Shown here: in pieces, positions 1 to 64,000 of the stretch
Layout: each line of letters opens with the position of its first letter
Numbering within the stretch: the stretch's first letter is position 1
From: Chrysophaeum taylorii
Taxonomy: Eukaryota > Sar > Pelagophyceae > Pelagomonadales > Pelagomonadaceae
Assembly: GCA_029834535.1 (NCBI GenBank)
Contig: JAQMWT010000165.1
Coordinates: 21,798 to 85,797 of the forward strand
Direction: 5' to 3'
DNA length: 64,000 nucleotides
Position numbers and translations under genes: made by a program
Notes under the pieces: model-generated
The model's database searches: none
The model's input: the letters and a program-made list of their open reading frames with translations, nothing else
Told to the model about the DNA's origin: nothing

Positions 1-131
1 CACGCTGTACGTCTTCACCAAAGAGAAGATCTTGCTCGTCGAGAAACCGGTCACACGAAGAAATGTATAGGGTAATTTTCGGAATGAATGAATGAATGAC
101 AGACACAACGGTCTTCGAGTTGAATTAGGAG
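1..131 (+). other. 5' flank of the first gene
   Basis: Non-coding leader before the first gene. It contains a short AATG microsatellite (about 83-97). No TATA box or other promoter element stands out. Confidence 0.4.
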
Positions 132-1142
132 ATGCTTTGGAAGCCCTCGTTTGTCTTCGCCGGGTCGAGAGGGGGTATCATCCTCGCCGCGTCGGTCGAC
201 GACGAGCTGCCGACGATCGCCGAGGTCGAGGCCGACGCGGAGCTGTATCGGGGACCGGAAGATCTTGATTATGTCCACCCGAACCAGCTGCCGATGGAAC
301 ATCCTTGGACTGCGGAAGAATTTTCGAACTTTTACACCGACGGCCGCGCCGCCTGGGAGACACCAACGGACCTCGCGGTTGCCGTTGGGTTTGTCGACGA
401 CCGCCGGAAGCGCGACGCGCTTCACATGGATCATTTGTATTGGGCGCGGAAATCGGAAATTAATGCTACGAAAATTTACGCGTCTTACGTGGTCGACGAA
501 GGCGCCGTCGTCGCCGCCGTCGGAGAGGACAAATTCGAGCTTCTCGAGGCGGATCCGCTGAAGGATGTTTACGACCGCCGCGAGATTTACCACTGGAAAT
601 TGTCGGGAGATCCGTATCTAGAATACGAGATATCCGAAGTACCTCCGTTCTGTATCTTGAGATTTATAAAAAAGAAATCCCCGAAACATCTCAGCTTTCT
701 TCGGAAGACGAAGCGCGTCCACAAAGTTGGAACGCTTCGGCGATTGAACGAAACCGAACCCATCGGCGAATTGTTGTTCGCATTTTTTGGATCCAAAAAG
801 GAGTGTCTGCGGTGGTTAGAATCGGATCCGTCGGAATTCGAGATCGTCTGGTGTTCTCGGTACAGCGACCTCGCGGTCTCGTCGCACCACATCACCCAGC
901 CCTACCCCTGGAATCTCCTCGCAGATCCGTTGAAGGCGAGGCTCGTCGAGGACGGTATCCTCGAACTTCCGGAACGACACGTCACGAGGATTGAGTTGGA
1001 CGACACAACAGGCAAATACCGCGCCTACAACATCACAACGAGAGACCCCCGCATCACCTCGAATTACGTCGCACCAACTCCAAAACCCTTCGTCCTCTTC
1101 GACGACGACGATGATGATCCCTCCCTCTTCATGGAGGAGTAG
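132..1142 (+). CDS. Protein with two YCII-like domains
   Basis: Single-exon 336-residue protein. I read two weak YCII-like (dimeric alpha/beta barrel) modules, at about residues 80-156 and 172-247. Each has a conserved HL pair (DHLYW; KHLSFL), a hydrophobic strand, and a DP motif after an acidic helix (LEADPL; LESDPSEF). YCII proteins are small, poorly understood enzymes or binding proteins; a tandem pair in a eukaryote is unusual. The C-terminus is acidic, with a run of six aspartates. There is no signal peptide or membrane segment. The first ATG of the frame is used; an in-frame later start is possible. The protein could also simply be an uncharacterised family, since the match rests on spacing and a few residues. 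Confidence 0.6.
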   Translation: MLWKPSFVFAGSRGGIILAASVDDELPTIAEVEADAELYRGPEDLDYVHPNQLPMEHPWTAEEFSNFYTDGRAAWETPTDLAVAVGFVDDRRKRDALHMDHLYWARKSEINATKIYASYVVDEGAVVAAVGEDKFELLEADPLKDVYDRREIYHWKLSGDPYLEYEISEVPPFCILRFIKKKSPKHLSFLRKTKRVHKVGTLRRLNETEPIGELLFAFFGSKKECLRWLESDPSEFEIVWCSRYSDLAVSSHHITQPYPWNLLADPLKARLVEDGILELPERHVTRIELDDTTGKYRAYNITTRDPRITSNYVAPTPKPFVLFDDDDDDPSLFMEE

Positions 1143-1620
1143 AAGGCATTGGACGCGCTGGTGGTAGCACGATCTCTAGAAGAAAGGGACGTGCAGTTCT
1201 CGTGCGATAATCCCGCGGCCCGGCCCTTATTAATGATGGTGCTATTATCGCTCTTTTTCACGCGTTGGTTGAATATAAAATAAAAACGCGCGGTGATGAC
1301 TCCTCGTCTTGCCCCCCTCTGCGTTTTGGCAGACTGGTGATAGGGGTGGCAGGCCTCTCCTCTGGTCTCCAGTGCGGGATGAATGACGTCATTCACAGTA
1401 CCCCCCCCCCCCCAGGACCTGCTTCTAAATCTAGCAATACATGCCGCGTTTGGCTATAATCGACGCACAATGTTGTTGTAAAATCCCAAATGTAGGTTTC
1501 CGGGACAATCGTTTCGGGTATTGAAGGTCCTAGTCAATTTTTCAAACACGAAACCAGAACCCCCTCCCCACTTTGCCGCCGACCTTTTATTTTTTTTCCA
1601 TCCTGAAAAAAACCGGCAGC
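1143..1620. other. Intergenic stretch
   Basis: No supported gene. It holds a C-homopolymer of about 13 bases near 1401 and AT-rich patches that may be the 3' end of the upstream gene. It ends at the target site of the family A retrotransposon. Confidence 0.4.
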
Positions 1621-1625
1621 GCGTG

Positions 1626-1705
1626 TGTGAGGAAGCTATGACACTTACCCCTGCACCACCACGTCCCCATTATAGTTCTCGCATCCCCATTTCAGTTCTC
1701 TCGCA
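1626..1705 (+). repeat. 5' LTR of Copia-A copy 1
   Basis: 80 bp. It starts TGTGAGG and ends CTCGCA; the 3' LTR ends CTCACA, so the ancestral ends were the inverted pair TGTGAG/CTCACA. It differs from the 3' LTR by a 3-bp duplication, a 2-bp indel and two or so substitutions. Confidence 0.8.
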
Positions 1706-1718
1706 TGGTACCAGGTGC
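1706..1718 (+). promoter_or_regulatory. Putative primer-binding site
   Basis: Starts with TGG immediately after the 5' LTR (TGGTACCAGGTGC), as expected for pairing with the CCA end of a tRNA primer. The second copy has TGGCAACAGGTG at the same place. I did not assign the tRNA. Confidence 0.5.
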
Positions 1719-1807
1719 TCGTTCACGATCGAGCCCGTGCTTGACTTCGTGGCGACTCCTCCTCGGCTTCAGTTCATTGCTACGTGTTCGGTTCGTTGTC
1801 GTCTATC

Positions 1808-2900
1808 ATGTCCTCGATCGAAATTCAAGCGAGCAAGCTTTCGCGAACACTCGATGCCTTCAGCGGTGAGCGACATTTTTTTTTTTTTCACCCATGGCCA
1901 CGTCGTCTCGCGACCATGATCATCTCTACCGGCGATCACATTATCTTGACCAACGATACGTGGACTAGCATCTCAGCATCTCGCTGCTCTGAAGCAGATT
2001 TTCTCAGCATCTCGCTGCTCTGAAGAAGAATTTCGCGTCGTCAAGCAACAACGTTGATATCCATGAAAACCGTGACATGAACTTCACGCGACTTTACAAG
2101 CGCATTGCCGATGTTGTCTACATGGGCCGTGGGGATCGCGTAGCGAACTTCCTCAACAAGTTCATCATCATCGGAGTATACGAGTTGTTCGGCATTGTAC
2201 CTATCACCGGCGTTCAAGTTGCTCGGCATTGTGCCTGATCCGACGCACCCTCGAGTGTGTCCTCGCATTTGACTACGTGCATCGTGCTTCAAGCCTTACT
2301 GGCTTTGTTTTATCGTCTCGCGTTTCGTACCGACGACTGTGGTTGTACCTTTGAGAAGTTCAACACCAATCAATTTAGATGGCATGCACAACCACTTCCG
2401 CCGCGCTATCCGCCGCGTCGTCAGCCACGACTTCCGACTCTTTCAACTGACCTACCCTAGACGCCCCCCTTTCCAAACAACCTGGCTCTACTCGATTCCG
2501 ACGCACTACCCAATGTCCTTTTGGCGGCTGCTGCAAGGATCATCACTTTAAGAGGGACTGCCGCAAGTTTCAAAGTTCCTAGCTATTCCACGACAACGCC
2601 CTACCCACCATCGCCGTTCTTCTCAACAGCGCAACACACCCAATGACTCCAACAACACCCAACAACACCAACCCACCAACACCAACACCAGTAACACTAC
2701 CTTTTCTGCTCCTATGCCTACTCCAACCTTGACTGATTCTAGTTCCACTCCGCCGCTTTTCTTAATACCACCGCCTATTACACATCTTTGCACCTTTCTG
2801 CCAATCAAGATAATTCCAAGTCAGCGTGTGTACCGCCGATTTTCTGACGCAAGCACATCAACAACCATATCCCACGGAAGCCCCTCGTTTTTGTGAAGGA
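1808..2900 (+). pseudogene. Copia-A gag-like region
   Basis: Begins at an ATG (1808) reading MSSIEIQASKLSRTLDAF and continues through several frames. At 2514-2561 it encodes a CCHC-type zinc knuckle (C-x4-C-x4-H-x4-C) typical of gag nucleocapsid. The C-terminal part is rich in N, T, Q and P. The second copy at 36.9-37.98 kb matches this organisation and its frames are also broken. Confidence 0.65.
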
Positions 2901-2934
2901 AAAGTGTTTTTGTGGAAGCCCCTCGTTTTTGTTT

Positions 2935-3160
2935 TTAGCTCCCATTGCACAGGCGCCCTTCGTTCTGTATTTTCCGCTATTCGTTGCTCCACCCCTCGTT
3001 CTGTATTTTCACCTCCCTCGTCGTTGCTCCCCTCCTCGTTCTGTATTTCGCCTATTCGTTGCTCCACTCCCCGTTGTGCATTTTCTGCTATTCGTTGATC
3101 CACTCCCCGTTGTGCATTTTCACCTATTCGTTGATCCACTCCTCGTTGTGCTTATCGGTT
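2935..3160 (+). repeat. Internal tandem repeat of Copia-A
   Basis: Five to six imperfect units of roughly 40-45 bp built on 'ctattcgttgatccactcc' and 'cgttctgtattttc'. The same array is present in the reversed copy at about 36,480-36,720 with a different number and order of units, so it changes copy number between insertions. Confidence 0.65.
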
Positions 3161-4549
3161 CTGGTAAAACCGGCGAATCACGTTCCATCGCGCATTTCAC
3201 CCGCCACAACTAAGCTGTGCCTGTCAATTTTTCGCGTGCGCAGCTTTCGTGCTTCCTATGTGGTTGGATCGCTCATCTTCGGGATCCTGGACAGACGCTT
3301 CTTTGCTGTGTGATTTGTGGTTCTCCTTCGCGCACTCTCGCCTTTTCGCCGCTTTCCTGACCTTTAAAATCCGGTTTTGCTATCGACGTGAATTCCGTGC
3401 TCAGCACCCGCGACGCTATCTGCACTGTTCTTACGTGCCACTGCGACGCAATCTGCAACGTTCTTACGTGCCGCAACTGTTTTGCCACTGTCGCCAACTT
3501 CTACCGCAGTCTATTCGAGTATGACGAGCGAAGCTCGCCGCTTGCTCCTCCAACGTTGGCCCATATGGCAACTTCGTTCTTGCGAATGCGAAAACGGGCC
3601 ACTTTCTTATCTGCCACAGCAGGCTGGCATACAGCAGCATTGTCTACCCGTGTTCGTTCCTTACACCGCTGGCGCGTCCGAAGTCTTCCATTTTCGCGTA
3701 CAGGACGCGGTCGTGCCCATGGCAACTTGCTCGCGCCACAACAACCAAACACCCAACGTTCGCATCAACCCTGTTTACGCCTGTTTTTGCTTCTGTCGAC
3801 TCCGACCATCGTCATAACCTGTTCACCATGCACCATGCAACATATCTGACCAAAGGCACCGTTCTCATCAGCTGACCAAAGGCATTGTTCTCATCAGACG
3901 TCTGGTACACTGCCCTCATATATACCAGCCTGTGTTCCCGCTATCTTTACCCCGCTGCGATCCTCTGTGGCAACAATCGCTTAACGCAAGTCTTCCCAGG
4001 CACTTTTGTCGCTATTGTTCTTCCGACCTCGATTTTGCTGACAGTTTCGCTTATCAGATTTTCCCTCCAATGTCAACCACCGGAACTTCAACGTCGTTCC
4101 GACTTTCTCGAATCACGCGCTCTCGTCTACTGTTGCCCGATTGTCACCTGTTCTTCCGCTGTTGCCCCCTTGTCCCCTGTGTTTGATGAGAATGCGCCGG
4201 TTTCACTGGGACTGATCACCCCATCACGTGAACCGACCATTCTACGAGCTCATGAACTCCGACGAACCAAAGAGAGAAAACAACAAAAAGTGCACAACAA
4301 AGTCGAGCCAACCTGAGCCGACAAAACAAAAAGCATGCAAAACAAAGTCCAGCCAAACGGAGCCGACCGCGCAAAGTCGACAAAAAGCGCACATTATTCA
4401 GAAACAAATGGAGAGCCAACTCAAACCCCCAATACTGGCGTTTTACCACGCACTGTCGATTCTGTGTCATCTTGTCATTCCCTTCGATTCTGTGTCATCT
4501 TGTCCTCCCCTGTACGTCAATTATTCTAGCTTTCGTTTGTTAGTTCATT

Positions 4550-6110
4550 ATGTCTTCCTTCCCCTCTGTCTCGCCCAGCCCATCCAAATCCTGCACGTCG
4601 GTTACAAGCCCTTGCCAAAGAATATCATATGTTGTTCGCGTTCCTTCTCCTTTTTCTGGCACCATCTGCCCTTTGAAGTGGGTCCATCGCACAAAGTATG
4701 AATCTGGCCGCTTCAAATCGCACACTGCTCATCTAGTTGTCCGCGGTTACACCCAGGTTCACGGCATTGCTTACCACGACACGTACCGTCCTGTAGATGT
4801 CATCTCTGCTTTCATACAAGCCCCTGTCTGGCGTTGCTGTTCACGACTGGGATTTGCAGAAGTTGGATGTAAGCTCCGCTTTTATCCAAGCTCCCATTGA
4901 CGAAGACATCTATGTCTGGCCACCCGAAGGTTATGCTCCTCGCCAACCCACCGATGGTTTCAAAATCATTTACACGCACCGTCGCTCTTGGTATGGTTGC
5001 AAACAAGCTTGTCGTAATTGGTGGCTTTATTTGGCAGGCTTTCTCGTCAATGACTGTGGCTTCGTCCGCGGATCTGGTGGCACTTGCCGTTACAAGCTCG
5101 TGCTTAATTCTACCGTTGTCCTGCGTCTCGTTCTTGTCGTTGATGATCTTCTTGTGGCGCACTCTCGTTCTTGCCTTGGTCATTACCAAGCCTTCTTCCT
5201 CCGTTTCCGAACCTTCACTGATGTCAACGAGCTTGATCTGACCACTTACGTTGGTCTCCGCATTACGCGTGCTCGCGCACAACCAGACTTGACTCCCGCT
5301 CCCAAAGTTCTTCCTCTTTCTGCGGCTGCTTCTCCTGCACCTGACTCCCCTGCTCACGTCTTCATGGCACGCATCCCTTTTCGTCGTATTGTTGGCTGTG
5401 TTTTATTTATCTCCATCATGACTCGCCCTGATATCACTTGGTCCGTCAATCAGTGTGCGCGTTTTTCACACAATCCTGGTAAACCCCACTGGCACGCTTT
5501 ATCCCACACTCTGCGTTATCTCAACGGTTCTCAGGCTCTTGCCCTTGTTCTTGGTCGCGATTCTACCCTTCGTCTCTGTGGTTATTCCGACTCCAGCTGG
5601 ACCGACGACCCTGATGACCGCCACTCCACTACTGACTTTTGTTTTCTCCTTGCTGGCTCTATGATATCCTACTGCTCACGCTCGCAGTACCTCCTCGCCC
5701 GCTCCTCTTTTGAAGCTCAATTGCTCGCTCTTTACGCCGCTACTGCTGAGCTCTCTTGGCTTCTCAAACTTTTTGATGACTTTGCTCTCCCTCGTCACAC
5801 GGTACCAATGTATGTCGATAACAGAACCACCGTCACCCAAGTCCGTCTCCAATGTCTCTCGCGGCGCACCAGCCATATTGATATTCGTTTTACAGCACCG
5901 CCGAATATCATCGCAACCACATCATTGATCTCCAACACATTCCCCACCTTGACAACCTTAGTAATATCTTCACCCGCAGTACGGAAGCTCCTTCCTTCCT
6001 CCGGCTTCGTGCTCGTTACCTCACCTCGTGACTTCGCCCGATATCTCTTGTCTCTTTCTGCCACAATGCCTCTCCTGACGTCTGCCTTCACGCTTCTCCT
6101 CTGTAAGCGT
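4550..6110 (+). pseudogene. Copia-A reverse transcriptase-RNase H remnant
   Basis: Copia RT signatures are readable: KLDVSSAFIQAPIDEDIYV (palm), then VLVVDDLL at the catalytic box, where most Copia elements have YVDD. RNase H follows with CGYSDSSWTDDPDD, SSFEAQLLALYAA, MYVDNRTTV and RTSHIDIRF. The longest frame runs 4797-6164. Frame changes before 4,800 and after 5,890 separate it from the rest, and part of the RT between the fingers and the palm is rearranged compared with the 33-35 kb copy. Confidence 0.85.
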
Positions 6111-6211
6111 CTCACTTACCCCTTTTTCCTTCTTCCTTTTCTTTCTTTTCCAGCACCTGTGTGAGAACCTCACTTACCCCTTTTTTCCCTCTCTTTCTTT
6201 TCCAGCACCTG

Positions 6212-6286
6212 TGTGAGGAAGCTATGACACTTACCCCTGCACCACGTCCCCATTATAGTTCTCACATCCCCATTTCAGTTCTCACA
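6212..6286 (+). repeat. 3' LTR of Copia-A copy 1
   Basis: 75 bp, TGTGAG...CTCACA. Directly upstream (6,142-6,211) a pyrimidine-rich block ending 'tccagcacctgtgtgag' is duplicated, as if the end of the element had stuttered. The flank carries the GCGTG target duplicate. Confidence 0.8.
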
Positions 6287-6291
6287 GCGTG

Positions 6292-7403
6292 TGTTTGAAT
6301 TTGTAACACAAATTCTTTGGTTGAAAAACTAGCCCTCTCCAAGAGAGGGTGTAAGCTCTGTCTGAAATTAAAAGTGTGCTAAAGTAAGAGAGCTAACCCT
6401 AGGATAGGGGGGTACTAACCCTATATCAAATTTTCTATCTCTACGCCCTGACAGATTGAACTCGGTGAGCGAAATCTGGATCAAACTAAGTAGGAAGTGA
6501 CTTTCCATCGACAAGAATGTAGAGAGTGTTCTGGACGGAGTTGTATGGTGGAAGAGTAGCACCAAGAGCAACTTTTTGAGATGGTGGTGAAGAAGATGTA
6601 GAGTGAACACCGTAGGCGTTCTTGACCTTGTGGAATAAATTGCGGGGGAGAAGCTTGGGAAAATGATCGGCAATCTGGTAGTGAGTAGGACACCAGAGGG
6701 GAAGAATGACCGAGTTGGCCTGGTAGTCACGAATGCGAAATTCTCGGAAATTGATATGGCGAGAGGGAGCACGGACTTTAGGGTGATTAGCGACATGTAG
6801 TGCGCTAGCGTTGTCAATAAGCAGGGGAATAGCGTGACCTTGATCGCGCGAAAGCAGATAAGGGTGGGAGGAGAACAGCTGGTGAATCCAGTGACATTCA
6901 TCGGCGGCTGCGCTGGCGGCGATAAGTTCAGCTTCCATGGTGCTTTCGGCAGTAAGAGTTCGGCGTTTGCTAGTAGACCAGAATACGAGATCGCCAAATA
7001 CGAAAATACATGCACCAGAATGAAATCTTAGGCGAGGATCAGAACGGTCAGCGAAACTGGCAGTAAAACAAGTAATAGGCGAACGAAGATGATGCAGTTC
7101 TGGATATGTGCCGATCAGATGCTGAATAAAGGGCGTAATGGAGGGACTGTCGGATGAATAGTCGAGAGAATCATTCGGTGTACCCTTCAAATAGCGAAGT
7201 AAAACATACAAATGTAAAAGATGGGTCTGCTCAGGGTTGTGCATGCCTTTACAGCATTTTTTGCACAGAGTAGTGATGTCGGGGTGACATGTGACAGACA
7301 AGTAAATACTAGTGCCACCGTAATGAGGAAAGTGCTTGCGTAATATTGCAGAGCATTTAGCATGCAGTGGTAAGTCACCTGGGAAACCATCCCGTCTCAT
7401 CAT
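6292..7403 (-). mobile_element. Copia family B fragment (3' end: RNase H and tail)
   Basis: Minus-strand coding sequence from 7403 to about 6486 matches the 3' end of the long element at 43.8-52.9 kb: RNase H with ACIFVFGDLVFWS, STMEAELIAASAAADE, LLIDNASALHVA and PSRHINFREFRIRDY. Everything upstream of the RT palm is missing. The 190 bases after the stop (6,292-6,480) are non-coding and may hold the family B 3' LTR, which the long copy lacks. Family A copy 1 is inserted directly beside this end. Confidence 0.8.
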
Positions 7404-7681
7404 GAACTGTGGCGTTAGGAGAATTTAGGCCTACCTGGCGTGCCTTCGAATCCTGGCTCGCCGCTCGCGTCCGTGCCCTTGATGGAGTCACTGGACGAGG
7501 ATGGCCGTTCTCTCGCCACACAACCACAAACAATTTCCGTGCCTGGTCCTCACGACTTGAGGATCGGCTGTTGCTTTATGATTAAGATATTATCGAAATA
7601 CAGAAATCAGGGTGACACATGTCACGGAAAAAGAAGATGATGTCATAAAGAAAACTGACATCATCATGACGTAGTAGGGTG
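7404..7681. other. Intergenic stretch
   Basis: No gene seen. It links the Copia-B fragment to the hairpin element. It contains repeated 'atgatgtcat'/'gacatcatcatgacgt' sequence near 7,628-7,675. Confidence 0.35.
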
Positions 7682-8024
7682 CCCCTGATAAGGGGGGGCC
7701 TAAAAGAGGGGTAAGCCTTAGGCAGGGTCGGATAAGAAAGTTCGTACGAGCCGTTAACTATGTTTCAGTTTGTACTAAGACATACTCAACGGATCGCTGA
7801 GCTATGTTCATTTGTACTCAAGCAGTATGTGCCGCCACGCCGCGAGATCGTCGCGATGGAACTAGTCCCCATAGTGAAGTCGGCATCCTTTCGTCCCCTC
7901 ACGCAAAAAAAGGAAAAAGCCCACGCGTTGTAGGACCCGTCGTTGCGGCGCGGGCTAGTCTCGTTTTCTTATCCGACCCTACCTTAGGAGGCGGGAGTTG
8001 CCGCCACAGGACTCCCCTGATAAG
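7682..8024. mobile_element. MITE-like hairpin element
   Basis: A 24-bp inverted repeat (7716-7739 and 7965-7988, about two mismatches, core agggtcggataagaaa) encloses about 225 bp without coding potential. An 11-bp direct repeat cccctgataag sits outside it (7682-7692 and 8014-8024). This geometry resembles a small non-autonomous DNA transposon, though the direct repeats do not abut the inverted repeats, so the true ends are uncertain. Confidence 0.4.
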
Positions 8025-9598
8025 AATTCGAGCTGCCCCAGCGAGCTGCTAGCGCGAGGAGCGCGGCTTCGCCTTACGAGCATCTCGTGAACGAATCTTC
8101 TGGTAAACGCGGGTGACGACCGGTTCAGGAACTCGACCACTGCGTAAAGTAAACTCGGGGATCAACACATCAATCTCGTGCGGAGCGAATCCGTGACACA
8201 AGGAGTTGTGTTGGATGAGATTCTGGACTTGTCGGTGAAACTGCGACCTTCAACGTCCTTGAACTCGGGCTTGAGCTTACGGTGCGAAAGGTGAGAGGTC
8301 GGCTTGAAATAAGCTACATCATACTACATCATCGTTCGGACCCAAATCGGAATAGAAATGGAGAGCAACACGATCATTCTGGTAATCGTAAGGCTCGTAA
8401 ACTTCGGCAACATAAATCTTCTTGCGCCAATCAGAGCGCTTCTGGTCAGGAATCCGGAAAACAACAAACTTACCGTGCTGATAATCATCACGGAAGGTAG
8501 TTTGATGGAAACAGAGAAAATTTGTGCTCAGCAAGCAATCTATTATATTTTCAGTTTCAAGGTCGAAGGACTGCCGCGAGATCTCTGACCGAGCCGCAGT
8601 TCGTGGTTCGTGGTCGTTGTGAGAAGCAATTTCTCTTTCATCTTCGCGCCCCTCCTCACTAACGCGGACAGCGCTGATTGAGCCCTCGAGCATGGGCTAA
8701 CCAACCGCTTAGCAGTTGACTTTTCAAACCATGACGTCGCCAATGAAGGGCGCAGCACTATAGCTACCCTGTTGAAAGCTCGTGTGGATTTCGAGTTTTA
8801 GGAGAACACTGGGATACAGTGCGAGGCAATCGCGTTGAGGCGGATCCATTTTGATGCCGTGCGCTCAAAATCATCTTGGGTCCGACCATCCCACCGTCGT
8901 ACCGTGCTCAACGCACTCAGCCCTCTTATTCGGAAGACGGGCAGGTACGACCCCTTGCCACCAGCCAGGTGGCAGAGAGACGGACCTGAATCGCCATGAG
9001 CGCCAGGAGCTCAGGCGGTGCGAAGCACATCTAAGTGCTCCACAGCCTGGGATAACGCCAGCGACAGTCGATCATCAACGCATGTAGTCGGATGCACAGT
9101 CGAAGCTGTGCCGAACACAGCTTCCGAGCGAGAAGCAAGCGTGACGATCTCGTCAAGATCCCGGACGGGGGGTATGGCGATGACAAGGTCTGACACTGGA
9201 GCACGGCTACGTGCGACTGCGAGTCTGCGAGGAAAAGAGAGGAAGAGAGTCTGGCAGCACGGGCCCATGGCACCACAGGACAATGGAAGTTTCGCCTTCC
9301 TCACCTTCGGTGAAACCCGATGTCCTTCATTAACTCCACTCCCACAGAACGTCAATTTAGACCCAGCCTCGTACAGTGTCCGCGGAAGAGAGTAGAGCAG
9401 AACAGGAAGAAACAAAGGAAGGTAGGAAGGGGAAAAAAAAGGAGCGCGGGGCAGGGCGGTGCAGAGCAGAGACAAGGAGAGATAAAACTCCGCAAAGACG
9501 AGAGGATAGAGGAAGGAGAAGACACAGATTGCAGGGACGGTGGGAAATTCGGAGAGGTGGCGACAGAAATGCTTTCGTGAGCACACACTTTTTGAGTA
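8025..9598. other. Region without a secure gene
   Basis: A minus-strand frame at 8319-8693 (124 residues) contains a plausible folded segment ending KKIYVAEVYEPYDYQNDRVALHFYSD, which resembles the short chromo/BAH-like tails found in retroelement polyproteins. It has no recognisable start or partner. A 9380-9580 stretch is strongly purine-rich (GA). I cannot support a gene here. Confidence 0.35.
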
Positions 9599-10240
9599 TC
9601 ACAAGAGCTTGAAGATGATGATGGCAACCACGGCAATAAAAAGATAGGGAAAATAAGGGAGGAGTGACTTGATTGTGGGGTTGTCTGATGTGTTGTCGTC
9701 GGGGCGTGGGACAATCTCGTCAGCGTCGTGCTTGCCGGCTTCCAGAAGCTTGGCGCCGGTCTCTCTTAGCGACGTAGGTCCGGCTCGCTTCGACTCGTCA
9801 TCCAGGACGATGCCCGTATTGGAGATGTGCTTGTCCATGAAGCGAAACTCCTTGACGCGAGAGCCGACGACTTCTCTAACACAGACCTCGCGCAAGTCGC
9901 CATCGACGGGAGTGTACACCGCGATGTACGTAGGGTCCCGCCAGCTCACCAGCACATAGCTCCGCTTGTCCCGTTTCACCACGAGTTTGGTGCTTTGGTA
10001 GTTCCCCGTCTTCACAGTGCGCACCCTGATTTTCGCGCCGATTTGTGCCGTCGCCAGGCGAAATCGTGCGCCGAAGTTACCCGCGCGGTTAGCCGTCGTC
10101 ACTTTTTCAGTCGCGAACATCGACCGAGCAACGACGAAGAGCACCTCCTCCTCAGACGATGTGTTGCGCAGGACCAGACGCGCATCGCGACCAATCGACC
10201 ACGCCAACAAATTTCTCGCAACCTGAGACGACGCGTCCAT
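9599..10240 (-). CDS. Predicted tail-anchored membrane protein
   Basis: 213 residues, single exon, start at 10240. The body (1-185) is soluble, rich in beta-strand-like alternation and basic/acidic residues, with no family I recognise. The last ~22 residues (SLLPYFPYLFIAVVAIIIFK) form one hydrophobic segment, the layout of a C-terminal tail anchor with the bulk in the cytosol. Codon use and GC are like the cellular genes nearby, and no frameshift is seen. Its 5' flank has two 26-bp direct repeats. Function unknown. Confidence 0.65.
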   Translation of the reverse strand: MDASSQVARNLLAWSIGRDARLVLRNTSSEEEVLFVVARSMFATEKVTTANRAGNFGARFRLATAQIGAKIRVRTVKTGNYQSTKLVVKRDKRSYVLVSWRDPTYIAVYTPVDGDLREVCVREVVGSRVKEFRFMDKHISNTGIVLDDESKRAGPTSLRETGAKLLEAGKHDADEIVPRPDDNTSDNPTIKSLLPYFPYLFIAVVAIIIFKLL

Positions 10241-10250
10241 GCCAGACTAT

Positions 10251-10416
10251 TCTTGGGAAAGTTCAAGTTGGGATCACTACATATTGGTTGGACTTAATAT
10301 AATCGCAGTGAATCGGGACTCGACGACAAGAACTTTTGACGTCATACTTGAACCCGTTTCTGGACTGGCGGTATATACAATAGGCTCCAATTCTCGGGAA
10401 AGTTCAAGTTGGGATC
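10251..10416. repeat. Pair of 26-bp direct repeats upstream of the tail-anchored protein gene
   Basis: 10251-10276 and 10391-10416 are identical except for one base (core gggaaagttcaagttgggatc), 140 bp apart. They lie just upstream of the minus-strand start at 10240, so they could be paired regulatory sites or the scar of a small insertion. Confidence 0.55.
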
Positions 10417-10459
10417 CGACAGAGCTTTTAAGTACTGCTACTTAAGCAAGAACAAGTGC

Positions 10460-10776
10460 AGGCCAGTAAGTTCACCTAGTCCCAATCTCTAACCCCAGTA
10501 AGTTCACCTGGTCCCAGTAAGTTTCATATAAGTTCACCTGGTCAGTAAGTTCACCTACCTCACACCAACTCCTTTGAGCTCGTCGCTCTCGCCTCCGCCA
10601 ATCTAAGCTGCTTTGATCCGCACGCGCCGCCAACCTTTGAGATTACTCTAAAAACCCTATACTCTAAAAATCCCAGTATGTTCACCTGGTCCCAGTTTCA
10701 CCTGGTCACTCAGTTCACCTAGTCCCAATCTCAAACCCCAGTAAGTTCATGTGGTCCCAGTAAGTTCACTTATAGT
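10460..10776 (+). repeat. Short tandem array, 'cagtaagttcacctggtcc' unit
   Basis: Irregular copies of a roughly 19-base unit, interrupted by about 100 bp of other sequence (10,560-10,670). The same array, in the same relation to the helicase remnant, recurs at 55.08-55.2, 57.08-57.42 and 61.69-62.03 kb. It is a terminal part of a dispersed element. Confidence 0.7.
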
Positions 10777-10786
10777 GCGCGTGTAG

Positions 10787-11395
10787 ACGCCGTGAGGGGG
10801 CTTATCGGTATTGCGTAGCACGTGTGGGGTAGGGTGGAGTCGTCGACTCAGAAGAGTATATCCTCGGGGTTGCCGATCGACAGAGAGCCACGTAGAGCTG
10901 GACGTGACAGAAGACGGGCTTGTGGGCAAGAGGATGCGGACCTCGCGGGGCGTCTGGTCCTGGCTCTTGTTGATCGTTTGGCGTAGGCGGGCCTTAAGCG
11001 ATACAGGTTGGAGGAGCCTCGGCGACAACGACACGATCGATCATGTATCTGGTACCGTTGCAGTGGCCGTGCGACGGGTCGAGGTTGCGAAGACTTTAAG
11101 CTCGCGATCAAAGTCAGCATCCCGTTGGTTGTCAGGGAGTTGAAAACTCGACTGTAAAGAGCGAGGCGTCGGCTTCCGACCCAACCTAGTCGGCCGAAAA
11201 GAACTCCGACGCCTCGTCTCCGGGAAAAAAAGGCCGCGGTCACAGGCGCGTTGTCAGCATCGACAACATCGTTTCGACGGGGCGTGAGAATGGCGCGCTG
11301 AAAGAGCCGCCGCGGGTCGTGGAAATAGTCTGAGAGGTCGCCGTAGACGGCTTGGAGGATCAACGCCTGTCTCGCGGGCCTACCTGATCCTTACC
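10787..11395 (-). pseudogene. PIF1/Helitron-type helicase C-terminal remnant, copy R1
   Basis: The minus strand encodes VYGDLSDYFHDPRRLFQRA then ILTPRRNDVVDADNA, which matches the segment before helicase motif V in PIF1-family helicases. After a frame change it encodes a stretch like TINKSQGQT, the family signature that ends the helicase domain, and then GVYTRT. No N-terminal helicase or Rep part is present. Three more copies (54.5, 56.4, 62.0 kb) share the same frameshifted layout, so the family spread or was copied after decay, or only the C-terminal part is mobilised. Confidence 0.65.
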
Positions 11396-12076
11396 CTAAA
11401 TCGGGGGAACTACGGCCGGTACCGAGGCAATCTCGCCCGACGTCAAGTCGTCCCAGACATCCTCACCACGCTCGACAACAAGGAGCAACTCTACGACATC
11501 AAAACCCTCGCTTGGGGTTCGTTGTACACCGCCCACGCCCTCCATCCCTCCCACCCGTCGCCTGTCGATCGGCGCGCAGCGCAAGTCCACTCCGAATACC
11601 TCGCTCACGCCCGCGGCATCGACGCCATCATCCCCCAGCCGGGTACAACACCACCGCCTGGCTTCTTGGGCCCTGTCGAACAGCGGCTACGTAGCTACGG
11701 CACCGTCGCCGGCCTCGTCTTTGGTGCCTTCGGTGAGGCCAGCGCGGCGTGCCACGCTCTCGCCCAAACATGCGCAGACCGCATCGCTGCGCGAACCTGG
11801 GTGACAAGCGGCTGCGCCAACTTCACAGAGGCAAAGGCGGCCCAAACTCGCCGCATCTACCGTGAGTGGGGGATCGCCAACGCATTAGGCCGGGCTCGCT
11901 GTGCCCTCACCGCCCTCACCCATGTCGCCGCCTCGGGGAACCCCACCCTGGCCGCCCGATCCCAGCAGGACGTCACCCTTCGTCGCACATACGTTCGGCG
12001 GCAGCATGCGTACGACCTACGGGCGGGGCCCGTCCTCTCTTCGCCTGCCCCACGCCTCGGCGATGACCCCGACTAG
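11396..12076 (+). pseudogene. C-terminal remnant of a dispersed-repeat protein, copy 1
   Basis: Readable frame from 11522 (184 residues) plus its upstream continuation. It includes RSYGTVAGLVFGAFGEASAA and a later TRRIYREWGIANALGRARC. The same protein is encoded at 53.1-54.1 kb and, in pieces, on both sides of 59.6 kb. Segments like this follow reverse transcriptases in some algal retroelements, but no RT is present here, so the assignment is tentative. It is arranged head-to-head with the helicase remnant. Confidence 0.5.
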
Positions 12077-12084
12077 GTCCCGCG

Positions 12085-12200
12085 TACTTATCTCCGCCCG
12101 TCAGGCACATCCCTCATACCCCACAAACCCACCCACATCCTTCATGCTCCCCACACACACCCCCCCTCTTAGCAGTCGACATTTAAAGACACACGTTTCC
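12085..12200 (-). repeat. ~95-bp dispersed unit
   Basis: One inverted copy of the unit with 'gtcgactgctaagagggggg' and 'gcctgacgggcgg'. Tandem copies occur at 41.03-41.39, 52.93-53.13 and 54.3-54.55 kb. Confidence 0.7.
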
Positions 12201-12238
12201 CAATTAATTATTGTGGATTTTAGTCAGGGCGCGACGAG

Positions 12239-16650
<4,412 letters not shown>

Positions 16651-16763
16651 TCCTTGGAACTTCCAAACCCGCGTGACAACTAACTAACTAACTAACTTCG
16701 GACCTCTCCCGGGCATGGGAGCCAGGCTGGGCCCACAAACTAACCCTAATAGTGGTGTTAAAA

Positions 16764-17779
16764 ATGGTGGTCGAGGGCGAGTCCGAGGTGAGGAGGTTAA
16801 CATGGTCTTTGTTAGGAGTGTCCCAGGCGAGCGCGTGGGTCGCCGCCAAGACAGGCATCGCGCAGCGCGGATCGCTGTTCGAATGGTGGGGTCTCGAGAT
16901 GAATGAATCGGGTGAATCATTTTTTTTTTTCTCTATAGGCTGGGCGACGGCGTCGTGCTGTGCGTCCTCGCGAACAAGCTCAAGGCGAATTCGGTGCCGA
17001 AGATCAATCGTTCGAAGCTCAAGTTCAACAACATGGAGAACATCTCGGCGTTTCTCCGCGCGTGTCGCTCGCTCGGCGTCCAGGAGCACGCGCTGTTCGA
17101 GACGATCGACCTCGCGGAGAACAAGGACCTGGCTATTGTTGTTCGGTGTGTTTTGGCGCTCAAGAGAATCACCGGACGGCGCCGCGCGAGCGTTCCAGCC
17201 ATTGCGCCGCCGCCAGACACCCCCCTGAAGCAGGAGCTGGACGCGGCGAACGCTCGGGCGGCGAAGCTCGGGCTCGAGCTCGATCGCGCCAAGGCCGAGA
17301 TCGAGCGGCTGACGGCGCGCGTGCGGGACCTCGAGTCGTCGTCGTCGTCGTCGAACGGGAAGAGCCCGTCCAAGGTCGAGGATCCCGCCAGAGTTGAGGG
17401 TACGAAGGGAAGCGGCGGATTCGGACTTTTCGGAAAAAAGAAAGTGGGAAAGTACGACATGGAAGCCGAACGGATGCTGAGCAAGTGGATCACGGCCGCG
17501 ACGGGGCTGAAGCAGAAGGGAAATTTCGGGGACTGGTTGCACGACGGCACCGTGCTCCTCGAGCTCGCGAATGCGCTGGAGGACGGCGCCAAGAAAATTA
17601 GCATAAATCGGTCGTCGATGCCGTTCAAACAGATGGAAAATGTGTCGAATTTCCTCAAGGCCGTGCGCGAAATGGGCGTCGCCGACCACACTCTATTCGA
17701 AACGGTCGACCTCTACGACCAGAAGGACATGGGGCTCGTGCTCCAGTGCCTCCTTTCCCTCCATAAACTAAAAGCTTAA
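16764..17779 (+). CDS. Double calponin-homology (CH) domain protein, transgelin/calponin-like
   Basis: Three exons: 16764-16787, 16827-16885 and 16939-17779 (introns of 39 and 53 bp), 307 residues. The first CH domain reads ASAWVAAKTG...SLFEW then LGDGVVLCVLANKL and ends near LALKRI. A helical, alanine-rich linker with a serine run follows. The second CH domain (DMEAERMLSKWI ... DGTVLLELANAL ... FKQMENVSNFLKAV ... ETVDLYDQKD) is of the single-CH calponin/transgelin type that binds actin or signalling partners. Exon 1 is chosen because the joined frame restores the CH start; the eight-codon first exon is my inference. It starts 113 bp after the kinase-TPR gene and ends overlapping PGGT1B. Confidence 0.85.
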
Positions 17780-18609
17780 CAACAATAGCCGAGGAGGGGG
17801 TGAATGGGCTTGAGGTCGGTGTCGTGCCAGGAGAGCCAGGCGAGGGAGTAGAAGGTGTGGAGGAGGTCGGCGCGGGTATTTGGGTACTTGGCGAATCCAT
17901 CTCGACCTCGACACGACAGGACGAAGTCCGTCACTTCGTCGGGATCGACGACGACGGAGCTGGTTTGGAGTATTGCCCCGAGCCAAAACGAGTAACACGA
18001 ATCCGGCGGTTTGTTCCTGCGACCCCGTGGCGCCATCCGCGCGCACCAATCGACGGCGCGGGGGTCGTCGTTTCCGTCGAGCAAGTGCAACGCGGCGACG
18101 GCGCAGTACGTAGATCCACCGTGAGACTCACCACCGGGCACGAGGCCAAAGCCGCCATCATAACATCGACACGATTCGATGTATGGTCTCGGGTCCTCGA
18201 AAAATTCGGCGCCGGTGGTCAGTTTGTGGATAACCGCAGCACAGTACGAAAATCTCACGTCCGACTCGCAATCTTCCGCCGCGGCGAAAGATCCGCCGCG
18301 CCGTTGGAAGCTCCGGATATCAACGGACGGAAGATCGGCGCCCAGGGTCGCGAGGATGGCGAGGGCCGTGTAGGTCATCGCGATATGGGGCGAGCCGTCG
18401 GGGGATCCTTTGAAGCCGTTGGGAGTCCACTGCCTCATAACCCACTCCGCGATGCCGTCGACATCATCGAGCGAGCGGAGCATGTCGAGCCCCACGACGC
18501 AGAAGTACAACGCGGTCATGCGAGACGTATCGAGGGACACGTAATGTCTCGGGAGAAGTTTGAGGTGGAGGCGAAAGTAACGAACTAGTGCATCCTTCGC
18601 CGCCACCAT
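17776..18609 (-). CDS. PGGT1B: Geranylgeranyltransferase type I beta subunit
   Basis: Single exon, 277 residues (animal and yeast homologues are about 350-380, so it is short but covers the barrel). It matches the family throughout: RHYVSLDTSRMTALYFCVVG near the start, PHIAMTYTALAILA, SHGGSTYCAVAALHLL, NKPPDSCYSFWLGA and GFAKYPNTRADLLHTFYSLA. The D-x-C of PDSCYSFW and the H of LLHTFYS are the zinc ligands expected for prenyltransferase beta subunits. The enzyme attaches geranylgeranyl to CaaX proteins such as Rho-type GTPases. It converges on the CH-domain gene; the two stop codons share the same TTAA. Confidence 0.9.
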   Translation of the reverse strand: MVAAKDALVRYFRLHLKLLPRHYVSLDTSRMTALYFCVVGLDMLRSLDDVDGIAEWVMRQWTPNGFKGSPDGSPHIAMTYTALAILATLGADLPSVDIRSFQRRGGSFAAAEDCESDVRFSYCAAVIHKLTTGAEFFEDPRPYIESCRCYDGGFGLVPGGESHGGSTYCAVAALHLLDGNDDPRAVDWCARMAPRGRRNKPPDSCYSFWLGAILQTSSVVVDPDEVTDFVLSCRGRDGFAKYPNTRADLLHTFYSLAWLSWHDTDLKPIHPLLGYCC

Positions 18610-20866
18610 ATTTGAAAGGGATGATGAGGGTTAGAGTTAGGCTAGGGAGGTTCGTTGTTTCACGAGCACCTAGCGAACACTGCCGCCCGAGCTCTCGCTC
18701 GTCGGAAGGCGATGTGGGCGTCTTTTCACGAGACCGCCGTCGCCCTTTTGGCTACGGCGACGTCGCCGAGTACTGTGAGGCCTTCGAGATATGGTGGCGC
18801 CATACCCAAGTTCCTCGGAGGGTCTGCGAAGCCGTCCCGATCCACGACGGCCGTTAGAGCGCTGCTCTAGTCTCCGACTGGGCGCCTCCAGAGACCACCG
18901 AGACCATTTTCGACGCGATCCGCGGTTGGAGGCAGGGGCAGTCTACGCGCTGGTGGACCAGACATCGGCCCTCGACCTTCGACCTTCGACTCGGCGGAGA
19001 AAAAAAGCTCGAGGTTAGCAGCAGCAGCAACTTGAAATTGTACAACGCCGCCTTCTTCAACACGAGCGTGTCCTCTCGTGCCAACGAAGAGGAGGACCAC
19101 ATTTCGTTGCGGGTCGGCAGAACCACAGCCCCCTTGCGCGCGCGGGGAGGCGGCGATGGAGCACCATTGCTGTCGTCGAGAAAGCCCTCTATTCTGAGCG
19201 CCGGATGAACGACGACGCCAAGCGAAAGTCAAACCTGTGGTCGTCGTCGTCGTCGTCGTAACCGAGCATGCTCTCTTAGCTCTCGACGGTCATGACGCGA
19301 CTCACTCGAGGTGGCACTTAACTAGATCCTCCCGACGATGTCGAAGGTCCTGGAGGGTTAAGAAAATATATTCCTTTTAGGGTTAGGAACCCCCCTTCAC
19401 CTCACACACCGACAACCACTAAAATAAATCGCTGTGTCGCACACCACCATTGTGCTGCTGCTGCTCTTTGTGTCGTTAGAGGACAGGACGAAAGGCAGCA
19501 CAACCACTGCCACCATTCTTCTCTACCAGAGGCACATCGAGAAGTACGTCGTCGAAAACGGGCGAAAACTCCGGTTTCAAGGCCAACGGCGAAGTCCTCG
19601 CCGCATGCCTCTGCAGACCAAGACCCACAGCTCGTCGGTCGCCCAGGCGGTGGTGACTCGCAGCTGCCACAACCGTGTTGACCGTCGAAAAGCTACAGCT
19701 ACCGACGATATTTGATTGGGTGAGTCATCAGAGGTCGCTCCTGCGGCGACAACTTTGAATGCGCGCGCGGGCCCCGACGTCGTACGAAACTTTTACGCCG
19801 CGGTATGAGCGCGACCCTCGCCTACGTTCGAGATGCGCCGGATTGGCGCCGATCGTAAAGAGCAACCTGAATTAAGAGGGGCCATACATAATACCTCACA
19901 CCTCACATATAATCGGCACCATTATACCTCAAACAAAAAGGTGCGGGTTTCTTATCCAAGGTGCGGGTTTCTTATCCTCGGCGTTTGCATTGTAACGAAC
20001 GAACGACGACGAGTATGAACTATCATCGCGTAGTACTATTATCTTTGCTCCTTTTTCGACACGTGATCCAGAGGCGGTAGTGCGCCGCTCCGGCGGCGTG
20101 TACTGCGTGTACGAACTTCGATAGCACTTTCCATACAATAATTTCCGCCCGCCCGGCCGCCCGCAGGACCCTGATGCCAAATACGTAAGACGCAACCTCC
20201 CTCAGCTCAAAGTAAACCCGTTAGAACCTCCGTGTTCGCAGTTTTGTGCTCTCCACCTTGCTTCTTTCTCCTCCTGTGGTGCCCTCCTCGCACTAGAAAA
20301 CGAGCTATTCACACCTTCTTCCGAACAACTCGCCGCCGTCGCACTCCACTTTTAGCATACCAAGCATATCGGTCCGTCGGAGCACGATGGTTTATCGGCT
20401 CTGGATGATCGCGAGCGGAGCCCGGTACAATCAAACAAGCGCGCAGGCCTCATCTGGTGTCGTGGTGCTTGTACGAGACTACACAGTTGGCGGGGGTCGC
20501 CCGGCAACGCGTCGGGTGACGTGGCGATCTTGGAGTTGTGCCCGCTCGAGGAGCGCGCGTTGAGGAGATGCTTGGGGTAAAATCTTGCGTGCGATACAGT
20601 GGTGAAGTCAGCGCGCGTCGTCGGGTGCTAGTAAAGTAGCCAATCTGCACGTTTTTAGAGCAGCAGGTTGGGCGCGCGGAGAAGAAGAAGGGAGCTGTAA
20701 GTACGTGCCTGCGAGCGGAGGGCCGAGTGTTGTGAAGTCGTCCGAAGAGAGGGCATTACGTTACGTCGCGCGCTCTCGCGACGACTTTTGGACTTCGGGC
20801 ACGGTACTTCTAAAACTAAGTGGAACAGGAAAATGACATCGAGGTTGGCCAGTGAAGGAGTGTTGA
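18610..20866. other. Intergenic stretch with coding-like scraps
   Basis: No gene I can support. Open plus-strand stretches at 18655-18870 (71 residues) and about 18880-19207 (ending KLYNAAFFNTSVSSRANEEE) have amino-acid composition of real protein but no family match and no shared splice signals that I trust. The rest (19.2-20.87 kb) shows nothing. Confidence 0.4.
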
Positions 20867-23800
20867 CTAGGAAGTTGGCGCGTTCGGTACACTGTAGTGT
20901 TCTTGACGTGTCCGCACATATTCGTAGCTGACGTCGCTCGAGAATGCGAAGATTTTCATTCGGGCATCTCCCGGGTTGGCAATTTGTTTTTTTGCGCTCA
21001 TGCACGCATCTTCCGACAGCATAATCACGTAGCACCCACCTGCCTGGACTGCGATTGATGACGCAGCTCGCGTTCTAGCACCACCGCCAGCACCAGAGTA
21101 AAGATTGCACCTGAAGTCGTCGTGACGTTTACGGCAATTCCATGGCTGTTACCAACCTCACGAAGCACACAATCTTGAATAATGGACAAGCAAGCAGAGG
21201 CGCAAGCACACACCATGCAAGGACACACACAATAGAATATGTTTCATATGCGCGAACTCTGGCATCGACCCCACGAAAGTACGCGCCGCAGGCCACAAAA
21301 CCAGTGGCGCCGTCGATGACGACGGCACCGTCTTGCATGCACAGCGCGTTCGCTGCGCGTTTCGCGTCATCGTTGTCGGAATACTTTTCGATGTGCGGTT
21401 TGTGTGTTTTGCTGAAGTCATAGATGGTCGGAAAAACCCCATACTTCGTGTACGTCTGTGCCCGCGATTGTTCCGCGATTGTTCCTGCACCGCAGTGTCT
21501 TGGCTTTCTGCGAGAAGCTCGCCCGTGTCGCAAACGATGAAAGTAGCGCCATGTGCGGGCTCGCCTTCGCCGACACCATCTGTTGCAACTCGACGAGCGA
21601 CCTTTATGGTTGCTTTTATGATTCCTGCCCAGATATCACGACGATTCTCATCAACGCGAAGCTGAGGTGGAATCTCGGCCTGACGCATGAACTCGGACGC
21701 TTCTCGCGTATACTTGATGTCCAGCGACTCATAGTCCTCCCACACAACAGAGCCGCAGCCGTCGGGACCACATTTCAGCAGAATGGCCTGTCCGACCCTG
21801 TCGTTATGAATGTCCGTCATCATCGAACGCAAACCAGAAAAAAATGCTCCAACGAAGCGATCGTCTCGATATTTCTTATCGATGGTTTTGAACGCAGCAC
21901 CAATCTTGCGTGTTTGGAGGAGCTCATCGTTCGTTGGCGTATCTTGAGCGAACTTCATATAGAATCCATAATTGAAAGCCCACACCTGGACGTCGCGTAC
22001 GTTGTTACGCCAAGCGATTATCCATCGGTCTTCACACTCTGCAGACTTATCAAAAAGCTGCTCACAGGCATCGTACGATGAACAAGCGTTCAGAATCACA
22101 CAGTTTGGCCGAGCTGTGATTTTTCTTAGGGAGCTTGCCCGGACCCCCAATTCTCGGTCGAGAAGTCGACATTCGCAAGTATCGTGCGTGACAATGTGCA
22201 CAACTTCCACAGGGCCTGCTCGCTTCTGTCGTAACCGATCTTCCAACTTGGCTTCAAATTGATGGACATTTTGGCCTACGCAGAGATGTATTGACACAAA
22301 CGAAGCACTCTGAACGCCCCGCACGCAGGTGAGTCCCTCGAGGATCCCCTCGCGATCTCTTGTGAAAGAAAATCCTGGAGTTTGTACCAGTGTGAAAAGC
22401 GAAGACTGGCTCGCAATATTCGCGCACCGACCACTTATCGATAGCACGCTGTATTTTGAGCGCGTCATGTCGCTTGATACCGATTTCCGCCAAAAAGGTG
22501 CACCATTCCTTATCGTCGCAATAACACTGCCGGGACTCCCGCAGATCGTCGATCGAGCGAATGTTGTCTTCGTACAATTTTCCCGCAAACACTGGCGCGC
22601 TTTTCTCGGATATGTCAGCACCATCACAAGATGCTAGCCACGTTATCAATTCTAGTTGCATGATTTCATCTTTCAAGCTTGAAACATCGAGTCTTTCGGA
22701 AGAACCACGACCATCCCTAACACCCAAATGTTCAGACGGCTTTCGGTCGGCAACATGTCCGCAAAAATGGCACCAGGGCGAGTTTCAACTTTTTTCTTAA
22801 TCTTGTACTCAAGATCCCCGGCATAAAACTTGTCGACAACCTCGCGCAGCGCATCAAGGATCATATCGTGAGTTGTACTCACCATATCGTCGTCGAAGAC
22901 GACCTGGATCTCCGTGGTGCTTACCTCAGAGAGCGCGAGCGTCCCATCATCAAAACTGAGATACACTGCCTTTCGAAAGAGCTCATCACAATCTGGCATT
23001 TTGCTGCTGCATTTTGGAACGAGCGACGCGACGAGGCGACTGAAGAGGGCATTTGGAAGATAAGCGAAGTTTATGGCTTCTGCTGTACCCGAATTCTCAG
23101 AGAGTGGCAGCCCGTATTTAAAGATGCTCGGAACAAGGTACTTGCGTTTTTTTGGGGTTATTTCACTACGAGGCGCAGCGCCTCCATGCGACCTCCAGGA
23201 CCATCACCCGCACTTGCGCTGGAGTAATGTTGTCTCCCAGGATGTTGTCGTCGACATGGCATTCGCTGTCAGGCCAAAGATGGTCAAGGAGGCGCTGGTC
23301 TAGAATGCCCTTGCGAGTGAGATCGTACCACAAAACCTCCCCGACGCCAGCGTCGTACGTGTCAGGCCCACCAAGAGACGCCGCCATATCGCGCCTCATT
23401 TTGTGCCACTCGAAGTTGCGAATCACGGCAGTGAACATGTCAATAATCCACTGTGGTTCCAAGATGACAATGTTCTCGGCCAAAGCACCGTGCGTCGAGC
23501 CAAAGTGGGTGATAACACCGAGTTCGTCGAAAAGCTTGAGCATAGCATAGACTTCGTCATTGCCGAGTGGCTCTTGACCCTTCTTAGCGTAGCACTTTCG
23601 AAGAAGGTCGCGAACGGCATTAATTCCAGCGAAGAATAGATCTTCGTCAGCACAGGCCCTCTGGAGCTCGTCGCACGTCTCGAGCCAAATAAGTGGCACG
23701 GGCTCGTGAATATAGCGGTCAGTATCCTGACAGATCGCATCTTCGATCGCTGTTCGAAGCTCTCCAAAAACTGGATTACCACTTTCCATGACTTTGTTGT

Positions 23801-26800
23801 CGACAGCATAGAACGCGAGGCCTTTCTCACTAGGGCGCACAATCGTGCTATTCAAGCTTGAAATTCCGGCAATGACGCTGTCTACTTCGTGCGAAATTTT
23901 TGTTCGCGCATCGTCGGAGATGGCGTCACAGTGCGTACCAACCAAAAACACTGGTGCGCCGCGTGCGTGAATCGCAATCGAATTGAGCCAAAACGCGAGC
24001 TGTTCGCGCGCAATCTTCCCAACCTCATCATTTGGTGACGACCCGTCGACCCAGTCAACCATGTTAAAGACTGCAAGAAACACACCCTTTCGAGATAGAA
24101 ACTTGTTGTGCACGACGTGAAAGGCTTCTTGCCTGAGATAGCAGTGTCATTCATTCATTCATTCATTCATTCATTCATTCGGGGTGAGTCAGACAAGCTT
24201 ACACAATATTGCTAGATGGACGACACAATGGGAAACAATGCTATGTGAGGACACGATAAATTCGCTGGCGCTTACCCGCCGTAATCCCACACGCTAATAC
24301 GAAGCTCGCGCTCATTCTTGGACTTGTCCAAAATCTCACTCTCATCATAGCGGTCACCCTTCAACTTAGCAGTCCAAGACCCACGAAATGTGAGACGGGC
24401 TGTGGTTTCTGTGCTTAGTTCTTCTTCTGAACTGCCATCACCGCGGGGCTCAAAGTTTAAAGAGACCACGTCTTCGTCCTTAAGGGAAATCTCTTGTTTC
24501 TTGGTTTCGGTGGACTCTATTTGACTTTCTTGCTTTGTTGTCAGATCACGCCTTTCAGCAACAACCGAGGTTGAGCTCCGCCCTGTGGTCCCTTGAATTT
24601 TCACGCCCGAGGCTCCCGGAGCTTCATCCGAACTTGGCCGTCCAGCGTGCGAGTCGTAACTCAAGTGGCCCGCGGCAAGAGCCGAAACCCCTTCCGTTCC
24701 CACCTCACTGAGAGTTCGCCAAACCGTACGTGTTATCGCAACATCACTTTTTTCGATTCCTTGGTCGCGCAGCGCCGAAACATCCGACCTCTCGGCCCCG
24801 CGGGTGCTACGTTCGTGCTCATCGAACTTCTCACCTTTGAGTCGTTTAAATAGGGACGTCTTCCCCACACGCCCCTGTCCAACAACCATAAGGCGTGCGC
24901 GCCGCCACGGCACGCTGGCTCGATCAAGGGCTTGACAAAGAAATTTCCGATGAAACTCGCGTCTTGCCTTTTCGCAGAGCTGATCGAAGTTCTCGCCCGG
25001 CTCCCAGACACGTATCGTCTGGTCAGAGGACGAGCTCACCAACAAAGGCGTGCCACCGCTCATCTTACAAGTCACCAAACCCAAGACTGGAGCATTGTGG
25101 GCAGAAAGTACGCAAAGTAGCAGGGCATCACTAGCAGTCCAAACGCGCACTGTTCCGTCTCCAGAACCGCTTGCCAGCAGCATGAGCCCGTTGCCTGTCG
25201 AGAAAGCAGCTATGCAAAACACGCTGGCCGTATGCCCCTCGAGTTTGTGTATTTGGTGGGGGGCTTTGGTGGGGTTCCAGATACGAACCGTGCTGTCGTC
25301 TGAACAACTCGCCAGCCGCGGGCCATCACTCGCAACGAATGCCACCACGCTCCACACCTTACCCTCGTGACCCTCGAGCACGCGGATTTGGCGGGCTTCG
25401 GTAGTCGCGTCCCGCACGCGCACAGTCCCGTCGGAGGAGCAACTCGCGAGGCAAATGTTTTCGTCGCTCAACTTCAACGCCACCACACTCAACACCGAAC
25501 CTTCTTGGTCCTCGAGTTTGCGGATTTGCTGGCCCGCAACTGGGTCCCACACGTTGATTGTCCCGTCGGAAGAGCAACTCGCAAGGCACGTGGCATCCTT
25601 CATCTCGAAAGCCGTCACACAGTTCACCTCGTCCTCGTGGCCGTCCAGTATGCGGAGTTGCCGACATTCGACCGGGTCCCACACGTGCACTGTGCAGTCG
25701 TTAGAGCAGCTTGCCAGCAGCAGCCGCGTGCCGTCGCTCGTTTTGAACACCACCACGCCGCGCACCGAACTCTGGTGCCCCTCGAGCTTGAGTATTTCGC
25801 GGCCCACTTTCGGATCCCATACGCGCACCGTTCCGTCAAGAGAGCAGCTCGCGAGCCGTGGCTCGCTTTCGCGCGTCTCAAACCCAGCGACACCACACAC
25901 ACCCCCGCCGTGGCCCTCGAGCACGCATGTGAGCTTGAAAGGTGGTGTCGCCCGAGCCGTCTGTTCCGCGTCGCGTGCCAATCGCGAAAGGGCCATCATC
26001 GTGGCCCCGTGCCCAGCAGCTTCCAGCGTACGCTGCCAGAGCTCTTCGGCGAGCACGGCGCACCCAAAAACTCGCACGCGGTTTTGCGAGAGGAACAAAG
26101 CCTGGTGCAAAAGTGAAGCCTCCCCCCCTGGAACCTTGGTCGAGTCGACGACGAGGTCGGCCATCTGGCCCGCCTCGACTCGCAACGTCACGAAACGCAG
26201 CGAGCACAACAGCGCCAATGCGACATGTTGGAGTTTCGCCGCGACAAGATGTGTGACAGCCCATCGCAAAGCATAATCAACCGGAGCCAAGAGCTCGTGA
26301 TCATCGTCACCAATACCCGTCAAACTTGCACGAATAACCGCCGCTGCGTGCGCGTCGCTCTCGTTGTTTAGGTTCCTCGGTCCATCGAGTTCACGAACGA
26401 GCGTGGCCAAGCACGCAGCCGCGGCACGGCGGTGAGAAGTCACATAGTCGATGAAGTACGGATCCACGTCACTGCGGTTTTCGAACGGAAACTCACCCAT
26501 TAACCAGCCAGCGAGGGACTCGTTTAAGACGCGGATGCACGCGTCGTTGCGCGCTGGAAAGAGCTGCGACAGCATCCAAACGATGTCCTCGCACCTGGAG
26601 ACGCCACTCAAACCCGGGATGTCTTTTATGCGCAGTGGTTCAGAAGCGGCGAGGATGGCTCCGAGGACTTTTCGGCAGTCGATGGAAAACCCACCGGGGA
26701 AGACGCGAGTGAATTCGGCGAGGTACGTGCCGGCGAGACCATCGGGGATTTCCTCGATATCAGCGTGTGGCTCGTCTTCGAGCCGTTTTCGGAGCCAGTA

Positions 26801-28141
26801 GAGATACAAGAAGAGACCCTCCGCCTTGGCGGCAGCAGTGGTGATGGTGGCTTCGAGGCGTTCGGGATCGACAACCGGAGCGAGGATAGCTCGGAGAAAC
26901 CGGCGGACGTCGACGTCGCATTCCTTGGCGTTCTCCTCGGAGTCAAGGAATTTAGGTCGAAGCGTGGCCAATTTGGTTTGCACGGTGAGCTCTGGCCGAG
27001 ACGTGACGAGCACCGCGACCCAGGGCGGGAGCTTGGGGAATTCACGCGCGATGAGATCGAGGAGGTGGTTCTTGGTCGCGTGCTCGGCCTCGTCGAGCGC
27101 GTCAATCACGATGAGCAGGCGACCGCCCGCGGGACGTTCGATGCTGGCGAGCGGCTCGAGGGTCAGGCAGTCGACCAGCTGCACGATATCGTTCAGGTCG
27201 CAACTTCCGGCCCGGAGCACCTCCTCCACGTTTTTGCGGTACTCTGGAAGCACTTGTGCGATTTGGTACGCGAGCGACTTGATCATGCGGCACGGGTCTC
27301 GCTTGCCGGCATTGTTGTATCGGATCAGGTGCACAGCGATAAGAACGTCTTCTCCAAGCAGCGAATACAGTTGGGCGACGATGGCCGTCTTGCCGAAGCC
27401 CGGTCCGGCGAGCAACACGCAGCATCGAGGGCCGTTGGGGTTTCGAACCCAGGAAATGAGGAAATCGAGAATCCAGTCGCGCGTACCAGGGACGAATTGC
27501 TTGATGTGCCACTCGAGTTCGCCTTTGAACGAGAGTGGGCGCAGCTGCGACTCGAGCGACGGAGGTTCGTTCTCCTTCACCACTGGGACTCTCTCGGGGT
27601 AATAGTCGCCTCGGAACACTTCGAAGTGCGCGTCCGGCGGTACCGGGTTCGCGCGCGTGCCGCAGATGTCTTCCGATGCTTTGATAGTGACGCAATTCGC
27701 CCTGACAGCGATCGAGGAGGCCGCTCGGGTGCGCGATCCTGTGCCGTAGGGTGTCATGCTATCGCGGTTCGCAAAACCCCCGCAGCAGACCTGGCCCGAT
27801 TTTCCGTCGATGACGATCGCGTTGTGGCAGGCGCAGAGGGTTTGCAACACCCGCTTTTCAACGTCGCTGTTGGTGCAGTTCTGGATGAGAATCCAGCCAT
27901 CGCGGCGGTCGAGGTCCTTGGGGAAGAATCCATACTTGGAGTGAACGCTCGACTCGGTTTCGGCAAACGAGAGGTCCGGATCAGGAGCGAGGAGTTCGGT
28001 CGAGTTGCCGACGATGAACAAAAAGCCGTGCGCGGGCTGGTTCTCGCCGAGGCCCTCGGTCGCGATCATGCGCGCGGCATCGAGGGTCGCCGCGACGACC
28101 TTGTGTTCGAGCCTGACACGATATTCTTTGTTATCCTCCAA
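20867..28141 (-). CDS. Giant NLR/ROCO-like receptor: DAC-like, NACHT, WD40, Roc-COR, SAM, CHAT protease, DAC-like
   Basis: Exons that join cleanly: 28141-24276, 24132-23193, 23140-22722 and 22677 onward; the last exon ends at 20867 (TAG). About 2,300 residues. Residues 1-165 form a DisA_N (diadenylate cyclase)-like domain with GTGSRTRAASSIAV. A NACHT-type NTPase follows (P-loop AGPGFGKT 245-252, Walker B LLIVIDALDEAE). Seven WD40 repeats (~735-1045, SxDGTVRVWDP type) make one propeller. Next come a Roc GTPase (GQGRVGKTSL near 1085; WDYGGQEAF across the first intron; GTHCD) and COR. Exon 4 opens with a SAM-like domain (22677-22428), then a CHAT caspase-like protease: His in VHIVTHD (about 22185) and Cys in LNACSSY (about 22083). 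It ends with a second DAC-like domain with an intact DGA (21330) and ARTRAASSIAV. The frame changes between SAM and CHAT (intron or error) and at the 11-bp duplication 21464-21485. The domain set suggests a STAND-type signalling or cell-death receptor; this role is inferred. Confidence 0.8.
21464..21485 (-). repeat. 11-bp tandem duplication that shifts the frame
   Basis: Two exact copies of gcgattgttcc back to back. Upstream the CHAT frame reads through to this point; downstream the DAC-like domain is in another frame. The duplication length (11) exactly accounts for the shift. Confidence 0.75.
24133..24275 (-). other. Intron with ATTC microsatellite
   Basis: GTAAGC...CTCAG, 143 bp, phase 2, splitting the Roc G3 motif between GG and the following Q. 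It is the longest intron in the window because of an (attc)n run at about 24147-24180. Confidence 0.8.
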
Positions 28142-29409
28142 AAGACGAAGAGGTCCGTTGTACGTCCGTTAGTATGGGTGGGGTTTTTAAATCGCGGCGG
28201 CGCGATGAATTTCGTGCTGCACTGTACGAGACGGGGGATCCGACCGCGCGAAAGAAAGCGAAGATTGCATTTCTCGTAGCGCAACAATCTAAGATTGTTG
28301 CGTATACACTTCACCGAAAACAACAGGGTCGTCGTCGTCGTCGCGTGCACGAAAGGGCTCGGTGTCCAGAAAGTTCTCAAGATACCGTGATACGCTAGGT
28401 TTCTAAAGTAAATAGAATGAATCTGCAATTAAGAACCAGGCCTAATTAAGAACCGGCCTATTTCCCCGTCGTTATCGTCGTCGGGCTCGGCGTCGGGCCG
28501 GAGCGTGCCGGTGTCGACGAACTGGACCGAGGGCGTCAGGTTCGACCTCGATGACGTCCTGCAGGGCGCGGGCCGCTTTGTCTGCCACCCTCGAGCTCGG
28601 CTACACGCCCAAGTAGCGGCCGGGGATGGAGGTGATCTCGCGGCAAAACCGTGATCTTTGTGACGTCGTTGCCTTTGGATTTTAGTCTGGCGACCGCCTC
28701 GGGCGCGAGGTCGAGGAGTAGACTGGCTCCTCGCCGAGCTTCATTTTTCGACTTTCTCTCCGTCTGCTCGATGCGCGTGATTTCGGAGACCGAAGAGGCG
28801 AGTCTGGCGGCGCGTTCGAGCTGGGCAATGCGGTCGCCTTGCCGAGGGCGTCGACCTCGCTTCGGCGTCCTTCGCCGCCGACGTTTCTCCTGATCTTGCT
28901 GCACGTCAGGTCATATCTTCATCTGCACGTCGTCGGTCATCTCGAGGCCGAGGCGCCCGACCGGCTCGAGAATATCTTCGGTGCGGCGGCGGGCGAAGCT
29001 GGACACGTGCTCGAAGAGCGCGTCTTCCTCGAGAAGACCTTCCGGCTTGATGAGCTGGAAGCGCTCTTGAGACGCGACGTGTGCTCATACATGATTCAAA
29101 CTTATTACGACGTCCACCGTCTGTCCGGTTGGTATGAAACCAAGATCGCCCTGGGCGCTGCGGCCAGTGTGACGGTAGCACGGGGGACCTCGCGGTGATA
29201 TGGTCCTCTCGCCTCGCGAGAAGTCAGTCAATTTTTGAGTCTACAATAAAATTCGCGGGGCTGCTTTTCCCCAAGACGCGTCGTTTGCGCACACAAAAAA
29301 GAAAGCACCTCCCTCTGTTGGTCACACCCCCCGTATTTCGTTCCGGCGGCGCGCTTCGGTGGTGTTCTTAATTGTTGCAGATTCATTCTAAACAACAAAC
29401 GGGAATACG
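28142..29409. other. Region without a secure gene
   Basis: Minus strand 28,540-28,900 has a coiled-coil-like stretch (RIAQLERAARLASSVSEI then TRIEQTERKSKNEARRGAS) followed by VARLKSKGNDVTKI. Plus strand 28,920-29,198 has an alternative open stretch ending TYYDVHRLSGWYETKIALGA. They overlap little, neither has a clear start, and I do not recognise them. Near 28,430-28,460 'aattaagaacc(a)ggccta' is repeated. Confidence 0.35.
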
Positions 29410-30531
29410 TCAGCACACCACTTGAGAGACGAGGGGCTTGTCTTCGGCGGAAGTGGAGACCGGAGGCGTCGGGATCCGCCGGCCCGAAGAAGAAGAATTG
29501 AAATGGCGCAGGACGAGAATAAATGTGAAGGAAACGACGGCGGCGAAAATTGCGACGTTAATGAGCGGGGAGGGTAGCCCCCGCGCTGGTTCGTCGTCGT
29601 CGTCGTCGTCGTCCAAGGCCCAAACCCTCACGCTCTTCACCCGCATCGCCGCTCTTCCGTCGTCCCACGACGGGTACCATTCGTCTCTCGCGCGGTAAAA
29701 AGACGTTTGTGGGAACGGATCGCTCGTTCGCCACGGTTTGTCGGGCGCGTCGGGCCAGTATCCCGTCTCCTGGACCGAGCCCACGGGTCCGAGCGAGGTA
29801 CCACCCACGGCAACGTTCATTATCAAATAAAACGGCTTGTCGAATGGCTGAATATAATCGTCCGAGGTCAAATCGGCGAGATTCGCGCGCAAAATTACGT
29901 TCGACGTCGAATCTAGATACGTAAAAATTTCGGAAGGGGTCCAGTGGAGCCCAAAGATGTGATAGCCGTTGGTACTAAGTTTTGATGAATTCGTAGTTTT
30001 GGCATAACCGTTCCGTTCGACGTCGGGACCCCAGTGCAACGTCGAAGAAAAAACGTCGTTTCCGAGGTCCACGCCGTCTACCGTGTAATTGACGTTGCCG
30101 CGGGCTTCCATGACGTCGATCTCGCCGCCGGCGGGCCAAGGTTTTGAGGAATCGACAGGCATCAACCAAAGCGCCGGCCATTCCCATTTTCCCGACGGAA
30201 TTCTCGCTTCAAATTCGACGCGACCATACAAAAACGAAAACGTATCTTTCGTCGTCAGCTTGGCAGAAAACACCGGCGGCAAGACGTTGTCTTCGGTTGC
30301 CTGCCGAAATTCACCGAATTCCATCGTGCCGCTCGTCATCTCCGACGCCCATGGTTCGGGGGTCAGAGTCGGCGTGATGACGAGCCCCGACCCATCATCA
30401 TCGATGTACGCGTTTTCGGGCCGGTCCACGTACGCCTGGAACTCGCGGTTCCCGTCGCCGCTCGACGATACCTCGGCCCGCCACACTGCTGCGGAAAGAT
30501 GATCAAAGGTGTCTTCGAATATCAGACGCAT
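29410..30531 (-). CDS. GH16 beta-glucanase (laminarinase-like), membrane-anchored
   Basis: 373 residues, single exon as read. The catalytic signature EIDVME (137-142) carries the nucleophile and acid/base glutamates of glycoside hydrolase family 16, preceded by WPALWLMP and followed by STLHWGP and FGLHWTPSEIFTYLD. The enzyme class cleaves beta-1,3 or mixed-linked glucans such as laminarin/chrysolaminarin or wall glucans. A run of aspartates (DDDDDDD) and a C-terminal membrane helix near 325-345 (INVAIFAAVVSFTFILVL) precede a short tail. The frame begins right at the catalytic domain (MRLIFEDTFD), so a signal peptide is missing; it may lie on an upstream exon, or the start may be wrong. Substrate is not determinable from motifs. 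Confidence 0.85.
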   Translation of the reverse strand: MRLIFEDTFDHLSAAVWRAEVSSSGDGNREFQAYVDRPENAYIDDDGSGLVITPTLTPEPWASEMTSGTMEFGEFRQATEDNVLPPVFSAKLTTKDTFSFLYGRVEFEARIPSGKWEWPALWLMPVDSSKPWPAGGEIDVMEARGNVNYTVDGVDLGNDVFSSTLHWGPDVERNGYAKTTNSSKLSTNGYHIFGLHWTPSEIFTYLDSTSNVILRANLADLTSDDYIQPFDKPFYLIMNVAVGGTSLGPVGSVQETGYWPDAPDKPWRTSDPFPQTSFYRARDEWYPSWDDGRAAMRVKSVRVWALDDDDDDDEPARGLPSPLINVAIFAAVVSFTFILVLRHFNSSSSGRRIPTPPVSTSAEDKPLVSQVVC

Positions 30532-30639
30532 CGTGGTCTGCCAGCAAACGGATCAAGAACATATCCAGCACATTCGAAGACTTTAACCGTCCGTAAGGCT
30601 TTTTTCTCATCTATTAGGGTTTGGGTTTGGGAATACTGC

Positions 30640-32960
30640 GAATAATGACGTCATCCATCCATCCATCCATCCAGTCGCGTCGGTCGTCTTAGCGCTGCGA
30701 GCTGGGGCCGAGGACCTACCTCGAACTGCCGAGTGTGTGGATTGGTGGTGGTGCTACTCGACTAACTACCAGGCCTTGGACATCGTCGATCGAGGCCTAC
30801 CCCAGGAGTTCTTGGCGGTCCGAGTCAAAAAAACGCTCGGTCGATATATCAAGACCTCGATCCGCGACATCATCATCTTTGGCGAGCTCGACACTCAGAT
30901 CAAGGATGTCATGCTCCTCGAGACCATCAACGCCTGGACCGAGGGCTGCCCGCACACCTTGGAGAATGGTGAGGCGATACGTGGAAGGACGGCGGCGAGC
31001 TGCTTTTTTTGCAAGGCGAACGAACCAGACGGACGAGCAGCAGCTCGAGTAAGACGGTCTACCCCGGCTCGAAACGTCACGCGAACCGCTGCTGCTGCGA
31101 AAGCCAATTTTTATAGGCGCCAACTACCACGGCAGCATCTTCCCCTCGAGCGAGCGAGCAACATATCGAGCATTTATCTCCGGCGTCGAGGTCGTTTGCT
31201 GTAGGGATGGCGTGCTTGGTGATTTCGATCCGTGCCCCCCGGCGTAGCATCATCCGGGTCGACGAAAACGCCGGTGAAGCTCCGGCGCAAGGATGAGCAG
31301 AGCGATGGAGTGTTGGGCGAGCTCTCGCCCTCACTCTCGCTCTCGCTCTCACGCTCTCGCTCTCGCTCTCGCCCTCACTCTCGCTCTCACTCTCGCTCTC
31401 ACGCTCTCGCCCTCACTCTCGCTCTCACTCTCGCTCTCGCTCTCACGCTCTCGCTCTCACTCTCGCCCTCACTCTCACTCTCGCGGCGGCGCTCGAGACT
31501 GCTCGCCGTTCACTTGCAGATTGGACGACCGACGCGAGGGCTCAGCACAAAGCTGGGCTCGACTTGCGCCAAATCGAGGAGGCTCTGGTCAAGTCGGCCC
31601 TCGAGGTCACGCCCGTCTGATCGTCGAATATCAGATCTCCACACCGAATGGGCGCGTGGCATCGCGAAAAATCACGAGCTTTCCTCTCACCTTGCTTGGC
31701 TCTCGTAGATCGAACATGATGTCGGGGTGGATCGAGGGCTACATAAAGAGCTTCGGCCCAAGTTCTAAACTTGGACGACGAACGCAAATATCGGCAAGGC
31801 TGGCAGCATTGGAAGCGTGGCCTTCCTTACCGACACGCTGGAGCTGACTTTTTTGACCTTAAAAATCTGAGAAGCTCCCGTACGAGCCCGAGGTGCCGTC
31901 GGAGCAGCGACGGTGGTTGTCGGAAATTGGTACATCGACCGATCTACGTCGTTCTCTCGAGGCGACCGGCGCGACCTGCAGCTCGGACGCGACAGCAGAT
32001 GCCGACGTCCCACAAAAAAAAATTTGATCATCCGCCAACGCGCGGATGTGCTGACGGGTAGTGCGAATAGCTCTACTACTGGAATCGGGGCGATGCAGTC
32101 AACACCCTGTTTGGACTTACGGGGAACGTCGTTTTCTTACGACTGGATTTGCATTATGTCTACGAGGAGGATTACGCTGCCGCCGCGAACCTCGCCCTCG
32201 AAAAACGGATCCAAGGCGGCCAACTCCTAGCTTTGTTGTCCTGGACGACGACCTTAAACCTCTCGTCGACGATCCCGAGCGCCCGCGAGCTGAGCCCATA
32301 TGGACGAAGAAGACGACGATTTGCGACGTCCCGACCCAACGGCCCCAATACGAGCTGTGGACGGACTAGCCGAGGTCGCGTCTCGGACTCACCTCCCCAA
32401 AGTCGTCGGCACCCTCCGCCCAGCCTACGCACTGTTGAGGCCGCAACGCGTCGCGTATATCATCATATAATGCCCAGAACGCCGCCTTCTCCGATGCACA
32501 ATAAAGGACGGACGATTAGCAGTGCTGAAATTGGAGATATGCAGTCCGGACCGGACCACCGCAGAGTGTCTCCCTTGTGCGTGCGACATTGGAGCCGCTG
32601 CTGCGGCGGCACGGACGCGGTGCGCTGGCTCCTCGAGACAGAGCTGCCGGAGCTCGTAAGGCAGCGTGCCCCACCCAGGAGGCCGGCCGCCCCTGGTCGC
32701 GGCCCTCGCGCGACGACTCGACTCGACTCGACTCGACTCGACTCGTCGTGCGGCTCGTCCTGGCGCTGCCGGAGTCGGCGCGGGACTGGTGGATGCCAGC
32801 GCTGGGCGACGAGCTGCGGCGGCGCCTCGGACAGACAACGAGGCCCCCGTGTTAACGGCCTGGGCGTGCTCTTCCAGCCGGACCAGGCCGACTCACCACA
32901 CAACGTGTTGTTGCGGTCGGCGACCGGATCTCAACCGCACTTCTCTGCTACCTACTTTTG
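30640..32960 (+). pseudogene. Coding-like fragments, unknown gene or decayed gene
   Basis: Several open plus-strand stretches in changing frames look like protein: about 30,690-30,970 (YQALDIVDRGLPQEF and GELDTQIKDVMLLETINAW), 31,490-31,620 (ARRSLADWTTDARAQHKAGL and QIEEALVKSALEVTP), 31,865-32,020, 32,090-32,230 (GNVVFLRLDLHYVYEEDY) and 32,240-32,470. They may be exons of one multi-exon gene or a frameshifted relic; I could not join them with confidence and recognise no family. Confidence 0.35.
31320..31490. repeat. CT-rich minisatellite (ctctcgct/ctcact units)
   Basis: About 170 bp of hexamer/octamer pyrimidine repeats on the plus strand. Open frames through it give only Ser-Arg/Leu-Ala runs and are not evidence of a gene. 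Nearby simple repeats: (catc)n at 30,650-30,673 and (gactc)n at 32,716-32,746. Confidence 0.85.
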
Positions 32961-33368
32961 AGTGGCGGCGACCGCCTGAGGCAGCAATTGACTCGGTGCG
33001 GTCATAATTTGACACCACCAATGTGGCCAGTAAGGGCTAACGTTTCCGGGTCAGCGTAGAAGTGGTGGTGGTCGATGGTGGCTTTCCGGCCTCCGCCACG
33101 TATTCCGTGCGGCCGAGACGAGCTGGCTCGATGGCGGCCAGCCCGACGTCCCCGCCGATATATCGTTGAGATATACGGCTCGGTTGTTTTATTTTATTTG
33201 GGGGATGTTTTGTTTTATTGGCCTCGGTGTCGGTTACACTCTCCTGACGCTTCACGACACAAGTATCGGCCGAAGACGCTGTCGAGCTGTTGACACGAAA
33301 CGACGCGCATGTTGGAGACCAAGATCCCGGCGTTGTAATCGAATCCGCCCTCTACACCCCAATTCGTG
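32961..33368. other. Intergenic stretch
   Basis: No gene seen. It ends where homology to the family A Copia begins. Confidence 0.4.
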
Positions 33369-35598
33369 ACGAGGTGAGGTAACGAGCACGAAGCCGGAGG
33401 AAGGGAGGAGCTTCCGTACGACGGGTGAAGATATCGCGAAGGTTGTCAAGGCGGGGATTGTGTTGGAGATCAATGATGTGGTTGCGATGATATTCGGCGG
33501 TGCTGTAAAAGCGAATATCAATATGGCGGGTGCGCCGCGTGAGACATTGGAGACGGACTTGGGTGACGGTAGTGCTATTATCGACATACATTGGTACCGT
33601 GTGACGAGGGAGATCAAAGTCATCAAAAAGTTGGAGAAGCCAAGAGAGCTCAGCAGTAGCGGCGTAAAGAGCGAGCAATTCAGCTTCAAAAGAGGAGCGG
33701 GCGAGGAGGTACTGCGAGCGTGAGCAGTAGGCTATCATAGAGCCAGCAAGGAGAAAACAAAAGCCAGTAGTAGAGTGGCGGTCATCAGGGTCGTCGGCCC
33801 AGCTGGAGTCGGAATAACCACAGAGACGAAGGGTCGAAGCGCGACCAAGAACAAGGGCAAGATCTTGAGTACCATGGAGATAACGGAGGGTATGAGATAA
33901 GGCGCGCCAGTGGGGTTTACCAGGATTGTCAGTAAAAGGCGCACACGGATTGACGGTCCAAGTGATATCAGGGCGAGGCATAACAGGAAGAAACAAGACA
34001 CGACGGAGAATACGACGAAAAGGGATGCGTGCCATGAAGACGTGAGCAGGGGAGCCAGGTGCAGGAGAAGCAGCCGCAGAAAGAGGAAGAACCACTGGGA
34101 GCGGGAGTAAATTCTGGTTTACTGTTGATGAAGCGATGTTCGGTGAGGATTTCACGGATAGCATGGGATTGGTAGATAGCGAGCTTGCGACGTGCGCGAG
34201 CACGCGTAAGGCGGAGACCAACGGAAGTGGGAAGGCTTTGAAAAACGCAAAAAGGGAAGCTTGGTAATGGCCAATGCAAGAACGGGGGTGCGCCACAAGA
34301 AGATCATCAACGACGAGAACAAGGCGCTGAACGACAGTAGACTTAAGCATGAGTGTGTAGCTGCAAGTGTCACCAGATCCGCGGACGAAGCCACAGTCAT
34401 TGACGAGAAAGCGTGCAAAATAAAGCCACCAAGAGCGACGGAGCGTGTAAATGATTTTGAAACCATCGGTGGGTTGGCGAGGAGCATAACCTTCGGGTGG
34501 CCAGACATAGATGTCTTCGTCAATGGGAGCTTGGATAAAAGCGGAGTTGACATCCAACTTATGCAAATCCCAGTCATGAACAGCGACAAAGGCTAGAAAG
34601 AAACGGATCGTGACGATGTTAGCAACCGGCGAGTAGGTGTCATGATAATCAATGCCGTGAACCTGGGTGTAACCGCGGACAACGAGGCGAGCCTTGTACG
34701 ATTTGAAGCGGCCAGAGTCATACTTCTTGCGAAGGATCCACTTGAGGGTACAAATGTTGCCAGAAAACGTCGAAGGAAGGCGAACAACATCCCAGCAACC
34801 AAGCTGACCAAGGGAGCGATACTCTTTGGCGATGGCTTGCAACCAGCCAGGACGCTCAGGATTGGTCTGAGCTAAAGCTTCAAGTAAATGGGTGGAAGTA
34901 ACGGTAGTTTCGTCAATGTATGAATACTGAGAGGTTTCTTCGGAAGCAGAGTAATAAACATGTGCATGGGGATCAACAAGGGTGTTAGCTAAACAAAGGG
35001 GAAGGAAGACATAATGAACTAACAAACGAAAGCTAACATAAGAGACATACAAAGAGTTACAGGAGGAAACAGAAGCGACAGAGGAAACAGAATCGACATT
35101 GTGACAGGATGAAACAGAATCGACATTGCGTTGTTGACAAACGCCAGTATGAAAGTTTGTTGGTTGTTGTAATGCGCTTTGGTCGACTTTGCGCGGTCGG
35201 CTCCGTTTGGCTCGACTTTGTTTTGCACTTTCCTCAGGAGGTTTTGGGCTCTTTGGTTTTGTCGGCTCTGGTTTGCTCGACTTTGTTTTGCACTTTCTGT
35301 TGTTTTCTCTCTTTCGCACTTTCTGTTGTTTTCTCTCTTTGGTGCGTCGGAGTTTATGAGCTCGTAGAATGGTCGGTTCACGTGATGGGGTGATCAGTCC
35401 CAGTGAAACCGGCGCATTCTCATCAAACACATGGGGCAAGGGGGCAACAGCGGACAAGGGGGCAACAGCGGAAGAACAGGTGACAATCGGGCAACAGCAA
35501 GAACAGGTGACAATGGGGCAACAATAGACGAGAGCTTGGAAGCGTGATTCGAGAAAGTCAGAACAACGTTGAAGTTCCTTCGGTGGTTGACATTGCAA
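33369..35598 (-). pseudogene. Copia-A copy 2 pol: RT and RNase H
   Basis: A single 748-codon frame. RT reads GWLQAIAKEYRSLGQLGCWD, KARLVVRGYTQVHGIDYHDT, KLDVNSAFIQAPIDEDIYV and VLVVDDLLVAH (V in place of Y in the YVDD box, as in copy 1). RNase H has CGYSDSSWADDPDD, SSFEAELLALYAATAE, MYVDNSTTV and RTRHIDIRFYSTAEYH. The segment between VVDDLL and the first RNase H motif is shifted in part (a serine-rich stretch near 34.1-34.3 kb), and the 3' end is cut off by the truncation, so it is unlikely to be functional. Confidence 0.85.
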
Positions 35599-38066
35599 AA
35601 AAAAATCGGGTAATTGAAACTGTCAGCAAAATCGAGGTCTGAAGAACAATAGCGACAAGAGTGCCTGGGATGACGTGCGTTAGACGATTGTGGCCACTGA
35701 GAATCGCAGCGGGGCAAAGATAGCGGAAACACAGGCTGGTATATATGATGGCAGTGTACCAGACGTCTGATGAGAACGGTGCCTTTGGGCAGATAGGGTG
35801 CATCGTGCATGGTGACCAGGTTATGACGATGGTCGGAGTCGACAGAAGCAAAAACAGGCGTAAACAGGGTTGATGCGAACGTTGGGTGTTTGGTTGTTGT
35901 GGCACGAGCAAGTTACCATGGGCACGACCGCGTCCTGTACGCGAAAATTGAAGACTTCGGACGCGCCAGCGGTGTAAGGAACGAACACGGGTAGACCAGG
36001 CTGCTGTATGCCAGCCTGCTGGGGCAGATAAGAAAGTGGCCCGTTTTCGCATTCGCAAGAACGAAGTTGCCATATGGGCCAACGTTGGAGGAGCAAGCGG
36101 CGAGCTTGGCTCGTCATGCTCGAATAGACTGCGGTAGAAGTTGGCGACAGTGGCAAAACAGTTGTGGCACGTAAGAACGTTGCAGATAGCGTCGCAGTGG
36201 CACGTAAGAACATTGCAGATAGCGTCGCGGGTGCTGAGCACGGAATTCACTGCGAGAGCAATAACGGATTTTAAAGGTCAGAAAAACGGCGAAAAGGCGA
36301 GAGTTTTTGCGCGAAGGAGAACCACAAATCACACAGCAAAGAAGCGTCTGTCCAGGATCCCGAAGATGAGCGATCCAACCACATAGGAAGCACGAAAACT
36401 GCGCACGCAAAAAATTGACAGGCACAGCTTAGTTGTGGCAGGTGAAATGCGCGATGGAACGTGATGCGCTGGTTTTACCAAAACCGACAAGCACAACGAG
36501 GAGTGGATCAACGAATAGGTGAAAATGCAGAACGGGGAGTGGATCAACGAATAGGTGAAAATGCACAACGGGGAGTGGATCAACGAATAGCTGAAAATGC
36601 ACAACGGGGAGTCAGGCAACGACAAGGGGGAAATACAGAACGAGGAGAGGAGCAACGACGAGGTGAAAATACAGAACGAGGAGGGGAGCAACGAATAGCG
36701 GAAAGTACAGAACGGAGGGCGCCTGTGCAATGGGAGCTAAAAACAAAAACGAGGGGCTTCCACAAAAACACTTTTCCTTCACAAAAACGAGGGGCTTCCA
36801 TGGGATGGGGTTGTTGATGTGCTTGCGGCAGAAAATCGGCGGTACACACGCTACCTTGGAATTATCTTGATTGGCAGAAAGGTGCAAAGATGATAAGGTA
36901 GAGTATCGGTAGGTGGATGTGAGACGTTGGGTGCGGCCGTTTAAGGCGGTGAAGGGGGTGTAATAGGTGGTGGTATTAAGAAAAGCGGCGGTGTGGAACT
37001 AGAATCAGTCAAGGTTGGAGTAGGCATAGGAGCAGAAAAGGTAGTGTTGCTGGTGGTTTTGGTGAATTGGTGTTGTAACAGTAGTTGGGTGTTGTTGGGT
37101 GTTGTTGGAGTCATTGGAAGTGTTGCGCTGTTGAGAAGAACGGCGATGGTGGGTAGGGCGTTGTCGTGGAATAGCTAGGAACTTTGAAACGTGCGGCAGT
37201 CCCCCTTAAAGTGATGATCCTTGCAGCAGCCGCCAAAATGACATTGGGTAGTGCGTCGGAATCGAGCAGAGCCAGGTTGTTGGGAAAGGGGAGCGTCTAG
37301 GGTAGGTCAGTTGGAAAAGAGTCGGAAGTCGTGGCTGACGACGCGGCGGATAGCGCGGCGGAAGTGGTTGTGCATGCCATCTAAATTGATTGTTGTTGAA
37401 CTTCTCAAGGGTACAAACAACCACAGTCGTCGTCGGTACGAAACGCGAGACGATAAAACAAAGCCAGTAAGGCTTGAAGCACGATGCACGTAGAGTCAAA
37501 TGCGAGGACCCACTCGAGGGTATGTCGGATCAGGTACAATGCCGAGCGACTTGTATACTCCGGTGATTGGTACAATGCCGAGCAACTCGTATACTCCGAT
37601 GATGATGAACTTGTTGAGGAAGTTCGCTACGCGATCCCCATGGCCCATGTAGACATCATCGGTAATGCGCTTGTAAAGTCGCGTCAAGTTCATGTCGCGG
37701 TTTTCATGGATATCAACGTTGTTGCTTGACGACGCGAAATTCGCCTTCAGAGCAGCGAGATGCTTCTGCAGAGCAGCGAGATGCTGAGATGCTTGTCCAA
37801 GTAGGATCGTTGGTCGAGATAATGTGATCGCCGGTGGAGATGATCATGTTCTCAGGACGACGTGCCATTGGTGGTGGGAAAAAAAAAAAAAATGTCGCTC
37901 ACCGCTGAGGGCATCAAGAAGTTTTGTGCGAAAGCTCGAATTTAATTTCGATCGAGGACATGATAAACGATAACGAACCGAACACGTAGCAATGAACTGA
38001 AGCCGAGGAGGTGTCGCCACGAAGTCAAGCAGAGGCTCAACCGTGGAGAAAGAACACCTGTTGCCA

Positions 38067-38150
38067 TGTGAGAACTGAAATGGGGATGTGAGAACGAACT
38101 ATAATGGGGAAAAAAGGTGGTGCAGGGGTAAGTGTCATAGCTTCCTCCCA
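38067..38150 (-). repeat. 5' LTR of Copia-A copy 2
   Basis: 84 bp, on the element strand TGGGAGG...CTCACA followed by TGGCAACAGG (putative primer-binding site). It lies 228 bp upstream of the ammonium transporter start, in head-to-head orientation. Confidence 0.75.
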
Positions 38151-38377
38151 CTATATACGACGTTAAAAAAAAAAAAGAATTGATTTTGTTCCCAAATAAA
38201 TACATAAATAATTCTTGGAAAAGTGCAATGTATCCGAAAATTTGGAAATGTGAAAAGAATTCGGGGTTGAATACACAATTCTTGGAAAAAAGCGAATCCG
38301 TCGCTCGCTAGGGACCGTTGGGAGGTTTCGCGCTTGTCCCACCTGCTGCTGGGTGCTCGCGAAAAAAAAAGTACAAG

Positions 38378-39904
38378 ATGCTCAAGGGGTCGCTGTTGCT
38401 GTTGAGCTTGGCGGCGGTGGTGACGATAGGGAAGGCCGAGGAAGACCTCCAGAGCCAGATTGACGCCCTCGCCGAGCGGCTCGCGTACGTCGAAGACAAC
38501 AAATTGGATGTCGTCGACGCGGATGCGTTTTGGCTGCTTTTCGGGACGTGCCTGGTGTTTTTCATGCAGGCGGGGTTCGCGATGCTCGAGGTCGGGAGCG
38601 TGCAGGTCAAGAACACGAAGAACATCCTGATCAAGAACATCTTCGACGCCACGATTGCGGCGCTGTTCTGGTGGTGGACCGGGTACGCGCTCGCGTTTGG
38701 CGCCGACACTTTCAAGGATACGGGGGGGAACGGTTTGTACGGTGGGTCGGGGTTCTTTTACGAGGGGAAGGGGTCGGGCGACGACGCGTCGCCGCTCGTG
38801 AATACGCCCGACGCCAAAACGTACGGCAAAGCGTTCTTCATGTTCCAGTGGGCGTTCGCCGGCGCGGCCGCCACGATCGTCTCCGGAGCGGTTGCCGAAC
38901 GCGCCACCTTCACCGCGTACCTCACGTACTCGTGCTGCTTGGTCGGGTACATTTATCCGGCGGTGGTTCATATGGGCTGGTCGGGGGACGGCCGTTTCTC
39001 TCCGTGGCGAGAAAATCGCCTCTTCGGCGGCTGCGGGATGATCGACTTCGCCGGGTCCGGGGTCGTGCACATGACGGGCGGCATCGCGGCGATCGTGTCA
39101 TGTTGCTTCGTTGGCCCGCGCCAGGGCCGTTTCGGTCCGAATTCCCGCCACATCGAACAACAATCGGTCATTTTCCAATCTCTGGGAACTCTGATTTTGT
39201 GGGTTGGATGGTACGGGTTTAACGGCGCTTCCACCCTCGCCATCCAGGGCTACGGCGGCGTCGCGTCCCACGTCTTCATGACCACAACAATCTCCGCGGC
39301 GACGGCGTGTCTGACGACCGTTTTTATCGGATACGGCCTGACGCACGTCATCGATCCCGGCTACGCGAACAACGGCATCCTCGGGGGCCTCGTCGCCATC
39401 ACCGCCGGCTGTGCGACCTCTAACAACTGGGGGGCCTTCTTCACGGGCCTCGTCGCCGGCCCCGTCTACGTCGTCGCCTCGATGACCCTCAAAAAGTTGG
39501 AAATAGACGACGTCGTCGACGCGTTCCCCGTGCACGGCGCGTGCGGTATCTGGGGCGTCCTCGCCGCCGGCCTCTTCGCGTCGGAATTCTATTACGCAAA
39601 CGCCTACTATTCGGATCGCAAGGACGACTGCGCCGGCGTGTTTTACGGCGGCGACGGCGGCTCTTTGGGCTCGGCGATTTGCTTCGTGCTCACGAACATC
39701 GCCTGGACGGGCGCGAACATGACCATCCTGATGACCATCCTCTCCAAGACCGTCGGCGTCCGCGTCACCGAGCACGTCGAGACGATCGGAATGGACGACT
39801 CCAAGCACGGCGGTCACGTGGACGTTCCGCTCCCTAAGGGTGCCAAGTTTGAGGACGGCTCCCAGACCACGGTCCCCGACAAGCAGGTCGAGGAGATGGC
39901 TTAA
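38378..39904 (+). CDS. AMT: Ammonium transporter (AMT/Mep/Rh family)
   Basis: 508 residues from the ATG at 38378; an upstream in-frame ATG at 38318 would add 20 residues before what looks like a signal sequence (MLKGSLLLLSLAAVVTIGKA), so the later start is preferred. Eleven or so membrane helices. Family signature DFAGSGVVHMTGGIAAIV includes the first pore histidine; the second is in FPVHGACGIWGVL. Other AMT marks: FFMQAGFAMLEVGSV, NTKNILIKNI, WAFAGAAATIVSGAVAER and GWYGFNGAS. It carries ammonium across the plasma membrane. The C-terminal tail (GVRVTEHVETIGMDDSKHGG) includes the conserved region through which AMT trimers are gated. Single exon, intact, strongly GC-rich codon use. A Copia LTR lies just upstream. 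Confidence 0.95.
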   Translation: MLKGSLLLLSLAAVVTIGKAEEDLQSQIDALAERLAYVEDNKLDVVDADAFWLLFGTCLVFFMQAGFAMLEVGSVQVKNTKNILIKNIFDATIAALFWWWTGYALAFGADTFKDTGGNGLYGGSGFFYEGKGSGDDASPLVNTPDAKTYGKAFFMFQWAFAGAAATIVSGAVAERATFTAYLTYSCCLVGYIYPAVVHMGWSGDGRFSPWRENRLFGGCGMIDFAGSGVVHMTGGIAAIVSCCFVGPRQGRFGPNSRHIEQQSVIFQSLGTLILWVGWYGFNGASTLAIQGYGGVASHVFMTTTISAATACLTTVFIGYGLTHVIDPGYANNGILGGLVAITAGCATSNNWGAFFTGLVAGPVYVVASMTLKKLEIDDVVDAFPVHGACGIWGVLAAGLFASEFYYANAYYSDRKDDCAGVFYGGDGGSLGSAICFVLTNIAWTGANMTILMTILSKTVGVRVTEHVETIGMDDSKHGGHVDVPLPKGAKFEDGSQTTVPDKQVEEMA

Positions 39905-41030
39905 GAACAAAAAAAGATCGTTGGTGTACATACATAAACCTCCTCCTCCTTCGGTGTTGTTGGCTTCATCATCATCATCATCGCGCAGGAGGAGCGGAAA
40001 TCAACTCCGCTCAAGTCGTCGTCGTCGTCGTCGTCGTCACGCCATCCTTCCTATATCAACAGGCGGCGACTATTGTTTTCTTCATCGGGTTGGTGAGCCT
40101 CCTCACGCCCCCCTAGGAAGGATGAGAAAACCACCCCTCCCCCCCCACTTCTCTCCTGGATCGAGAGAGAGAGTGTGTGTGTTTCTTTCTTTCTTTCTTT
40201 TAAGACCGCCACTCGTCCTCCCGGTGCGTTTCATGCTTCTAATATGATGATGATTATTTAAAGACAAAAAAAAAAACGGGCCATTGGCAGCAGCAGCCGC
40301 TGCTATCCGCGGAGCCAGAGGCTTAAAAATAAATCCCCGCCGCGTCCAAACGGAGGTCGACCTGACCCTCTTTGACAACAAACCCATGGACAGAGGGCTG
40401 CTCACTCCTAAGACACGGTAGCATCGACGACGACGACGACAGGTGCTGCTTCGATCGAGACCTGGAGGGGAAAGAAGAAGTGGAGAGCCCAGCGCGATGC
40501 GGGCCCGCAGACGACGTTGTCGACCTCGACAATCTCGACGTTCCGTTCTGAAACCCTACTCGGGTTCCTCTTCTCTCACCACACAAGAGTACTGTGGTTT
40601 GGAGGATCGGCCGTGTCGATAGGAGCACGCACGCGGATAAGCGGGAGCACGTGGCGAAGGAGCTACGCTCGGGCTCGAAGACATCGTCGGCAACAAAACA
40701 CTTGTTCGATCAATCAATCAATCCTTTGTCGATGCGAGACAACTAGGTTTTACCGGCGGATTCAAGGCTGAGCTGCCTTGAGAGGCAACTAAGAGAGCAA
40801 GCGACGATCGTCCCTTCGCCGCTACAAACACGGTTGTTTGTTTGTTTGTTTGCTTGCTTGGGAAAATAAAATCACTGCTCAAAAGCGCCCATCGCTTCGC
40901 TTTTTTTTTGCTACTGAAGTTGTCAATCTTCTCAACGGACCTGCCTCCCAAGTTGCTTTCTCTCCGAACGCCATTGTGCTGAGCGCCCCACCATATCATC
41001 ATCATCGTAGGTGTTTGTCTTTAAAAAATG
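39905..41030. other. Intergenic stretch with microsatellites
   Basis: Contains (atc)n near 39,968-39,985, (gtc)n at about 40,017-40,040, (ga)n, (gt)n and (ttc/tttc)n near 40,160-40,200, and (tttg)n at 40,831-40,855. A minus-strand stretch at 40,330-40,420 ending FVVKEGQVDLRLDAAGIYF could be the last exon of an unrecognised gene; I cannot trace the rest. Confidence 0.45.
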
Positions 41031-41395
41031 TCGACTGCTAAGAGGGGGGTGTGTGTGTGGGGAGCATGAAGGATGTGGGTGGGTTTGTGGGGTAGGAGGG
41101 ATGTGCCTGACGGGCGGTGTTTGTCTTTAAAAAATGTCGACTGCTAAGAGGGGGGTGTGTGTGGGGAGCATGAAGGATGTGGGGGGGTAGGAGGGATGTG
41201 CCTGACGGGCGGTGTTTGTCTTTAAAAAATGTCGACTGGTAAGAGGGGGGTGTGTGTGGGGAGCACGAAGGATGTGGGGGGGTAGGAGGGATGTACCTGA
41301 CGGGCGGTGTTTGTCTCTAAAAAATGTCGACTGCTAAGAGGGGGGTGTGTGTGGGGAGCATGAAGGATGTGGGGGGGTAGGAGGGATGTACCTGT
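41031..41395 (+). repeat. Four tandem ~95-bp units
   Basis: Four head-to-tail copies of 'tgtttgtctttaaaaaatgtcgactgctaagagggggg...ggagggatgtgcctgacgggcg'. The same unit borders the dispersed repeat copies at 12.1, 52.9-53.1 and 54.3-54.5 kb. Here it stands alone and runs to within about 45 bp of the next gene's start. Confidence 0.85.
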
Positions 41396-41437
41396 TTGAA
41401 TGAACCTAGCAGGGATAGGATTTGGGCGAAAAAAAAA

Positions 41438-42418
41438 ATGGTGGGAGCGGCAGCCATCGTGGCGGCAGCAGCAGTTTTTTCGGCGGCGCGTGGCTGCGAG
41501 TTGGGTATCGCCATCAACAGTGGCGACAAGAATGAGTACATCGAACGCGTCGAGGTCGCCCTCGATACATGGGCCAAAGGATCGGACGTGATCGTATACA
41601 GCTCGGCGCTCGCGACGAGCGTCCGCGGCGTCCGCGTGGAGCCGTGCTGCGGTGGCCAGGACTTGTCCCGCGACATCGCGAGCGCGCAATTGATGAGAGA
41701 ACACACGTGGTCAAAAATGGTTGAGGATTTCCCCGACAAGAGATGGTACGTTAGCACGGAAGACGATACGTGGTGGGACCTCGACGCGCTCTGCGACCTC
41801 CTCGTGGCCATCGAGAAAGAAGCTACGGGACCCATAATCGTTGGTGGCGGCAGACTCTCGCATTTGATCTTTGGTCCCTACATAGTTTTAAACCGAGAGA
41901 TGTTAGAGCTCTTCGCGAACCGGTCGTTGCTCGACGAGTGCCGGTCCGAGTTCGAGACTGCTCCGCGCATCGCCGTCAGGACCGTGTATCGCGGCGCGCC
42001 CTACAACCTCGACCATTTCATATCCTATTGCGCCTTTCATTTTTTTCCTAGACTTACGAACGTGACTCAAAGGGTCCAAAACCCGTTTCCCGTCCAACCC
42101 GGGACCTCGCCCTATCCCGACGCCAACGTCACCCAGTGGCCAGACTTTATCCACAACGGCAAAGACTGGCATCTCTCCCTCAGAGCACCCGAGTTAACGG
42201 CGGCTTTCCCGCCCGACTTCCAGCCCGTCGTCGTCCACCACGTCACCAAGGAAGACATGGCCTTCCTCGAGGCTCGCTCCAAGAAGAAGAAGACGACGAC
42301 GACGAAGAAGAACTTTGAGATGGCGCTTAAGAATGCCACCGCCAGCCGGCGATACAATGGCGATTGCTGCTTGGACTTTCCGCGCAGACACCTCGTGCAC
42401 TCCTGTTGTCCTCGTTAA
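41438..42418 (+). CDS. Secreted/Golgi glycosyltransferase, Fringe-like (GT31-related)
   Basis: 326 residues from the ATG at 41438, which begins a hydrophobic signal/anchor (MVGAAAIVAAAAVFSAARG); an in-frame ATG at 41396 would place 14 polar residues before it. Fringe/DUF604-like features: KRWYVSTEDDTWWD with the acidic metal-binding triad (EDD), GPIIVGGGRLSHLIFGPYIV with a glycine-rich strand, and NLDHFISYCAFHF with a later D-H pair. The C-terminal part has paired cysteines and a lysine/threonine low-complexity run (KKKKTTTTKK). The family transfers sugars to glycoproteins or glycans in the secretory pathway. Donor and acceptor cannot be read from sequence. Single exon. Confidence 0.65.
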   Translation: MVGAAAIVAAAAVFSAARGCELGIAINSGDKNEYIERVEVALDTWAKGSDVIVYSSALATSVRGVRVEPCCGGQDLSRDIASAQLMREHTWSKMVEDFPDKRWYVSTEDDTWWDLDALCDLLVAIEKEATGPIIVGGGRLSHLIFGPYIVLNREMLELFANRSLLDECRSEFETAPRIAVRTVYRGAPYNLDHFISYCAFHFFPRLTNVTQRVQNPFPVQPGTSPYPDANVTQWPDFIHNGKDWHLSLRAPELTAAFPPDFQPVVVHHVTKEDMAFLEARSKKKKTTTTKKNFEMALKNATASRRYNGDCCLDFPRRHLVHSCCPR

Positions 42419-43780
42419 ATTTATTTCTTCCTTTCTTTCGTCTAGGCTCTCGCTCGTTGTCTAGCGAGCCGGATTTTTTCGTTCTACTGTGGGGGCGATG
42501 ATGATGATGATGGCGAGGAGTAAGAGCCATATGTTATCTTCGGTATCCGAGAGGTTGGTCGATTTTGGAACCAAGGTCGCGGTTTCTGAGCGAGCTTAGA
42601 GACACATACTTCTATCTGGAGGTTTCATCCTCACACATCACGGCGTCTATCACCATATTGTGTGTGATGATGACCGGGCGTTGTAGGGTAGCACTATCAG
42701 TGCCATCGCGGCGGATCCGAAGGGGAAAAAAAAGCGCGGAGATGATGATGATGATGATGGGAGAGCAGCTCGACGTCCTGGGCCGCATCATCATTAACTG
42801 ATATCACAGAAATCGACGGCAGCACCGACGTTCACGCTTGCTCTCCCTAATGTGGGCGAGACTTACTTCGCGCCCGCGATTGGGTGTGTCCTCGCGTGCG
42901 CTGACCAAGCCTCTATCAATGAGCTGATTATTATATCGAGCCGTCAAGGAGTGGTTCAGAAGATGAGTTAGGACTGCGACTCCGTATTGCGTCAATGTTG
43001 GCCTTGCCGGCGACCGCAAGATTGCGCAGAGGAGACATGGCAGAGGAAGGAAGGACGAGTGTTTGGCTGCAACGCGCGCGATAGACAAGTTTTCGGTGCT
43101 CTACGATGTTCGAACGTAATCCAAAAAAAAAGCAAGACCGTGCTGGTTGCATCCACGCTTTCGAGACACAAGCAAGCAACGAGGCAATTACTACGCCGGG
43201 ATCTTCTTGATCTCCAAGACGCAGATCGACATCGTCTTCGGTCGCGGCGCCGATACTAAGAACCGAGCGGGACATCTCAACGATATATCAAGGTCTGATA
43301 TGCCTAGGCCGTCGAAAATGAGCGGCATATCTCCGCCAAGGCTCGCGATGCCGCGCACCCCTCGTCTTAACGCGACGAATAACCTCAACGCCGCAACTTC
43401 GCCCTCGAGCAGCTGCCCTGTTTGTGGTAAAAACTCGAGCCTGAGTCCTACACACGCAGGACGCGACTAACGCCGAGAACGTGGACTTTTGACGACGTTT
43501 ACGACGACATTATTAAGTCGGAGCGAGGTTTTGACCACGGGCGGCAACTGCCAATCCTGGGCTGCGATACGTACTCGAGTCTCGCGGGCGACGAGGACAC
43601 GACAGACTACCACTGTTCTCGCGCTCTGCTGCTGACGGCTAACACAGTTGTGATTATTACTGTTCTCTAGGTATATTATTGGGCACCAGTCAGTCCCGGT
43701 ATCAGCAGAGCCCCAGGAGAGTCCCGTCGCTCCCCGACGTTCCTAGCGACGACCCACCTAGCGCCGTCCGTCCTCAAGTC
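42419..43780. other. Intergenic stretch
   Basis: No secure gene. (gat)n occurs near 42,497-42,510 and 42,742-42,757. A plus-strand open stretch at 43,147-43,470 includes NYYAGIFLISKTQIDIVFGR and CPVCGKNSS but matches nothing I know. The last 100 bases include 'cggtatcagcagagcc', close to an initiator-tRNA-Met primer site, possibly the 5' end of the Copia-B element; no LTR is visible. Confidence 0.35.
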
Positions 43781-45740
43781 AATGGACTCGGCTCAAGACA
43801 CACCCCAAATGCTCTCGTTTCGCCTGATGCAGTTGTTCGTCGAACATCTGATGCCTGAAACAGGCATAACTCAGTGTTTCCTACAGCAAGGCTTCTACAC
43901 GTGGGAAGAATCCTTGTCTTGCGCGGATCTAATGATCTCGCTGACGCTCTCCTAAGCCCCCCCGTATCGACGAATACGACAAGGATCCCGACCACCACTC
44001 AACCGCCGGGAACACACAAGATTTCCAAGGCCGTTACGTCTACCACGAGGGTGTCTACCGCAAATTCGGCAAGCACTTCCTGCTGGAGAACGTCTACGAG
44101 CCAAAGCTGCTCCAGGAACTTAGAGATAAAGGCAAGGACCCGACACCGATATCACAAAAGGCAAGTTGGATCACCGATCACCCAACCTCACCTCCAAGGA
44201 AAAGACGCCGACTTCATCGTATATCTCCGCGAGACCGCACACCCCCTCTTTCGCCGTTTCCTACATGCCGGTAGCGACTCCGTCAAGCACCCAGCATACG
44301 ACGAAATCGATGCACTCGGATCTTCCTATCCGATAGGACTCGAATTTGTGCTTCAAGTTCGCCTCGCACTCGATAAGCACGCGGGCCAGAACCACGTCCA
44401 CCATGCGCACTACGTATATAATGCCTTTCTGGACACGCCGTTCAACCCTGAAATACACGAGCCTGCTCACTAGGTTGACTACATGCGCCACGTCCAGCAG
44501 CAACTGCGCCAGATAACAACCGATGCTTCTCTCCAACTTTCCGAATATAAGATTCTCGAGGAAATCCACCAAATGCTTCGTTTTAAGTACCCTCCAAGTT
44601 TGCTTGACTCCCGCGCCCCAACACACATCAAGGGCTTCGCACGTCTTGCTAACTGCCTGCGGAGTGTCCCAACGACTCGCTGTTACTCGACGAATACAAG
44701 GAAGCCATCAACCACCACCTTCCCAAGCTCATCGCTCGCATCACCGTCATCTCCACGTTTGAGCGCAACTTTTGGGCTCACCTCAAGCCTCACCCAACTC
44801 TCAACTTCAAGCCTTTGCGCTTCGTCACTGACTTTGGTCGTCTGCCAACAAAGGACACAAAGACAACCCCCGTTTTCGCTGACGCCGTCATGGTCTCCAC
44901 CGAAAACGATGATGACACCTCTCCCTCCGAAGATGACACCCCACAGGATCCCGACGAAGACACCGACCCCGTCGCTGTTTTTCTCACGGAGGCCAACCTT
45001 GACCACGACGAAGACAATGACCTCATTCACCAACTCCACGCCTACCGCAAAAAGCAAAAATTTCGCGGCACCCCAAGAAGCCCCCTCCTAACAAAAAGCC
45101 TCCAAATCCTCGCGCCCCGTCTTACTACGACATCAGTGACAGTCCTAAGCCCAAGGCCACCCCTGTCACCCAACCGAAGAACACGCAACGTCCCCGTGCT
45201 ACTCCTGTCACCCCTGACAAACGCGAGCACAAGCATCTTCGCAAGATCACCTTCCCCACACAACCTCATCCACCCAAACCATCTACTCCTAACCAACGCT
45301 TCAAGGTCCCCCTTCGTGAAGTCCCTCGCAAGCTCCAAACCACGCGGAATCTTAGCCAAGCCGGTCGCCAACATACGTCCAGCTCCGAGCGCATGAGCAA
45401 GCTAATCAACCTCATCACCACCATCTCCGACGAGATACTTCTCTCCGAAGCCGAAACCGATGCCGCAGAATATATTTCTCCAGATGTTGACATCCGATCC
45501 CCAAGACGATCCACCTGATGAGATCGAAGCCGAAACCGATAAACAAGACGAAAAAAGACACCTCGGTTTCTATGACGACAACGGTCAGCTCGACCTCTAC
45601 GACGACACCATTCCCGAAATCAATGATGAAGATGACTCCGCCGAAGACTACGCACAACGTCACAGTGTGACTGACTATATGCGTGCTCTCCACACCAGAG
45701 TCGCCTTTTTCGCGAATGGTTGCCGACGACGACGCATGTG
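43781..45740 (+). pseudogene. Copia-B gag-like region
   Basis: Starts MDSAQDTPQMLSFRLMQLF (43781) and continues, with frame changes near 43,950, 44,200, 44,680, 45,060 and 45,500, through helical sequence (KFGKHFLLENVYEPKLLQEL; SYPIGLEFVLQVRLALDKH) into long acidic and proline/lysine-rich stretches. Position, helical N-terminal half and basic/acidic C-terminal half are those of a gag capsid-nucleocapsid, but no zinc knuckle is seen. Confidence 0.5.
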
Positions 45741-46047
45741 ACGCCAACCACATCTTACTCAATCAGGCACCAAACCTCAAGATGACGAGTTTTCCGACAT
45801 CATCAACCATCTCACCCAGAGTCGCAGATTTTCTTTGTGCAACTTACACTCCAGGCAAGACCTCAAAGAAGACTAACTCGCTGCAAGGATGCAATAGACC
45901 CGGCACCGAAACTTCATTGATTGACGGTGGCGCATTATTTTTTGCTTTACGCGCACAATCGACAACTTTGTTCCTGAGTCCATACGCCGGATTCCCGAAC
46001 ACACCATTCACATATGGGACGCGGCACCCTTACCAGCCACTTCATCG

Positions 46048-47556
46048 GTGTTAAAACCGTTGTATTTGCAGGCTGCAGGTCTCTCCTCAAAGGATACAAA
46101 AGACATAACCGGCTACGCTTTATATCTCGTATTTATGGTCGTCCCGCAATTCAGGCAAGGTCTCCAAGTTATCGCAACATCTCAGCTCAAAGCTCTGCAT
46201 GTACAAGCCACCGATCCGCCACTGCCCCACGAGCCATATCTGTACGAACTTCTAAAGTCCTCAACCTTCGATCCGCACGATTATAAGACTCTTCTAGGAA
46301 AAACCGCCGTCGTACTCGCCACTCGCAAACCTAACGGCCTGTTCTCCCTGCCGTCCCATCATCCAAAGCAAACATTCTCAACTGTGATCAGTTTCCACAC
46401 AAGAAAACGAATGTCACTCAAGGATGAGATTGCACTCATCACACAGCATGTCGCAAAGACACGCTCTAAATCGCACGCGCTTGATTTCGCCAAGCTACAG
46501 AATCATTCCCTGTATTTAAACGAACTGCTCAACCTCCAACATACTGTCGTCCACTACGCCTTCAATGGCTCCCCAGACCTCCCTGTGCAAACACAACCCC
46601 CTCCGCTCAAAACAGCCATTCTTGCAGGTGGACTTCACCAGGAAGGTTTCGACACTTCTCGCAAACGATTCGACAAACGCCTTACTGTCGTGGTCACCTG
46701 CGAAATAAACGATATAATGCGCACCCGTGCGCAACAACTCTTTCCGCACGCTCAGCACTATGCGGACCTACGGAAACTCAATGCCGCACTCCAAACCGGC
46801 AAAATACCACTACCTCCATTCGGCTTGGCAGTTTTTACATTGCCCTGTCAACATCTGAGTGTAATGCAAGAATACGACGACGGCTATGCCACTCCGGTCA
46901 CCGCCGACCTTTTCGTCCAAGAACAAATCCGCTTCGTTCGGTGCACGCTCCCGACCTACGCCATTGTCGAGAACGTACCTCCCAACCCCCGAACTCATCA
47001 CGAGTATACTCTACTCGCAAAAGGCTATCAGCGCTTAGGCTACTTCCGCCACTCCGGTGTCTACAATGCCTCTGCTTTTGGTGACGTCATCAGCAACAAG
47101 ACACGCTATCTCGCTGTGTATGCCCGACACCCGCTCACCGGCTACAACCTCGAGAAAACCGCTTCTACTGGGTTAACCTCGCCTCCGAGCATGGTTCATC
47201 TCTTGGACCCCAGTCACACCATCCCTGACGATCTCTGGATCGCCAAACCCGCCCTTCGTGGTACAGTGCCCCGCTCCACCTTGGACTACTACCAGCACAA
47301 TGCCACCTACCCCTACAAGCCCGATAACGCCTCGAAACTCTCGATCTCCGATAATGCCCGCATCTGCCAAATGCTCGCACGTCTCACCAAGCCCTTCACG
47401 GATCTCGGTTTAGATGCCGACGGCACCTCCCACGCCACAATGGCGTCCATTTCCCACCTTCTGGTTTTCACATTCTTGCACAACCATTTGTCGCAACACC
47501 CAACTCTCGCCGCTTTGAACACCCTCCGCTGTTTTCGAGCCTCAGAGTCTCAATGA
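46048..47556 (+). CDS. C5 cytosine DNA methyltransferase within the Copia-B polyprotein
   Basis: 502 residues as read; the frame is open upstream, so this is an internal polyprotein segment rather than a free-standing gene. Residues ~188-360 carry the ordered C5-MTase motifs: I (AILAGGLHQEGF, SAM binding), II (VVTCEIN, Glu219), III (ADLRKL), IV with the catalytic cysteine (FTLPCQHLS, Cys267), VI (YAIVENV, Glu-Asn-Val 308-310) and VIII (FGDVISNKTRYLAVYAR). The region after 360 would hold the target recognition part and motifs IX-X, which I can only match loosely. The first ~185 residues are unrelated and unidentified. All core catalytic residues are present and this segment has no internal stop, in contrast to the flanking gag. 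Expected reaction: methyl transfer from SAM to cytosine C5, perhaps on the element's own cDNA. Confidence 0.85.
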   Translation: MLKPLYLQAAGLSSKDTKDITGYALYLVFMVVPQFRQGLQVIATSQLKALHVQATDPPLPHEPYLYELLKSSTFDPHDYKTLLGKTAVVLATRKPNGLFSLPSHHPKQTFSTVISFHTRKRMSLKDEIALITQHVAKTRSKSHALDFAKLQNHSLYLNELLNLQHTVVHYAFNGSPDLPVQTQPPPLKTAILAGGLHQEGFDTSRKRFDKRLTVVVTCEINDIMRTRAQQLFPHAQHYADLRKLNAALQTGKIPLPPFGLAVFTLPCQHLSVMQEYDDGYATPVTADLFVQEQIRFVRCTLPTYAIVENVPPNPRTHHEYTLLAKGYQRLGYFRHSGVYNASAFGDVISNKTRYLAVYARHPLTGYNLEKTASTGLTSPPSMVHLLDPSHTIPDDLWIAKPALRGTVPRSTLDYYQHNATYPYKPDNASKLSISDNARICQMLARLTKPFTDLGLDADGTSHATMASISHLLVFTFLHNHLSQHPTLAALNTLRCFRASESQ

Positions 47557-48171
47557 GCTTACCATTTGGATGGAGCCATCACCGGCACCGCCGCTACTGC
47601 CGTCGCATGTGGCTACTTCCCGCGCGCCTCCCTCACACTACATTCCAGGCACCCTCAGATATTGGACTGTTCCCATCAACCCGCAGTCTTCTCCCCAACG
47701 CACCCCTTTTCCCTGGATGTTCCCAAGGGCACCGCCTTTCTGGTCGTCGCCTACACCACCTCCTTGGCCGCCGCCCACAGCTGCTCGCGCCCGTCCACTT
47801 GGGTCCACTACATGAATCGTTCGCATCCTGGCTTTGCCGCGATCGACTCACGAGGGCGAATTACTCTCGCTGACCCCAAGGGACTCATTATGTTTTTAAG
47901 CACGTCCCACTTACGCGGACTATGTCGGCCAGACATCGGAGACACGCTTCAGAAAAGCACCAAGTGTTACTCGGTCACTGGCTCGTACCCAACCAACACG
48001 AGCTACTCCAACGCCTTGCTGCTGATCTCTCCAGACCACATCCGCTATGCGACCCTCAACGAAATCACAAAGTTTTGACACCACTCGGTAAACCCGGAAC
48101 TACTCCGTCTGTTCCAACAGCACCCGCCGTACTTCGCGTTTAAGGCACTGGCCAACGCCGTCCCGCACAAT
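47557..48171 (+). pseudogene. Copia-B linker, possible protease region
   Basis: Frames change here. 47,566-48,078 is open but includes frameshift-like transitions. A Copia protease (D[S/T]GA) would be expected just before integrase; I see only weak candidates (AIDSRGRITLA near 47,845; SLIDGGA near 45,915, before the methyltransferase). Confidence 0.35.
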
Positions 48172-49251
48172 ATGCTGCAGGCAAAGTACAGCGCTGTTCT
48201 CGCACTCCACGAATCGCACCACCACGTGAACTTTCACATCGAATGGGGAACAATACGCATTGGCATCCCCAGCCCAGGAGACATCACCCAGGTTGCAGAC
48301 TTCTTCATGAGCATCTCCAGCCGTCTCTTAGCAGAGGAGGACCTCAACCTCATCTCCCTCTTTAATGCTATAGCAGATGCTCACCATGATGCGATCCGCA
48401 AACCAAGCAAATCGAACAACCTCGAGACGCTTCTTGCCGAGGCAACCGTCGCTAAAATCCGAGTCGACAAGCTACCCAGCCCCCCCCCAGCGCTTCGACT
48501 GCTGCTCTGCCTCCCTTGCACAAGCCCGGCACCATTTCAGCACGCCGAGAGAGTGCTTTCGGTCACTCGCTGGCACCGCATACACCACCAGCAACCAGAG
48601 ATTCTTCGCCGCACGATTGCCGCTAATTTGACGAATCTTGGCCCAGGTGATGATCGGTATCTGCAAGACTGCAGCGAATGCAAGCGCTGTCAATCGCATG
48701 TCAGCTTCCGTCACAAGAACACTTCCTGGTCACAGGACGAACTGGCCTATGCTCCTGGCCAACGCCTCCACATGGATGTATCATACCCGAGCTTCAGCAA
48801 GTGTTACGGTGGATTTCGTTACATCATGCACTTCGTGTGTATTATTATCTCAGCACACATGTGGGTCTATTTCCTGCGGAAACTAGACGCACAGGATGTT
48901 CTAGCCGGCATCCTCTATGTGGTCAACGTGATTAAGGTCGAATTCGATGTCAATGTGAAAATTATCTCGTCTAATGCATTCTCAACTTTCAGCTCTAAAG
49001 CTTTCCACCCGCTCAAGGTGCAACTTGGCATCCAGTTTCAAATCCTTGGTCGCCACCTCCACCAGCGGAATTTTGCGGAAAACATCATCAAGGAAAACAC
49101 CCGAGGCACCGTAGTTTGCCTCCTCAACCTCCGCAGTATACGCATCGAAGGAAAGTCTACTGCCGCCGAGTATTATCACCCATTCGCTCTCCTGCATAAG
49201 ATCCAAGCCGACAACCAGCGCTCTCATGGACTGCTTCGCGCACAAACATGA
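48172..49251 (+). CDS. Copia-B integrase
   Basis: 359-residue frame. The zinc-binding head reads WHRIHHQQPEILRRTI ... DCSECKRC (HHCC). The catalytic core begins with LHMDVSYPSFSKCYGGFRYI (first Asp), has a degenerate second position (SSNAFSTFSSKAF where Asp is expected), and ends NFAENIIKENTRG (Glu). It catalyses insertion of the cDNA in the family; the missing middle Asp suggests this copy is inactive. The upstream 150 residues are unidentified. Confidence 0.7.
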   Translation: MLQAKYSAVLALHESHHHVNFHIEWGTIRIGIPSPGDITQVADFFMSISSRLLAEEDLNLISLFNAIADAHHDAIRKPSKSNNLETLLAEATVAKIRVDKLPSPPPALRLLLCLPCTSPAPFQHAERVLSVTRWHRIHHQQPEILRRTIAANLTNLGPGDDRYLQDCSECKRCQSHVSFRHKNTSWSQDELAYAPGQRLHMDVSYPSFSKCYGGFRYIMHFVCIIISAHMWVYFLRKLDAQDVLAGILYVVNVIKVEFDVNVKIISSNAFSTFSSKAFHPLKVQLGIQFQILGRHLHQRNFAENIIKENTRGTVVCLLNLRSIRIEGKSTAAEYYHPFALLHKIQADNQRSHGLLRAQT

Positions 49252-51290
49252 CATGCACCGTCCCCCGGCGCATCATGTCACCCATGGCACCGCGCTTGAA
49301 GCTCCTTCCCTTTGGCGAACCCGTCACTTTTGTCTACCCTCAAAGTCACAAGCTGGAACCCTCCAGCGTCTCCGCCTCTTACTTTCATAGTAACAACTAT
49401 CTCCCGAACCTCCCAGGCACGGACCGATTTATCCGTGATGTTCACAGCTCCATCTTGCTTGTACCTCAGGGGCGATATGGAAAAATCGTCACCTCTAACG
49501 ACTTTCATGTTGACACAGACATGCCAGTCAACCGTAACAAGGAGATCGAACGGATCAAAGCACTCGCACAGATCCCAACAGAGGCACGGCAAGAGGACCC
49601 GCTACCAGCTATCTACGAACATCAAATGCCGGAAATTAGACAGGAATCGCAAAATGAGGGCGAGACTCACGATGACGAGCAGGATGATAAACCTAGCGAT
49701 GACGACGAACACAAAGAACCGGATCCAACTCCCGCTGCTGATTCAAGTCCCGTCAGCGACGCGACACCTGAACAGGATTTTTCGTTCCTCAACCGGCCAC
49801 CTCCGCCGGATGGTAGCATTCCGATGCCCAAACGAAAAGATCGCCTAGAGGTTGTTCTCGACGATTCAGGTTTTACACCAGTTCTCGTGCATCGCAACCA
49901 GAGCGATAAGCTCAAAGCAGATCTCAATGACGAACGTGGATTTCGCATCCCCAAGGACCAACTCTATATCGTGAAGCGTGTCGATGATGGAAAACTCTTC
50001 ACCAGACGGATTGTCGCCTCAGAGTATGGTCGCAACTGGGAATACCAGCAGGAGCAATCCACGGCTCACGCCACAGCCAACATGTCCAGCACATTGATGT
50101 TCCTCATCAGTGTCAGCGCTCTGCACCAGGGCCGCGCCGCCAGCATCGCGTCTGATCTCAATATTCGAAGAGATGCTAAGCCGCCAAATGATATTCCGAA
50201 AGGATGTCTACTAGCAAGTACCACACAAGACTATGGTATCATGGGCGGCACAAAACTGGATTTGCAGAGAGAAACCGACGCAGAACTCTTGTGCGTCGAT
50301 TTCCCCCCAAGGAAGGCGTACCACTCATCTGTACTGGTCGACCACCTGGACAACGACAGTTCTGTTCTCGAGAACTATGTGTGCCACAACGAACTGTCAC
50401 CGGCAGAGTACTATGCGCGTCAATGGAACCAAGAATTCTGTTGTATGGGTTCCTCTCTTTTGTGGGACATCTCCGCGCATCAGCACTACCACCTAGCCTC
50501 TCGTCACAGGCATGCCTTCATGCATGATTCTGGCGAACTCGGACATCTCTTCCTAAGTCAAAGTGATCCGAATCAAGATATTCTCCAAGAAGTCATGGAC
50601 TATGATTTGCAGCACTTCGATCATGTCGTGTTACAACTTGTGACCGCTGAAGATATTGTCTATGAGCCTGAAAAGATTGTCGAACTCAAAGGACTCAGCG
50701 AAGAAGATAAGTTAAAGCATATCGCTTCGATTCGCAAAGAAATTGAAGGATTGTGCTCCAATGGTGTCTTCAAGCTGGAACCTTTACTACCATACCGTTC
50801 GTCTATCTCGACGAAGCTCGTGCTGAAGATCAAGTATTTCGCTGACGGCACTCCAGACCGCTATAAAGCTCGTCTAGTCGCCCGAGGTTTCTTGGCATGT
50901 GTAGGCATTGACTTTTATGCCACATCCTCCCCAACCGCAATGCTCGCTACAAACCGGCTACTGCTCGCCATCGCTGTGAAGCACAAGCTCCCGGTAGCGC
51001 ACGCGGACATTCCTCAGGCATTCATCCAATCGGCACTCGATCGCCCCGTATGGATCGACTTTCCTCGTGGAATACGTGTCTCGCCAAATCTTATCCAGCA
51101 GTTACAGATTGCTTATCCAGCAGATACAGAAGAACCATCCAGAGTCGAAGCTCGCTCTCCGACTCGTATAGGCTCTATATGGCCTCAAACAGTCAGCTTT
51201 ATTGTGGAACATCAAACTCGACTCGTTTCTTCGACAACAGAGTTCGAACGCTCACAAGTCGACACTTGCCTCTATATCTCCAGAGCGCTA
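49248..51290 (+). CDS. Copia-B reverse transcriptase, N-terminal part
   Basis: Begins 4 bases before the integrase frame ends. The first ~430 residues are a variable linker with a strongly acidic patch (DDEQDDKPSDDDEHKEPDP) and a proline-rich stretch. RT starts with LKHIASIRKEIEGLCSNGVF, then YKARLVARGFLACVGIDF and HADIPQAFIQSALDRPVWI, which are Copia RT signatures. It stops being homologous after QVDTCLYIS, where an insertion separates it from the catalytic VDD part. Confidence 0.8.
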
Positions 51291-51704
51291 CACTATAATG
51301 TGTACGACACTGGAACTCCTTACTCCTCTCACCCCTTTTTCTACTTCAGGGTTTTCTCTCCGTAATACGGCTCTCCCTCTTTCCTTCCTTACCCTTCCGC
51401 AATTATGATTTCCAGATTATGAAGTATTAGATCTGCAGTTCACTTCCGACAAGGAGTAGGCCTCCAGGTGCGTACCGTCAGGTATGGGGTTTTCTGTTTA
51501 ATTAATGGAGGCTTCATTCCTCATTGTCAGTGTAAACGCTTCTATGGGACCTAATGTCTTTAAGGAGTTAGGGCCTAAATCCCTACCTTGTGTAGTAGCA
51601 TGTGGCAAGCGGAATGGTCTGTACACGCCTAAGACTGCACGCAGTCTCTACCATGTACCCGGAGAGGGTCAAATCTCTCCAATATCAATTGGGATCGATT
51701 TATC
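51291..51704. mobile_element. ~410-bp insertion inside Copia-B RT
   Basis: Separates DTCLYIS (ending about 51,285) from NKWVLLSVSVDDLLITG (from about 51,705), which should be adjacent in Copia RT. The inserted DNA is more AT-rich, has no coding sequence, and could be a solo LTR or MITE. I could not find a convincing target duplication or terminal repeats. Confidence 0.5.
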
Positions 51705-52889
51705 AACAAATGGGTTCTACTATCCGTTTCAGTCGATGACCTATTGATCACTGGTACCAACACTGCCAAAATTGCATCTCTTCGCACTGCTCTGGAGAAG
51801 GAATATGGCAAAGGTACGTTGCACGACAACACCAGATCCTTTCTTGGCATCGATGTTCACTACAATGTCTCCGCTGGTCATCTCCCTATGAATGTAGCAG
51901 CGAAGATCACCAAGATGCTTGCTGAGCATAAGCTCAACCTACATAGTCTGGACGTCCCCTACTCGGACATCCTCATTCAAAAACCTTCTGCTAGACTTCT
52001 CTCCGACTTGGCTCCTACCTTAGGCGTATTACGCCGAAATTTTCCTCACTACTGTGGCACTACCATTTACTTGTCTGTCACATGTCGGCCTGATATCACC
52101 ACTTTGTGTTACAAATGCTGCAAGGGGATGCACAAACCCGACCAGACCCACCTTCTGCACTTGTATGTTTTACTTCGCTACTTAAAGGGCACTCCGAATG
52201 ATTCACTCGACTATTCATCCGACAGCCCCTTTATTACCCCCTATATTCAGCATCTAATCAACCGCTATCCTGAACTGCATCACCTTCGTTCACCCATTAT
52301 TTGTTTTACTGATGCAAGTTTTGCTGATCGTCCTGACCCTCGCTTGCGATCCAATCCTGGTGCATGTATCTTCGTCTTTGGCAATCTCGTATTCTGGTCT
52401 AGCAAACGCCAAACTCTTACTGCCAAAAGCACCATGGAAGCTGAACTCATCGCCGCCAGCGCAGCCGCCGATGAATGTCACTGGTTTTACAAGCTTTTCT
52501 CCTCTCACCCTTATCTGTTTTCGTGTGATCAAGCTCACGCTATTCCCCTGCTTATTGATAACGCTAGCGCATTACATGTCGCTAATCACCCTAAAGTCAG
52601 TGCTCCTTCTCGTCATATCAATCTACGAGAATGCCGCATTCGTGACTATCAAGCTAATTCGTTCATTAGACCTCTCTGGTGTCCTACTCACTACCAGGTC
52701 GCTGATCATTTTTCAAAGCTCCTTCCACGCAATTTATTCCACAAGTTCAAAAACGCCTACGGTGTTCACTCAACCTCCTCCTCACCGCCATCTCATCAAG
52801 ATACTCTTTCAGCCACTCTTCCACCGTGCGACTCTGTCCAGAACACTCTCTATGTTCTTGTCGCTGGCAAGACGCTTCCTAGCTACTAA
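51705..52889 (+). CDS. Copia-B reverse transcriptase C-terminal part and RNase H
   Basis: Frame opens with WVLLSVSVDDLLITG (catalytic DD, V for Y in the YVDD box), then LEKEYGKGTLHDNTRSFLGI. RNase H motifs: ICFTDASFADRPD, STMEAELIAASAAADECHW, LLIDNASALHVANHP and PSRHINLRECRIRDYQAN. It ends at a TAA at 52,887 followed by a (tttg)n run. Confidence 0.85.
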   Translation, partial: NKWVLLSVSVDDLLITGTNTAKIASLRTALEKEYGKGTLHDNTRSFLGIDVHYNVSAGHLPMNVAAKITKMLAEHKLNLHSLDVPYSDILIQKPSARLLSDLAPTLGVLRRNFPHYCGTTIYLSVTCRPDITTLCYKCCKGMHKPDQTHLLHLYVLLRYLKGTPNDSLDYSSDSPFITPYIQHLINRYPELHHLRSPIICFTDASFADRPDPRLRSNPGACIFVFGNLVFWSSKRQTLTAKSTMEAELIAASAAADECHWFYKLFSSHPYLFSCDQAHAIPLLIDNASALHVANHPKVSAPSRHINLRECRIRDYQANSFIRPLWCPTHYQVADHFSKLLPRNLFHKFKNAYGVHSTSSSPPSHQDTLSATLPPCDSVQNTLYVLVAGKTLPSY

Positions 52890-53135
52890 TCGACAGATGT
52901 TTGTTTGTTTGTTTGTTTGTTTGTTTGTCTTTAAATGTCGACTGCTAAGAAGGGGGTGTGTGTGGGGAGCATGAAGGATGTGGGTGGGTTTGTGGGGTAG
53001 GAGGGATGTGCCTGACGGGCGGTGTTTGTCTTTAAATGTCGACTGCTAAGAGGGGGGTGTGTGTGGGGAGCATGAAGGATGTGGGTGGGTTTGTGGGGTA
53101 GGAGGGATATGCCTGACGGGCGGAGATAAGTACGC
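52890..53135. repeat. (tttg)n run and two ~95-bp units
   Basis: 'ctaatcgacagatg' plus (tttg)n at 52,901-52,928, then two copies of the ~95-bp unit. The same 'ctaatcgacagatgtttg' junction is found at about 56,383 and, inverted, at about 62,710, so it marks an end of the dispersed element. Confidence 0.75.
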
Positions 53136-54304
53136 GGGACCTAGTCGGGGTCATCGCCGAGTCGTGGGGCAGGCGAAGAGAGGACGGGCCCCGCCCGGAG
53201 GTCGTACGCATGCTGCCGCCGGACGTATGTGCGACGAAGGGTGACGTCCTGCTGGGATCGGGCGGCCTGGTGGGGCTCCCCGAGGCGGCGACATGGGTGA
53301 GGGCGGTGAGGGCACAGCGAGCCCGGCCTAATGCGTTGGCGATCCCCCACTCACGGTAGATTCGGCGAGTTTGGGCCGCCTTTGCCTCTGTGAAGTTGGC
53401 GCAGCCGCTTGCCACCCAGGTTCGCGCAGCGATGATGCGCTCTGCGCATGTTTGGGCGACGAGAGCGTGGCACGCCGCGCTGGGGGCCTCACCGAAGGCA
53501 CCAAAGACGAGGCCGGCGACGGTGCCGTAGCTACGTAGCCGCTGTTCGACAGGGCCCAAGAAGCCAGGCGGTGGTGCTGTACCCGGCTGGGGGATGATGG
53601 CGTCGATGCCGCGGGCGTGAGCGAGGTATTCGGAGTGGACTTGCGCCGCGCGCCGATCGACAGGCGACGGGTGGGAGGGATGGAATGGGCGGTATAGAAC
53701 GAACCCCATGCATGTGACTCGGGTTTTGAGGTCGTAGAGTTGCTCCTTGTTGTCGAGCGTGGTGAGGATGTCTGGGACGACGTGGCGGCGGGCGAGATTG
53801 CCTCGGTACCGGCCGTAGAGGCGCGTGCGAATGGTAGGGGCGACGATGTCAGCAAAGATTCCGAAAACCTCGGACAGGGCTGGGATGCCGGCCTCTTTGA
53901 CGCTGCAGAGGACGCACTCGAGCTGGCCGTCATGCCAGGTGGCCCGCGCTCCTCCGCGGTTGACAAGGTTGGCCTGCGTGAGAAGCACCTTGCCGTGAGC
54001 GTCGAGGACGACGTCAGCGCCCAGAATGCGAGGGCCCACGAGGCCCGAACAAGCTGGAGAGGGGTAGCCAAAGTACTGGGCACACATCTCAGCCCAGCAG
54101 CGGTTGGGGATTTGAAGGGTGGAGCTGGGCCACGAGCTGATGAACGTGGTCGAGAAGCGATCCCAATGAGGACGCCGCTACTCGAAGTGCATCGGTGATG
54201 GGAAGGGTGGCCGCAAGGCGCTGGAGTGCAGTGGCCCGAGCTGTCTCGCGCTGGGAGGTTAGAGCGCGCTGGAGTTGGGGTATGAATGAGCACGGGTGTC
54301 GAGA
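53136..54304 (-). CDS. Dispersed-repeat protein, C-terminal part, best copy
   Basis: The longest readable copy: an open frame of 351 codons from 54087 reading into the neighbouring 95-bp unit. Includes LGADVVLDAHGKVLLTQANL, TRLYGRYRGNLARRHVVPDI, RSYGTVAGLVFGAFGEAPSA and TRRIYREWGIANALGRARC. Helical, Ala/Arg-rich, no enzyme motif seen. Similar tails follow RTs in algal retroelements (inference). Truncated at its N-terminus; continuation toward 54,300 is frameshifted. Confidence 0.5.
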
Positions 54305-54545
54305 TAGTGGTGTCTGTTTGTCTTTGAAGGTCGACTGCTAAGAGGGGGGTGTGTGTGTGGTGCATGAAGGATGTTGTCTTTAAAGGTCGACTGCTAAGAG
54401 GGGGGTGTGTGTGGGGGGCATGAAGGATGTGGGTAGGTTTGTGGGGTAGGAGGGATGTGCCTGATGTTGTCTTTAAATGTCGACTGCCAAGAGGGGGGTG
54501 TGTGTGGGGAGCATGAAGGATGTGGGTGGGTTTGTGGGGAGCATG
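54305..54545 (+). repeat. Three ~95-bp units between the two halves of the dispersed repeat
   Basis: Imperfect copies of the unit seen at 41.03 kb, lying between the 351-codon protein (minus) and the helicase remnant (plus). Confidence 0.75.
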
Positions 54546-55221
54546 AAGGCTGTCCCCCGATTCAGGGTAAGGATCAGGTAGGCGCGCGAGCCAGACAGTG
54601 ATCCTTCAAGCTGTGTCTACGGCGAAGACCTCGCAGACTATTTATTTCCACGACCCGCGGCGGCTCTTTTAGCCAGCGCGCCATTCTCACGCCCCGTCGA
54701 AACGATGTTGTCGATGCTGACAACGCGCGCATGAATGACCGCGGCCTTTTTTTTCCCGGAGACGAGGCGTCGGAGTTCGTCTTTTCGGCCGACGACTAGG
54801 TTGTGGGTCGGAAGACGACGCCTCGCTCTTTACAGTCGAGTTTTGAACTCCCTGACAACCGACGGTATGCTGACTTTGAGCGCGAGGTTAAGGTCTTCGC
54901 AACCTCGACCCGTCGCACGGCCACTGCAACGGTACCAGATACAAAATCAATCGTGTCAGCTCTGTGTCGAGTCGGCAACCCCGAGGATATCCTCTTCTGG
55001 GTCGACGACTCCACCCTACCCCACACGTGCTGCGCAATATCGACCGATAAGACCCCTCCCGGCGTCTACACGCGCACTGTAGGTGAACTATAATTGGGAC
55101 TAGGTGAACTTACTGGGGTTTGAGATTGGGCGAAAACTTACTGGAACCAGGCGAACTTTACTGGGACCAAGTGAACTTACGGGGGTTGTTAGAGTAAACT
55201 CCAAGGATAGCGGCGTGTGCG
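54546..55221 (+). pseudogene. PIF1/Helitron-type helicase remnant, copy R2, with terminal array
   Basis: Starts 'cccccgattcagggtaaggatcag', as do the other copies. Frames are badly shifted; readable fragments include a GVYTRTVGEL tail near 55,060. Followed by a short 'aggtgaacttactggg' array. It duplicates the organisation at 10.46-11.4 kb in the opposite orientation. Confidence 0.6.
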
Positions 55222-55632
55222 GATCAAAGCAGCAGCTTAGAAGATTGGCGGGGGTGGGAGCGACGAGCTCAAAGGAGAGTGGGGGTGAGTGGATGCGAGC
55301 ACGAGTGGGTTTACGCCGAGCTTGCTGGGGTTAGAGATTGGGACTATGTAGGTGGTGAACATACTGGGGCCTGCGCTTGTTGGCACCTGTTCGGCTCCCG
55401 GGCGGGCCGGTTGGCAGCCGGAATGTTCGCAGTGGGTGTATGGCCGGGGGGCGAAGACGGAAGGTTATGGACGAGTTGGTTGTGAGTCACATCGCGGTCT
55501 CCTCGTCGCGTGGCGACAAGGTTGATGGTCACTCTCCGCCGACCGACCTTTTTTTCGGCGGTCCTCGTCTACAGGCCCGTGATTCCGGCCTGGCTCCCGG
55601 GAGAGGTCCGAAGTTAGTTTAGTTAAGTTAAG

Positions 55633-56247
55633 TTAGTCGTTAATTCGGCGCGCCTCTCTCGACCTCGATGCTTTTTTGTTCTTCGCAACGGTCGTCTCCC
55701 GGAGGAAGTGGGGCGAGGCCGGGTCCAAGGTCGCGACATCGATGGCCACAGATTCCCCCATCGTCGTCGACACGGTCGCCTTTAGCACGAATCTCCCCTT
55801 GGGCGCTTTTTCGGGTTTTGCGGCATGCAGAGCTACCAGAACAGACCTCAAGTTTTCCATGAGCTTGTCAACCCCGAGGCTCGCGCGGCCAAAGGGCACG
55901 TGCATGACGCCAGCTTTTGGTTCAGTTTTTAACTTTGTCGTCCTGTTCTCGGATCGGATCAAATCGATCAACTCCTCGGGCGACGTCACTTCGCGCGCCA
56001 TGCCCCCGACGGCCACTTCGTACTTTTTCGCATCGACGATGGCCCCGGCGGAAACCGCGGCTTGGCGCATGTTCTCGGCTTTGAAAAATGCACCGATTCT
56101 CTTGTCACGAATTTTGTGAGGCAACAGCACCGTCGTCCGCACCGAGTTCCCCGGTTTTCGGGGGTCCGTGGACACCCGCAAGTCCAGATCCACGCTCTCG
56201 TCGAAATATCGTTTTTTTAAGTACGCGAGCCGCAGGAGAAACTTCAT
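55633..56247 (-). CDS. MRPL1: Ribosomal protein uL1, mitochondrial type, left copy
   Basis: 204 residues. Bacterial-type L1 features: FDESVDLDLRVSTDPRKPGN, VRTTVLLPHKI, EELIDLIRS, KAGVMHVPFGRASLGVDKL, ENLRSVLVALHAAKP and VSTTMGESVAIDV. It binds 23S-like rRNA in the L1 stalk. Compared with bacterial L1 (about 230 residues), domain II is shortened: the usual ATPDMM...GRILGPRGLMPNP stretch is absent, as in several diverged mitochondrial homologues. This copy lacks the N-terminal presequence seen in the right copy, whose 5' sequence differs here. Confidence 0.8.
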   Translation of the reverse strand: MKFLLRLAYLKKRYFDESVDLDLRVSTDPRKPGNSVRTTVLLPHKIRDKRIGAFFKAENMRQAAVSAGAIVDAKKYEVAVGGMAREVTSPEELIDLIRSENRTTKLKTEPKAGVMHVPFGRASLGVDKLMENLRSVLVALHAAKPEKAPKGRFVLKATVSTTMGESVAIDVATLDPASPHFLRETTVAKNKKASRSREARRIND

Positions 56248-56428
56248 GTTTCAGCCGCGGCATCATCACCATAGCAATACGTGCACGAGCAACATCCTTA
56301 CCCTTCCTCTCTCATAACCCTAGTAATTGTTATAAGTTTGAAATAGATACATATAATTGTTACAAGTGTCTTCTTAACTACTAATCGACAGATGTTTGTC
56401 TGTCTGTCTGTTTGTTTGTTTGTTTGTC
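56248..56428. other. Upstream region of uL1m and (tgtt)n junction
   Basis: AT-rich, with 'ctaatcgacagatgtttg' and (tgtc/tgtt)n from about 56,383. Mirrored at 62,680-62,810. Confidence 0.6.
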
Positions 56429-57080
56429 CCTCGATTTAGGGTAAGGATCAGATAGGCGCGAGAGTAAGGATCAGGTAGGCGCGAGAGCCAGACAGTGATC
56501 CTCCAAGGCGTCTACGGCGACCTCGCAGACTATTTCCACGACCCGCGGCGGCTCTTTCAGCGCGCCATTCTCACGCCCCGTCGAAACGATGTTGTCGATG
56601 CTGACAACGCGCGCATGACCGCGGCCTTTTTTTCCCGAAGACGAGGCGTCGGAGTTCTTTTCGACCGACTAGGTTGGGTCGGAAGCCGACGCCTCGCTCT
56701 TTACAGTCGAGTTTTCAACTCCCTGACAACGGCATGCTGACTTTGATCGCGAGCTTAAAGTCTTCGCAACCTCGACCCGTCGCACGGCGACTGCAACGGT
56801 ACCAGATACATCATCGATAGTGTCGTGTCACCGAGGCTCCTCCAACCTGTATCCCTCAAGCCCCACCGACGCCAAACGATCAACAAGAGCCAGGGCCAGA
56901 CGCCCCGCGAGGTCGGCGTCCTCTTGCCCACAAGCCCGTCTTCTGTCACGTCCAGCTCTACGTGGCTCTCTGTCGATCGGCAACCCCGAGGATATCCTCT
57001 TCTGAGTCGACGACTCCACCCTACCCCACACGTGCTGCGCAATACCGATAAGCCCCCTCCCGGCGTCTACACGCGCACGG
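56429..57080 (+). pseudogene. Helicase remnant, copy R3
   Basis: Clearest copy. MILQGVYGDLADYFHDPRRLF then QRAILTPRRNDVVDADNARM (from 56495); after frame changes, TINKSQGQTPREVGVLLP (about 56,877-56,930), the PIF1/Helitron helicase C-terminal signature. No upstream helicase domain. Confidence 0.7.
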
Positions 57081-57425
57081 TAGGTGAACTTACTGGGACC
57101 AGGTGAACTTACTGGGGTTTGAGATTGGGACTAGGTGAACTTAGTGACCAGGTGAACTTACTGAGACCAAGTGAACATACTGGGGTTTTTAGAGTGAACT
57201 CAAAGGCGAGCGGCGTGTACGGATCAAAGCAGCTTAGATTGGCGGAGGTGAGAGCGACGAGCTCGAAGGAGAGTGGGGTGAGTGGACGTGAGCACGAGTG
57301 GGCTTACACCGAACTTACTGGGGTTAGAGATTGGGACTAGGTGAACTTACTGGGGCCAGGTGAACTTACTGGGGTTAGAGATTGGAACCAGGTGAACTTA
57401 CTGGCGAACTTACTGGCCTGCACTT
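57081..57425 (-). repeat. Short tandem array in left arm
   Basis: Inverted copies of the 'cagtaagttcacctggtcc' unit with the same interruption as at 10.46 kb. Confidence 0.75.
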
Positions 57426-57639
57426 GTCACTATTACATAGAAATAGAGGCCGGCCGCCGATGTAAAACATTTTTTGTAATGAGTGTCATAGAATTTTGTA
57501 AAATTGTTATAAGTGTCATTTTTTTTTTCTGATATTTTTTAGCGTCACACTTCTTTTTTAATTGTAATAAGTGTCACAAGTTTCTTGAGATGCTTCACAT
57601 TGCTTTCTCCTTACCCCCCCGGCGGTTTTCGGTATGATG

Positions 57640-59090
57640 AAAAGCTCGTCGTGTGGGAAGGTTGGACGACAGGAAGGAAGCGCTCCTCAACCCGCTCGGC
57701 ACCCTCGAGAAGTGTCAAGGGCACGATCGAAGCAAGGTAAGAACTTAGTTAGCGCGCATAATCCCTTCCTGCCGCAAGCAGCGCGCTCCATCCAGTCTCA
57801 GGAGTTGTTGCCACCAAGCTAGAGGAGAGCGTGCTGCAGACAGAAAGTGCCGCGCCGATGACATCAGTGTGTGCCGCCGACGATGGCTCCTGTGTCGCAG
57901 AACTTAGCAGCGGTGGCAATCGCGCTCGGCGAGTCGTCGTCGGAGAGTTTTGGGGAGGAAGAGATTGAGCAGGAGGCCGCGGCGCTCGCGCGGCTTTGAC
58001 GGAGTCCGAGAGGAAGGCCAATAAGGCCAAGGGCTGATAAGGAGCCTGCAAGGCACGGATCGCGGCGGAGGACGAGGAGCAGTCCTGGCGCGCTCCGCGC
58101 TCGCGGAGGGAGCTCAGTACGGTCGATCGACATGTGGGATAAAGAACTACGCGCCGAGGAGTTGTTACGCGCGCGCGCCGTGCTGAACTCGTACAACGGC
58201 GAGAAGGAAGAGTCGGTGAGAAGCTGGAAATCCAAAAAGGGGGCGCTGGTGACGGCGATGGAGTACTCCGAGGCCTCGGGTGCGTCGTTCCTTACGTTCC
58301 TAGACACGGCCCATCCGCGCTCCAAAGTCCAACGTTAACAACCGTGCGCAACGTCTGTGCGCAGCCGACGTGTTCCCATTTATTCGACGCCCGCCGCCGC
58401 GAGGTCTCGGGCGTCGCGTCCTGGAAGCGTGTAAACTTCGAGCGACACGACCCGGATTGCGGGATGCTCTCGGTCGATGGGCGTCGTGATAGACGAGACG
58501 CCGATTCGCACCCGCACCGCGATGATGATCGCAGGACGGCTTCTTTACTCGGCGGTGAGTGTCTTGGCTCAAGCCGCCGTGCAGTCCAAAGGGGAACCGC
58601 ATGTCCGTGCCCCGTTCAGGAGTCAAGGCGGTACTCGCACCCATTTGTTGCCTTGAGACCCCTTCCGAAGACCTAGTAACGCTGTGACGTCGATGGCTGC
58701 CCTCCAGCTCCGTGGAAAGCCGAGCGACACCTGAAGAAGAAGATCAAGCCTTACATCCAGGCGCTACAGGACGCGGGCTGGCACGCAAGTTGCTCGCTGC
58801 CACCGCCGATCAAATAAACGCTATCGTCGTAGCCGACGCGCCAAGGCGGACCTCAAAGCACTGAACAAGGGCCGGCCCCGCGAGAACAGGTCCCCTAGAC
58901 GAGGCGACGTTGCCGCGGGCCGATCCGATCTATTACAGGGGTGGGTCGTCGCTCCGCCCACGACTGGAGGATGGATGCTCCAGGGCAACTTGATCAAGCT
59001 AGTGTTTGCGGCCGATTTCGCCAGGGCCAAGCATATGTCGACGGCGGTAATTTCGGCGCCGTGACGGACGGGCTACGACTCGAACTACCA
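57640..59090 (+). pseudogene. Unidentified coding remnant in the left arm
   Basis: Fragments in several frames: EEEIEQEAAALARL, then KARIAAEDEEQSWRAP, then MWDKELRAEELLRARAVLNS (58132), and about 58,970-59,060 GNLIKLVFAADFARAKHMST. The right arm holds the mirror copy (60,190-61,375). Probably part of the same mobile family; I do not recognise it. Confidence 0.4.
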
Positions 59091-59099
59091 CATCACTCC

Positions 59100-60160
59100 C
59101 CACGTCTTCATGCACACCACCGAGAAAAACGAGTCCACGGAGCCCTTCCCACCCGTCGCCTATCGATCGGCGCGCAGCGCAAGTCCACTCCAGCACATCA
59201 CCGCCTGGCTTCTTGGGCCCTGTCGAACAGCGCTACGTAGCTTCGGCACCGTCGCCGGCCTCGTCTTGGTGCCTTCGGTGAGGCCCCCCGCGCGGCGTGC
59301 CACGCCCTCGTCGCCCAAACATGCGCAGAGCGCATCATCGCTGCGCGAACCTGGGTGGCAAGCGGCGCGCCAACTTGAACACAGAGGCAAAGGCGGCCCA
59401 AAAAAAAAACTCGCCGCATCTACCACCGTGAGTGGGGGATCGCCAACGCATTGAAACCCGGGCTCGGTGTGCCCTCACCGCCCTCACCCCGTGTCGTCGC
59501 CTGCTCGGGGAGCCCCACCCGGGCGTCCCAGTAGGACGTCACCTCACATAAGTCCGGCGGCAGCATGCGTACGACCTATGTTCGGGGCCCTTGGTGCGCC
59601 TTTCGCCTGCGACTGGGGTGAACCCGGGGGGCAAAAAAGGAAAAAAATCAAGGGCCCGACCATCCCTCGTACCCATGCTGCCGCCGGATCTTATGTGAGG
59701 GGACGTCCTACTGGGACGCCCGGGTGGGGCTCCCCGAGGCAGGCGACGACATGGGTGAGGGCGGGTGAGGGGGGCACACCGAACCCGTGGTTCAATTCGT
59801 GGGCGATCCCCACTCACGGTGGTAAATGCTGCGAGTTTTTAATTTTTGGGCCGCCTTTGCCTCTGTGTTCAAAGTTTGCGCCGCCGCTTGCACCCAGGTT
59901 TCGCGCAGCGGATGAATGCGCTCTGCGCATGTTTGAGCCGACGAATGCGTGGCACGCCGCGCTGGGGCCTCACCGAAGGCACCAAAGACGAGGCCGGCGA
60001 CGTGCCGAAGCTACGTATCCGCTGTTCGCAGGGCCAAGAAGCCAGGCGGTGATGTGCTGGAGTGGACTTGACGCTGCGCGCCGATCGATAGGCGACGGGT
60101 GGGAGGGCTCCGTGACTCGTTCTCGGTGGTTGGCATGCAGACGTGGGGAGTGATTTGGTA
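59100..60160. pseudogene. Two inverted fragments of the dispersed-repeat protein at the palindrome centre
   Basis: Plus strand 59,150-59,590 and minus strand 60,160-59,655 both carry the RSFGTVAGLV / REPGWQAA / YREW... region, with homopolymer-type indels throughout (runs of A and G). The ~64-bp centre at 59,591-59,654 is the only non-mirrored part. Confidence 0.75.
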
Positions 60161-60189
60161 GTCGAGTCGTAGCCCGTCACGGCGCCGAA

Positions 60190-61375
60190 ATTACCGCCGT
60201 CGACATATGCTTGGCCCTGGCGAAATCGCCGCAAACACTAGCTTGATCAAGTTGCCCTGGAGCATCCATCCTCCAGGTCGTGGGCGGAGCGACGACCCAC
60301 CCCCTGTAATGATCGGATCGGCCCGCGGCAACGTCGCCTCGTCTAGGTGACCTGCTTCTCGCGGGGCCGGCCCTGTTCAAGTGCTTGAGGTCCGCTTGGC
60401 GCGTCGGCTACGACGATAGCGTTTATTTGATCGGCGGTGGCAGCGAGCAACTGGCGTGCCAGCCCCGCGTCTGTAGCGCCTGGATGTAAGGCTTGATCTT
60501 CTTCTTCAGGTTTCGCTCGGCTTTCCACGGAGCTGGAGGGCAGCCATCGACGTCACACGCGTTACTAGGTCTTCGGAATGGTTCTCAAGGCAACAAATGG
60601 TGCAGTACCGCCTTGACTCCTGAACGGGGCACGGACATGCGGTTTCCCCTTTGGGACTGCACGGCGGCTTGAGCCAAGACACTCACCGCCGAGTAAGAAG
60701 CCGTCCTGCGATCATCATCGCGGTGCGGGTGCGAATCGGCGTCTCGTCTATCACGACGCCCATCGACCGAGAGCATCCCGCAATCCGGGTCGTGTCGCTC
60801 GAAGTTTACACGCTTCCAGGACGCGACGCCCGAGACCTCGCGGCGGCGGGCGTCGAATAAATGGGAACACGTCGGCTGCGCCCAGACGTTGCGCACGGTT
60901 GTTAACGTTGGCTTGGAGCGGATGGGCCGTGTCTAGGAACGTAAGGAACGACGCACCCGAGGCCTCGGAGTACTCCATCGCCGTCACCAGCGCCCCCTTT
61001 TTGGATTTCCAGCTTCTCACCGACTCTTCCTTCTCGCCGTTGTACGAGTTCAGCACGGCGCGCGCGCGTAACAACTCCTCGGCGCGTAGTTCTTTATCCC
61101 ACATGTCGATCGACCGTACTGAGCTCCCTCCGCGAGCGCGGAGCGCGCCAGGACTGCTCCTCGTCCTCCGCCGCGATCCGTGCCTTGCAGGCTCCTTATC
61201 AGCCCTTGGCCTTATTGGCCTTCCTCTCGGACTCCGTCAAAGCCGCGCGAGCGCCGCGGCCTCCTGCTCAATCTCTTCCTCCCCAAAACTCTCCGACGAC
61301 GACTCGCCGAGCGCGATTGCCACCGCTGCTAAGTTCTGCGACACAGGAGCCATCGTCGGCGGCACACACTGCTAA
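60190..61375 (-). pseudogene. Unidentified coding remnant in the right arm
   Basis: Mirror of 57,640-59,090, with a somewhat longer open stretch: 61104-60751 reads MWDKELRAEELLRARAV through to an RRPPPRGLGRRVLEACKL tail. Confidence 0.4.
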
Positions 61376-61689
61376 CTAAGTTCTTACTTGCTTCGATCGT
61401 GCCCTTGACACTTCTCGGAGGGTGCCGAGCGGGTTGAGGAGCGCTTCCTTCCTGTCGTCCAACCTTCCCACGACGAGCTTTTCATCATACCGAAAACCGC
61501 CGGGGGTAAGGAGAAAGCATGTGAAGCATCTCAAGAAAACTTGTGACACTTATTACAATTAAAAAGAAGTGTGACGCTAAAAAATATCAGAAAAAAAATG
61601 ACACTTAAACAATTTTACAAAAGTCTATGACACTCATTACAAAAAATGTTTACATCGCGGCGTCCTCTATTTCTATGTAATAGTGTCAG

Positions 61690-62035
61690 TGCAGGCCAGA
61701 AGTTCGCCAGTAAGTTCACCTGGTTCCAATCTCTACCCAGTAAGTTCACCTGGCCCCAGTAAGTTCACCTAGTCCCAATCTCTAACCCCAGTAAGTTCGG
61801 TGTAAGCCCACTCGTGCTCACGTCCCTCACCCCACTCCCCTTCGAGCTCGTCGCTCTCACCTCCGCCAATCTAAGCTGCTTTGATCCGTACACGCCGCTC
61901 GCCTTTGAGTTTACTCTAAACACCCCAGTAAGTTCACCTGGTCCCAGTTAGTTCACCTGGTCACTAAAGTTCACCTAGTCCCAATCTCAAACCCCAGTAA
62001 GTTCACCTGGTCCCAGTAAGTTCACCTACCGTGCG
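61690..62035 (+). repeat. Short tandem array in right arm
   Basis: Mirror of 57,081-57,425. Confidence 0.75.
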
Positions 62036-62680
62036 CGTGTAGACGCCGGGAAGGGGCTTATCGGTATTGCGCAGCACGTGTGGGGTAGGGTGGAGTCGTC
62101 GACTCAGAAGAGGATATCCTCGTGGTTGCCGATCCACAGAGAGCCACGTAGAGCTGGACGTGGCAGAAGACGGGCTTGGGCAAGAGGACGCCGACCTCGC
62201 GGGGCGTCTGGCCCTGGCTCTTGTTGATCGTTTGGCGTCGGGGCCTTAAGGGATACAGGTTGGAGGAGCCTCGGTGACACGACACGATCGATCATGTATC
62301 TGGTACCGTTGCAGTGGCCGTGCGACGGGTCGAGGTTGCGAAGACTTTAAGCTCGCGATCAAAGTCAGCATGCCGTTGGTTGTCAGGAGTTGAAAACTCG
62401 ACTGTAAAGAGCGAGGCGTCGGCTTCCGACCCAACCTAGTCGGCCGAAAAGAACTCCGACGCCTCGTCTCGGGAAAAAAAGCCGCGGTCATGCGCGCGTT
62501 GTCAGCATCGACAACATCGTTTCGACGGGGCGTGAGAATGGCGCGCTGAAAGAGCCGCCGCGGGTCGTGGAAATAGTCTGCGAGGTCGCCGTAGACGCCT
62601 TGGAGGATCACTGTCTGGCTCTCGCGCCTACCTGATCCTTACTCTCGCGCCTATCTGATCCTTACCCTAAATCGAGGGAC
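62036..62680 (-). pseudogene. Helicase remnant, copy R4
   Basis: Mirror of copy R3; MILQGVYGDLADYFHDPRRLF is readable from 62611. Confidence 0.7.
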
Positions 62681-62810
62681 AAACAAACAAACAAACAGAC
62701 AGACAGACAAACATCTGTCGATTAGTAGTTAAGAAGACACTTGTAACAATTATATGTATCTATTTCAAACTTATAACAATTACTAGGGTTATGAGAGAGG
62801 AAGGGTAAGG

Positions 62811-63473
62811 ATGTTGCTCGTGCAGAGGCGATGGGTGATGAGCGCGCCGCGGGCTGTCGCCGAAGCCCTGCGGCTCGCGTACTTAAAAAAACGATATTTC
62901 GACGAGAGCGTGGATCTGGACTTGCGGGTGTCCACGGACCCCCGAAAACCGGGGAACTCGGTGCGGACGACGGTGCTGTTGCCTCACAAAATTCGTGACA
63001 AGAGAATCGGTGCATTTTTCAAAGCCGAGAACATGCGCCAAGCCGCGGTTTCCGCCGGGGCCATCGTCGATGCGAAAAAGTACGAAGTGGCCGTCGGGGG
63101 CAAGGGGGCGCGCGAAGTGACGTCGCCCGAGGAGTTGATCGATTTGATCCGATCCGAGAACAGGACGACAAAGTTAAAAACTGAACCAAAAGCTGGCGTC
63201 ATGCACGTGCCCTTTGGCCGCGCGAGCCTCGGGGTTGACAAGCTCATGGAAAACTTGAGGTCTGTTCTGGTAGCTCTGCATGCCGCAAAACCCGAAAAAG
63301 CGCCCAAGGGGAGATTCGTGCTAAAGGCGACCGTGTCGACGACGATGGGGGAATCTGTGGCCATCGATGTCGCGACCTTGGACCCGGCCTCGCCCCACTT
63401 CCTCCGGGAGACGACCGTTGCGAAGAACAAAAAAGCATCGAGGTCGAGAGAGGCGCGCCGAATTAACGACTAA
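62811..63473 (+). CDS. MRPL1: Ribosomal protein uL1, mitochondrial type, right copy
   Basis: 220 residues; the body is nearly identical to the left copy. The N-terminus MLLVQRRWVMSAPRAVAEAL is arginine-rich and free of acids except one, as expected for a mitochondrial presequence, which makes this the better candidate for the functional version. It has GGKGAREV where the left copy has GGMAREV. The same shortened domain II is present. Confidence 0.8.
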   Translation: MLLVQRRWVMSAPRAVAEALRLAYLKKRYFDESVDLDLRVSTDPRKPGNSVRTTVLLPHKIRDKRIGAFFKAENMRQAAVSAGAIVDAKKYEVAVGGKGAREVTSPEELIDLIRSENRTTKLKTEPKAGVMHVPFGRASLGVDKLMENLRSVLVALHAAKPEKAPKGRFVLKATVSTTMGESVAIDVATLDPASPHFLRETTVAKNKKASRSREARRIND

Positions 63474-63872
63474 CTTAACTTAACTAAACTAACTTCGGAC
63501 CTCTCCCGAGCCAGGCCGGAATCACGGGCCTGTAAAAGGACCGCCGAAAAAAGAGGTCGGTCGGCGGAGAGTGACCATCAACTTTTCGCCACCGACGAGG
63601 AGACCGCGATGTGACTGACAACCAACTCGTCCATAACCTTCCGTCTTCGCCCCCCGTCCATTACGCCCTGCGAACATTCCGGCTGCCAACACGCCCGCCC
63701 GGAGCCGAACAGGTTTGCCACAGCGCAGGCCCCAGTATGTTCACCACCTACATAGTCCCCAATTCTAACCCCAGTCAAGCCTCGGCGTAACCCCACTCGT
63801 CTCGCACTAACTCACCCCCACTCTCCGTTGAGCTCGTCGCTCCACCCCCGCCAATCTGAAGCTGCTTTGATC

Positions 63873-64000
63873 AAAAAAAAAAAAAAAAAAAGGAAAAAAA
63901 AAAAAAAAAAAAAAAAAGGGAAAAGAGGGGGGGGGGGGAAGGAAAAAGAAAAAAACACGGGGGGGGGGGGGGGGGGGGGGGGGAGGGGGGGGGTGAAGAA
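63873..64000. other. A/G homopolymer block at the contig end
   Basis: Runs of A, then G, with little else. It looks like low-quality sequence at a contig end rather than genomic DNA or telomere (no telomere-type repeat unit). Confidence 0.8.

Follow-up and report, generated by a model that had tools for sequence, protein, structure and literature searches.

An NLR-like locus, probably no longer intact, with DAC-like domains at both ends in the alga Chrysophaeum taylorii

Fungal NLRs combine a NACHT domain and WD40, ANK or TPR repeats with exchangeable effector domains at the N-terminus, among them CHAT, PNP_UDP_1 and HeLo (PMC9815663, PMC12881547). Like the algal protein family described here, they are built from an NTPase switch, repeats and interchangeable enzymatic or membrane-acting modules, and their CHAT, phosphorylase and MLKL/HeLo-type parts recur in the algal proteins. 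In contrast, PF02457, the Pfam family of the DAC (diadenylate cyclase) domain, is absent from the 19 effector profiles given in PMC9815663, whose main text holds no occurrence of "diadenylate" or "DisA". Relative to these receptors, the ROCO segment within the chain and the DAC-like ends are extra at the algal locus. ROCO proteins (Roc plus COR) resemble the locus in the G1 and G3 motifs of Roc and in the COR-A- and COR-B-like parts, collinear with a relative on contig C324, but here Roc-COR is joined to NACHT, WD40, CHAT and DAC-like domains and all ROCO profile matches lie below cut-off.

In bacteria, a DAC was reported in 2026 to be needed for the phage defence system DS-2 (PMC13092281). 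The likeness lies in the employment of a DAC in defence; DS-2 differs in being bacterial, with separate genes beside CBASS and no NACHT fusion, and in requiring catalytic residues, whereas the fused algal copies have an altered RHR motif. In bacterial NTP-dependent conflict systems, too, the effector may be a caspase-like, a phosphorylase or a nucleotide-generating domain, but these are prokaryotic multi-gene systems (PMC7159879); in that source "diadenylate" does not occur and the sole "DisA" match stands in the reference list.

Organisation of the locus

The window is the whole stretch of 64,000 nucleotides that was analysed. The locus lies on a single strand (Table 1), as the sequence-only reading had stated, and the domain order proposed there is found as a collinear chain, with the exception of SAM, whose profile matches neither the window piece nor two relatives. 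Exon 1 is a single open frame of 1298 codons encoding the DAC-like domain, NPHP3_N, WD40 and the GTPase P-loop. Two features of NLR/STAND proteins are present in the sequence: an NTPase of NACHT type whose Walker A and B motifs (AGPGFGKT and LLIVIDALDE) were read by eye, and C-terminal sensor repeats, here WD40, among which no near-identical tandem units were found. The segments from Roc-COR-A through COR-B and the linker to CHAT align collinearly with C324, and the Roc profile (E 0.011) and those of COR-A and COR-B, all below cut-off, match in the right order. PADLOC gave at best E 0.017 and 0.025 on the window, and NCBIfam no match there above cut-off.

Table 1. Features of the locus, in window coordinates.
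Feature	Position	Strand	Evidence
Whole locus	28168 down to ~20933	minus	Order: DAC-like, NACHT, WD40, Roc, COR, linker, CHAT, DAC-like
N-terminal DAC-like domain	27569..28129	minus	34% identity, E 6e-21, to C418
NACHT-type NTPase (NPHP3_N)	26996..27487	minus	Pfam PF24883 E 7.5e-23, above cut-off; exon 1 residues 228-391
WD40 repeats, 7 stretches	24971..25936	minus	Pfam PF00400 E 1.7e-52
Roc GTPase, first part, P-loop to WDYGG	24276..24898	minus	small_GTP E 2.5e-4, below cut-off; upstream exon of C324 homologous by eye
Intron within Roc, 143 bases	24133..24275	minus	GTAAGC...TCTCAG; links WDYGG to QEAFHVV
Roc second part and COR-A	23190..24132	minus	59% identity to C324; COR-A E 7e-6, below cut-off
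COR-B, after frame change	22817..23143	minus	38% identity to C324; Pfam COR-B E 0.048, below cut-off
Linker (SAM in the sequence-only reading), after frame change	22392..22754	minus	33% identity to C324
CHAT caspase-like domain, after frame change	21734..22354	minus	33% identity to C324; Pfam CHAT E 0.071, below cut-off
C-terminal DAC-like domain, three pieces	20933..21622	minus	21622-21506, 21443-21276, 21100-20933; tblastn with N-terminal DAC E 2e-11, 1e-8, 1e-7

State of the reading frame

The Roc intron connects exon 1 to exon 2 in frame and restores the motif WDYGGQ, at which the relative on C324 is also interrupted. A stop near 23166 ends the frame of the second Roc part and COR-A, and four frame shifts occur within about 2 kb after the intron (~23190/23143, 22817/22754, 22392/22354 and 21506/21443), where C324 is one open frame with no intron. 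In-frame GT/GC-AG pairs are available at these four breaks (16, 6, 7 and 9 candidates of 20-101 bases, counted at most 24 bases from the conserved ends). None is convincing as judged by eye, and the earlier claim that splice junctions join in phase through exon 4 is not confirmed. A fifth break, 21276/21100, looks intron-like. No in-frame ATG precedes residue 34 of exon 1, whereas the other aligned copies all have the upstream ATG (11/11).

Differences from the remnants on C275, counted by codon position, show a third-position bias in Roc-COR-A (6/142, 5/144, 17/141, with 449 of 945 bases aligned), and a mild excess at third positions in both COR-B (9/92, 4/94, 11/93) and CHAT (25/198, 22/199, 36/201). 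The three pooled C-terminal DAC pieces have none (14/127, 13/127, 11/129). These counts are blunt since C275 is itself decayed. CHAT retains its His (22186-22184, VHIVTH) and Cys (22084-22082, LNACSS), which together with the third-position excess in CHAT and COR-B suggests that some constraint may have lasted. The open exon 1 and the dN/dS of its DAC domain, 0.23-0.55 against 11 copies, speak against decay.

The locus is today probably not an intact gene. We find it somewhat probable that it belongs, in decayed form, to a lineage-expanded family of NLR-like (STAND) receptors of a photosynthetic eukaryote, in which the DAC-like domain is a swappable module; the frame shifts where C324 is open, the missing ATG and the C-terminal DAC pieces devoid of codon bias favour decay. 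The ancestral gene order would have been DAC-NACHT-WD40-Roc-COR-linker-CHAT-DAC. If still translated, the window copy would have its longest unbroken frame in exon 1 plus exon 2, of 1619 codons (1586 when counted from the first ATG), giving a DAC-NACHT-WD40-Roc-COR-A product with neither protease nor second DAC.

The open exon 1, the CHAT His and Cys, the in-frame splice candidates at every break and the intron-like fifth break speak for an intact gene instead, encoding a single receptor that is DAC-like at both termini and includes a CHAT protease, its breaks being short odd introns or assembly indels and its start lying in an upstream exon. We regard this as unlikely given the four breaks opposite a single open frame, the poor splice candidates, the unbiased C-terminal DAC pieces and the replacement of DGA by HNA in the N-terminal DAC. 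Two adjacent genes, a DAC-NACHT-WD40 gene and a separate Roc-COR-CHAT-DAC gene, would agree with the open DAC-NACHT-WD40 frames of C454:66222 and C396, which stop after the WD40 part. This arrangement is highly improbable: no stop interrupts exon 1 between DAC and the Roc P-loop that follows WD40, exon 2 is connected to it in frame across the Roc intron, and a split would sit inside this open frame, not near 22.4 kb, the place named in the sequence-only reading.

Identity of the DAC-like and CHAT domains

DAC domains (PF02457) carry the motifs DGA and GxRHRxA (PMC7288161). The N-terminal domain of the locus has HNA and GSRTRAA in their place; the C-terminal remnant retains DGA in 21443-21276 and has GARTRAA in 21100-20933. 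Across alignment A1, which comprises 12 copies, the first site reads DGA in three, DNA in seven, ENA in one and HNA in one, and RHR is kept in C418 while the other 11 have RT-x. As these 11 lack the RHR histidine, their cyclase activity is doubtful.

C418, with both motifs retained, scores 31.5 bits on PF02457, above the cut-off of 27, while the window's own DAC copies have no Pfam DAC match. Recovery of DisA_N and CHAT by profiles, on which the sequence-only reading depended, succeeds for the family and fails for the window sequence alone, whose domains may be assigned to DAC solely through their relatives. An N-terminal domain unrelated to DAC, alike by chance, is a highly improbable reading, since against the lack of a Pfam match in the window, the 13-17 bits of eight fused copies (below the cut-off; the scan covered 10 of the 12 sequences in A1), the low profile-profile probability (9.9% without C418, 31.9% with it) and a PDB profile search with ribosomal protein S12 on top (E 0.25) and a diadenylate cyclase behind it (E 0.3) stand the Pfam score of C418 and its identity to the window copy, its match to NCBIfam DisA (E 1.8e-5, below that model's cut-off), the fact that DAC is the Pfam family matched by most copies (9/12, all 12 scanned) and the 7l8n alignment, where the copies' motifs fall on DGA and RHR. 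AlphaFold run without an alignment gave mean pLDDT values too low to use for the N-terminal DAC (32) and the CHAT piece (39).

A strong PF02457 match on C301 adjoins a folP-like frame (by eye) in bacterial order, was taken for bacterial DNA in the assembly and served as a yardstick only. The bacterial DAC profile was built from it and from seven plasmid records, out of 30 in which a match occurred. Queries with A1 or C418 found no bacterial or viral relative of the algal DAC in GTDB or IMG/VR contigs, in scans that reach close relatives only.

CHAT is the only Pfam family found for the corresponding window piece and lies below threshold there, yet relatives back the assignment: the piece matches a profile of four same-genome CHAT domains with E 3.6e-4 and a probability of 37%. 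This profile uses four of seven matching places; five sequences were retrieved, C419 not among them, and C480 was excluded as no His/Cys motifs were seen in its stretch. Among the CHAT places, C521 resembles a copy of C25.

The DAC-headed family and its possible role

The genome, which 84 light-harvesting matches mark as that of a photosynthetic eukaryote, holds at least 21 DAC matches in at least 17 units, 12 of them full-length and open, and most of these units are N-terminal modules of NLR-like proteins; at the window locus the module is also C-terminal. In some sister proteins DAC is joined to a CHAT-like part that the window's CHAT profile recovers (E 3.9e-4, probability 35%). Pfam has no match for this part in any of five such proteins, nor does it match the CHAT profile built from the same genome (E 0.13), and its identity as CHAT is uncertain. 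C309 bears a 3406-codon frame with DAC, MLKL_N-like, ankyrin, kinase, NACHT-like and ankyrin parts, of which the MLKL_N and NACHT matches are below threshold. These combinations strengthen the earlier reading as an immune or cell-death receptor. The Roc-COR-CHAT body is found twice with a nucleoside phosphorylase at the place of DAC. The complete chain is seen only in the window and, with NACHT-WD40 missing, as remnants on C275, both broken. The family is of more interest than the window locus, and a literature search found no earlier report of it. A search for STING gave no match, though the control likewise matched nowhere.

In intact relatives, the repeats would detect a ligand and NTP-driven NACHT oligomerisation would set the DAC-like domains face to face, with CHAT, MLKL-like or kinase parts executing the response. 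The DAC-like domains could be an altered nucleotide cyclase or, more likely because RHR is altered, a module that binds nucleotides and serves in assembly or signalling. A coupling of nucleotide signalling to proteolysis, as suggested from the sequence before, is unlikely for the window copy since the catalytic motifs of receptor-fused copies are altered. A wider proposal, which we hold to be quite unlikely, is that this alga possesses an innate immunity of its own, signalled by nucleotides and based on DAC-headed NLRs: receptor oligomerisation would pair DAC-like domains, which would synthesise or bind a cyclic dinucleotide, the RHR-bearing C418 would act as the synthase or as a partner, and cell death would be executed by CHAT, phosphorylase, kinase or MLKL-like parts. 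This raises the question of whether c-di-AMP is made or bound by C418 or by one of the fused copies. A family of this kind, with multiple DAC-headed NLR-like members in an alga, would connect to DAC-dependent bacterial phage defence and, if the proposal is true, DAC-headed NLR immunity would be a eukaryotic counterpart to the bacterial defence that uses DAC.

DAC-like domains encoded in the genome

Searching the Chrysophaeum taylorii assembly with the DAC (diadenylate cyclase)-like domain gave 21 matches that group by position into 17 units, counts that are lower bounds. Twelve units are full-length open copies, the window N-terminal copy among them, and five, including the window C-terminal copy, are partial or broken; a DAC-like unit on contig C275 comes in addition (contigs of the assembly are named C plus a number, the window lying on C165). 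The assembly may hold haplotype duplicates, in which case gene counts could be inflated. DAC copies C396 and C599 share 94.5% identity, and CHAT places C25:69915 and C521:69905 have identical scores and near-identical coordinates.

The sequence-only reading had called the domain DisA_N-like, an assignment that profile searches uphold for the C418 copy, but not for the window N-terminal domain, which has no Pfam match. PF02457 is matched by 9/12 aligned full-length copies (E up to 10). Single scans of ten of them gave 31.5 bits for C418 (cut-off 27), 13-17 bits for eight and no match for one; with longer frames the match is weaker (C454:85913, E 0.063) or lost (C309). C418 hits the NCBIfam models DisA (E 1.8e-5) and CdaA (E 0.0047), both far below curated cut-offs, and shares 34% identity with the window copy (E 6e-21). 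Profile comparison to eight bacterial DAC sequences gave E 0.0032 (probability 9.9%) when C418 was left out and E 0.00049 (31.9%) when it was included; the negative control, a CHAT profile, gave E 0.27. Ribosomal protein S12 is the best PDB hit of the DAC-like alignment (E 0.25), followed by diadenylate cyclase 7l8n (E 0.3), whose alignment places the family motifs onto DGA and RHR, and DisA 3c1y (E 0.64). The first motif reads DGA in 3/12 copies, DNA in seven, ENA in one and HNA in the window copy; the second is RHR in C418 and RT-x in 11/12, and the window C-terminal remnant keeps DGA, with RTR. We conclude from these sequence comparisons that the domain is homologous to DAC, a homology carried by C418; enzyme activity appears doubtful in the other copies.

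Pairing the window copy with 11 others gives dN/dS values of 0.23-0.55 for the DAC domain. Comparison of window exon 1 to three paralogues (C454, C396) yields dS values of 0.42-0.59 for DAC, 0.34-0.39 for NACHT and 0.92-0.96 for WD40; the high WD40 value may come from separate exchange of the sensor or from misaligned repeats. At C301:22000-25350, folP-like then cdaA-like frames follow bacterial gene order within the algal assembly, and this stretch is probably DNA from a co-cultured bacterium.

Coordinates of the locus, its neighbours and the DAC-like units
Feature	Position	Strand	Remarks
Exon 1	window 28168-24275	minus	open frame, 1298 codons
Roc intron	window 24275-24133	minus	GTAAGC...TCTCAG; joins exon 1 to exon 2, restoring WDYGGQ
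Exon 2	window, ends at stop near 23166	minus	Roc and COR-A
Glycosyl hydrolase 16	window 29413-30552	minus	
Ammonium transporter	window 38312-39901	plus	
Protein kinase	window 12224-13744	plus	
Calponin-homology protein	window 16916-17776	plus	
DAC, then NACHT-WD40	C165 (window), C454:66222, C454:60548, C396		
DAC, then NACHT	C599		frames broken
DAC, then CHAT-like part	C454:85913, C454:89108, C575, C309, C600		C600 in second frame
DAC, then short tail	C677		
DAC	C418		no known domain seen after it
Long C309 frame	C309:613112-623000		3406 codons

Order and probable decay of the window chain

The locus lies entirely on one strand, as had been proposed, and that strand is the minus. Exon 1 encodes NPHP3_N, seven WD40 stretches and a GTPase P-loop (small_GTP E 2.5e-4, below cut-off). 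The same motif, WDYGGQ, is the point of interruption in the C324 relative, a Roc-COR-CHAT body ending in a nucleoside phosphorylase, whose protein recovers the rest of the window chain collinearly by tblastn (Roc-COR-A 59%, COR-B 38%, linker 33%, CHAT 33%). DAC queries find three DAC pieces after CHAT. Long frames at window 4797-6161 and ~44653-52886 (+) have by eye the look of copia-type retrotransposon polyproteins.

Frame changes occur at 23190/23143, 22817/22754, 22392/22354 and 21506/21443. For these breaks, respectively 16, 6, 7 and 9 in-frame GT/GC-AG pairs, 20-101 bases long, lie no more than 24 bases from the conserved ends, none convincing when judged by eye. Since the part of C324 that starts at the second Roc exon and includes the phosphorylase is open in a single frame (1277 codons), and convincing splice pairs are missing by eye, we read the four changes as real disruptions, assembly error and odd splicing being live alternatives; the junctions claimed to join in phase through exon 4 are thus not borne out beyond the Roc intron. 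At the fifth break, 21276/21100, CTTCAG could plausibly serve as acceptor. Further signs of decay accompany the disruptions. An in-frame ATG precedes the first conserved helix in 11/11 other full-length copies and is absent ahead of residue 34 in the window copy, whose start an upstream exon could possibly supply.

The segment occurs again on C275, where five blastn pieces align at 71-87% identity; many gaps and stops interrupt that copy as well. Differences from the window at codon positions 1, 2 and 3 are 6/142, 5/144 and 17/141 in Roc-COR-A (449/945 bases aligned), 9/92, 4/94 and 11/93 in COR-B, 7/42, 7/41 and 11/44 in the linker, 25/198, 22/199 and 36/201 in CHAT, and 14/127, 13/127 and 11/129 in the C-terminal DAC (three pieces pooled). 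Signs of constraint thus differ by region: clear in Roc-COR-A, mild in COR-B and CHAT, not seen in the C-terminal DAC. Near Roc, C275 still has a weakly matching remnant of DAC (blastn E 5e-6, tblastn E 0.007), and it lacks the NACHT-WD40 part; the CHAT-DAC ending is thus older than the window/C275 duplication. An intact version of the whole chain was not found.

CHAT and the exchange of the last module

For the CHAT domain proposed from sequence, Pfam gives the window piece E 0.071, below its cut-off. Neither of two C324 relatives has a Pfam CHAT match, nor does a PDB search with the piece return CHAT. The genome has 7 places above the Pfam CHAT cut-off; a profile of four of them matches the window/C324 CHAT profile (E 3.6e-4, probability 37%), and the match spans VHIVTH and LNACSS. 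In the sister DAC proteins, the CHAT-like part has a match to the window CHAT profile (E 3.9e-4). Its name is provisional, since Pfam matches it in 0/5 proteins and the same-genome CHAT profile gives no match (E 0.13). Its His column seems to be Cys (IFVGC) and its Cys column His (LLAHxS), an apparent swap seen in a single low-identity MAFFT alignment.

With the C324 body as query, two Roc-COR-CHAT-phosphorylase frames that are open were found, each of them on C324 (1277 and 1236 codons, sharing 69% identity); additional phosphorylase-type matches lie on C324, C398 and C28. PF01048 is above cut-off at C324:102780 and below it in the other C324 frame (21.3 bits). Roc-COR-CHAT ends in a phosphorylase in C324 and in DAC in the window, so the position that follows CHAT is taken by one module or the other, depending on the copy. 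C324:53270-110759 is a cluster of several nucleoside-phosphorylase modules, two of which end Roc-COR-CHAT frames; TPR-like and weak HET/TIR-like frames lie upstream of a cluster member.

Putative receptor function

The long C309 frame encodes, in order, DAC-like, CHAT-like, MLKL_N-like (E 2.4e-5, 24.3 bits, cut-off 27), ankyrin, kinase (E 8e-27), TPR and NACHT (E 3e-4, below cut-off) domains and an ankyrin array of 22 copies of 102 bases each. It is a candidate all-in-one cell-death receptor. In searches of mostly open-access literature on diadenylate cyclases of algae or other eukaryotes, on DAC combined with NACHT or ROCO combined with CHAT, and on the role of DAC in defence against phages, we recognised no earlier report of a eukaryotic DAC-NLR fusion. 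The architecture suggests that the repeats would sense, that NTP would drive NACHT assembly and that the end modules would then pair. According to PMC7288161, two DAC domains must face each other for catalysis, and an NLR oligomer could bring DAC domains face to face.
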